Made by a program: the position numbers and the translations under genes. The notes under the pieces are model-generated. The model worked only from the letters and a program-made list of their open reading frames with translations, was not told the DNA's origin and searched no databases. A stretch of DNA of 46,254 bases, taken from positions 1,679-47,932 of the forward strand of contig JANQTQ010000129.1 in the NCBI GenBank assembly GCA_030731625.1, in the 5' to 3' direction. Source of the stretch: Polaribacter sp. Its GTDB lineage: Bacteria; Bacteroidota; Bacteroidia; Flavobacteriales; Flavobacteriaceae. Within the stretch, counting starts at the first letter, position 1, and each line of letters opens with the position of its first letter. Below are positions 1 to 46,254 of this stretch, in pieces.

Positions 1-2907
1 CAATTAAGCGTTTTTGATGATTTTGTATTTTATGAAAAAGAAGAGAAAAATATTTATGCGGTGGGTACACAATGGTTTTCTAAAGAGGACTTTAATATTT
101 TAAACACACAAAAATTTACGTTGCCTTTTAAAAATGCAGTAGCAAACGGAGCTATAAATGTTAGAGTACGAGGGGTTTCTAACTCTTTGGTATCTTCTAC
201 AATGGATGTAAAAGTGAATGATCAGGATGCTTTTACCATCAATTATCCCGCAGTATTTAGCAGTTCACTAACAAAAGCGTATGATGTTGAACGAAATGCC
301 ACCTTGGTAAATAGTGCTGAGAGTATTACAGTTTCCATTACCTATAATAATAATGGAAATCCGTCTGCCAATGCATTTTTAGATTATATAGAAATAGTAG
401 GGCAAAAGCAATTGTTGTTTTCCAATGATCAGTTTTCTTTTAGAAGTTTAGCACAAGCAAATGCTAGCGGAGTGGTGAATTATCAAATTACAAACGGAAG
501 TACCGCTTTTCAAGTTTGGGATGTTACGAATCCAATACAACCAGCCGCTATTTTAAATGAAAGTACCACAAACGATTTTACCTTTAAAGACGTGGCAGGT
601 TCTTTAAAGGAGTACGTTATTTTAAATGACACTGATTTTTACAGACCAGAAACGGTAGCGAACGCAAAGGTTGCCAACCAAAATTTACATGCCTTACAAG
701 ATCTTAATTATATTGTAATTACCAATTCAGAACTTTCTGCTCAGGCACAACGATTGGCAGACTATCATCAAAACAATTCTAATTTCACCACAAGAGTAGT
801 GTTGTTAGAAGAGATTTACAATGAGTTTTCTTCGGGATCACCAGATATTACAGGAATTCGTGATTTTATAAAACATCTGTATGACAGCAATTCATCCGAA
901 GATAAAAAATTAAAATATGTCTGTTTTTTTGGGGATGCTTCCTACGATTATAAAGATCGATTGCAAGGAAACAATAATGCGGTACCCGTAAAATTGTCTA
1001 CCATTAGTTTTAATTTGGCAAATTCTTGGGTTACCGATGATTTTTTTGTGATGATGGATGCCGATGAAGGAGGCATGGCTAGCAACCATACTGTAGATGT
1101 TGCGTCTAGTAGAATTCCCGTGTCCACAATTGCTGAAGCCACCGCAGTGGTTGATAAAATTTTAAATTATTATAGTAAGAATTCGATTGGCGATTGGAGA
1201 AACACCATCACTTTAGTGGCAGATGATATAGATGCGGCTGGCGAAGAAGTTTTAGAGCAAGGAGTAGAATCTATTGCGGATGAAATCAAAGTTAATCAGC
1301 CTATATTTAATGTCAATAAAATCTATGCGGATGCCTATGTACAAGAAAATTCATCGGGAGGAGAACGGTATCCAGAGGTAAACAAAGCCATTACAAATGC
1401 CATAGAAAAAGGAACCTTGGTTTTTGATTATTTTGGTCATGGAGGCGAAGATGGTTTCGCATCCGAAAGAATCTTAGATGTGCCTCAAATTCAGGGTTTT
1501 AATAACCCAAATACCTTACCGCTTTTGATTACGGTTACCTGCGATTTTTCTCGATTCGATAATCCCAATAGAATTACCGCAGGAGAGTTAACACTTAAAA
1601 ACACCAGCGGAGGCGCCGCAAATATGATTACCACTACAAGAGAGGTTTTTATCTCTGTAGGTCAGCGTTTTAATGAAGAATTAATTCGTGTACTCTTAGC
1701 GTTTAATAAGGAAGATTTAACGATTTCGGAAGCGTTAATGACCACTAAAAACAATTTTACGAGTTCGCAAAAATTCTTTATTTATTCTTTTGGAGATCCT
1801 GCGATGAAATTGGCAATTCCTAAACCAAACATTCGCATCACAAAAATGAATGATGTGGATATCACACAGTCGTTAGACACGATAAGAGCATTGTCTAAAG
1901 TAAAATTTGAAGGGATTGTAACAGATAATTCGAATGCTGTTTTAACGGATTTTAATGGAACGCTTTCTACCACGGTTTTTGATAAATTAATAGATAAAAC
2001 GACCTTGGATAATGATGGCTTCGGAATTAAAATGACGTTTGATACGCAAGATAGTAAGTTGTTTAGAGGAAAATCTACCGTAACAAACGGAACATTTAGT
2101 TTCGATTTTATTGTGCCAAAAGATATTAAAATTGCGTACGGAAAAGGGAAAGTAAGTTTTTATGCCGAAAACGGAGAAATAGACAAAGCTGGCTATAATT
2201 TTGATGTGGTTGTTGGCGGCATTGATGAAAATGCACCGGAGGATACTCTAGGGCCAGAGATTCAATTATTTATGAATGATGAGTCTTTTATTGATGGTGG
2301 CAATACCAATGCATCTCCGAATTTAATTGCCGTATTATTTGACGCAAGCGGAATTAACACCTCCATAACTGCTGTAGACCATGATATTGTGGGGATTTTA
2401 GATGGTGATACTTCAAATCCTATTGTGTTAAATGATTTTTATCAAACAGAATTAAACGATTTTACAAAAGGGAAAGTAACCTATACTTTACGCGATTTAG
2501 ACGTTGGGCCGCACACTTTAAAATTAAAAGCGTGGGATACTTACAATAACTCATCAGAAACCACGTTAAATTTTGTGGTAGTAAGTGATGCCAATTTAAA
2601 TTTAGAAAACGTGTTAAATTACCCAAATCCGTTTGTGAATTACACAGAGTTTTGGTTTAGTCATAACAAGCCTAATGAGCCGCTAGAGGTGCAAGTACAA
2701 GTGTTTACGGTGGCGGGTAAATTGGTGAAAACTATCAACCAAAATGTGCAAACTACCGGTAATTTATCGCGTAGTATCAGTTGGAATGGTTTGGATGATT
2801 TTGGAAATAAAATAGGAAAAGGAGTATATATTTATAAATTAAGAGTAAAATCAACCGTAAATAATCTGGTTTCAGAGAAGTATGAAAAATTAGTAATACT
2901 GCAATAA
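1..2907 (+). CDS. porU: Type IX secretion system sortase PorU (gingipain-like C25 family), 5'-truncated by window edge
   Basis: Frame is open to base 1 (QLSVFDDFVFYEKEEKNIYA before the listed GTG start). Motifs VFDYFGHGGEDGF (His) and LITVTCDFSRFD (Cys), plus a C-terminal beta-domain NYPNPF...GKGVYIYKL. Followed by porV. Confidence 0.9.
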   Translation, partial: QLSVFDDFVFYEKEEKNIYAVGTQWFSKEDFNILNTQKFTLPFKNAVANGAINVRVRGVSNSLVSSTMDVKVNDQDAFTINYPAVFSSSLTKAYDVERNATLVNSAESITVSITYNNNGNPSANAFLDYIEIVGQKQLLFSNDQFSFRSLAQANASGVVNYQITNGSTAFQVWDVTNPIQPAAILNESTTNDFTFKDVAGSLKEYVILNDTDFYRPETVANAKVANQNLHALQDLNYIVITNSELSAQAQRLADYHQNNSNFTTRVVLLEEIYNEFSSGSPDITGIRDFIKHLYDSNSSEDKKLKYVCFFGDASYDYKDRLQGNNNAVPVKLSTISFNLANSWVTDDFFVMMDADEGGMASNHTVDVASSRIPVSTIAEATAVVDKILNYYSKNSIGDWRNTITLVADDIDAAGEEVLEQGVESIADEIKVNQPIFNVNKIYADAYVQENSSGGERYPEVNKAITNAIEKGTLVFDYFGHGGEDGFASERILDVPQIQGFNNPNTLPLLITVTCDFSRFDNPNRITAGELTLKNTSGGAANMITTTREVFISVGQRFNEELIRVLLAFNKEDLTISEALMTTKNNFTSSQKFFIYSFGDPAMKLAIPKPNIRITKMNDVDITQSLDTIRALSKVKFEGIVTDNSNAVLTDFNGTLSTTVFDKLIDKTTLDNDGFGIKMTFDTQDSKLFRGKSTVTNGTFSFDFIVPKDIKIAYGKGKVSFYAENGEIDKAGYNFDVVVGGIDENAPEDTLGPEIQLFMNDESFIDGGNTNASPNLIAVLFDASGINTSITAVDHDIVGILDGDTSNPIVLNDFYQTELNDFTKGKVTYTLRDLDVGPHTLKLKAWDTYNNSSETTLNFVVVSDANLNLENVLNYPNPFVNYTEFWFSHNKPNEPLEVQVQVFTVAGKLVKTINQNVQTTGNLSRSISWNGLDDFGNKIGKGVYIYKLRVKSTVNNLVSEKYEKLVILQ

Positions 2908-2944
2908 AAATTAGATATTTGTAAAATTAACAAGAAAATAAAAA

Positions 2945-4057
2945 ATGAAAAAAATAGGATTTTGTTTAGCACTTTGTGCTTTAATCAGTTTAAAAATGAA
3001 TGCGCAGCAAAACGCAATTACCACTGCAACTCCTTTTTTATTAATTGTGCCAGATGCTAGAGCAGGAGGAATGGGAGATATGGGGGTTGCAACTACTGCA
3101 GATGCGTTTTCTTTATTTCACAATCCTGCAAAAATTGTGTTTAGTGATCGACAAATAAAAACAGGACTAACGTATTCGCCTTGGTTGCGTAATTTAACCG
3201 ATGATATTTTTGTGGGAAGTGGTTCTTACATCAATAGATTTAGCGAAAATTCGGCTTGGGGAGCAGATTTTAAATATTTTTCTTTAGGACAAATAGATTT
3301 AACCGATGATACGGGGAATCCTAACGGAACGATTAACCCGAATGAGTTGGTTGCCACGGGTTCGTATGCATTAAAATTAAGTGAAACTTTTTCGATGGGG
3401 GTTTCTTTAAAATACATTCGTTCTAATTTAGCATTTAATGGTACGGCAGGAAATGCATTGCAACCTATTAATTCTTTTGGAGTAGATGTTTCTGGATATT
3501 ACCAGTCTTTTGAAGAAAATTATGGCGATTTTAATGGTCGTTACCGAATAGGATTTAATATTGCGAATATCGGACCTAAAGTTTCTTATGTGCCGGGTGA
3601 AGAAGATTTTATTCCTACAAACTTAAAATTAGGAGGTGGATTCGATTTTATCTTAGACGATTATAATATTATTTCTACTACTGTTGAGTTTACGAAATTA
3701 TTAGTGCCAACGCCACAGCCAGATGGTTCTGATGAAGACCAAGGATGGATTCAAGGAATGTTTAGTTCTTTTGGAGACGCTCCAGGAGGTTTTAGCGAAG
3801 AATTGAAAGAATTTACCTATGCGTTAGGTGCCGAATATTTATACAATAATGCGTTTGCGTTAAGAACTGGGTATTTTCATGAAAGTGTAGATAAAGGAAA
3901 CAGACAATATTTTACCTTAGGTGGTGGGTTTAAAACCAACGCTTTAAATGTAGATTTGTCGTATTTAATCAATGCTTCGGATGTGAATAATCCGTTAGAA
4001 AACTCATTGCGTTTTTCTTTATCTTTTGATTTAGGAGAAATCTTTGACGATTATTAA
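2945..4057 (+). CDS. porV: Type IX secretion outer-membrane protein PorV (LptO family)
   Basis: 370 aa with signal peptide, 'ITTATPFLLIVPDARAGGMGDMGVATTADAFSLFHNPAK' PorV signature, directly after porU. Confidence 0.93.
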   Translation: MKKIGFCLALCALISLKMNAQQNAITTATPFLLIVPDARAGGMGDMGVATTADAFSLFHNPAKIVFSDRQIKTGLTYSPWLRNLTDDIFVGSGSYINRFSENSAWGADFKYFSLGQIDLTDDTGNPNGTINPNELVATGSYALKLSETFSMGVSLKYIRSNLAFNGTAGNALQPINSFGVDVSGYYQSFEENYGDFNGRYRIGFNIANIGPKVSYVPGEEDFIPTNLKLGGGFDFILDDYNIISTTVEFTKLLVPTPQPDGSDEDQGWIQGMFSSFGDAPGGFSEELKEFTYALGAEYLYNNAFALRTGYFHESVDKGNRQYFTLGGGFKTNALNVDLSYLINASDVNNPLENSLRFSLSFDLGEIFDDY

Positions 4058-4090
4058 AAGTGATAAATTTTTAGTAAATTTACAAGTATA

Positions 4091-4117
4091 AAAGCAGTCA
4101 AAGAAAGGCTGCTTTTT
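4091..4117 (+). terminator. Rho-independent terminator after porV
   Basis: aaagcag...ctgctttttttg hairpin followed by a T run. Confidence 0.6.
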
Positions 4118-4131
4118 TTGACTCTATACGT

Positions 4132-4614
4132 ATGAAAAAAATTGAAATAGCAACATCAGCCATCCTTTATAATGATGTGTCAGAACTTTCTTTAGAAGAC
4201 AAACTATTGATGGATAAAGCTGTTGAGGCAAGAAAAAAAGCCTACGCACCGTATTCTAAATTCAATGTAGGCGCGGCTTTACTATTAGAAAACAATGAAA
4301 TTGTTTTAGGGAATAATCAAGAAAATGCTGCATATCCTTCTGGAATGTGTGCAGAAAGAGTGGCTATTTGGAAAGCAGGTTCTGAATTCCCTGGAGTTAA
4401 AATTTTAAAATTAGCAATTACAGCGAGCTCGAGTATTAAAAAAGTAGACAAACCTGTTGGGCCTTGTGGTGCCTGCAGACAATCGTTGTCTGAATACGAA
4501 ATTAAACAACAGCAATCGTTTGAAGTGTTGTTTATGGGCGAAGTTGGTGAGATTGTAAAAACCCAATCGCTACTTTCGTTGTTGCCTTTTTCTTTTGATA
4601 GTTCTTATTTGTAA
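4132..4614 (+). CDS. cdd: Cytidine deaminase
   Basis: 160 aa; zinc motifs 'CAERVAIWKA' and 'PCGACRQSLSE'. Confidence 0.95.
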   Translation: MKKIEIATSAILYNDVSELSLEDKLLMDKAVEARKKAYAPYSKFNVGAALLLENNEIVLGNNQENAAYPSGMCAERVAIWKAGSEFPGVKILKLAITASSSIKKVDKPVGPCGACRQSLSEYEIKQQQSFEVLFMGEVGEIVKTQSLLSLLPFSFDSSYL

Positions 4615-4739
4615 ATCAATGTAAGGTCTCTTCGAGCATTACTGAACTCAAAATACATTTCGATTAAAAGTAAAAAACACAGTTTTGCGAACGGTTTAGA
4701 ATGACTTCGATTGCGCTCAATTTGAAAACCCTATAAAAA

Positions 4740-5126
4740 ATGAAACCAGATATTTCTTCCAGAAAAGACATCAAACGAATCATCACTAAATTTTATGAGT
4801 TGTTATTGGTGGATGAAAAAATGCTTCCTTTTTTTACGGATATTGTTGCCGAAAATCAATTGGAACCTCATTTAGAAATCATTTCAGATTTTTGGAATGA
4901 TATTATTTTTGATACCATGACCTATCAAAATAATGTGATGCAAAAACACTTGGATAAAAATGCTTTTGTTAGCTTTAAAAAGGAACATTTTACACTTTGG
5001 GTATCGTATTTTTTTAACACGATTGACACCTATTATTCGGGTGAACATTCAGAGAGAATGAAGTCTAGAGCGCAATCTATTGCTACGGTTATGCAATTAA
5101 AACTGAATCTATATACCAATGAATAA
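4740..5126 (+). CDS. Group III truncated hemoglobin
   Basis: 128 aa globin-like: 'FYELLLVDEKMLPFF', 'HLDKNAFVSFKKEHFTLWVSYF'. Confidence 0.8.
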   Translation: MKPDISSRKDIKRIITKFYELLLVDEKMLPFFTDIVAENQLEPHLEIISDFWNDIIFDTMTYQNNVMQKHLDKNAFVSFKKEHFTLWVSYFFNTIDTYYSGEHSERMKSRAQSIATVMQLKLNLYTNE

Positions 5127-5225
5127 GCGTTTTTTTCGAAGTTGGATTTCGTTATTATAAAATGAATTGACACTTCTTTTATTTTTTAAACTCTTAATTT
5201 TACATCAAAAGTTAATTATCATCAA

Positions 5226-6290
5226 ATGATTTCATCAAAAATTACAGGTACAGGAACTTTTATACCTACTTTAAAAAAAGAAAATACAGATTTCTTAAAC
5301 GATAAATTTTTAAATGCTGATGGTTCAGAATTAGGTTCTGACAATGAGATTATTATAGAAAAATTTAAGGCAATTACAGGGATTCAAGAAAGGCGGTATG
5401 CTCGAACAGAATATACTTCCTCTGATTTGGCATTTTTTGCTGCTCAAAGAGCTATTGAAGATGCAGGTATTAATAAGGAAGACATCGATTATATTATTTT
5501 TGCACATAATTTTGGGGATGTAAAAACAGGCTCAATCCAAGGAGATATGTTGCCAAGTTTAGCGACCCGTGTAAAATTTAAATTAAAAATAGAAAACCCT
5601 AATTGTGTAGCCTACGATCTTTTATTTGGCTGTCCGGGTTGGATTCAAGGTGTTATACAAGCACAAGCTTTTATAAAAGCCGGAATTGCAAAAAAATGTT
5701 TAGTGATTGGTGCAGAAACCTTATCTAGAGTTGTTGATAAATTTGACAGAGATTCTATGATTTATAGTGATGGCGCAGGCGCTTGTATCGTTGAAAGTAC
5801 TTCAGATTCGGAGGCTGGAATTTTAAGTCACGCGAGTCAAACTTTTGCAAAAGAAGAAGCTTATTACTTGCATTATGGTAGTTCTTACAATAAAAATGAA
5901 GATCAGAATGTGCGTTATATAAAAATGTTTGGACGTAAAATCTATGAATTCGCCATTACAAATGTTCCTGCTGCCATGAAAACTGCTTTAGATCAAAGTG
6001 GCGTTTCTATTGATGATGTGAAGAAAATATTTATCCATCAGGCAAATGAAAAAATGGATGAAGCGATTGTAAAACGTTTTTACAGATTATTTAAAAAACC
6101 TGTTCCGGACGGTGTTATGCCCATGAGTATTCATAAATTAGGAAACAGTTCTGTTGCAACGGTGCCTACTTTATTAGATTTGGTATTAAAAGGAAAAATA
6201 GAAAATCAGCATGTAGCTAAAGGCGATGTGATTATTTTAGCTTCTGTTGGAGCCGGAATGAACATTAATGCGATTGTTTATAAATATTAA
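5226..6290 (+). CDS. 3-oxoacyl-ACP synthase III (FabH-like KAS III)
   Basis: 354 aa; Cys motif 'YDLLFGCPGWIQG', 'IFIHQANEKMDEA' His and 'KLGNSSVATVPTLLD' Asn motifs. Confidence 0.88.
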   Translation: MISSKITGTGTFIPTLKKENTDFLNDKFLNADGSELGSDNEIIIEKFKAITGIQERRYARTEYTSSDLAFFAAQRAIEDAGINKEDIDYIIFAHNFGDVKTGSIQGDMLPSLATRVKFKLKIENPNCVAYDLLFGCPGWIQGVIQAQAFIKAGIAKKCLVIGAETLSRVVDKFDRDSMIYSDGAGACIVESTSDSEAGILSHASQTFAKEEAYYLHYGSSYNKNEDQNVRYIKMFGRKIYEFAITNVPAAMKTALDQSGVSIDDVKKIFIHQANEKMDEAIVKRFYRLFKKPVPDGVMPMSIHKLGNSSVATVPTLLDLVLKGKIENQHVAKGDVIILASVGAGMNINAIVYKY

Positions 6291-6293
6291 AAA

Positions 6294-6340
6294 GTTTAAA
6301 AGGTTAAAAGCTTAAAAGTTTAAAAGTTTAAAGTTCAAAG
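6294..6340. repeat. 8-bp imperfect tandem repeat (GNTTAAAA, about six units)
   Basis: GTTTAAAA GGTTAAAA GCTTAAAA GTTTAAAA GTTTAAA GTTCAAA in tandem. Confidence 0.75.
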
Positions 6341-6370
6341 TTTGATGTTGAAGTTGCTTTGAATCTTTAA

Positions 6371-6436
6371 AAAAAGCCGTTTTTTAAGTCTCTAAAAAGT
6401 GTATCTATTTTATGAAGACTTAAAAAACGGCTTTTT
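6371..6436. terminator. Long perfect hairpin (20-bp stem) between KAS III and guaA
   Basis: aaaaagccgttttttaagtc ... gacttaaaaaacggcttttt are exact reverse complements with a loop of about 26 nt; U-rich 3' side. Confidence 0.75.
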
Positions 6437-6542
6437 AATTGCTATTTATAGTGGATTTCTCTACAATTTAAAGCAATAAAATTAACAAAAAAAATCTAAC
6501 TTCTTATATAGTAAATTTAATATCAAAATATTATTTTTGCGC

Positions 6543-8078
6543 ATGGAACAAGACCAAGTACTTATTTTAGATTTCGGATCGCAATACACTCAGTTAATTG
6601 CGAGACGTGTTAGAGAGTTAAATATCTATTGTGAAATTCACCCTTTTAACCATCCACCAAAAGAATTAGAAAACTTTAAAGCAGTTATCTTATCAGGAAG
6701 TCCAAATTCTGTGAGAGGCACAACTGTGTTACATCCAGATTTATCAGAAATCAGAGGGAAAAAACCTTTGTTGGCTGTTTGTTATGGAGCACAATATTTA
6801 GCCCATTTTTCTGGAGGAAAAGTTGCGCCGTCAAACACAAGAGAATATGGAAGAGCGAATTTATCATTTATAAAAAGTGATGAAATTTTCTTTCAAAAAA
6901 TTTCTGAAGGAAGCCAAGTTTGGATGAGTCATTCTGATACCATCAAAGATTTACCAACCAATGGCGTTTTATTGGCCAGTACGAAAGATGTAGAAAATGC
7001 CGCTTATAAAATAGATGGTGAAGATACTTTTGCGATTCAGTTTCATCCAGAAGTGTATCACTCTAAAGACGGAAAACAATTATTGGCAAACTTTTTGGTA
7101 ACTATTGCTAAAGTTGCACAAACTTGGACGCCAGATTCTTTTGTAGAAAGTACCGTTGCAGCGATTAAAGAAAAAGTGGGCAATGACAAAGTAGTTTTAG
7201 GACTCTCTGGAGGTGTAGATTCTACCGTGGCAGCCGTTTTATTGCACAAAGCGATCGGGAAAAACTTGTACTGTATTTTTGTAAATAATGGTTTGTTACG
7301 TAAAAATGAGTTCGAAAGTGTGCTTACACAATACGAAGGCATGGGTTTAAACGTTAAAGGTGTAGATGCATCGCAACGTTTTTTAGATAAATTAGCAGGG
7401 ATTTCTGATCCGGAAGGAAAAAGAAAAGCAATTGGTAGTACTTTTATTGATGTTTTTGATGACGAGGCACACCACATTCAAGATGTAAAATGGTTAGCAC
7501 AAGGTACTATTTATCCGGATGTTATTGAATCTGTTTCTGTAAACGGTGGGCCCTCAGCAACCATAAAAAGTCATCATAATGTAGGCGGATTGCCAGATTA
7601 TATGAAGTTACAGATTGTAGAACCATTACGAATGATTTTTAAAGACGAAGTAAGAAGAGTAGGTGCGTCTATGGGGATTGATCCAGAATTATTAGGTCGT
7701 CATCCTTTTCCTGGTCCAGGTTTAGGAATTAGAATTTTAGGCGATATTACCGCAGAAAAAGTACGTATTTTACAAGAAGTAGATGCCATTTTTATCAACG
7801 GATTAAAAGAAGATGGTTTGTATGATAAAGTTTGGCAAGCAGGAGCCATGTTATTGCCTGTAAATTCTGTAGGCGTAATGGGTGATGAACGTACCTATGA
7901 AAAAGTGGTTGCATTGCGTGCTGTAGAAAGTACAGATGGAATGACCGCAGATTGGGTAGATTTACCGTATAAATTCTTACAAAAAACATCAAATAAAATT
8001 ATAAATCAAGTAAAAGGGGTAAATAGAGTAGTGTATGATATTAGCTCAAAACCTCCTGCAACTATAGAATGGGAATAG
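6543..8078 (+). CDS. guaA: GMP synthase (glutamine-hydrolysing)
   Basis: GATase '[15 protein letters not shown]', PP-loop '[14 protein letters not shown]', C-terminal '[10 protein letters not shown]'. ATG at 6543 preferred over TTG at 6537. Confidence 0.97.
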
Positions 8079-8083
8079 AACAT

Positions 8084-9691
8084 ATGAAACACGTAAAGAT
8101 TTTTATTTTTCTATGTATTTTAACGTTTGCTGTTTCTTGCGGACAACAGGGTAGATACATACAATACAAAGTTCAAAAAGGAGAAACGATTAGTAGTATT
8201 GCAAGAAATTTAAATATGAAAAATCAAGATTTAATTCGATTAAATCCTGATGTTGAGAGCGGCCTTAAAGCAGATTCTTATATTGTAGTTCCAGAAAAAA
8301 AGTTAATTACTTATAATGCGAATAAAGTAAAGGAACCTTCGGTTGATCTTATCGAAGAATCATCAACAAATACTGATGAAATCGATGAGAAATTAAAACG
8401 GATTAATGAGCTAAGAGAAAAGTTTGAGGTTTATGAAGTTAAAAAAGGAGACACTTTTTACAACTTACAAAAACTTTTTAATGTTACCAGAGGTCAATTA
8501 TTGATTTTAAATCCTGAGTTAATAGATGGTTTAAAAGTTGGTCAACTATTAAAAATTAGAGAACACGATGTTAAAGTGGTTTCTAATGGAAAAACGTTTC
8601 AAGATTATATTAGACCAAATACAGCCTTAAAAGTAGCGTTATTATTGCCTTTTAGAGCAGATCAATACAATATTGATACGATAGATGTTAAGGACGTTTT
8701 TATAAAAAATGCATCCTTAGTGAATATTACAACAGATTTTTATTTAGGTGCAGAAATTGCCATAGATTCATTAAGAGGTAGAGGTTTGCAAATAGAATTA
8801 AATGTTTTTGATACCGGTACTAGAAGTGCAAATGAAATTAGAAGTATTGTCGCTAGCAAAAACCTAAATAGAAATGATGTCGTGATTGGCCCTATGTATT
8901 CAGAAGAAGCGCAAGCGGTTGCAGACAATGTAACGATTCCTGTTATTTTTCCTGTATATTCTGATAATCAATCAGGTTTTTCTTCCTCAAATATTATAAC
9001 AACTGTGCCGGATAAAAGCATTTTTAGAGAAGAATTGGTGCGATACATAAAAGATAATTTTGATCGTGGAAATATCATTATTGTGAGTGATGAAAAAGCG
9101 GCATCTTTGGCTTTAAGTAGAACTCTAAAATCTACTTTAGAGCATAGTGTTGCTGCCGGAAATGTGCACCTCATAACACCTGTGAATGGCTATATTGCAA
9201 AACAAAGATTTTCTCAAATACTAAGACCAAATACAAAAAACTGGATTATTATTGATTCTGATAGTAATCTAGTAATTGCCGATGTTATTAATAGCTTAAT
9301 AAGCTTGCCAAAGGAAACCGTTGCAAAAGTATTTACGACCGATAAAAGTAGTGCTTTTGATAAGGTAGATAATAGAAAATTAGCAAATGTAGGTTTTACT
9401 TATGTAAGTGATGTGTTTGTAGATGAAGATTCTGTAGAAACAAGAGCTTTTAATAGTCAATATTATAAAAAGAATAACACATTGCCTTCTTTTTATGCCA
9501 CTAAAGGATTTGATATTACCTATGATATTTTAATGCGATTAGCTTCTGGAAACGATTTAAAAACTACTTTTAAAGAAGGAGCTTCTTCTAGAGTAGAAAC
9601 AAAATTCGATTATAGAAATAATAATGGAGAAAATCAAGGGGTATTTATTGTGCAGTATAATGAAGATCTTACTTTATCTAAGTTAAAATAA
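8084..9691 (+). CDS. LysM-domain lipoprotein with PBP1/amino-acid ABC substrate-binding-like domain
   Basis: Lipoprotein signal 'LTFAVSCGQQ', two LysM repeats ('YKVQKGETISSIARNLNM', 'YEVKKGDTFYNLQKLFNV'), then a periplasmic-binding-like region. ATG at 8084 preferred. Confidence 0.82.
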   Translation: MKHVKIFIFLCILTFAVSCGQQGRYIQYKVQKGETISSIARNLNMKNQDLIRLNPDVESGLKADSYIVVPEKKLITYNANKVKEPSVDLIEESSTNTDEIDEKLKRINELREKFEVYEVKKGDTFYNLQKLFNVTRGQLLILNPELIDGLKVGQLLKIREHDVKVVSNGKTFQDYIRPNTALKVALLLPFRADQYNIDTIDVKDVFIKNASLVNITTDFYLGAEIAIDSLRGRGLQIELNVFDTGTRSANEIRSIVASKNLNRNDVVIGPMYSEEAQAVADNVTIPVIFPVYSDNQSGFSSSNIITTVPDKSIFREELVRYIKDNFDRGNIIIVSDEKAASLALSRTLKSTLEHSVAAGNVHLITPVNGYIAKQRFSQILRPNTKNWIIIDSDSNLVIADVINSLISLPKETVAKVFTTDKSSAFDKVDNRKLANVGFTYVSDVFVDEDSVETRAFNSQYYKKNNTLPSFYATKGFDITYDILMRLASGNDLKTTFKEGASSRVETKFDYRNNNGENQGVFIVQYNEDLTLSKLK

Positions 9692-9716
9692 GGCGTTGTA
9701 ATAACGGTTATAACCA

Positions 9717-9747
9717 AAAAAAAATCCGCTTTTAGCGGATTTTTTTA
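9717..9747. terminator. Bidirectional terminator between convergent genes
   Basis: aaaaaaaatccgcttttagcggatttttttat hairpin with A and T tracts. Confidence 0.85.
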
Positions 9748-9765
9748 TATCAATATTTTGAGAAA

Positions 9766-10320
9766 TTAGATTTTTTTCATCTGGTTTTTCATCATTTGCA
9801 TTTGCTCTTTCAACATGCCATGCTTGTCTAATTTCTTAGCTTCTGTCATTAAAATAGTAGCTTCGCGTTTACGTCTTTTGGTCATTGCAATTCCTGCTAA
9901 TTGTAGTTTAGCCATTGCTAAATCATGATCCATTGCTAAACCTAATTTTACCGCTTTACGTAAATATTTTTCTGCCTGTGTAATGTTTGTTTGGCTTAAC
10001 ATAATTCCGTGTAAATAGTTATAATATCCTTGTTGCTTTGTAATTAAAGCGGCTTCAGGATTCTTAATGTAGTTTAACCATTTTTGAGCTCCAGGAAAAT
10101 TTTGTTTCCGTAATTGTAAAAATGCTAGTAAAATAAATTCGTTCTTAAAATAAAATAAAACAAAAATTCCAGCTAATAATAAGATAGAAATTCCGTTCAT
10201 TATATTTCCTTGACTAAATTGATAAACAGCCCAAGCTGAAATTAAACCTGCTAATACTAATTTTATGTTTTTATGAAACATTCTATGTTTATTTTTTGTA
10301 ACCCGATTAAATTCGAGCAA
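9766..10320 (-). CDS. Membrane protein with TPR-like repeats
   Basis: Two hydrophobic segments near the N-terminus, then 'AEKYLRKAVKLGLAMDHDLAMAKLQLAGIAMTKRRKREA' TPR-like helices. Confidence 0.65.
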   Translation of the reverse strand: MLEFNRVTKNKHRMFHKNIKLVLAGLISAWAVYQFSQGNIMNGISILLLAGIFVLFYFKNEFILLAFLQLRKQNFPGAQKWLNYIKNPEAALITKQQGYYNYLHGIMLSQTNITQAEKYLRKAVKLGLAMDHDLAMAKLQLAGIAMTKRRKREATILMTEAKKLDKHGMLKEQMQMMKNQMKKI

Positions 10321-10423
10321 TCGTTTTTATTAAATGAAATGCAAAAATACATTTTAAAATGAAAATACCTACAAGCTTTTTCTAGAGAATCTAGACTTGT
10401 ATTAGAAAACTTCTAGGTAGTAT

Positions 10424-13400
10424 TTATTTTTTAAAGTATTTTTTATATTTAAAAAGAGCTAATGTCAAAAGCACTAAAAGAAAACCAATATAGATATACG
10501 CCTCCTTTGGTGTTACTGCTTGATCTCCGCTGGCATAAGAATGCAATCCAGATAAGTAAAAGTTTACACCAAAATACGTCATCATAATTGATAAATATGC
10601 AAATGCGGATGCAAAATTAAAGGTTAATCTACTTCTTAAGCCTGGTATTAAACGCATGTGTAGTACAAAAGCATAAATCATAATAGAAATTAGTGCCCAA
10701 GTTTCTTTTGGATCCCAACCCCAATAACGACCCCAACTCTCATTGGCCCACATACCACCAAGAAAATTACCCACAGTTAGCATTACTAAACCAACGGTTA
10801 CCGCCATTTCATTAATGATGGTTAATTCTTTAATGTTCACATCCATTCTCGTCTTATTCTTTTCTGTGGTAAAAGCAATTAAGAGTAAAGAAACAATTCC
10901 TAAAATCATCCCTAAAGAAAACGGTCCATAACTAGCTACAATGATAGAAACATGCACCATTAACCACCATGAATTTAATACGGGTTGTAAGTTTGCAATT
11001 TCTGGATCTAACCAATTTTGATGTGCAAAAAGTAAAATAATAGCGGCTAAAAAAGTACTTGCCCCAATGGTTAATGTAGATTTTTTTCCTAAATACAAAC
11101 CAAACAATAGGGTTGCCCAAGCTACATAAATAATAGATTCGTATGCGTTACTCCAAGGTGCATTTCCGCTGATATACCATCTAGAAACTAAGCCAAAGGT
11201 GTGAAAAAGGAAACTTAAAATAGTAAGCGCAATTAAACTTTTAATGATGATATTTAAAACCTTAGATTTATAATAGAATATTTTAAGAATTTCTATAAAT
11301 ATGATTAATAAACCTAGAAAAAGATAGAAAAAAGCACTTAATTTAAAAATACCCAATTTATTATAGGCAATTTCTAAATCTATTTTATTTTCTGATGGAT
11401 ACACGGCTGCTCCATATTTTTTCTGATAATTTGTAATTCCGTCTAAAATCTGATTCGCCTTTGTGTAATCTCCTGTTTTTTTAGAAGTCTGTAAAAGCTG
11501 CATATAAAGCGGTAATAATTTTGGAATGTACACAGAATCTGCAGTTTGTATAATATTTCTACCTGCTACTTCTGGATGCGAAACCCATTTGTTATTTTCA
11601 TCATTTGGGATAGGATAAATTTTAAGAACATCACCACTTAAAGCACTTGTAAATAACCAAAGTCTTCTTCCTATTTTTATAACATCCTTTTCAAATTTAT
11701 TTTGAATGTTTTTCTTTTGAGCTTCTGCAATGTAAGCGTCTATTTTAGATTGCCCTTTGTTGTCATAGAAATCTGATAAACGTGCAAATTCAGCCTCTTT
11801 GTCAACCCCAATAATTTCTCTTATTTTGGTATTTCCTTTTTCTAAATAAATAGCAGGTACTTCAAACCATAATCTAGGATTCTCTAAAATTGACAATAAA
11901 ACCTGACTAGGTTGCATACCATGAATCACTTCTGTCTGACTTACTTTTCTTACTAATTCTGATGCAAACGTGTGTGCAGGTTTCATCCGTCCGCCGGCAT
12001 CCTGAATAATTAATTTATTAAACTTTTCTGCGTGTTCTAAAGAAATGGAACTTGCTTTTAAAATAGAATCTATTTGTTGGTCAGAAACTCTATTTGTAGT
12101 ATGTATATCTGCCTGTTGGCTATAGCTAACAGAAGATAAGAAAACAGCGAGCATAACGGATAATGTTAGCTTCTTCTTTCTAATTTTTCTCAAGGTGTTT
12201 TTTAAATCATCAAAACGTGTATGTTTTGCAAAAAGAATAGAAATTAACCCCGTGTATAATAATGAATATCCTAAATAGGTAATAAAAGTTCCCCAAAAAT
12301 CGTGGTTTACAGATAAATGAGTTTGTTCTTTTTCTCCTGATAAATCATAACTAGATTGAAAGAATTTATATCCTTTGTGGTCTAAAATATGATTCATAAA
12401 AATACGAAAATCAAAACTTTCGTTTGCGTCAATCACCGTAACTTCACTAGCGTATGAAGCGGCACTTTCTGATCCAGGATATTTTTCTAATTGAAAATCA
12501 TTTAATTTTACACTAAAAGGTGTTTCTAAAATTTTAGCACCATACCACATTCTAAAGTTTAAATTATTTAACTTAAATTCTTTAAAATTATCATTGTTAA
12601 ATTTACCGCCGGCAAGTTCTACTCTTTCTGTTTTATTGTTACTAGTAACATCTAAAAATACAACGTCTAATTTTTTATCATCTTTAGGTCCGCTTATCGT
12701 TTTCATCGTTCCTTTCGTTGGTGGCTCTGGTGCCACAAAAGGAAGACCAGCAACATTGTACAGTGCACGTAATTTAAAATCTTGAATACTATCTTGTTGT
12801 ATGGTTCCCGTTTGTTGCGTTGCCATAACTTGGTAGTTACCGTCAGATTTTGCAATAATTTTTAAAGAATCATTTCTTTTAAAAATATTAATAGAAGCAT
12901 TTGTATCTGGTGCATTGTACCCTACTAAAATATTGTGAATATTTTGTACGGTTCCAGATTTTATATAATGTTCATGTCTGCTTCCGCTAGAGGATTCTAC
13001 CAAAAACAAATGCTCTACTCCGTTTTCGTCATCCACTAATTTTTTTTCTGCCCAAGGCACATATTCAACTAAATTTATTTTGTATTCTTTATCTCTAAAT
13101 TCATCAGAAAAACCCCAAGAATTAGTTCCCCAAGCAGACAATAAGATGGGTTGATGTGTTGTTTTTTGATCTTTATTATCATCAACAATAACATTTATAT
13201 AAGAAGTTTCTGATAAAAATTGATGGGTAGTTTCACCTTCGTTAATTAACATGATACCTTCAAAACCAGCATATCTTGTAACACCTGCACCAATAATGAT
13301 AAAAAGAAAAGCCAAATGAAACATTAAAACAGGCCATTTTTCTTTTCTAAACAATCGGTATCTAAACATGTTGCCAAAAAAATTGATTACAAAGAACACC

Positions 13401-13561
13401 ATGATCGATTCAAACCACCAAGAATTGTACACTAAGGCTTTGGATGTTTGTGTACCAAAATCATTTTCTATAAAGGTTGCAACTCCCATTGCTATGGCAA
13501 ATACTATAAATAATACAGCCATTAATCTTGTAGAGTAGAAGAAATTAAAAATTTTTTTCAT
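10424..13561 (-). CDS. ccsBA: Fused cytochrome c biogenesis protein (CcsB/ResB + CcsA)
   Basis: 1045 aa, multi-TM; C-terminal haem-handling 'WANESWGRYWGWDPKETWALISIMIYAFVLHMRL'; N-terminal ResB-like. Confidence 0.92.
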   Translation of the reverse strand: MKKIFNFFYSTRLMAVLFIVFAIAMGVATFIENDFGTQTSKALVYNSWWFESIMVFFVINFFGNMFRYRLFRKEKWPVLMFHLAFLFIIIGAGVTRYAGFEGIMLINEGETTHQFLSETSYINVIVDDNKDQKTTHQPILLSAWGTNSWGFSDEFRDKEYKINLVEYVPWAEKKLVDDENGVEHLFLVESSSGSRHEHYIKSGTVQNIHNILVGYNAPDTNASINIFKRNDSLKIIAKSDGNYQVMATQQTGTIQQDSIQDFKLRALYNVAGLPFVAPEPPTKGTMKTISGPKDDKKLDVVFLDVTSNNKTERVELAGGKFNNDNFKEFKLNNLNFRMWYGAKILETPFSVKLNDFQLEKYPGSESAASYASEVTVIDANESFDFRIFMNHILDHKGYKFFQSSYDLSGEKEQTHLSVNHDFWGTFITYLGYSLLYTGLISILFAKHTRFDDLKNTLRKIRKKKLTLSVMLAVFLSSVSYSQQADIHTTNRVSDQQIDSILKASSISLEHAEKFNKLIIQDAGGRMKPAHTFASELVRKVSQTEVIHGMQPSQVLLSILENPRLWFEVPAIYLEKGNTKIREIIGVDKEAEFARLSDFYDNKGQSKIDAYIAEAQKKNIQNKFEKDVIKIGRRLWLFTSALSGDVLKIYPIPNDENNKWVSHPEVAGRNIIQTADSVYIPKLLPLYMQLLQTSKKTGDYTKANQILDGITNYQKKYGAAVYPSENKIDLEIAYNKLGIFKLSAFFYLFLGLLIIFIEILKIFYYKSKVLNIIIKSLIALTILSFLFHTFGLVSRWYISGNAPWSNAYESIIYVAWATLLFGLYLGKKSTLTIGASTFLAAIILLFAHQNWLDPEIANLQPVLNSWWLMVHVSIIVASYGPFSLGMILGIVSLLLIAFTTEKNKTRMDVNIKELTIINEMAVTVGLVMLTVGNFLGGMWANESWGRYWGWDPKETWALISIMIYAFVLHMRLIPGLRSRLTFNFASAFAYLSIMMTYFGVNFYLSGLHSYASGDQAVTPKEAYIYIGFLLVLLTLALFKYKKYFKK

Positions 13562-13691
13562 TTGAAAATTTGAGCTTTAAAAAAGTGATGCAAATTTACT
13601 TATAAAAGTAGAGAATACAGCTTTGTAAATAGTGTTTTTTGTTTTTTAACAATCTGTTAACCTTAAATTTTATACTAAAAATTATTCATTT

Positions 13692-16010
13692 TTAATATAA
13701 AATTTTGAGCTCTTGTTGCTCCTCTACTTTTAGAATTCCAGAATTTAGGAATGTATTGTTTTTATGGTGATTGTTTTTTTCTCCCCATAAAATGGCAACA
13801 TGTTTTATTGGATTATTTTTAAAAGTATTGTCAAATAGTTTTACATTAATAATACCTCTAGTTTGAATTAAAACAGCACTTTTTTCTTCACTACCACAAG
13901 CTGTAAACGAACTGTTAAGTACTTTTAAATAACCACCAATTGTAGACTCATCATAACCATCTCTAAAGAAATTAATAGTAGTACGTTTTACATTTAAAAA
14001 GGTACAAGTATCAAACGTTACAAATTCTGCATTATAATCTCCTTTATCATCTGCAGCTAAAACGATACCATTTGTACAGTTTTTAATAGTGGTCGTTTTA
14101 AAGTTTATAACATCAGAAAAAGAACCTTTTGTAGCTTTTAAAACATATTCAAAATCTTCTATACTTGAGTTTTCTACATAAACATTATATGCAGAAGACA
14201 TGTTTTTATCAAGAGGTGCAAAAGCATATTTTCCTTTTTCACCTTTTAAAAGGACATTGTTTAAATGAATAGTTCCTTTAGGATTCATTTTAAAAACGAC
14301 TGAATCTGTATTGCTTTCAAATGATAATTGTGCTTTGTTTGCAGAACGAATGGTAATTTCTTTGTTAATTGTAATTTCTTTCTTAATGCTGTAAAGTGCA
14401 TCCGTTAACTCAATAATATCGCCATTTTTAGCTTCTTTAATTTTCTGAGCAAGTTCGCCATCTTTAGCACTTGCTTTTATAACAGTTGGTGTGTTGATTT
14501 TTTTATCCTTTTGAAACCAACTTGGGCCATATTTTTTCTTGTTAATTTTAAAATTCTCTGCAGCAGTGATATCATTAATTGCTCCAATACTATTTTTTGT
14601 AGCTCTTGAGGTTCCAAAAAGATCGGTCTTTATTTTATCAAATTCATAGCCAATAAATACTTCGTTTAATGGTTTGTTTACTAAATTTTCTGGCGCATAT
14701 AACCATTCATTTATTTTTTTCATTTGTAAAGAAACACTTTTTATCGCCTCAAATTCTGTATAATTTTTTCCGTTGTTGTCTATCATATTATTTTTAAAGA
14801 GGATTCCATCCATAGTGCTATGATTTATCAAAGGTTTTGCGTCCTCTTTAGTGTTGTATATCATATTGTTTGCAATAATGGTGCGTATTGGAGGTAAATC
14901 GCGAATTTCGCTAGCCGGAAGCACACCAGCACTTTCTGTATTTTGTCCTACACCAATTTGTATTGGCGATTTACAATCTACCCAAGTGTTAAAAGCAATA
15001 ACGCCGTCTGTAACTTGTTTGTATCGGTTTAAGCCGGCATTAAAAATTCCGTTCATTACAGCAAGTGGAGTTCTAAATTCTTCGCCATTAATTTTGTAGA
15101 AATAATTATTGGTAATTAAATTCCCAGAGTTTACCACTCTAATTCCGCCATAAAATTCAGAATCATCGCCTCCAATAAAAATATTTCCATCAATAGTAGC
15201 ATAATCACCATGTCTTAAAACCAACGATCCTTCACTTTTATAAAAAATATTATTTGTAAAGAAATTAGAGTTTGTTTTGTTTGATATAATTTCTACTTCA
15301 CCATTACAAGCATCAAAATAGTTGTTTGATACATTTGTAAAACTAGGTGCAAAACTGGTTTCACTAGCGCCAATTCTCATCGTTTCTGCTCTTGGACCAC
15401 CTTTTCTTGGACGCGGACCAAAATAATTGTCTACAATTTGATGGTGATTATTGATGTGTTCATTACCCGATAAATAGACTCTAAGCGTTTCTCCATCATT
15501 CGATTTTCCGGTAATATAACAATGATCTAATTGATTGTGTTTCCCATAAAATTCAATCCATTGATCTGTTGCTAAACGACTAGGTTGTGTAAAATCTTCA
15601 ATAACCGTATTTGTAACTCTACTGTTGTTTGCAACACTATCTTTACCAATCATATAACGGATAATTCCGCTTATTGGCGTGTAACCATTTCTAAAATACA
15701 AACCATCAACAAGTAAGTATTCACCGCCTAATTGCAGATAAGATTGCCCTTCTATAAATACTTTTCCAGGAGTTTCTGCACGTAAAGTGATTGGTTTTTC
15801 TTTGGTACCTACACCATAAAAATTAATTTCAACATCTTTCCAAATTCCGTTTGCTAAAATAATTTCATCACCAGGAACCGCTTTTTTAATGGCTTCAAAT
15901 AATTCTGTGTTATTAGTACTAATGCTCGAATTTATATTATTTTCTTTCGATGGTTCTCCGCAAGAAGCTAAAAAAAGTAAAGCGGTAATTAAAAGATACT
16001 TGATTTTCAT
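13692..16010 (-). CDS. PL6 family alginate lyase (poly-beta-D-mannuronate lyase / chondroitinase B-like) lipoprotein
   Basis: 772 aa, SPII signal 'LLFLASCGEPS', parallel beta-helix repeats, 'NEHINNHHQIVDNYFGPRPRKGGPRAETMRIG' catalytic-region signature of PL6. Confidence 0.87.
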   Translation of the reverse strand: MKIKYLLITALLFLASCGEPSKENNINSSISTNNTELFEAIKKAVPGDEIILANGIWKDVEINFYGVGTKEKPITLRAETPGKVFIEGQSYLQLGGEYLLVDGLYFRNGYTPISGIIRYMIGKDSVANNSRVTNTVIEDFTQPSRLATDQWIEFYGKHNQLDHCYITGKSNDGETLRVYLSGNEHINNHHQIVDNYFGPRPRKGGPRAETMRIGASETSFAPSFTNVSNNYFDACNGEVEIISNKTNSNFFTNNIFYKSEGSLVLRHGDYATIDGNIFIGGDDSEFYGGIRVVNSGNLITNNYFYKINGEEFRTPLAVMNGIFNAGLNRYKQVTDGVIAFNTWVDCKSPIQIGVGQNTESAGVLPASEIRDLPPIRTIIANNMIYNTKEDAKPLINHSTMDGILFKNNMIDNNGKNYTEFEAIKSVSLQMKKINEWLYAPENLVNKPLNEVFIGYEFDKIKTDLFGTSRATKNSIGAINDITAAENFKINKKKYGPSWFQKDKKINTPTVIKASAKDGELAQKIKEAKNGDIIELTDALYSIKKEITINKEITIRSANKAQLSFESNTDSVVFKMNPKGTIHLNNVLLKGEKGKYAFAPLDKNMSSAYNVYVENSSIEDFEYVLKATKGSFSDVINFKTTTIKNCTNGIVLAADDKGDYNAEFVTFDTCTFLNVKRTTINFFRDGYDESTIGGYLKVLNSSFTACGSEEKSAVLIQTRGIINVKLFDNTFKNNPIKHVAILWGEKNNHHKNNTFLNSGILKVEEQQELKILY

Positions 16011-16221
16011 ACTATTATTTTTAAAAGTAGGGTTTGTTTTGCTTTTTATGAGTGCAATGTTCTAGTTTGAATAGTGTTTGATTCGGTTGAAAATAGTGAT
16101 GGTAAACGAACAGTTTCAAGTGATGCATGAATTGTAATTATTATACAACAAGCGATAAAATCATGACTTAAATAAAACGTATTTGGCTTTTTTCTATCAA
16201 GTAGGCTATTCATTTCTCTAA

Positions 16222-16464
16222 TCATAAACGTTCTTTTTTATACTTTAAAAGTGATATGAAAGAAATAAATGCCCAAATACCTTCTAGAATTATAAACGGA
16301 AGATAATTTAATAACACAGAGGCTAAACAGGCCAAACTAGCACCAAATAAATTTAATAAAATAAAGGGCAAGCTATTGTTTTGTAGTTTTTGAAGTACAT
16401 TTAAAAAGTAAGCAATAAGTATTAAGAAAACGCCAATAAAACCAATCCAATCTATGTTGTTCAT
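16222..16464 (-). CDS. CBU_0592 family small membrane protein
   Basis: 80 aa 'WIGFIGVFLILIAYFLNVLQKL...LNLFGASLACLASVLLNYLPFIILEGIWAFISF'. Confidence 0.65.
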   Translation of the reverse strand: MNNIDWIGFIGVFLILIAYFLNVLQKLQNNSLPFILLNLFGASLACLASVLLNYLPFIILEGIWAFISFISLLKYKKERL

Positions 16465-16775
16465 TGTTGTAAATTATATCCGTTAGATTTACTTTTTAAA
16501 TTGCAAAATACACCAAGTTCTATTTTGTGCTATCGGTTCGTTTGTTTTTATGGAAAACAAAAAAATAAAATCATGTGATTTTACCGAAAAAGTGTGCTCA
16601 AATAAATGTATATATTCTTAAAATCAAATATAATCATTTTTATTTTTTGGATACGAAAAAGTAAGCGTTTTATAATGAGTACTTTTGAGAAGCTTTAAAG
16701 TGTTTTTATACCTATCTTTTTAAATGGTCGTCACTTTATTTTTTATTTAAATTTTAAAGAAGATTTTTGTTCGAC

Positions 16776-18344
16776 TTAATGTCTGCCAAAAACGATTGCT
16801 AAAGCATCAGAGATTTCGCCTAAAGTTGCTCTTTCTCTGGCGGCAATTACAGCTTGTTCTAAAAGGTTTTCATTGCCAGATTTTGCGGAATTTGTTATGT
16901 TTTCCAAAGATTTTTGAACTTCTAAAGTATTTCTATTGGCTTTTAAGAAATGCAATCTTTCAATTTGGGTTTTACGAAGCGCTTCATTGTTATCGTTTTT
17001 AATTGGTAAAGAATCTTCATGTTTTAATGGATATGAATTAACACCCACAATTAGATCTTTACCGCTATCAATTCGAGCTTGTTTTTTTACAGCTGCTTCT
17101 TCGATGCGTACTTGCGGAATTCCTTTTTCAATGGCTTTGGTCATTCCTCCTAAATCTTCTATTTCTTTATTTAATGTCCAAGCATTGTGAGCAATTTCTT
17201 CCGTTAGTTTTTCCAAATGAAAACTTCCTGCCCAAGGATCAACCGTTTTTGTAATTTGGGTTTCTTGTTGCAGAAATAGTTGTGTGTTTAGTGCAAGTTG
17301 TGCAGAAAAATCTGTGGGTGAGGCAATTGCTTCATCAAATGTGTTTATGTGCAAACTTTCTGTGCCACCAAAAACGGCCGCCATTGCTTCGATAGTAGTT
17401 CTGGCTACATTATTAAAAGGATCTTGCGCTGTTAAAGACCAACTACTTGTTTGACAATGTATTTTCAAAGCCAATGATTTTTGATCTTTTGGGTTGAACT
17501 GATTTACAATTTTGGCCCACAACATTCTTGCAGCTCTTAATTTTGCGATTTCAGTAAAATGATCCATGCCAATTGCCCAAAAGAATGATAATTTTGGAGC
17601 AATACGATCCATGCTGATTCCGGTTTCTATGTTTTTTTTGATATGCTCTAAACCCTCTGCTAACATATAGGCCAATTCAATTTCTGCAGTTGCACCAGCC
17701 TCTTGCAGGTGATCATCAGAAATAGAGATCGCATTAAATTTGGGCATTTTATTTTTGGTATATTCAAAAATATCAGCAATAATTTTCATGGATGGAGAAG
17801 GAGTGTAGTTGTCTGTATTTCTACTTGTAATTTCCTTTAAAACATCATTCTGAAAAGTTCCAGAAAGTTGATGAAGTTCAAACCCTTGTTCTTCTGCGGC
17901 AACAATATAAAAAGCTAAAATGGGTAAAATAGTTTTATTCATTGGCAATGAAATCGATATTTCATCCAAAGGAATTGTATCAAACAAAACCTTCATATCT
18001 TCTACAGAATCTATGGCAACTCCAGCTTTACCAACATCGCTTTGCGCACGTTCATGATCAGAATCATAACCATTTTGTGTTGCTAAATCAAACGCTACAA
18101 ACAATTCTTTTAGACCTGCTTCTACATTTTTTCTGTAAAAAGCATTGTTTTCTTCAGCGCTAGAAAAACTTGCATTTTGTATAATCACCCAAGGTTTTGT
18201 AATGTACATTGTTGCATTTGAACCTCTCAAATTTGGTGCAATTCCGGCAATAAAATCTTCGTGTTCACGAGTTGTATAGTCTGAATGCTGATTTTTAAAA
18301 TCAGTTTTTTTTAAAGTGATATGTTCAAATGATTTTCTAGGCAT
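16776..18344 (-). CDS. mutB: Methylmalonyl-CoA mutase large/alpha subunit, catalytic barrel only (no B12-binding domain)
   Basis: 522 aa; 'RGSNATMYITKPWVIIQNASFSSAEENNAFYRKNVEAG', 'ISISDDHLQEAGATAEIELAYMLAEGLEHI', ends '...LGEISDALAIVFGRH*' where full-length MutB continues into the cobalamin domain. Confidence 0.85.
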   Translation of the reverse strand: MPRKSFEHITLKKTDFKNQHSDYTTREHEDFIAGIAPNLRGSNATMYITKPWVIIQNASFSSAEENNAFYRKNVEAGLKELFVAFDLATQNGYDSDHERAQSDVGKAGVAIDSVEDMKVLFDTIPLDEISISLPMNKTILPILAFYIVAAEEQGFELHQLSGTFQNDVLKEITSRNTDNYTPSPSMKIIADIFEYTKNKMPKFNAISISDDHLQEAGATAEIELAYMLAEGLEHIKKNIETGISMDRIAPKLSFFWAIGMDHFTEIAKLRAARMLWAKIVNQFNPKDQKSLALKIHCQTSSWSLTAQDPFNNVARTTIEAMAAVFGGTESLHINTFDEAIASPTDFSAQLALNTQLFLQQETQITKTVDPWAGSFHLEKLTEEIAHNAWTLNKEIEDLGGMTKAIEKGIPQVRIEEAAVKKQARIDSGKDLIVGVNSYPLKHEDSLPIKNDNNEALRKTQIERLHFLKANRNTLEVQKSLENITNSAKSGNENLLEQAVIAARERATLGEISDALAIVFGRH

Positions 18345-19692
18345 TTTCTTGTGCTAATCTTTCTTTTTCTATAGTTTCAGAAAGGCGTTTTTTGTTGATA
18401 GGTACCAGCAACGTTTTTAGATTTCTTTGTTTTACAAAAGGATATAATTCGAGATTGTTTTTCATTGTATCCTTAGTATTTATCTGAAAATTAGATCCTA
18501 CCAAAACCATCTTATTCGTTGTAAAATGTTCTTCTTCTTTTAAAGCACTTTCGGATATTTTTTTTTGAATGACTCCTGCTTTTAACTGATGCAAGAATCC
18601 GCCTGCTTTTTCTATTTGTTTAAAAGTAATCAAGGCTTTTTCTGCCAATTGTTGTGCAATGGATTCTATATAATAGGATCCATCAGCAAAATTCTGAGCT
18701 TCGTGTAAATAAGTTTCTTGTTGTAAAATGAGTAACTGATTTCTTGCAATTCGGTTTCCAAATTCATTAGATTTATGAAATATGGTATCATAAGAAACAT
18801 TTGAAATCGTGTTAGAACCGCCTAAAATTGCACTCATACATTCTGATGTTGTTCGCAACATATTTACATGATAATCATAGACTGTTTTGTTGCGCACACT
18901 TGGTTGTGTAAAAATATGAGCTTTCACATTTTTTACATCATATTCTGTTAAAAGGGTTTCCCATAAAATTCTGAAAGCTCTTAATTTTGCGATTTCAAAA
19001 AAGTAATTCCCGCCAACCGAAAACATAAAATGAATCTTTGTTGCAGCATTTTTGCCAAAATGAAGTAGATATTCATTGGCATGTGCTAAGGTATATGCTA
19101 ATTGCTGCACCATATTTGCGCCAGAATTTTGATATAAATCTCCTGAAACAGCAATACAGTTTTTTGTTGACGAAACAAGAACTTCTAATCTTTTGTAGTC
19201 TTCTTTTAAGTTGACAAACCAATTGCCAGATTCTGCTAAATTGCCAATAATATCAGTTTGAAAATAGGTGTTTTCTGAATTGCAATACTTAGAAAGTTCT
19301 AATTGAAAATCATCGTCTAAAAAAGAAAATTGAAAATAAATTAGTGTAGAATTTACATCAATTTTATGTAAAACTTTTTGATAATCAAACTTTTTGGAGG
19401 CTTTAAATTGTATTGAATTTGCACCTCTTTTTAAAGCGTCTATTGCTAATGAATTGGCTATTTTTTCATCATCAATAAAAAGAGTTTGACAAATGTGAAA
19501 ACCTTTTTTAGGAAGGTTAATTTTTGAATTTGTACGGTCTTCTTTGGTATAAAAAGGTTTTACAATAATACCTTCGTCTGTTTTATAAAGTAAGGTTTCA
19601 TTATAATCTGCACCATTTAAATCTACCTGAATTTTTTGTTTCCATGCAGCAGCAGAAACAGGGTTAAATTCATCAAATAGAAAGGTACTCAT
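18337..19692 (-). CDS. mutA: Methylmalonyl-CoA mutase small/beta subunit
   Basis: 451 aa, MCM-like 'KIHFMFSVGGNYFFEIAKLRAFRILWETLL', overlaps and precedes mutB. Confidence 0.85.
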   Translation of the reverse strand: MSTFLFDEFNPVSAAAWKQKIQVDLNGADYNETLLYKTDEGIIVKPFYTKEDRTNSKINLPKKGFHICQTLFIDDEKIANSLAIDALKRGANSIQFKASKKFDYQKVLHKIDVNSTLIYFQFSFLDDDFQLELSKYCNSENTYFQTDIIGNLAESGNWFVNLKEDYKRLEVLVSSTKNCIAVSGDLYQNSGANMVQQLAYTLAHANEYLLHFGKNAATKIHFMFSVGGNYFFEIAKLRAFRILWETLLTEYDVKNVKAHIFTQPSVRNKTVYDYHVNMLRTTSECMSAILGGSNTISNVSYDTIFHKSNEFGNRIARNQLLILQQETYLHEAQNFADGSYYIESIAQQLAEKALITFKQIEKAGGFLHQLKAGVIQKKISESALKEEEHFTTNKMVLVGSNFQINTKDTMKNNLELYPFVKQRNLKTLLVPINKKRLSETIEKERLAQENA

Positions 19693-20012
19693 TACTCTTT
19701 TATGGTATCAAATTCAATAATATAAATGTCTTCGTTTTCTTTTTTAAGCAAATATTTTTCTCTTGCAAAACGCTCTAATTCTAAAGAATCTTGTAAGTTT
19801 TTAATCATTTCTTTATCTGATGCCAATTTTTCTTCATAAAAAGTAATCGTGCTTTCTAAATCTTCAATTTCGTTGTTGTACTCTCTATGAATTAGATACG
19901 AATTTTCATCAAAAAAAAGCATCCAAATCATAAAAGGAAGAAAAATGATTACAAAAATATTTGTAAAAATTTTATAAAACGGATTCTTCTTTAAATTACT
20001 AAAAAAACTCAT
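19692..20012 (-). CDS. Septum formation initiator family protein (FtsB/DivIC-like)
   Basis: 106 aa: one TM then coiled coil, 'LERFAREKYLLKKENEDIYII'. Confidence 0.82.
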   Translation of the reverse strand: MSFFSNLKKNPFYKIFTNIFVIIFLPFMIWMLFFDENSYLIHREYNNEIEDLESTITFYEEKLASDKEMIKNLQDSLELERFAREKYLLKKENEDIYIIEFDTIKE

Positions 20013-20618
20013 TTATAATCGATCGTTTATAACAGTTCTTACCATATCAATTGCCACGATATTGTGTTTATTATTAGGTATAATAATGTCTGCAAAATTT
20101 TTGGTGGGCTCTATAAATTGCTGATGCATTGGTTTTAAAGTGTCTTGGTATCTGTTTAAAACTTCATCAATATCTCTTCCTCGTTCTGTAATGTCTCGTC
20201 TAACTCTACGTATCAAACGTTCATCAGTATCTGCATGAACAAAGATTTTAATGTCAAATAATTTGCGTAATTCTTCGCTATTAAATATTAAAATTCCTTC
20301 AACAATAACCACTTTTCTAGGATGTGTTTTTATAGTGTCTGTAGTTCTGTTATGAGTTACAAAAGAGTACACAGGTTGTTCTATTGTTTTTCCTAATTTT
20401 AATCTTTTTAAATGCTTCACAATTAAATCGAAATCGATAGCTCTTGGGTGGTCAAAATTAATTTTAGATCTTTCTTCATACGTCATGTTAATCGTTTCGT
20501 TGTAGTAAGAATCTTGAGAAATTACACAAACTTCATTTGTAGGTAATTGTTTAATAATTTGATTTACAACAGTAGTTTTACCGCTTCCTGTTCCACCTGC
20601 AATTCCAATAATAAGCAT
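20013..20618 (-). CDS. udk: Uridine kinase
   Basis: Walker A 'IGIAGGTGSGKTTVVNQI'; 'SQDSYYNETINMTYEERSKINFDHPRAIDFDLI'. Confidence 0.95.
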   Translation of the reverse strand: MLIIGIAGGTGSGKTTVVNQIIKQLPTNEVCVISQDSYYNETINMTYEERSKINFDHPRAIDFDLIVKHLKRLKLGKTIEQPVYSFVTHNRTTDTIKTHPRKVVIVEGILIFNSEELRKLFDIKIFVHADTDERLIRRVRRDITERGRDIDEVLNRYQDTLKPMHQQFIEPTKNFADIIIPNNKHNIVAIDMVRTVINDRL

Positions 20619-20662
20619 AAATTTTAACTGATTTTAATTATTTTACGAAAGTAATAAAGTTT

Positions 20663-21973
20663 TTATAATGTTAGAAAGTTATTAATTTTAATGTCTTTCG
20701 CTTTTAAATCGAACATTAAATTATACAACCCAAAAAAGGTTCTGTTCATATAGATAAAATGTTTCGAGCCTCTGCTAGCATTGTAAGATCTTAGTTCTGT
20801 GCTTTTAGAAAATCGTTCTCCAAATTCTGATATTTGACCAAAGAATTCTTCGCTAGAAAAATCGAACGTTTCTACATGAAAAGGTTGTGTAAAAATAGTA
20901 AGCATTTCATGAAACAAAGCGCTAAAAAATTTTAATTCTTCTTTACTATCTGTGGCTAATAAAATTTCTAATTCGTACATTTTTTCTTCAAAAAGTTTTT
21001 TATCAGAAAGGGTTTCTTTTCTTGCTAAAACAAAATACGGATTGTAAAAGTCTAAAGGAATGGTTTTCATGCAACCAAAATCTAAAGCGATTAGTTTGGC
21101 ATCCTTAGAAATTAAAAAATTACCAGGATGCGGATCTGCATGTACTTTCTTTAAATTATGAATCTGAAACATGTAAAAATCCCATAAAGCTTGCCCTAAC
21201 GCATTTCCTTTTTCTTGATCTTCGTTGATGGTTGTAAATTCTGATAGATGAATGCCATGCATCCAATCCATTGTTATGATCTGTTTTGACGATAAATCCT
21301 TATAATAATTAGGAAAAGTAAGATTAGGAATATTTTTGCAAGCATCTGCTATTTCTATACTTTGTTCAACTTCTAAAATATAATCTGTTTCTTCTAATAA
21401 TTTGTCTTGAACTTCAAAAAAATAGTCGTCAGACATTTTTCCTTTCATGTTAAACATTCTAATCACAAAAGGTTTTAACAAGGCTAAATCAGATTTTATA
21501 CTATCTGCAACGCCTGGATATTGAATTTTTACAGCCAATTCTTTGCCCTCTTTTGTTGCTTTATGAACTTGACCAATACTTGCTGCATTGTATGCTTTTA
21601 CATCAAATTCTTCATAAATTTCTGATGGAAATTTTCCAAAACTTTTCTTAAACGTTTTTAAAACCAACGCTTCAGAAAGTGGCGGAACAGAAAATTGTGC
21701 TAAAGAAAATTTTTCTACATAAGCTCTTGGCAAAACACTTTTATCCATACTTAACATTTGTGCAACTTTTAACGGACTTCCTTTTAAGTCTTTTAAGCTG
21801 TCATAAATATCTTCTGCATTCGATTTGTTTAACTGTTCTCTTGCTTCTTCTTCGGTATTTACAATTTTATTTCCATAATATTTCAAATAATTTACACCAA
21901 CTTTTGCGCCAGTTTGTACTAATTTTGAGGCACGTTGAATCTTTGAAATCGGAATTTTACTAGCTTTTTTCAT
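20663..21973 (-). CDS. ABC1/AarF (UbiB-like) atypical kinase
   Basis: 'AYNAASIGQVHKATKEGKELAVKIQYPGVADSIKSDL', 'VHADPHPGNFLISKDAKLIALDFGCMK'. Confidence 0.88.
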   Translation of the reverse strand: MKKASKIPISKIQRASKLVQTGAKVGVNYLKYYGNKIVNTEEEAREQLNKSNAEDIYDSLKDLKGSPLKVAQMLSMDKSVLPRAYVEKFSLAQFSVPPLSEALVLKTFKKSFGKFPSEIYEEFDVKAYNAASIGQVHKATKEGKELAVKIQYPGVADSIKSDLALLKPFVIRMFNMKGKMSDDYFFEVQDKLLEETDYILEVEQSIEIADACKNIPNLTFPNYYKDLSSKQIITMDWMHGIHLSEFTTINEDQEKGNALGQALWDFYMFQIHNLKKVHADPHPGNFLISKDAKLIALDFGCMKTIPLDFYNPYFVLARKETLSDKKLFEEKMYELEILLATDSKEELKFFSALFHEMLTIFTQPFHVETFDFSSEEFFGQISEFGERFSKSTELRSYNASRGSKHFIYMNRTFFGLYNLMFDLKAKDIKINNFLTL

Positions 21974-21975
21974 AT

Positions 21976-22638
21976 CTAATTAGCTTTCTTTTGAAACTTT
22001 TCTTTGTAAACAAACTTTCCTAGATCAAATGCATTTTTTAAAAATTTGTTCTCTATTAGTTCGAAACTAGTGTTTATTGATTTTTCTATTAAAATATCTG
22101 TTTTTTCAAAGTCTTCAGAGGTGTCTTCTAACCAAAATTGGATGGTTAAATAGAGTTGCAACCAAGAAGATTGATTGATGATTTTTTTTTGTATTTTCTC
22201 TAATCCTTCTATAGGTAAAATGCTTTCGGATACATCTAAATGATCTATAAAAGCGATAAAATTTTTCTTTAAACCAGAAAGTACGCCAAAAGATTTTAAC
22301 TGATTTTTACATCCTTTTAAAGCGATTACTACATATTCTCTATTTAGGTTTAAATTCTCGAAAAACGTAAAATACAAGCTAATTAATTTGTTTTTTCCGT
22401 CAAAAGAAACAAACTCTTCGCTTTCATTTAAAACTTCTAGAGAGTTTTTAAAAAGTTCTTTAAATACCGTTTTTTCAACGCTTTTTAATGATTTAAAATG
22501 TACATAAAAATTGTCTTTTTCTAATTTTGTTTGTTCACAAAAATCTTCAACATCAGCTGGTTTCTCGTTGTTTTCAACTACAAAATCCATGTACAATGTA
22601 AGGATGTCTAATTTAGAGGTGTTTTTCTTTTTTGTCAT
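21976..22638 (-). CDS. TetR/AcrR family transcriptional regulator
   Basis: N-terminal HTH-like 'KLDILTLYMDFVVENNEKPADVEDFCEQTKLEKDNFYVHFKSLKSVEKTVF'. ATG at 22638 (MTKKKNTS) preferred over 22665. Confidence 0.72.
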   Translation of the reverse strand: MTKKKNTSKLDILTLYMDFVVENNEKPADVEDFCEQTKLEKDNFYVHFKSLKSVEKTVFKELFKNSLEVLNESEEFVSFDGKNKLISLYFTFFENLNLNREYVVIALKGCKNQLKSFGVLSGLKKNFIAFIDHLDVSESILPIEGLEKIQKKIINQSSWLQLYLTIQFWLEDTSEDFEKTDILIEKSINTSFELIENKFLKNAFDLGKFVYKEKFQKKAN

Positions 22639-22643
22639 GTGAA

Positions 22644-22675
22644 GTTTTATAAAACAAAAATACAAAACGTTTTAT
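22644..22675 (-). promoter_or_regulatory. Candidate TetR-gene promoter/operator: -7 box between two palindromes
   Basis: GTTTTATAAAAC (22644-22655) and AAAACGTTTT (22664-22673) flank TATTTTTG (complement of 22655-22662), a TAnnTTTG match just upstream of the TetR ATG. Confidence 0.45.
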
Positions 22676-22709
22676 TGTAAAAAGAAAAAGAACGTATTTA
22701 AAACAAAAA

Positions 22710-22737
22710 AACCCAAGTTTAAATTTAAACTTAGGTT
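22710..22737 (-). terminator. Terminator downstream of phasin-like gene
   Basis: aacccaagtttaaa/tttaaacttaggtt, 14-bp arms with one mismatch, T-tract on the minus strand. Confidence 0.7.
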
Positions 22738-22763
22738 ATCAAGATAAAGTTGGGGGCCTTAAT

Positions 22764-23054
22764 TTATGCAAAAATTTTACCCAATCTTTTTTTGCCATTT
22801 ACAAAATGGTTTTTGTAGGCTTCTAAACTATCAAATATTAAATTTTGCTGATTGTCTAACAATTTAACTCCGCCTTTTACTGCTTTGTCTAAGACTTGTT
22901 GCCATTCACTTGCAACAGTAATCGTTTCTGTAACTACTTCTTCTGTTGAGTTTAAAGCGAATTCATTTGCTTTTTTTACAGCTGTTTTAGCCGTTTCAAT
23001 AACATGGTTCACTTTTTCTGTAAACTGTACGGTTTTTATTTTTTTTGTACTCAT
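22764..23054 (-). CDS. Phasin-like granule/lipid-droplet-associated protein (paralog 1)
   Basis: 96 aa amphipathic helical; 'NEFALNSTEEVVTETITVASEWQQVLDKAVKGGVKLLDNQQNLIFDSLEAYKNHF'; aligns by eye with the 86-aa and 278-aa neighbours. Confidence 0.6.
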   Translation of the reverse strand: MSTKKIKTVQFTEKVNHVIETAKTAVKKANEFALNSTEEVVTETITVASEWQQVLDKAVKGGVKLLDNQQNLIFDSLEAYKNHFVNGKKRLGKIFA

Positions 23055-23084
23055 AATAGTGTGTTTTATGTGTTGTTATATAGA

Positions 23085-23921
23085 CTATAATTCGCCCTTT
23101 AATGCTTTTTCTGCTTGAGCTTTCCAACTATTTAAATCGTAAATTTTAGCATTAATTCCTGCGCCATTTAATAAGTTCGTTAAGTCTTCAATACTCATGT
23201 TTGCAATTTGATCGTAAGCAGTAACGTTTAAATCATTTAAGTTTTTTTCTAAAACCGGTCCAATACCTTTAATCACTTTTAAATCATTGATCACTGTGGT
23301 TTTTTCTACAATTACTTTTTCTATGATTTCTTCTTTTTTAGGTGCTGGTTTCTTTTTCGGAGCCGTTTTTTTAGCTACAGTTTTCTTAGCAGTTGCTTTT
23401 TTTGCAGTTTTAGGTGCTTTCTCTTCATTCTCATCATCAAAAATATCTTCTGTATAATCTTCAATTTTTTCTTTTACATTTTCTATAGTTTCAGAAATAT
23501 TCTTTTTTAATTTAGTAGACATTTTTTCTGCTTTCTTTACTAATTTATTACTAGAAACTTCTTTTTCTATTTTATCTTTCATTGCCTCAGCTTTCTCAAC
23601 TAAAGGATTTTCAGAAATCATTTTTTTAGCATTTTCAATCATTTTTGGGTCATAACCAACTAATGTTTTTAAACGTGCTGTGCTGTTTTCTAACTGCCCT
23701 TTTATAGATTCTGCAGTTTCTACAACCATATTAATTTGTTGTTTTGTTAAAGGCTCTGCTTTCTTAATTAATTTTGCCGTTAATTTTTGCCATTTTTCAC
23801 CTGTTTTTACGGTGGTTTCAATAGCGTTGAAAGAAGCATCAATTAAATCGCTGTTTATTTTTTTAACAATTGCTTTTGCTTTCCCTAATGTATTTTCTTT
23901 TTTTGACTTTTTAGTTGCCAT
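23085..23921 (-). CDS. Phasin-like N-terminus + histone-H1-like Lys/Ala-rich linker + C-terminal helix-hairpin-helix domain
   Basis: 278 aa: phasin-like 'NAIETTVKTGEKWQKLTAKLIKKAEPLTKQQINMVVETAESIKGQL'; 'KKATAKKTVAKKTAPKKKPAPKKEE'; 'LKVIKGIGPVLEKNLNDLNVTAYDQIANMSIEDLTNLLNGAG' HhH. Confidence 0.65.
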   Translation of the reverse strand: MATKKSKKENTLGKAKAIVKKINSDLIDASFNAIETTVKTGEKWQKLTAKLIKKAEPLTKQQINMVVETAESIKGQLENSTARLKTLVGYDPKMIENAKKMISENPLVEKAEAMKDKIEKEVSSNKLVKKAEKMSTKLKKNISETIENVKEKIEDYTEDIFDDENEEKAPKTAKKATAKKTVAKKTAPKKKPAPKKEEIIEKVIVEKTTVINDLKVIKGIGPVLEKNLNDLNVTAYDQIANMSIEDLTNLLNGAGINAKIYDLNSWKAQAEKALKGEL

Positions 23922-23959
23922 GATATATATGTTTTTAAATTGTTGTTTTAATTATGCTA

Positions 23960-23995
23960 CAAATTTAATGTATGAGAGTTGCAAATGAGTTGCAA
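23960..23995 (-). promoter_or_regulatory. Promoter with direct repeat (phasin-HhH gene)
   Basis: -7 box TAAATTTG (complement of 23960-23967); GAGTTGCAA at 23976-23984 and 23987-23995 (11-bp period), 8 bp from the -7 box. Confidence 0.55.
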
Positions 23996-23996
23996 A

Positions 23997-24257
23997 CTAG
24001 TTTTTGCTGAAAAAATCTACTGTTTTGTTGAGCTTTTTCCAAAATATCCCTTTTCCTTTTTCAAGGTTGTTAAAGAAGTTATCTTGTTTTTTAGCAGAGA
24101 ATTTTAAACTATGTTGTATTGTTTTGGATGTAAATTTTTGTAAATCTTCTGCAGAATCAATTGTTTTTGAAACCATTTTTTCAGTAGATTTTAAAGCAAA
24201 ACTATTTAACTTTAAGGTGTTCTCTTTTATGTTTTTTGTTGAAATAAGTTTCATCAT
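23997..24257 (-). CDS. Phasin-like small protein (paralog 2)
   Basis: 86 aa; 'LNSFALKSTEKMVSKTIDSAEDLQKFTSKTIQHSLKFSAKKQDNFFNNLEKGKGIF' aligns by eye with 22764..23054. Confidence 0.55.
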   Translation of the reverse strand: MMKLISTKNIKENTLKLNSFALKSTEKMVSKTIDSAEDLQKFTSKTIQHSLKFSAKKQDNFFNNLEKGKGIFWKKLNKTVDFFSKN

Positions 24258-24283
24258 TTTATGTATTGATATTTATTACAGTA

Positions 24284-24319
24284 CAAATATAAAATGTGTG
24301 AGTTGCAAATGAGTTACAA
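24284..24319 (-). promoter_or_regulatory. Promoter with direct repeat (phasin-like paralog 2)
   Basis: -7 box TATATTTG (complement of 24284-24291); GAGTTGCAA 24300-24308 and GAGTTACAA 24311-24319, same spacing as at 23960-23995. Confidence 0.55.
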
Positions 24320-24331
24320 TGATGGTTTTGA

Positions 24332-24474
24332 GACATGAATTACACTAATTTCACTAATTGGTAGTTTTTTTTGGTCTTTATTCTAGTATTGATTTTTTAA
24401 ATTTGAAATTATATTCTTGAAATATGAAATTAATGAAATAGTAAAGAATTTGTGTTATTCGTGAGATTTGTGTC
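24332..24474. repeat. Intergenic imperfect inverted repeat element with 28-nt ends (CACtAATtt periodicity)
   Basis: gacatgaattacactaatttcactaatt (24332-24359) versus the reverse complement of 24447-24474 (gacacaaatctcacgaataacacaaatt): 20/28 identical. Confidence 0.4.
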
Positions 24475-24492
24475 TTATTTTTTCTGATAAAA

Positions 24493-25296
24493 TCATTGTA
24501 TTTCCTCTATTTCTTTCAATAGTTTTTTAGTTTCAGGAAGCGGAGAAATCCCATATTCTTCTTCTAAAATCACTTCGCATTTCATATAGGTTTTTATGGC
24601 TTGAGGTCTGTTGCCTTTAAGAATATAGGCTTGCATTTGTATTCGGTAAGCATCTTCCCAAGTTGCATCAATAGCTAAAGCGTTTTGCGCCAAGCGGATA
24701 CTTTCTAACGGATTTTCTTCTAATAAAATTTCTGCTAACGTTATATAAGCTCCTAAAATTAAAAGTTGTGTTTTTTCTCTTTCTTCGGATGTCCAATCTT
24801 CAAAAATTCTGTTGGGTAAGTATGATCCTTTATACAAATCTATGGCAGCTTTATACGCTTTTTTAGAAATGGATTTATCAACCACAAATGCTTCATTCCC
24901 TATAATGATGTATTTTTCTAGTGCTTCAACATCAATCCAAACTTTTTCTAAATCAATTTGATAACTAACACCTTGTCTTATAATATATTCTGATTCGGTT
25001 CTAGAAAGTCTTTCTGGCTCTAGAACTTTATGAATTCCGTGTAAAGCAACTTTAAAATCACGATCATTCCAATCTTCCCAAAGTCCGTCCATAATTTTTT
25101 CTTTATGAAGTGCATTTCTTTTACGATTGGAAATAAAATATTGCAGTAATTGAATGGTTTTATCTCTTGCCCATTCTTTGTTATCTACCTTTTGATGATT
25201 TCTCCACACACAAAAATGCCCTAAAGTTTCAATGCGGATTTGGGCATCTTCTTTAAAGGATTCTAATTCTTGTAATTGTAGTAGAAAGTGAGACAT
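24493..25296 (-). CDS. BTAD-domain (SARP-like) transcriptional activator
   Basis: 267 aa: N-terminal winged-HTH-like 'IRIETLGHFCVWRNHQKVDNKEWARDKTIQLLQYFISNRKRNALHKEKIMDGLW', then the BTAD TPR region ending 'AIKTYMKCEVILEEEYGISPLPETKKLLKEI'. Confidence 0.82.
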   Translation of the reverse strand: MSHFLLQLQELESFKEDAQIRIETLGHFCVWRNHQKVDNKEWARDKTIQLLQYFISNRKRNALHKEKIMDGLWEDWNDRDFKVALHGIHKVLEPERLSRTESEYIIRQGVSYQIDLEKVWIDVEALEKYIIIGNEAFVVDKSISKKAYKAAIDLYKGSYLPNRIFEDWTSEEREKTQLLILGAYITLAEILLEENPLESIRLAQNALAIDATWEDAYRIQMQAYILKGNRPQAIKTYMKCEVILEEEYGISPLPETKKLLKEIEEIQ

Positions 25297-25303
25297 TTTG
25301 CAA

Positions 25304-25816
25304 CTATTTCTTTTTTATAGCGTCTATTTTTGTGGATAGTTTTGTTATTTCTGATGACAAACTTTCAATCTGACTTTGAATTTTATTAAAATCAGATCTT
25401 GATGCATTTCGCCATTGATCAATTTGCACTTTCTCTGATATTTCGTCTCCAATTAAACTTATTTTATCTTGAATTTCATCTTGCAAATGATTAAACTGTT
25501 TCTTCGGATCTTTTAACGTATCTCTAATTACTTTTGGGCCAAAATCTTTAATGGTTTTCCACATAGAAAGACTTTTTTGAACAATATTTTCTTGTTCTTC
25601 AGTTGTTTGATGTTTCGTTGCTTCTTCTGTTAATTCACCTAATTTTTGTTGCATAAAAAGCAAAGCATCATTAAAATCTGAAAACCGTTTTTCTGCACCA
25701 TCTTGCTCATGAGATATTTTACCACGCCACTGCAGTTGAGATTCGCCCTTTTCTTCAAAAATTCGTTGATTAAAACGAACCATAAACGAGGCTGTTTGAT
25801 CTTGTTTTTTTGTCAT
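25304..25816 (-). CDS. Coiled-coil protein with N-terminal 'sFmVRf..WrGkIsH' domain
   Basis: 'SFMVRFNQRIFEEKGESQLQWRGKISHEQDGAEKRFSDFNDALLFM' followed by a phasin-like/coiled-coil C-terminus. ATG at 25816 (MTKKQ) preferred, which removes the overlap with gpsA. Confidence 0.6.
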   Translation of the reverse strand: MTKKQDQTASFMVRFNQRIFEEKGESQLQWRGKISHEQDGAEKRFSDFNDALLFMQQKLGELTEEATKHQTTEEQENIVQKSLSMWKTIKDFGPKVIRDTLKDPKKQFNHLQDEIQDKISLIGDEISEKVQIDQWRNASRSDFNKIQSQIESLSSEITKLSTKIDAIKKK

Positions 25817-25826
25817 CACTTTAATT

Positions 25827-26828
25827 TTAACCTGGTTCTTTTTCAGACCCAGTTTCATATTTTAATAAACCTTTAAAAGCATCTTTTACATTATTTCCTT
25901 CGTAAAGCACTTTGTAAATTTCTTTGGCTATTGGCATGTCAATTTTATAGATGTTTGCAAGTTCCATCACTACTTTTGCAGTTTTTACACCTTCAGCAAT
26001 TTCATCCATTTCGTTTATAATTTGCTCTAAACTTTTGCCTCTTCCTAATTGAAAGCCAACATGATGGTTTCTACTTTTACTACTAGAACAAGTTGCTACC
26101 AAATCTCCCATGCCAGCTAAACCAGAAAACGTGCTTTTTTTACCTCCCATGGCAATTCCTAATCGTGTAAGTTCTGCCAAACCTCTCGTAATAATTGCTG
26201 CACGTGTGTTATCTCCGGCATTAGAGCCATCACCCATTCCTGTTGCAATTGCATAAATATTTTTTAAAGCTCCGGCCAATTCGCATCCAATAACATCATC
26301 ATTTGTATACACACGAAATAAACCTGAACTAAAAACAGGTTGTAAACATTTTGCAATGGAATGATCTACCATAGCAATTACAGCGGCAGCAGCTTTTCCA
26401 GAATGGATTTCCTTGGCTAAATTAGGTCCTGTTAAAACTCCAATTGGATGTCCAGGCATTAATTCTTCAATTATTTCAGTCATTCGCATTTTAGTGCTAA
26501 TTTCTAAACCTTTTGCTAAATTTATAATTGGAACCCAAGGTCTGATGTGCGGTTTTGCTTCTGCCAGAACTTCACGTAAACTTTGTGAAGGAACCCCCAT
26601 TACAATTACATCTACATCTTCTACAGTTTCTTTTATAGAACTTGATGCTTTTAACGAATGCGTTAATTTTGCGTTTGGTAAATATTTACTATTCGTATGA
26701 GATTTATTTATTTCATCTACGATTTCTTGGTTTCTGGCCCAAATAATAGTTGGGCTATTTTTTGCAGCTAATGATGCAACTGTTGTTCCCCAAGAACCAC
26801 CACCCAATACGCCAACTTTTAGTTTCAT
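25827..26828 (-). CDS. gpsA: NAD(P)H-dependent glycerol-3-phosphate dehydrogenase
   Basis: 'VGVLGGGSWGTTVASLAAKN', 'VLTGPNLAKEIHSG', 'GCELAGALKNIYAIATGMGDGSNAGDNTRAAIITRGLAE'. Confidence 0.96.
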   Translation of the reverse strand: MKLKVGVLGGGSWGTTVASLAAKNSPTIIWARNQEIVDEINKSHTNSKYLPNAKLTHSLKASSSIKETVEDVDVIVMGVPSQSLREVLAEAKPHIRPWVPIINLAKGLEISTKMRMTEIIEELMPGHPIGVLTGPNLAKEIHSGKAAAAVIAMVDHSIAKCLQPVFSSGLFRVYTNDDVIGCELAGALKNIYAIATGMGDGSNAGDNTRAAIITRGLAELTRLGIAMGGKKSTFSGLAGMGDLVATCSSSKSRNHHVGFQLGRGKSLEQIINEMDEIAEGVKTAKVVMELANIYKIDMPIAKEIYKVLYEGNNVKDAFKGLLKYETGSEKEPG

Positions 26829-26841
26829 AATTTTAGTTTTA

Positions 26842-29800
26842 TTAGTTTTCTAATTCCTTTAAAAATAAATTTCTCACTTCTTCTACATATGTATCTATGT
26901 TTTTTGGTTTCCATTCAGAGGTATCTACAGGGTCTAAAACCACTACTTCAATATGTGTAGGATTAAACATTTTACTACCTTTTGGCATTGCCATATATGC
27001 GTTTTTAATTACAATGGGTACAATAGGTACGCCAGCTTTTATGGCTAAATGAAAAGCTCCTTTTTTAAATTTACCTAAAGTTTTGCTGCCACTTCTGGTT
27101 CCTTCTGGCGCAATAGCAACAGAGGTTCCTTTTTTTAGAATTTCCGTTGCATTTTTCATCGATTCTAAAGCTTTCTTTTTGTTTGTTCTATCAATAAATA
27201 TTGCGCCCATAGCTTTAAATATGGGGCCAAAAGGAGTCATTTCTAACTCTTTTTTTGCAATTCCGGTTACATCTTTTCTTAATAATTTAAGAATGATAAA
27301 AAAGTCTGCCGAAGATTGATGATTAAAACAAAAAACAGCGGGTCTATGGTCTTCTAAATTATGTTTGTTTTTTACAACAATGTCCAATCCTGCTAATTTT
27401 GTACCTAAATCTCCAATGCCAGAAATGGTTGCATTGATGCCTTCTTTATGAGACATTGATAAGGTACCTTTAAGGATTCCTTTTAAGGCAGATGGATATA
27501 AACTTGCAGCAGCCAAACCAGTTCTTAACCCATTAACGAGTGGTTTTCTTTTATTTTCTTTAAAGCGAAGTATTTTCCAATCGTTTTCAAAAGCCAATTG
27601 CGCTAATTTATGATCTGGATTGGTGGCAATAGGTTTTCCTACAATTTCTAAAAGTGGATAATCGTCAATACTATCCGTATAGAAAAAACTTTTAGACAAA
27701 TCTATGTTGTTCGTTTTTGCAAAAGATCTACCAGCTCTTGCTTTTCCTTCTTGCCAACACATTTCTGTAATTACACCAGTAAATTTTCCTTTTCTAACTT
27801 CCATTTCTGTACAGAAAATATCTTTAATGCCTAATTCATTGGCAATAGGTGTTATTTGATAACGTGTTGCCGCAGAAATGATCACAACTTGATGCCCTTT
27901 TTCCATGTGTGATGCTATTAAATTTATTGCTTCCGGATAAATAGTGTTTGCTAAGTGGTCTTGATACACTTCTTCTCCTAAATCTATAAACTGCTTTTCT
28001 TTGATGCCTTTTACACCCAAAGCAGAAATTTTTGTAAGCATTTCAAAATCTCTATTTCCTGCCGCATATACTAAAACGGTTGCAAATTGAGAAAGTAATT
28101 CTTTGGCAGTAGATTTACCACTTAACAAGCGCGTTTTTAAAAATTGTTTGGCAGAAAAATCGTTTATTAAGGTTCTGTCTAGATCAAAAAAAGCTGCAAT
28201 ATGTGGGCCTTCTTCATCTTCTAAAACATCTTCAGAAACACTATCTAAATCTGCTCCAGGAACCGTTTCTGTTTCCTCATTTTTTTTGCTACTTAATTTC
28301 TTCGTATTTAAAAGTTCTAGTTTTTGTAAAAATCGCAAACGCTCTGTAAGATTGTCTAAAAAATCCATCCAAATATCTAATTCTTTGAATTCAATTTTTT
28401 TATCATTCGGAGTTAATTTACTGTTTTTTGCCAAGCGTAAGGCGCTTATTAAAAACGGTTTAGAAACACTGTCTAATCTACTAATTCTATTTTGCCAGTG
28501 CAATTCTTTACCTTTAAAAAGACATAATTCTATAAATTCTTCATCAGAAAATTCATCCTCTAAATCCCAAGAATGTAACGTGTGGCAAACCACTTTATTG
28601 GCTTCTAAATAAATCAATATTAATCCTTTAGAAACAAACATTTCTTGTTTTGCAAGTAAGTTATTAATGTCTCCTTTTGGATCGTTAATGATTGCTCTCC
28701 AGTTTTTATCAAACAACAACAATTCGGCTTCAATTTCACTACTAAATTTAGGTTTGTTGGTATAGAAAAACTCGAATTTAAAAAGATTTCTTAAGCGCAT
28801 TATTTCATTCCAAAAAGAAACAATTCTATCCGAAGATTCTTCATCCTTTATTTTAACCAAAGCCATTTCTATAAAAGCTCTATGATACAAATGGGCAGAG
28901 GCCATGTTTGCATAATACGTTGCCGATAAAAATTCTGAAGCCGCTAAGCTATATTGTGTTTTATAACCAGCTTTATTTTTTTGAACAATACCAGAACTTT
29001 GTAATAGATTTAAAGCTTTTTGTGTGGATGCGCCTATACTTTTTCCGCGTTCAATTAAAACATCTTTTTTCCGTTGTTCTATATAATTCATTAATTTTAA
29101 CACACTAAACTCTATTTCATTCTTGGTTAATGAGAAGTTGTTTAACAACACATTACAAACTAATGAAACGGTAGTTACAGGTGTAATCATGTTTGCTTTA
29201 TGAATCAATTCAAAAGCAAAACGAGGTAAAGTATTGGTGTCTGAATAACTGTCTTCTTCAATATCTGGAATGATGGCATTCTGATGTGCAGCAGCATCTA
29301 CGGGTTCGCCAAATCTTATCGCTGCTTTTCCGTATTGATTTCCTAATTTTTTAAAATAGTTGATAAAGGAGCCAATGTTTTCAGATTTTTTTGCAACACC
29401 TTTACCTTCTTCAGTCATTTCTTTAACATCCGGAATTAAATCATATACAATAGAAACAGGAACGTATTTTATGTTTCTGGTGCTTTCTTTTTCACCTTCC
29501 ATGATGTATTTTAAAATACCCATTTGTGGATATACAATCTTGCCTGTTCTAGAGCGGGTACCTTCTATATTCCAAGTTAAATGATCGCCATTTTCGATCA
29601 TGCAAGAAATATAATGTCTTAAAGCAGCTTTGTAAATTTGGTCTTCTTTAAAACTTCTTCGGATAAAAATTAAACCCGAGTTTTTGCCTAATTGTTTAAA
29701 ACCAGGAACGGCTAAATTGATGCCTCCAAAAGTATACGGAATTGGCATTCCGTAACGCGCCAAAGTAGTAACCAATACAACCGTATCTAAATACGTTTTG

Positions 29801-30093
29801 TGAGTTAAAATAAACGCAACAGAATTTTGTCGCATTAATTTCATCAAGTTTTTTATTTCTTTAGGATCAATATCTATTTTGTTATCATACGCTTTAGACA
29901 TCATAAATTGAAATCCTTTTACAGACAACATGTTTGCAATAGGATGTTGTTGCGAATACAATTCGCGAATACAATCTGCACCTTTTTTTTGTACTTCAGA
30001 AAGCTCGACTTTTTGCTCAGTTGCAATTTCTTGCAACTTTTCTTGAAATTTAGTGTGATTGATACTATTTTGCAAATTGTGTTCCATAATCAA
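26842..30093 (-). CDS. Tri-domain glycerolipid enzyme: PlsB-like G3P acyltransferase + HAD-IB phosphatase + PlsC-like 1-acyl-G3P acyltransferase
   Basis: 1083 aa: acyltransferase 1 'THKTYLDTVVL' and 'NIEGTRSRTGK'; HAD 'AAFFDLDRTLINDFSAK' and 'ISAATRYQITPIA'; acyltransferase 2 'FNHQSSADFFII' and 'APEGTRSGSKTLGKFKKGAFHLA'. Confidence 0.88.
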   Translation of the reverse strand: MIMEHNLQNSINHTKFQEKLQEIATEQKVELSEVQKKGADCIRELYSQQHPIANMLSVKGFQFMMSKAYDNKIDIDPKEIKNLMKLMRQNSVAFILTHKTYLDTVVLVTTLARYGMPIPYTFGGINLAVPGFKQLGKNSGLIFIRRSFKEDQIYKAALRHYISCMIENGDHLTWNIEGTRSRTGKIVYPQMGILKYIMEGEKESTRNIKYVPVSIVYDLIPDVKEMTEEGKGVAKKSENIGSFINYFKKLGNQYGKAAIRFGEPVDAAAHQNAIIPDIEEDSYSDTNTLPRFAFELIHKANMITPVTTVSLVCNVLLNNFSLTKNEIEFSVLKLMNYIEQRKKDVLIERGKSIGASTQKALNLLQSSGIVQKNKAGYKTQYSLAASEFLSATYYANMASAHLYHRAFIEMALVKIKDEESSDRIVSFWNEIMRLRNLFKFEFFYTNKPKFSSEIEAELLLFDKNWRAIINDPKGDINNLLAKQEMFVSKGLILIYLEANKVVCHTLHSWDLEDEFSDEEFIELCLFKGKELHWQNRISRLDSVSKPFLISALRLAKNSKLTPNDKKIEFKELDIWMDFLDNLTERLRFLQKLELLNTKKLSSKKNEETETVPGADLDSVSEDVLEDEEGPHIAAFFDLDRTLINDFSAKQFLKTRLLSGKSTAKELLSQFATVLVYAAGNRDFEMLTKISALGVKGIKEKQFIDLGEEVYQDHLANTIYPEAINLIASHMEKGHQVVIISAATRYQITPIANELGIKDIFCTEMEVRKGKFTGVITEMCWQEGKARAGRSFAKTNNIDLSKSFFYTDSIDDYPLLEIVGKPIATNPDHKLAQLAFENDWKILRFKENKRKPLVNGLRTGLAAASLYPSALKGILKGTLSMSHKEGINATISGIGDLGTKLAGLDIVVKNKHNLEDHRPAVFCFNHQSSADFFIILKLLRKDVTGIAKKELEMTPFGPIFKAMGAIFIDRTNKKKALESMKNATEILKKGTSVAIAPEGTRSGSKTLGKFKKGAFHLAIKAGVPIVPIVIKNAYMAMPKGSKMFNPTHIEVVVLDPVDTSEWKPKNIDTYVEEVRNLFLKELEN

Positions 30094-31250
30094 CTAAAAA
30101 AAAGGTTTGTAAATTTTGAGATTCCTTTTTGTTCCCAAAATTTAGGGAAAAATAGAGATTCAACTTTTGTGAGAATTCCTTTAGGTTTTTTACCTGTAAT
30201 GTTTGTATTTAAAGAGTTCGCTACGGTTAATAAAACAGAAGCATTTGCACCCATACCACAATGACTTCCAAAAACTTCGATATTTTTTATGTCTTTTCTT
30301 AAAGTTTCTGCTTCCATACAATGCTTCCAAGGTAAAAGTCCGTCTGTTTTTGTGTAAATGCAGGTTACTGGTACATCCGGAATTTCTTCTAATTCTTTAA
30401 TAAATTTGTCATTTCTTTCACGTAATTTTCTTCCTCTTAAAAACTCCATCGATCTTACTAAAGGTGTTTTCATGTTTTTAACGCCCCAAACAGGAGAGCC
30501 AATTGTAATTAATTGTTCTACTTTATCAGGGTGTCTGTTGGCAATTATTTTAGCAAAAATTCCGCCGCCGCTCCAGCCAACAAGACTTACTTTTTCTTGA
30601 TGTTTTTCATAAATTTCATCGAGTTTTTCAATCAATTTTGGTAAAGATTTAGAGTTGATCATATTTACACCTAAATCCCATTTATAGGTTTTAAAACCAA
30701 CAGATCTTAAATAATGTCTTACAAAAGCCGTAGAATTATCGTTGCCAAGATAAGGTGGCATTAACAATACAGGTTTGTTTTTGCTTGCTTTGTGTTTTGG
30801 TATTAGCGGATAAATTCCGAACATGGATACCCATTCTATAACAGATCTTGTTTCTAATAATACATTAAATAGTGGCGGAGATTCTATTTGTTTATTAATT
30901 TCATCAACCTTGCTTTTAAACGTTTTTAAAACTTGAGCTGCAATTTCATTGGTACCTTTTTTGGTAGCTTCAATTTTGCTAATTCTTTCTAAAACAATAT
31001 TTAAAGTTACATAATCTCTATCAGGTCCAAAATCTTCGCAAACAGAAATGCATTCGTTTAATAAAACGGTTACGTCTTTTTTAATTAATTTACTATCATC
31101 AATAAGACCAATAATCATTTTTTCGAACGGATGTAGTTCAAATTTTTGAATCACTATTTCTTTTGATTGCTTTAATGTCATCCCTTTAGACATTGTAACT
31201 TTTAAGGCAAGATTTGTAAAGGATGTATAAAGTGTTTTATTGTTTTCCAT
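30090..31250 (-). CDS. Alpha/beta hydrolase, PhaC-like fold but Ser nucleophile
   Basis: 386 aa; 'PVLLMPPYLGNDNSTAFVRHYLRSVGFKTYKWDLG', nucleophile elbow 'VGWSGGGIFAKIIANRHPDKV'; overlaps the start of the downstream plsB-HAD-plsC ORF. Confidence 0.75.
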   Translation of the reverse strand: MENNKTLYTSFTNLALKVTMSKGMTLKQSKEIVIQKFELHPFEKMIIGLIDDSKLIKKDVTVLLNECISVCEDFGPDRDYVTLNIVLERISKIEATKKGTNEIAAQVLKTFKSKVDEINKQIESPPLFNVLLETRSVIEWVSMFGIYPLIPKHKASKNKPVLLMPPYLGNDNSTAFVRHYLRSVGFKTYKWDLGVNMINSKSLPKLIEKLDEIYEKHQEKVSLVGWSGGGIFAKIIANRHPDKVEQLITIGSPVWGVKNMKTPLVRSMEFLRGRKLRERNDKFIKELEEIPDVPVTCIYTKTDGLLPWKHCMEAETLRKDIKNIEVFGSHCGMGANASVLLTVANSLNTNITGKKPKGILTKVESLFFPKFWEQKGISKFTNLFFS

Positions 31251-31259
31251 TTGTTTAAT

Positions 31260-32195
31260 TTAGGCTTTAATGCTAGCATTTAACCAATTAATTACGTCTT
31301 GTTCAACCTCTTTTCTGTTGATTTCATGTAGCATTTCATGTCTGCCACCTTTATATATTTTAAGTGTTAGATTTTTAATGCCATTTTTTTCATAATTCTT
31401 TGCAACTTTTAGTACGCCTTTTCCCATTTCTCCTACAGGATCTTTATCACCCGAAAAAATTAAAATAGGCAACTCTTTTGGTGTGTTTTTAAAAGCTTTA
31501 GTTTCGTTAACTTTCTTAGTGCCTTTTAAAATATCTCTAAAAACACTTAAAGAAAAATCTTCTATCCTTAAAGGATCAGCTTCAAACAAATCAACCTGAT
31601 GTTCATCGCTACTAATCCAATCTACATTTGTTCTGTTGGGTTTAAATTTTTTATTAAATTGTGTAAAAAACAAGTTTTTAAGCAATTCATTACTTCTGTA
31701 TTTCCCATTTATTTGACCCAATATTTTTGCGCTAAAAAGACCAACGGAACCTAGTCCTTTCATAAAATTTGCCGTTCCGGATAAAATTAAAGCTTGTATA
31801 TCATCGCCATAAATGGTAACATATTCTCTACTTAACAAAGAGCCCATGCTATGACCAAACAAAATTATTTTTTTCTTCGGATGCTCTTTTTTGATAATTT
31901 CTGTAAGTTGACGCATATCATTTACAGCATCTAAAAAATAATCATCACCATCATAATATCCTAAATAATCATGATTTTTTACTGATTGACCATGAATTCT
32001 ATGATCATTTGCATACACTACAAAACCTTCATTTTGTAATTTTGTAGCTATTGATTGATATCTACCAGCATGTTCACCAACGCCATGCGCAATTTGTACA
32101 ATTCCTTTTACAGGCTTGTTTTTAGTTGATGGCCATTTGTAATAAAAAATGGTTTCATTATCAAAGGTTTGATATGTGCTGGTGGTAAAACTCAT
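31260..32195 (-). CDS. Monoacylglycerol-lipase-like alpha/beta hydrolase
   Basis: 311 aa; 'IVQIAHGVGEHAGRYQSIATKLQNEGFVVYANDHRIHGQS', 'ILFGHSMGSLLSREYV', 'IYKGGRHEMLHEINRKEV'. Confidence 0.88.
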   Translation of the reverse strand: MSFTTSTYQTFDNETIFYYKWPSTKNKPVKGIVQIAHGVGEHAGRYQSIATKLQNEGFVVYANDHRIHGQSVKNHDYLGYYDGDDYFLDAVNDMRQLTEIIKKEHPKKKIILFGHSMGSLLSREYVTIYGDDIQALILSGTANFMKGLGSVGLFSAKILGQINGKYRSNELLKNLFFTQFNKKFKPNRTNVDWISSDEHQVDLFEADPLRIEDFSLSVFRDILKGTKKVNETKAFKNTPKELPILIFSGDKDPVGEMGKGVLKVAKNYEKNGIKNLTLKIYKGGRHEMLHEINRKEVEQDVINWLNASIKA

Positions 32196-34030
32196 TAATT
32201 TTGCTCTAAAAATATAGTCAGAATTTGAGAAAATTTATCAATATTCTTTTTTGTCCCCGTAAACTTTAACCTTTCTTGAATTAGAGCTTCTGCTACAAAT
32301 AAATTCTTCTTATAAAGATTCATTAAATTGCTGTCATCAATCTCTATTTTCACTAAAGATTTTATTGTTTTTTTCTTTTTTACGGATACAGATTCTGATG
32401 AGATTTCTAATTGATAGTCTATTATTTCATCACCTAAATTAAGTTGAAAATCATAGCAGCCAATTAGTTGTTTTCTAAATATTTCATTCTCATTTAAAAA
32501 CTTTTTAAAAGAGCTAAAGAACACAGCGCTTTTAGTTTTTTGAGATTTTGTTGCTGTTTTTTGTTTGTCTTTTGCTAAAATAAGTACTTCTAATTCATTG
32601 GCAGATTCTCTAATATATCTAGAAAATTTATCAGCATCTGGCATCGTTTTAGCATCCGAAGTTGTGGTTATAGAAACCAATCCATTATAGCTAAACGCAG
32701 CGATTATCAAACCAAAACCATCTAAAACTGGTGTCAATCCAAAAATACCAACTACTTTATGTCCTTTTAAAAATAACGGGTTTTGCGGACCAGGAACATT
32801 GGTAATGGTCACATTAAATGGTGGTTTATGAAATTCCTTAATATTGTATCTTGTGTATAAACCTGCCGCTAAATTTGCCAATCCAAAAGGAACTGCATCT
32901 GCCATTTTTGATAAGGCTTTTGCGCCAACTGCTTTGTGTCTAGATTTTCCTAAATTAGTTTGTTCCTGAATATACTCTAATCGTTCTAAAGGATTTTTTA
33001 TATGCGTTGCTATTTTTACAAACATATTAGAAATCTGGTTATTCATTTTTTGTGCTTCGCCTTTTACACGGATAGAAATAGGCACATTGGCAACTAAAGG
33101 TTGCGTGGGTAATTTTTCTCGTTCTTCTAAATATCTTCTAATTGCACCAGCGCAAATTGCTAGTATTAAATCGTTAATACTAACATCCATAATTTTACGA
33201 AGATTGTTTATTCTGTCAAAAGACAAAATAGCGGTTCCCCAGGTTCTTTTTGGGGAAACCGATTCGTTAAAAATGGTTCTTGGTGTGGAGTAGTTGCTTT
33301 TAAGCGAAATTCTTTTAGGTCTAAGTTGATGATTCATTTTTACTTTTAGAAAAGTATAGGCCGTTTCGCCAATCAATTTAGGAACTTTTAAAGGGTTTTT
33401 AAAAAAATCATAGGTGCTTTTTATCAATAAACGTACTTCATCTGGCAAAGGTTCTGGTTCGTAAGGTTTTGGAGCTGCTGGTTTTTTGTCTTTGTTTTCC
33501 TCGTTATTATCAAATAAAATACTCATCAAGCTTACTCCAGAACTTCCGTCAATCATCACATGATGAATTTTAGAAACTATGGCAATAGATCCTTTTGGAA
33601 CTTGAGAAACTTCATCTAAACCTTCAATAAAATCAATAGTCCACAAAGGTCTTCTTAAATCTAACGGACTGCTAAAGATGGTAGAAGTCATTTCTCTTAG
33701 CGTTTTCCAATTGGCAGGATCTGGTAATTTTAGTCTGTTGATGTGTAAATCAATGTCAAAATTAGGATCGTCTACCCAATAAGGATAATCTAAATTTAAA
33801 GGCACGTGTAAAAGCTTCTTTCTAAATTTAGGAATTAAATGTAGCTTAGAAGCAACTATTTTTTTAAAATCATTAAATTCAATAGAACCTTCAACAATTG
33901 TTAAAGTTGCTATATGCATAGGGCTAGTTGGAGATTCTGCATATAAAAATGTTGCATCTTGTCCAGAAACTTGTTGTAATGAACTCTCTAAAACTTCTTG
34001 CAAAAGATCTTTAATTACCTTTTTAGCCAT
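32195..34030 (-). CDS. Wax ester synthase/diacylglycerol acyltransferase (WS/DGAT) with C-terminal SCP2-like extension
   Basis: 611 aa; catalytic 'KIHHVMIDGSSG' (HHxxxDG), 'FNVTITNVPGPQNPLFLKG'; last ~110 aa resemble an SCP2 sterol-carrier fold. Confidence 0.9.
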   Translation of the reverse strand: MAKKVIKDLLQEVLESSLQQVSGQDATFLYAESPTSPMHIATLTIVEGSIEFNDFKKIVASKLHLIPKFRKKLLHVPLNLDYPYWVDDPNFDIDLHINRLKLPDPANWKTLREMTSTIFSSPLDLRRPLWTIDFIEGLDEVSQVPKGSIAIVSKIHHVMIDGSSGVSLMSILFDNNEENKDKKPAAPKPYEPEPLPDEVRLLIKSTYDFFKNPLKVPKLIGETAYTFLKVKMNHQLRPKRISLKSNYSTPRTIFNESVSPKRTWGTAILSFDRINNLRKIMDVSINDLILAICAGAIRRYLEEREKLPTQPLVANVPISIRVKGEAQKMNNQISNMFVKIATHIKNPLERLEYIQEQTNLGKSRHKAVGAKALSKMADAVPFGLANLAAGLYTRYNIKEFHKPPFNVTITNVPGPQNPLFLKGHKVVGIFGLTPVLDGFGLIIAAFSYNGLVSITTTSDAKTMPDADKFSRYIRESANELEVLILAKDKQKTATKSQKTKSAVFFSSFKKFLNENEIFRKQLIGCYDFQLNLGDEIIDYQLEISSESVSVKKKKTIKSLVKIEIDDSNLMNLYKKNLFVAEALIQERLKFTGTKKNIDKFSQILTIFLEQN

Positions 34031-34095
34031 TATTTCTAAATTTAGATGCTCTTTTTGTTGCTAATGAAAGAGGGTATTATTTTTATAAGAAAATT

Positions 34096-34109
34096 TTGCA
34101 ACTCTGCAA
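34096..34109. promoter_or_regulatory. Candidate regulatory site upstream of WS/DGAT (TTGCA-ACTC-TGCAA)
   Basis: Inverted repeat that includes TTGCAACTC, the complement of the phasin-promoter GAGTTGCAA half-site. Confidence 0.3.
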
Positions 34110-34176
34110 GATAAATAATTTTAATTACATTTTCTAATAAGAATTGGTAGAGTTTTGACGGGAATAGTAGAAAAAA

Positions 34177-34207
34177 AAAGTCTCAAAATTGAATTTTGAG
34201 ACTTTTA
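34177..34207 (-). terminator. Terminator downstream of tRNA-Thr
   Basis: aaaagtctcaaaattgaattttgagactttt near-perfect palindrome, T-tract on the minus strand. Confidence 0.8.
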
Positions 34208-34214
34208 AAAATTG

Positions 34215-34288
34215 AGCCGATAGAGGGACTCGAACCCACGACCTGCTGATTACAAATCAGCTGCTCTAGCCAGCTGAGCTACATCGGC
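34215..34288 (-). tRNA. tRNA-Thr (anticodon TGT)
   Basis: Minus strand GCCGATGTAGCTCAGCTGGCTAGAGCAGCTGATTTGTAATCAGCAGGTCGTGGGTTCGAGTCCCTCTATCGGCT; cloverleaf, TGT anticodon, T-loop GGTTCGAGTCC; CCA not encoded. Confidence 0.95.
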
Positions 34289-34371
34289 TTTTATTTCGGT
34301 GCGCAAATTAAATACTATTATTGAAAACTACCAAAATAAAAATGAATTTTTTTCAAAAAAAATAGTAAAAA

Positions 34372-35673
34372 CTATTCTAAGGCTTCTTTATACACTTTTA
34401 AACAACGTTCTCTTGCCATTTTATGCTCTACTATTTGAGCAACATAGGTGAGTTCTTGAAACTCTGGCACCCATTTTTTGATGTATTCTAACTTTTTATC
34501 AAATTTTAAAATCTGAGTGGTTGGGTTAAAAATTCTAAAATATGGTGATGCATCAACGCCTGTTCCTGCAACCCATTGCCAATTACCAATATTACTAGCT
34601 TGCTCATAATCGTGCAGTTTTTCTGCAAAATACGCTTCTCCCCATCGCCAGTCTATTAGTAAATGTTTGCATAAAAAGCTACCAACTAGCATTCTAACGC
34701 GGTTATGCATAAATCCTGTTTCGTTTAATTCTCTCATGCCTGCATCCACCAAAGGATAACCTGTTTTTCCTTGGCACCAAGCGGCAAATTCTTGCTCATT
34801 ATTGCGCCATAAAATACGATCGTATTGTGGTTTAAAACTAGCTGTTGTGGTGTGCGGAAAATGCCATAAAATTTGCATAAAAAATTCGCGCCAAATTAAT
34901 TCCTTTAAAAAAGTGATATTGTTGCTTTCTGAAGCTTTTTCAACCATTTTTCTGATGCTCACTGTTCCGAAACGTAAATGAGTTCCTAGTTTTGATGTAC
35001 TATTTTGTGCAGGGAAATTTCTGGTTTCTTCATAAGTATCGATAATTGTAGGTGAAACTTTATAAGATTCAACGGCTATTGGCGATTTTGTAAAACCAAT
35101 ATCTGATAAGGATAAAAATTGTAGCCGTTCATTTTTGATGAAATTCTCTAACTTTTCTTCGGATGGAAAAAAGGAATTTCCTTTTAATTGAAACGCTTCT
35201 AACCATTTTTTTGAATACGGAGTATACACTTTATAAGGCGTTCCGTCTTGTTTTACAATTTCGTTACGCTCAAAAATTACTTGATCTTTAAAAGTTTTTA
35301 GGTTGCTTTTTATGGATCTTAAAAAGTTGGTAATTTCTAAATCTCTTTTGATGGCATACGGCTCGTAATCATGATTTGTAAAAACAGTATCTATGGTATA
35401 TTTTTCTGATAAATCTTTAAAAATAGCCATTGGTTTCCCGTGAAAAACAGACAATGAGCTATTTATTTTTAAAAGTTGATCGTTAATATTTTCTAATTCC
35501 CGATGAATAAATGAAACACGAGCATCCTCTTTTGGAAGTTTTTTTAGGATATCTTCATCAAAAATGAAAATAGGAAGTACTTTTTTATCCGAAGAAAGCG
35601 CGTGAAATAATCCACAATTATCATCTAAACGCAAATCTCGTCTAAACCAAAAAATATTGATTGCTGTTTTCAT
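34372..35673 (-). CDS. DNA photolyase (class I CPD-type, cryptochrome/photolyase family)
   Basis: 433 aa; 'INIFWFRRDLRLDDNCGLFHAL', 'CQGKTGYPLVDAGMRELNETGFMHNRVRM', 'NIGNWQWVAGTGVDASPYFRIFNP'. Confidence 0.93.
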   Translation of the reverse strand: MKTAINIFWFRRDLRLDDNCGLFHALSSDKKVLPIFIFDEDILKKLPKEDARVSFIHRELENINDQLLKINSSLSVFHGKPMAIFKDLSEKYTIDTVFTNHDYEPYAIKRDLEITNFLRSIKSNLKTFKDQVIFERNEIVKQDGTPYKVYTPYSKKWLEAFQLKGNSFFPSEEKLENFIKNERLQFLSLSDIGFTKSPIAVESYKVSPTIIDTYEETRNFPAQNSTSKLGTHLRFGTVSIRKMVEKASESNNITFLKELIWREFFMQILWHFPHTTTASFKPQYDRILWRNNEQEFAAWCQGKTGYPLVDAGMRELNETGFMHNRVRMLVGSFLCKHLLIDWRWGEAYFAEKLHDYEQASNIGNWQWVAGTGVDASPYFRIFNPTTQILKFDKKLEYIKKWVPEFQELTYVAQIVEHKMARERCLKVYKEALE

Positions 35674-35785
35674 GTTTTTTATTTTTTAGGTTGATTTGTA
35701 AAAATAAGAATGCCACAAATTCAAAAATTTTAAATCTTCAAAAAGATTTTGAACTCTTGAATTTATGGCAAATTGAATGTTTTTT

Positions 35786-36253
35786 TTATTTTTTATATTC
35801 TCCGAAGAGTTCTAATAATTTTTTTTGTCGGTATGCAAAAATTTCTTCTAATTTTGGTTTTACCAAAAAAGGATGCACCAATTGCCCTAAAATACCTAAC
35901 GGAACTTTATAGTCAATAATGTCTTCCATTTCTACGCCACCATCAATTTCTTTGATAAAATGTTTATGATGCCATAAGGCATAAGGGCCATACATTTGCT
36001 CATCTACAAAATACTTTTTGTGTTCTATATGTGTGATTCCTGAAACCCATTTTGTTTTAATTCCTAATAAAGGAGTCACAATATATTGTATAATTTGTCC
36101 GGTATATAAAGGTCTATCAATATCAGAAATAATATCGAAGCTCATATAATCTGGCGTAATTACTTTTAAATTTTTGGGGCTTGACAAAAAATCCCAAGCT
36201 TGGTCTAAAGTGATTGGTAATTTTTGTGTCCTTTGAAAGGTGTATATTTTCAT
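35786..36253 (-). CDS. SRPBCC family ligand-binding protein
   Basis: 155 aa; 'FQRTQKLPITLDQAWDFLSSPKNLKVITPDYMSFDI...GVEMEDIIDYKVPLG'. Confidence 0.85.
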   Translation of the reverse strand: MKIYTFQRTQKLPITLDQAWDFLSSPKNLKVITPDYMSFDIISDIDRPLYTGQIIQYIVTPLLGIKTKWVSGITHIEHKKYFVDEQMYGPYALWHHKHFIKEIDGGVEMEDIIDYKVPLGILGQLVHPFLVKPKLEEIFAYRQKKLLELFGEYKK

Positions 36254-36254
36254 C

Positions 36255-36716
36255 TTAATTATGTATTAAAATATAAAGATTCAAAGAAGTAGCAATGCAT
36301 AACCAAACCATATAAGGTAAAAGCAAAGACTTATAATTGCCTACTTTATCACTTAATTTAAAATAATAGATAAATAGTAACGAGGTTAATAAAAGAATGG
36401 AAATTAAAGCTAAAAATACAAAATGCTGATTAAAGAAAATATAGTTCCAACTTACGTTTAAAACAAACTGAAGGATGAAAATCAATTTCATTTTTAGAGA
36501 ACTATCTTCTGTAAAAAGTTTTCCTAAATAGATTGAAAAACAAATCATAATGGACGTCCATGCTATACCAAAAACATATCCTGGTGGTGTCCATGGAGCC
36601 TGACTTAAATTTGTGTACCAATCAGAAAGTGGACCATTATTCATTAACCAACTTCCAATAGCTAAACCTCCAAAATTGATTACTAAAAATAAGATAGTTA
36701 GTTGAAGTTTTTTCAT
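36255..36716 (-). CDS. tspO: TspO/MBR family protein
   Basis: 153 aa, 5 TM; 'YTNLSQAPWTPPGYVFGIAWTSIMICFSIYL', 'LNVSWNYIFF'. Confidence 0.93.
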   Translation of the reverse strand: MKKLQLTILFLVINFGGLAIGSWLMNNGPLSDWYTNLSQAPWTPPGYVFGIAWTSIMICFSIYLGKLFTEDSSLKMKLIFILQFVLNVSWNYIFFNQHFVFLALISILLLTSLLFIYYFKLSDKVGNYKSLLLPYMVWLCIATSLNLYILIHN

Positions 36717-36886
36717 TATTTTTTTTGAATTTCTTCTATTTTTTTAAGAATTTCATCTGCTTCAAAATACTTTTTATCGCTATCGCTTCTACTAACAGAT
36801 TGCAGTTTATAAGCTTCCTCCATTAATTTTTTATAAGCATCTTGTAGTTTTTCAACTTCAGATTTCTTTTTAAACAAATTAAACAT
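36716..36886 (-). CDS. Small Lacal_2735-like protein (56 aa), absent from the ORF track
   Basis: Hand translation: MFNLFKKKSEVEKLQDAYKKLMEEAYKLQSVSRSDSDKKYFEADEILKKIEEIQKK*; stop overlaps the tspO start (TAATG). Confidence 0.75.
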   Translation of the reverse strand: MFNLFKKKSEVEKLQDAYKKLMEEAYKLQSVSRSDSDKKYFEADEILKKIEEIQKK

Positions 36887-36891
36887 TTCTT

Positions 36892-37362
36892 TTATTTTAA
36901 GTGTTTTGTAATTTTTGAACTTAACGGACTCGTAATTGAGAAAAAATAATCAATTAAATGACCCTCTTGGTCAACAAAATATTTTTGAAAATTCCATTTT
37001 ACAGAAGAACTTTTTTTATCGTTCATTTCTTTATCGGTAAGCCAAGCGTATAAGGGATGTTGATCATCTCCTTTTACATCGATTTTTTCTGTCATTAAAA
37101 AAGAAACACCATAGTTTACTTCACAAAATTCTTGAATTTCATCTGCACTCCCAGGTTCTTGTTTTCCAAACTGATTGCAAGGAACGCCGATAACAACTAG
37201 GTTGTCTTTATAGGTTTCGCTTAAGGTTTCTAAGTCTTTATATTGAGGCGTAAATCCGCATTTTGAAGCAACATTTACAAAAAGTATAAATTTATTTTTA
37301 AAGTCAGATAATTTGATAGGTTTACCTTGTAAACTATCAATTTTTATGTCGTAAAGATTCAT
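36892..37362 (-). CDS. Glutathione peroxidase
   Basis: 156 aa; 'VNVASKCGFTPQYKDLETL', 'GVPCNQFGKQEPG', 'VKWNFQKYFVDQEG'. Confidence 0.94.
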   Translation of the reverse strand: MNLYDIKIDSLQGKPIKLSDFKNKFILFVNVASKCGFTPQYKDLETLSETYKDNLVVIGVPCNQFGKQEPGSADEIQEFCEVNYGVSFLMTEKIDVKGDDQHPLYAWLTDKEMNDKKSSSVKWNFQKYFVDQEGHLIDYFFSITSPLSSKITKHLK

Positions 37363-37377
37363 TTTTTTAGAATTTTG

Positions 37378-38061
37378 TTAGCTTTTAAAGCTCACGATTC
37401 CGCAATCTAGTTCAAAAATTTGACCAGAAATAGAACGTGCTTTATCAGAAATTAAAAAAGTAGCCATGTCAGCAACTTCGTCTGGATGTAAGAATTTTTT
37501 AAGAGGATGACGTTCTGTGATGCTCTCAATCATTTTTTCGTTTCTTAGCAGTTTTGCAGCCAAATCTGTATCGGTAACAGTTGGTGCAATTGCATTTACT
37601 CTTATGGTTGGGGCTAATTCTGCGCCTAAAGATTTTGTTAAACCTTCCACGCCAGATTTTGCTGCGGCTACACTTGCATGAAAAGGCATTCCTAGTTTTG
37701 CTGCAACGGTACTAAATAATAAAATAGAAGGATTCGTCCCTTTTTTTAGAGCTGGTAAAAAATGTTGAATAGCTTTTACAGCAGAAATTACATTTATTTC
37801 AAAATCTGTTCTAAAATCGTCTAAACTTAATCTAGAAATAGGTTTTAAATTGATGCTACCTGGGCAATAAATAAGTGTATCTATTTGCTCAATTATAGGT
37901 AATTCATCAGAAAGGATGTCACAAGAAAAATGAGTAAGATTTTTATGAGAAAGTAGAGGAACTGATCTACTTATGTTTATTACTTGGTTACTATCAACCA
38001 AAGATTTAACGATTGCACTTCCAATTCCTTTACTACCTCCAATTACTACTATTTTTTTCAT
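37378..38061 (-). CDS. SDR family oxidoreductase
   Basis: 227 aa; 'VIGGSKGIGSAIVKSL', 'HASVAAAKSGVEGLTKSLGAELAP', 'ISGQIFELDCG'. Confidence 0.9.
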   Translation of the reverse strand: MKKIVVIGGSKGIGSAIVKSLVDSNQVINISRSVPLLSHKNLTHFSCDILSDELPIIEQIDTLIYCPGSINLKPISRLSLDDFRTDFEINVISAVKAIQHFLPALKKGTNPSILLFSTVAAKLGMPFHASVAAAKSGVEGLTKSLGAELAPTIRVNAIAPTVTDTDLAAKLLRNEKMIESITERHPLKKFLHPDEVADMATFLISDKARSISGQIFELDCGIVSFKS

Positions 38062-38067
38062 GTTGCT

Positions 38068-38283
38068 TTATGGTCTTCCTTTCAAGCGCTTTTCTATTTT
38101 CTGTTTTACAGCAGTTAAACGCTTCATAAGATCCATCATTTCTGGATCTTTTTCTGATTTATATACTTCGTTAAGTTCGAGAATAAGTGATTTTACTTCT
38201 CTTGATGCTAAAATTCTGTCGCTAGTGGTTTTAAATGAGAATTTTCTGTTCTCAAATTCTATAGCTCTTTCAATTAAATTCAT
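38068..38283 (-). CDS. Small conserved helical protein, tandem paralog A
   Basis: 71 aa; 52/71 identical by hand count to 38361..38588. Confidence 0.7.
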   Translation of the reverse strand: MNLIERAIEFENRKFSFKTTSDRILASREVKSLILELNEVYKSEKDPEMMDLMKRLTAVKQKIEKRLKGRP

Positions 38284-38360
38284 TTCTTGTTTTTTCCTAA
38301 AATTTACTAATCTGTGAATATAATTATAAAAGTTAGAAAAGCAAGAAAAATTTTAGTTTA

Positions 38361-38588
38361 TTAAGAAGATGTTAACGGTTTTCCCTTTAATCGTTTCTCT
38401 ATACGTTGTTTAACGGATGTTAATCGTTTCATTATATCCATTATTTTCTTGTCTTTACTCTCTTTGTAAAGCTCATTTAAACTTAAAATTAAAGATTTTG
38501 CTTCTCTAGAAGCTAGAATTCTATCACTAGTTGTAGGAAACTTCATTTTTCTGTTCTCGAATTCTAAGGCTTTTTTAATTAATTCCAT
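38361..38588 (-). CDS. Small conserved helical protein, tandem paralog B
   Basis: 75 aa; shares TTSDRILASRE...KSLIL.LNE..YK and IEKRLKG with paralog A. Confidence 0.7.
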   Translation of the reverse strand: MELIKKALEFENRKMKFPTTSDRILASREAKSLILSLNELYKESKDKKIMDIMKRLTSVKQRIEKRLKGKPLTSS

Positions 38589-38591
38589 TAC

Positions 38592-39302
38592 TTAATAGTT
38601 TAGAGTGTTTTGTAATTCTGCTATTTTTTCTGATGTGTTAAAAACTCCACCAAAATAAGAAGTTACTGTAGATGATGTATCGTCTTTTACACCTCTAGAT
38701 GACACGCATAAATGTTTAGCGTCTATAATAACAGCAACATTTTCTGTTTCTAAAATCGATTTTAATTCTTCAGCAATTTGATTTGTTAAGCGTTCTTGTA
38801 CTTGTGGTCTTTTTGCGTAATATTCTACAATTCTATTTAATTTTGACAATCCAATTACTTTACCAGATGAAATGTAAGCTACATGCGCTTTACCTATAAT
38901 GGGTACAAAATGATGTTCACAATTAGAATAAAACGTAATATTTTTTTCAACCAACATTTGGTTGTATTTGTATTTATTATCAAACAAAGCAACTTTTGGT
39001 TTATTTGCAGGATTTAAACCAGAAAATATTTCTTCGATATACATTTTTGCAACTCTTTTTGGAGTTCCTTGTAAAGAGTCGTCGGTTAAATCTAAACCCA
39101 TTACATCCATAATTTGCGAAAAGAGTGCTGCTATTTTCTCTTGCTTTTCATCATCAGAAATATCAAAAGCAGTTGGTTTCATTGGCGTTTCTAAACCGGT
39201 ATATAAATGGTCGTCACCAACTTCATCAAATGTTAAACTGTTAAAAAAATGATTTTCTTTTTTTACTATTCCTTTTTTCTTACTTATTACTTCTGTAACC
39301 AT
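38592..39302 (-). CDS. folE: GTP cyclohydrolase I
   Basis: 'LQGTPKRVAKMYIEEIFSGL', 'ITFYSNCEHHFVPIIGKAHVAYI', 'KLNRIVEYYAKRPQVQERLTNQIA'. ATG at 39302 (MVTEVISKKK) preferred over 39428. Confidence 0.95.
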   Translation of the reverse strand: MVTEVISKKKGIVKKENHFFNSLTFDEVGDDHLYTGLETPMKPTAFDISDDEKQEKIAALFSQIMDVMGLDLTDDSLQGTPKRVAKMYIEEIFSGLNPANKPKVALFDNKYKYNQMLVEKNITFYSNCEHHFVPIIGKAHVAYISSGKVIGLSKLNRIVEYYAKRPQVQERLTNQIAEELKSILETENVAVIIDAKHLCVSSRGVKDDTSSTVTSYFGGVFNTSEKIAELQNTLNY

Positions 39303-39360
39303 TGTTTTTCTTTTTAATGTGCTGTCATTAAGTACTCTAAACTTAAAAGCAAAGCACGTG

Positions 39361-39633
39361 TTATCTTTTTGATATAGAGTTGTTTGTAATTGTTCTTTGT
39401 CTAGAGCATTTAAATCTTCCTTTTTCAAATACTCTTAATTTGTCGTGTTTAGTTTTTCTTCCTTGCACTCTCGCTCTCCACATTTTAAAGCTTTTCAGCT
39501 TCATTTCTTTTCTCATTAAGTCGATAACATCTTGTTCTTTTAAACCAAATTGAAATTGTATGGCTTCAAAAGTAGTTCGGTCTTCCCAAGCCATTTCTAT
39601 AATTCTATCGACTGCTATACTATCTAATTGCAT
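39361..39633 (-). CDS. TIGR03643 family protein (DUF2805-like)
   Basis: 90 aa 'DRIIEMAWEDRTTFEAIQFQFGLKEQDVIDLMRKEMKLKSFKMWRARVQGRKTKHDKL...FKCSRQRTITNNSISKR'. Confidence 0.85.
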   Translation of the reverse strand: MQLDSIAVDRIIEMAWEDRTTFEAIQFQFGLKEQDVIDLMRKEMKLKSFKMWRARVQGRKTKHDKLRVFEKGRFKCSRQRTITNNSISKR

Positions 39634-39644
39634 TGGTAATGATT

Positions 39645-40079
39645 TTAATTATTGTTTTCGTAAAAAGAATAATTTTCTTCGTTTTCAACTTTTAGTTGTA
39701 AAATTCTGTCAAGAAATGTTTTGTTTTCTTTGTATAACTTGTCTGTTTTAAATCGAACATAATTTCCTTGTGCGTGAAGGCTGTAGCAGTTTGTTTTATA
39801 AATATGTAATTGATAAAACGGAATTGCCCAACTATAATTTTGTAATCCTTTATTAATGTGAATTATAATTCCTTTGCTTCTTAGCTCAATATTTCCGTAA
39901 TTCACATCGCTAACAGTATTCATATTGGTTTTAAAACCAATACTAACATCCTCAATTATCATTCTTTTTGAACCTGTTCCTTTTAATTTTATAGATTCAA
40001 AAAAAGAATACCGCTTGCCAATTAAGTTATTAATTGTTGCTTCTGCGTCTTTGTTTTTATATGTTGTGTTATAAAGCAT
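39645..40079 (-). CDS. Hypothetical protein
   Basis: Long ORF; ATG at 40079 (MLYNTTYKNKD) preferred, downstream of a TATATTTG box. No family recognised. Confidence 0.5.
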   Translation of the reverse strand: MLYNTTYKNKDAEATINNLIGKRYSFFESIKLKGTGSKRMIIEDVSIGFKTNMNTVSDVNYGNIELRSKGIIIHINKGLQNYSWAIPFYQLHIYKTNCYSLHAQGNYVRFKTDKLYKENKTFLDRILQLKVENEENYSFYENNN

Positions 40080-40105
40080 GCACAAATATACAAAAAAAAT
40101 AATTA

Positions 40106-40135
40106 TGTTTAACATTATTTAATTTAAGTTAAACA
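40106..40135. promoter_or_regulatory. Inverted repeat in promoter region (TGTTTAAC-n14-GTTAAACA)
   Basis: 8-bp perfect arms at 40106-40113 and 40128-40135, upstream of a TATATTTG box before the ATG at 40079. Confidence 0.35.
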
Positions 40136-40185
40136 AAAATTAACAAAACATTATAAATCGCTATTTATTAAGAATCTAGCTATTA

Positions 40186-41664
40186 TTACATGCTGTTTCG
40201 ATCGGTAATGGTGTGTTTCTTTAAAATTCTGAAGTTTTCGGACCGTACATCCGGATCTTTTTTCATTTCCCAAAGAATATCACTGGCTCTTTTTCTTGCC
40301 GAGTTGATATCTACAATTGGTTTTGGATAGTTTTCACCTAGTTTAAAATTGTTAAAAAGTTCATCTAACGGAGTCATTAAATAGGGTTCGTGTATAAATG
40401 CAATAGGTAAATCTGCCAATTCTGGACACCATTTTTTGATAAAAGTAGCATCCTCATCATGCGCTAGACTATTTTTTATAGGATTATAGATACGCAACGT
40501 GTTAATGCCAGTTTCACCAGCGCCCATTTGCAATTGTGGAAAATGAATGCCAGGTTCAAAATCTAAAAACATTTTTGATAAATGTTTGGAGGAAGCTTGC
40601 CAAGGTTGCCATAAAATATGCGTAAAAAACGATACTAACATGGCGCGCATTCTAAAATTTAAATATCCGGTTTCTATCAAACAACGCATACATGCATCAA
40701 TTAAAGGAAAACCCGTGTTTCCTTCTTCCCAAGCTTTTTGATATTCTGCAGAAATAGTTTTTTTTAATTTTTGATAGCCCATGTTTAAACTTGCATTTTC
40801 CATGGTATGTTCCATTTCAAACTTCTGAATAAAATGTGCTTGCCATCGCAGACGAGAAACAAAAGCGCCTAAAGATCTAGAATTTTCAGCATCTTTTACG
40901 GCACTTGCTTTATGATAAATTTGACGAATAGAAACATTTCCCCATGCAATATATGGCGATAATCTACTGCAACTTTCTCTAGCTAAAGCTGGTTTGGATA
41001 TGTTATGCATGTATTTTTCATAACGTTTTTCAAAAAAACTATTGGCATATCTCCAAGCCATTTTTGTGCCTCCTTTTTGAAATACAGCCTGTTTTGGTGT
41101 TTTTAAATCTACAAGTTGAAAGTACTTTTCTAGCGAAGAAATCTCATCTATTGAAATAAATTTTTCTGATGCTAATTTGTTTTCAAATTGATAGTCAGAC
41201 ATATAATCTTCCCATTTTTCAAACCAATCTTCTCTAGTTAGCAAACCTCTTAAAATACCATTATTCTTATTTTCAATCCAATTTATTGAATTATTTCGGC
41301 AGTATCTTGTAAAAATTTTATCTCTGTTATACGTAATTAATAAACCAGTTTCTTGATGAGAAAAAACAGTATGAATTTTATATGTACTCAATAACTGATT
41401 AAATGCCGCCACAACTTCCGCCTGAACACATAAAATAGTTGTATTGTGTTTTTTTAAATCATCATTTAAATCTCTAATAGACTCTTTTATAAAGTTCCAG
41501 TGGCGTTCGTCATAATGCGAATCTTCGAGCAAAATATTTTCAAATACATACAAGAAAAGTGTCCGTTTATTAGATTGTAAAGCGTTGTAGATTGCCTCAT
41601 TATCTTGTAAACGCAAATCACGTTTTAACCAAACAACGTTTATTTCTTCTTTGTTAATATTCAT
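40186..41664 (-). CDS. Cryptochrome/photolyase family protein, subfamily unassigned
   Basis: 492 aa; 'INVVWLKRDLRLQDNEAIYNAL', 'WEEGNTGFPLIDACMRCLIETGYLNFRMRAMLVSFFTH', 'GINTLRIYNPIKNS'. Confidence 0.88.
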   Translation of the reverse strand: MNINKEEINVVWLKRDLRLQDNEAIYNALQSNKRTLFLYVFENILLEDSHYDERHWNFIKESIRDLNDDLKKHNTTILCVQAEVVAAFNQLLSTYKIHTVFSHQETGLLITYNRDKIFTRYCRNNSINWIENKNNGILRGLLTREDWFEKWEDYMSDYQFENKLASEKFISIDEISSLEKYFQLVDLKTPKQAVFQKGGTKMAWRYANSFFEKRYEKYMHNISKPALARESCSRLSPYIAWGNVSIRQIYHKASAVKDAENSRSLGAFVSRLRWQAHFIQKFEMEHTMENASLNMGYQKLKKTISAEYQKAWEEGNTGFPLIDACMRCLIETGYLNFRMRAMLVSFFTHILWQPWQASSKHLSKMFLDFEPGIHFPQLQMGAGETGINTLRIYNPIKNSLAHDEDATFIKKWCPELADLPIAFIHEPYLMTPLDELFNNFKLGENYPKPIVDINSARKRASDILWEMKKDPDVRSENFRILKKHTITDRNSM

Positions 41665-43186
41665 CTAAATGTTCGATTATATGTGTTGCTTTTTCTTTGA
41701 TTTTTACTCTTTCTTCGGATGACATTTTGTTTAACAAACTATACATCATTTTCATTCGAAAGTTACCCGATAATTGTGCTTGTTTTTCGTCTAAGAAATT
41801 CCAGTATAAGGTGTTAAAAGGACAAGCATCATCTTCAAATTTCTTTGTTTTTTTATAGACGCACGTATCACAATAGTTACTCATTTTACTGATGTAACTT
41901 CCGCTAGAAACATAGGGTTTTGTTGCAATTTTCCCACCATCAGCAAACTGACTCATTCCGCGTGTATTTGGCAACTGAACCCACTCAATAGCATCTACGT
42001 AAATACCTAAATACCATGCATCAATTTCATCGGGATCTATTTGTGCCAAAAGCGCAAAATTACCTGTAATCATTAATCGTTGAATATGGTGTGCATACCC
42101 GTTATTTAAAGAATTGGTTACAGCATTTTTAAGACAATTCATGTTGGTTTTTCCTGTCCAAAAAAAGCTAGGTAATTTATTTTTATTTTCTAGAAAGTTT
42201 TCTTTTTTGTAGGCTGGCATGAGCATCCAATACATTCCTCTCATATATTCTCGCCAACCTAAAATCTGTCTGATAAAACCTTCTACTTGCGATATATCTA
42301 TGTCATTTTCTTGCTTTCTGTAGGTTTCTAAAACTTTGGATATAATTTCTTTTGGAGAAATCATTTTAGTATTCATTGCAAAAGAAATTCTACTATGATA
42401 AAGATAAATTTTATCAGTATGCATTGCATCTTGATAATCGCCAAAATGAACCAATAAATGCTCGCAGAAATAAGCCAATTGAACTAAAGATTGTTTTCTA
42501 GAAATAGGATATTCAAAATATTTAGGATTGATATTTCCAATTGTATTGATTCCTGATTTTTCAATATCAGATATAATATCTTCAACATTGTTATCAAAAC
42601 AAATTTCTTGTGGAATTAAAGTTTCTCCTTTCCATTTTTTACGATTGCTCGCATCAAAATTCCATTTTCCTCCTTCGGGTTGATTATCAATAATTAAAAT
42701 TTGATGTTTTTTACGCATTTGGCGATAAAAATTCTCCATCAAAAATTGTTTCTTTCCTTTAAAGAAAGTTTGTAAATCTTCTCTTTCTGTATAAAAATGT
42801 TCCGTCGAAAATACTTCAGATTTAATGGATAAGTTTTTACAAAAATCAGTTAATTGACTGTCTAAACGATATTCATCCGGAGCTAAATACTCAAACGTAT
42901 CGATATTATTTTCTTTAATTAAAAGTGATAAGTTTTCTACTAAACTTTGTGTGTTTTGTGCGTCATTAATATCAAAATAAATAACAGTATGATTTGCTTT
43001 TTGTAATTCTTGTGCAAAGTTTCTCATCGCAGCAAAAAAGCCAACCACTTTTTGAATATGATGCGTTACATAATCTGTTTCTTGTCTCATTTCAAACAGA
43101 CAGTAGATTACATTCTTATCGGTTTTAGAAAACCAAGAATGTTCGCTATTTAGTTGATCTCCTAATAGTAAACGTAATTTTTTCAT
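41654..43186 (-). CDS. FeS-BCP / PhrB-like (6-4) photolyase-family protein
   Basis: 510 aa; N-terminal 'LRLLLGDQLNSEHSWF'; FeS cysteines 'NYCDTCVYKKTKKFEDDACPFNTLYWNFL' plus 'MNCLKNAV'. Confidence 0.92.
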   Translation of the reverse strand: MKKLRLLLGDQLNSEHSWFSKTDKNVIYCLFEMRQETDYVTHHIQKVVGFFAAMRNFAQELQKANHTVIYFDINDAQNTQSLVENLSLLIKENNIDTFEYLAPDEYRLDSQLTDFCKNLSIKSEVFSTEHFYTEREDLQTFFKGKKQFLMENFYRQMRKKHQILIIDNQPEGGKWNFDASNRKKWKGETLIPQEICFDNNVEDIISDIEKSGINTIGNINPKYFEYPISRKQSLVQLAYFCEHLLVHFGDYQDAMHTDKIYLYHSRISFAMNTKMISPKEIISKVLETYRKQENDIDISQVEGFIRQILGWREYMRGMYWMLMPAYKKENFLENKNKLPSFFWTGKTNMNCLKNAVTNSLNNGYAHHIQRLMITGNFALLAQIDPDEIDAWYLGIYVDAIEWVQLPNTRGMSQFADGGKIATKPYVSSGSYISKMSNYCDTCVYKKTKKFEDDACPFNTLYWNFLDEKQAQLSGNFRMKMMYSLLNKMSSEERVKIKEKATHIIEHLDEY

Positions 43187-43187
43187 G

Positions 43188-44498
43188 TTAAAATAATGTT
43201 TTTACCAACCACATCTTTCTAAATTTATAATCGCCATCATAACGTTCTGCTTGCAACTGTGTATTAAATTTTCGATCTCTTGGATCATTCCCAACGCCTG
43301 CAACATACATCCAGTTTCCGTAGTTGCTATGCACATCAAAGTCGATCAACATAGATTCAAAATAAGCTGCACCAATTCGCCAATCTAACAATAATTCTTT
43401 GGCAAAATAAGAAGCCACGTTTTGTCTTCCTCTATTGCTCATCCAGCCAGTTTCTTTAAATTCGATCATATTAGCGTTTACAAAATCGTCTTTGGTTTCG
43501 CCGTTAATCCATTGATCGATTAACTTTTTATCAGAATTCCAATGATAATTTTTGTCTAAAATTCCACCAATTTTAAAGATTTTAGCACCATGTTTTAACG
43601 AAATATATTTAAAATAATCTCTCCAAATCAATTCGAAAATCACCCAATAAGTCGATTCATTTGCACCAAATTCTTTTTCGTATGCTTTTATATTCCAATA
43701 AATAGTTTTTGCTGATAAACTACCGTTTGCCAACCAAGGCGAGAACTTTGTAGCGTAATCTAACCCAACTAAACCGTTTCTTGTTTTTTTATAAAAACCT
43801 ACTTTTTTACTTTCAAATAGATAATAATTCAATCTTTTTAGAGCTTCTGATTCTCCCCCTAAAAAAGGAAACGCTGATTTTGGATGCGTTTCAAAACTCT
43901 TAAAACCTAAAGTTGAAATCGAAGGAATTGTAGTTTTGTTCTCAACTAAATTTGTAATTGGTAGTTTAGAAATTGAAACCTCCTCCTGAATTGCTACATA
44001 TTTCTCTAACTTCTTTCTGAATTGTGTAAATACATCAGGAATATTGCTAAAATTAGTGGATACGGTTTCTGGGTGATATAAAAATTGATCATACGTTTCA
44101 ATAAATTTCACATCCGCAGAAAGTGTTTTTTTGATCAACTCATTAGTATCAATTTCTTCTTGTGTCCATTCTTTTTGCGTGTAGATGGCATCCACTAAAA
44201 GGTCATCGCACAACAAAGAAATTTTATGTTCTGGAGCGTCCAAATAGGTGAGGAGTGTGATGTTTAAATCGGCTAAATTTTTCTTTAAATCGGTAATTGT
44301 TTCGATTAGAAATTTAGCTCTAAACTTGGCTGTTTTTTGAAATCCGAATGCAGCTGTTTTAAAATTTTTAGGATCAAAAAAATACACCGCAACTACTTTT
44401 TCATGCTTTTCAATGGCATTTTTAAGTGAAGCATTATCTTGCGTTCGTAAATTATTACGAAACCATATTAAACCGGTACTGTTTTGTTTCTTCTGCAT
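43188..44498 (-). CDS. DASH-type cryptochrome
   Basis: 436 aa; '[19 protein letters not shown]', '[80 protein letters not shown]'. Confidence 0.95.
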
Positions 44499-44608
44499 TT
44501 TTCGCTACAATATTTTACGTTTTCCCAATTCTTTTCCCATTTTTTTCGCCATGTAAACGGACGATTGCAAACAGGGCAATTTTTTGTAGGAAGCTGTTCT
44601 TTTTTCAA
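44468..44608 (-). CDS. DUF2256-like small zinc-finger protein (46 aa), absent from the ORF track; likely TTG start
   Basis: Hand translation: [50 protein letters not shown]...YCSEKC; overlaps the DASH cryptochrome start. Confidence 0.82.
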
Positions 44609-44610
44609 AA

Positions 44611-46032
44611 TTATTTGTTGATGTTGTTGATCATTCCGTTAAAAACAAACCAATGAAAAGGCATCACCGAATACCAATACAATCTTCCAGCCAACCCGTG
44701 CGGTCTAAAAGTTGCCGTTTGATATAAAACTCCGTCTTCAATTCTAAATTCTAACCAAGCTTCACCTGGTAAAATCATTTCTGCATAGAGTAGTAGTTTG
44801 CCTTTTTCTTTATCCGCATAAATAACGCGCCAAAAATCTAAAGCATCGCCAGCATTTAATTCTGATGGATGTCTTCTTCCTCTTCGTAAACCTGCACCCC
44901 CAAAAATCTGATCTACAAAACCACGAATTTTCCAAAGAAAGGTTCCGTAATACCAACCAGTTTCGCCACCAATAGACCAAATTTTGTTTAATACAATTTC
45001 TTTGTTTTTAACCTTGCGTTTTTTAAAATCTTTGAAACAACCATATTCTGGAACATTGATAAATTCGTGCACATAGTTTTTTAGTTTTCCACTGCTGATG
45101 TAAGAATCTTTCCAGCTAGAAATAATACTATTTTGTTCAATTTTTTTAAAAGCTAACTCAACCGCTTCCTTGTAAGACATTGGATTGATATCTAATATTT
45201 TATTAATATCACTTTTATTTCCAATAACTTCTACGCCCATCGAATTTACCAAAGTACGCGCCAATTTATACGAAGTTGAAGTAACAAAATAGAGCCAATA
45301 CGAAGACAATCCTGGAGTCATCACCGGAATCGTAACAATCCATCTTTTTAATTTTCGCACTTCTGCAAATTGCAATAACATGGTTTTGTAGGTCATTATT
45401 TCAGGACCAAAAATATCATAAGAAGTATTGTATAATTCTTTTTTATCTAAAGCTTTGTGTAAAAAGGATAACACATCTCTAATGGATAAAGGTTGGGTTT
45501 TTGTGTTTAGCCATTTAGGCGTTATCATGAATGGCAATTTTTCTACGATATCTCTTATAATTTCAAAAGATGAACTTCCAGAACCCACAATAATTCCTGC
45601 TTTAAAAGTAGTTAAAGCGTACTTTTTTGACGCCAACGCTTCTTCTACATTTTTTCTAGATAATAAGTGTTTAGATAGTTTTGTGTCATTCGTTATTCCG
45701 CTTAAATAAATAACTTGTTTTATCGATGTGTTTTCTGCAAAACGTTTAAAATTAAATGCACACTTTTCTTCTAAAACATGAAATTCTTTTGCTGAATTAG
45801 ACATGGAATGTATCAAGTAATACGCTGCATCAATATCCTTCGGAATTGATTCTAATGAAGCGTCACTTAAAAAATCAGCTTCAACAAGCGTTATATTTTT
45901 TTGATCTTTGTAATAATTTTGAGCTCTTTTTTTATCTCTAACAGGGCACACAATTGTATGACCATCATTTAATAATAACGGAATTAAGCGTTTGCCAATA
46001 TAGCCAGTTGCGCCTGTTACAAGAATTTTCAT
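44611..46032 (-). CDS. SDR/NAD(P)-binding protein with C-terminal DUF2867
   Basis: 473 aa; '[23 protein letters not shown]', C-terminal '[48 protein letters not shown]...[10 protein letters not shown]'. Confidence 0.92.
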
Positions 46033-46038
46033 GGGATG

Positions 46039-46254
46039 TTATTTTAATTTTTTTGGTCGTTGATAGGTGAGTTGCTTTTTGAATTTAGGAATTGCATAGG
46101 TATCTAAACCGTTGATAGTAACCACATTTCCTTTTGATAAATTAATTAAACCATCTTCTTGAAGCAATTCATCTTTAATATACAATTCTTCTATTTGAGC
46201 AACTACTAAAAGCACATCATTAGAGGGTACATACACTTCTTCTACAAATTTCAT
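46039..46254 (-). CDS. Flavin reductase family protein, C-terminal part (5' end beyond window)
   Basis: 71 aa reading to the window edge: 'VVAQIEELYIKDELLQEDGLINLSKGNVVTINGLDTYAIP'. Confidence 0.6.
   Translation of the reverse strand: MKFVEEVYVPSNDVLLVVAQIEELYIKDELLQEDGLINLSKGNVVTINGLDTYAIPKFKKQLTYQRPKKLK

Follow-up and report, generated by a model that had tools for sequence, protein, structure and literature searches.

A paired direct repeat at two Polaribacter promoters is the predicted operator of an adjacent SARP-type regulator of putative storage-granule genes

Two neighbouring genes for phasin-like proteins in Polaribacter sp. share a promoter architecture, and the question raised by this locus is which protein acts on it and to what end. 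The window, i.e. the whole stretch of 46,254 nucleotides that was analysed (contig JANQTQ010000129.1), carries in front of each of the two genes a direct repeat and a -7 box at a fixed distance from it:

24300 to 24319, minus strand: box A, direct repeat TTGTAACTC-AT-TTGCAACTC with an 11-bp period, predicted activator site of the gene for the 86-aa phasin-like protein, conserved in orthologous loci
24284 to 24291, minus strand: -7 box TATATTTG (TAnnTTTG), 8 bp downstream of box A, predicted TSS at ~24279
23976 to 23995, minus strand: box B, direct repeat TTGCAACTC-AT-TTGCAACTC, predicted activator site of the gene for the 278-aa phasin-like protein
23960 to 23967, minus strand: -7 box TAAATTTG, 8 bp downstream of box B, predicted TSS at ~23955

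Both promoters have the form YTGYAACTC-AT-TTGCAACTC-N8-TAnnTTTG when read in the direction of the genes. For box B the minus strand has TTGCAACTC-AT-TTGCAACTC-TCATACAT-TAAATTTG, followed by 38 nt to the ATG at 23921, and for box A TTGTAACTC-AT-TTGCAACTC-ACACATTT-TATATTTG, followed by 26 nt to the ATG at 24257. Read on the plus strand, the box B promoter consists of CAAATTTA (23960-23967), N8 (23968-23975), GAGTTGCAA (23976-23984), AT and GAGTTGCAA (23987-23995), and the box A promoter of CAAATATA (24284-24291), N8 (24292-24299), GAGTTGCAA (24300-24308), AT and GAGTTACAA (24311-24319). A preliminary description had reported two promoters with a common 11-bp repeat fixed 8 bp from the -7 box, and we find them at the positions that it gave; its order of the elements, with the repeat before the -7 box, does not hold for the plus strand, on which the -7 box comes first.

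The element is rare and constrained. With up to three mismatches allowed, the 20-mer has two matches in the window, boxes A and B, and none in 100 dinucleotide shuffles. The genome-wide scan proposed in the preliminary description, done here over 3.0 Mb with the composite element at up to three mismatches, recovered only boxes A and B as good sites, and the exact degenerate composite is expected ~7e-6 times per genome by chance. In the relatives, repeats and -7 box reach ~2 bits of information per column, compared with ~0.1-0.7 bits for the 8-bp spacer, which argues for constrained sequence and not for simple ancestry. The spacing was also recovered from the Flavobacteriaceae loci by a query consisting of the repeats alone, in which no -7 box was assumed: among 113 distinct pairs, an exact TAnnTTTG lies at spacer 8 in 90, the sole other spacer being 19 (three cases), i.e. 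8 plus one 11-bp unit, and the half-sites in these loci are 11 bp apart in 88 cases with no other distance occurring more than three times. A chance repeat is ruled out by the shuffles, by reversed-pattern controls and by the conservation across genomes.

The genes around the two boxes are the following:

25304 to 25858, minus strand: 184-aa partner protein, a homologue of which adjoins the BTAD gene in Bacteroidota and in most Chloroflexota loci
24493 to 25296, minus strand: SARP-type regulator of 267 aa, OmpR/PhoB-type wHTH plus BTAD, predicted binder of boxes A and B
23997 to 24257, minus strand: phasin-like protein A, 86 aa, helical, predicted box A target, with orthologues behind the box in many Polaribacter loci
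23085 to 23921, minus strand: phasin-like protein B, 278 aa, K/A-rich with a C-terminal HHH-like domain, predicted box B target (PhasinPhaH E 1.2e-11, below the cut-off)
22764 to 23054, minus strand: phasin-like protein C, 96 aa, 30 bp downstream of B and without a box of its own
21976 to 22638, minus strand: TetR_C_23 regulator, member of the Flavobacteriaceae operon
20663 to 21973, minus strand: ABC1/UbiB-like atypical kinase (PF03109, E 1.2e-54), conserved operon member

The distribution of the box follows that of the BTAD gene. A BTAD orthologue is present in 14 of 60 Polaribacter-like genomes; the same 14 encode full-length phasin B, and all of them carry the box, mostly twice, with spacer letters that vary among the copies and with the repeats and the -7 box kept. 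The remaining 46 Polaribacter genomes, which lack BTAD, contain no proper box; a match in one BTAD-less genome (G011) has three mismatches and a broken -7 box and was taken as chance. Widening the survey to 300 Flavobacteriaceae genomes from 237 genera, we find the box in nine of nine genomes with BTAD versus none of 291 without (p ~2e-17, a figure that ignores ancestry and linkage), and all 21 matches lie within ~2 kb of the BTAD gene. Because BTAD and the box mostly belong to one cluster, this co-occurrence partly reflects linkage and shared ancestry and is, hence, inflated. A BTAD match in G366 (E 1.9e-4, 66 residues of a 775-aa frame) belongs to a different TPR/BTAD-like protein and was not treated as an orthologue.

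Scanning GTDB genomes with the BTAD profile yielded 80 loci. One to three boxes lie downstream of BTAD in 46 of the 51 Flavobacteriaceae loci, always with a spacer of 8. The arrangement that is conserved among them runs from the 184-aa partner through BTAD, a first box with phasin-like A and a second box with phasin-like B to phasin-like C, TetR and the ABC1 kinase. The motif is present upstream of the orthologous phasin-like genes, as the reading put forward in the preliminary description demands. The five boxless loci lie at contig ends or are rearranged, and three of them have boxes elsewhere in the genome; one of the five, L077, is the second of two copies in the strain that also has L076. 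In this strain, Polaribacter filamentus, the partner-BTAD segment is found on two contigs, and the boxes of L076 are ~1.6 kb downstream of BTAD, which suggests that DNA was inserted or duplicated between BTAD and box A. A reduced Polaribacter genome (G048) retains phasin B, TetR and ABC1 (L060; G048:C1, about 17105-20419) and has neither BTAD nor box; an unrelated long ORF lies directly upstream, and the 184-aa partner is missing at this place. This genome is 83% complete and the locus is contiguous; it is a natural deletion that is useful as a control strain.

What kind of regulator is the BTAD protein? It scores 47.8 bits against Pfam BTAD (cut-off 22.1) and has the N-terminal OmpR-type wHTH fused to BTAD that characterizes SARP-type regulators; it consists of these two parts and lacks the receiver domain of PhoB-type response regulators. 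BTAD is found in 50 of 50 homologues and Trans_reg_C in 17 of the 50 by Pfam at E<0.01, the wHTH of the protein in the window being below the Pfam cut-off for Trans_reg_C. In a Foldseek search with the AF2 model (pLDDT 94), the best match is AfsR in the afsS transcription complex (8hvr, E 9.8e-10, TM 0.77), followed by EmbR. A profile search reaches AfsR over residues 8-261 (E 8e-6); single-sequence phmmer against the PDB returned nothing useful. We discount the conservation of the recognition helix, because the peptide patterns used to recruit loci included DRDFKVAL, the start of that helix.

In SARP sites the direct repeats are spaced by 11 or 22 bp and a distance of 8 bp separates the 3' repeat from the -10 element; the afs box is 22 bp long and centred at -29.5 (PMC10936776). 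In Flavobacterium, the sigmaA -7 box occupies -12 to -5 (PMC9723704); with the -7 box in this position, the paired repeat falls at ~-40 to -19, that is, in the same register as a SARP site. Both promoters have the 11-bp repeat, the 8-bp distance and the overlap with the -35 region that define such sites. The SARP-like direct-repeat geometry of ~11 bp suggested in the preliminary description agrees with the published 11-bp/8-bp spacing, and the fold of the BTAD protein is AfsR-like; the idea of an activator site with one helical turn per repeat gains strong support from the tracking of BTAD by the box across genomes and phyla. No -33 element is visible at the usual spacing, which is in line with an activator-dependent promoter. 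The site, its geometry and conservation, its link with BTAD, the SARP-like fold and the gene context are established computationally. We consider it highly probable that the compact wHTH-BTAD protein encoded next to it, a SARP-type activator, has the paired repeat as its operator and is predicted to bind there and to switch on storage-granule coat genes. The system is best read as a SARP-type activator from outside Actinobacteria that is dedicated to storage-granule genes.

The nature of these granules is suggested by the genes upstream of the regulator and its partner:

25827 to 26828, minus strand: NAD(P)-dependent glycerol-3-phosphate dehydrogenase, as we take it to be from the translation of the ORF, a neutral-lipid precursor step with syntenic homologues
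26842 to 30093, minus strand: fusion of GPAT_C, HAD and PlsC-type acyltransferase, 1083 aa
30090 to 31250, minus strand: alpha/beta-hydrolase, lipase-like
31260 to 32195, minus strand: alpha/beta-hydrolase (Hydrolase_4), monoacylglycerol-lipase-like
32195 to 34030, minus strand: wax ester synthase/diacylglycerol acyltransferase, WS/DGAT (PF03007 1.8e-52, PF06974 1.3e-28)

WS/DGAT is encoded in 15 of the 60 Polaribacter genomes, namely in all 14 with BTAD and in one incomplete MAG. Synteny of WS/DGAT is kept in most loci of Flavobacteriaceae and in several of Saprospiraceae. The synthase that would accompany a PHA phasin is present in the Chloroflexota relatives; PhaC_N was detected in none of the 60 Polaribacter genomes and in none of 32 BTAD-bearing Bacteroidota genomes. 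PF07167 is a weak detector of class III PhaC, yet it registered the class III enzyme of a Chloroflexota locus (L142). The naming of the genes as phasin-like in the preliminary description retains weak sequence support, with best scores below the cut-offs (PhasinPhaH 45 bits versus 250, Phasin 13.7 versus 28.8) and with no family match above cut-off for protein A, but PHA granules in Polaribacter are not supported, the synthase being undetected. Because the cluster comprises WS/DGAT, acyltransferases, glycerol-3-phosphate dehydrogenase and lipases, proteins A, B and C are probably coat proteins of triacylglycerol or wax-ester droplets, as judged from gene context and weak profile matches. Protein C is probably co-transcribed with B from box B.

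The pairing of regulator and box extends beyond Flavobacteriaceae. Saprospiraceae loci have the box with (T/C)ATCTTTG in front of a phasin B-like gene, and in two of them (L130, L134) it precedes the partner-BTAD pair. The BTAD proteins of Chloroflexota are ~46% identical and again adjoin a homologue of the 184-aa partner. In this phylum, where the box scan covered BTAD-bearing genomes, a TGYAAC-type repeat lies near BTAD in 10 of 15 loci, either between BTAD and the partner gene or nearby, and in nine of these it is upstream of the partner gene; five of the 15 have no clear box near BTAD. In our reading of the sequence regions, the repeat is followed after 8 bp by a TANNNT -10 element, as in CTGTAACTGGGCTGTAACTT-gtctttgt-TATAAT (L141), TTGTAACTCAACTGTAACTC-ccctttgt-TAAAAT (L142), N8-TAAAAT (L144) and N8-TACAAT (L140). 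Thus the 11-bp period and the 8-bp spacer are kept, whereas the downstream genes differ and the -10 element, TATAAT-like here, follows the phylum's own sigma factor.

The genes behind the Chloroflexota boxes point to PHA granules. A full class III PHA operon is present at L142 (PhaE 174.7 bits, cut-off 155; PhaC 485, cut-off 365), and in this phylum the homologous regulator and the same box are found on PHA-granule operons. Further boxes precede small phasins and phaC (L191, L192), an SDR-phaC pair (L191), an SDR gene (L194) and phasin-like small proteins (L187, L195). A near-box with one mismatch and N8-TAGAAT (L188, G428:C5:243360) lies before genes for an acyl-CoA carboxylase carboxyltransferase and a biotin carboxylase, which could supply propionyl- or malonyl-type precursors. 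In addition, two related Chloroflexota genomes have in common an exact box with N8-TATAAT (L186, L189; G428:C3:488755, G429:C4:285657) that is followed by ~1.7 kb without a clear gene and then by a lipoate-ligase gene, raising the question of a small RNA or an unrecognised gene as target.

PHO boxes, too, consist of direct repeats with an 11-bp period in front of the -10, and PhoB/OmpR-type regulators are very common in Flavobacteriaceae. Given this common site geometry, a response regulator of this type could in principle bind the box instead of BTAD, which would place the phasin-like genes in a phosphate/stress regulon: wHTH superfamily and repeat period are common to both, profiles show a weak relationship between BTAD and the PhoB DNA-binding domain, and AfsR and PhoP sites overlap at afsS (PMC10972967). 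However, 291 of the 300 Flavobacteriaceae genomes lack the box, each of its 21 matches is close to a BTAD gene, and the genes near it relate to storage granules and not to phosphate. A box confined to BTAD genomes makes a PhoB-type binder unlikely.

Alternatively, BTAD may bind and yet repress or tune the promoters by occluding RNA polymerase, given that the box spans the region of a would-be -33 box. We consider this improbable: the helical phase and the 8-bp spacing are those of characterised SARP activators, the spacing is kept with two different -10 types, and there is no visible alternative -33 element at the usual spacing. Thus, we infer activation rather than repression. As for the two local binders proposed in the preliminary description, BTAD stands as the predicted one on account of its co-occurrence with the box and its AfsR-like fold, and TetR falls. 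TetR proteins usually bind inverted repeats. The TetR_C_23 gene (21976-22638) is adjacent and belongs to the same conserved Flavobacteriaceae operon, but the box has no notable dyad symmetry, the gene was not found in the box-bearing Saprospiraceae and Chloroflexota loci, and G048 has TetR without BTAD and without the box, all of which renders TetR a very improbable binder. That the box is a conserved element with no regulatory role (e.g. one belonging to an RNA or to replication) or the trace of a shared ancestral duplication, as the closeness of the two copies might suggest, is hardly credible in view of the constraint on repeats and -7 box against a drifting N8 spacer and drifting flanks. 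Moreover, copies occur singly, in threes or in pairs separated by ~75-95 bp or 325 bp, and are also found at other places in Chloroflexota genomes.

Returning to the SARP-type activator, we suggest by analogy with the SARP literature a side-by-side BTAD dimer on the repeats that recruits polymerase: (i) two BTAD protomers would bind head-to-tail to the two 11-bp repeats, (ii) the pair would occupy ~-40 to -19 of a sigmaA promoter with a good -7 box and without a -33 box at the usual spacing, (iii) BTAD would recruit RNA polymerase in the manner of AfsR at afsS, and (iv) recruitment would lead to transcription of phasin-like A and B(-C), the products of which probably coat neutral-lipid (triacylglycerol/wax ester) droplets from the upstream WS/DGAT-acyltransferase-lipase genes. 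Any signal that controls BTAD is at this stage conjectural. Speculatively, the 184-aa partner might couple the state of the granule to BTAD, by analogy with PhaR.

In textbooks, SARPs figure as activators of antibiotic production in Actinobacteria. The regulator described here has in common with them (AfsR, DnrI, ActII-ORF4, and EmbR as a structural relative) the OmpR-type wHTH and BTAD fold, as well as the 11-bp repeats, the distance of 8 bp between the 3' repeat and the -10, the -35 overlap and the -29.5 centre (PMC10936776, PMC10972967); a further common trait is a third repeat at some of the sites. It differs in its hosts, which are Bacteroidota and Chloroflexota and not Actinobacteria, in its half-site (TGYAACT), in the coupling to the flavobacterial TAnnTTTG -7 box and in the genes near the boxes, which are storage-granule genes and not antibiotic clusters; the identity to AfsR is ~17% in the structural alignment. 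Since the cluster consists of WS/DGAT neutral-lipid or PHA genes and not of the antibiotic genes typical, though not structurally diagnostic, of SARPs, we use the label SARP-type and not antibiotic regulator. The 11-bp direct repeats near the -10 and the wHTH are also common to PhoB and the PHO box, in contrast to which the regulator here has no receiver domain and the box goes with the BTAD gene instead of with phosphate genes. Dedicated regulators of a major coat protein are likewise known for granules in PhaR-phaP of Ralstonia (PMC12849132, PMC3079617) and for droplets in MLDSR-MLDS of Rhodococcus jostii (PMC5504291). PhaR, however, is chiefly a granule-titrated repressor of an unrelated family, whereas the regulator here is SARP-type and is not known to bind granules. 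WS/DGAT with an acyltransferase neighbour has been reported in the same genera of marine Bacteroidota, and the passages on these clusters describe no BTAD regulator, coat-like proteins or box (PMC10351704). In the open-access literature we found no prior description of BTAD/SARP proteins in Bacteroidetes or of SARP control of phasins.

If the proposed assignment is true, the SARP mechanism is older and broader than its actinobacterial examples and also operates on the divergent TAnnTTTG promoter of flavobacteria. Moreover, there would be candidates for the regulator and the coat proteins of lipid droplets in marine flavobacteria and for a PHA regulator in Chloroflexota, in each case with a precise site that is easy to mutate. 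Whether these systems go back to an ancient SARP-type module in Bacteroidota and Chloroflexota, serving both triacylglycerol/wax-ester and PHA granules, with operator and spacing kept, with -10 type and cargo varying and with a partner that may report granule state, appears to us evenly balanced.

The partner protein itself has no Pfam family and is uncharacterised in the two phyla in which it occurs (homologues at L142:8901-9413 and L148:8854-9363). In Chloroflexota it lies behind the box, and one homologue there has a weak phasin-like signature in a helix of its C-terminal half. Two other genes of the window are close to the lipid cluster: at 10424-13561 a 1045-aa fusion of ResB and a CcsA-type (Cytochrom_C_asm) protein, and at 13692-16010 a chondroitinase-B-type polysaccharide lyase (PF14592, E 3.7e-173).
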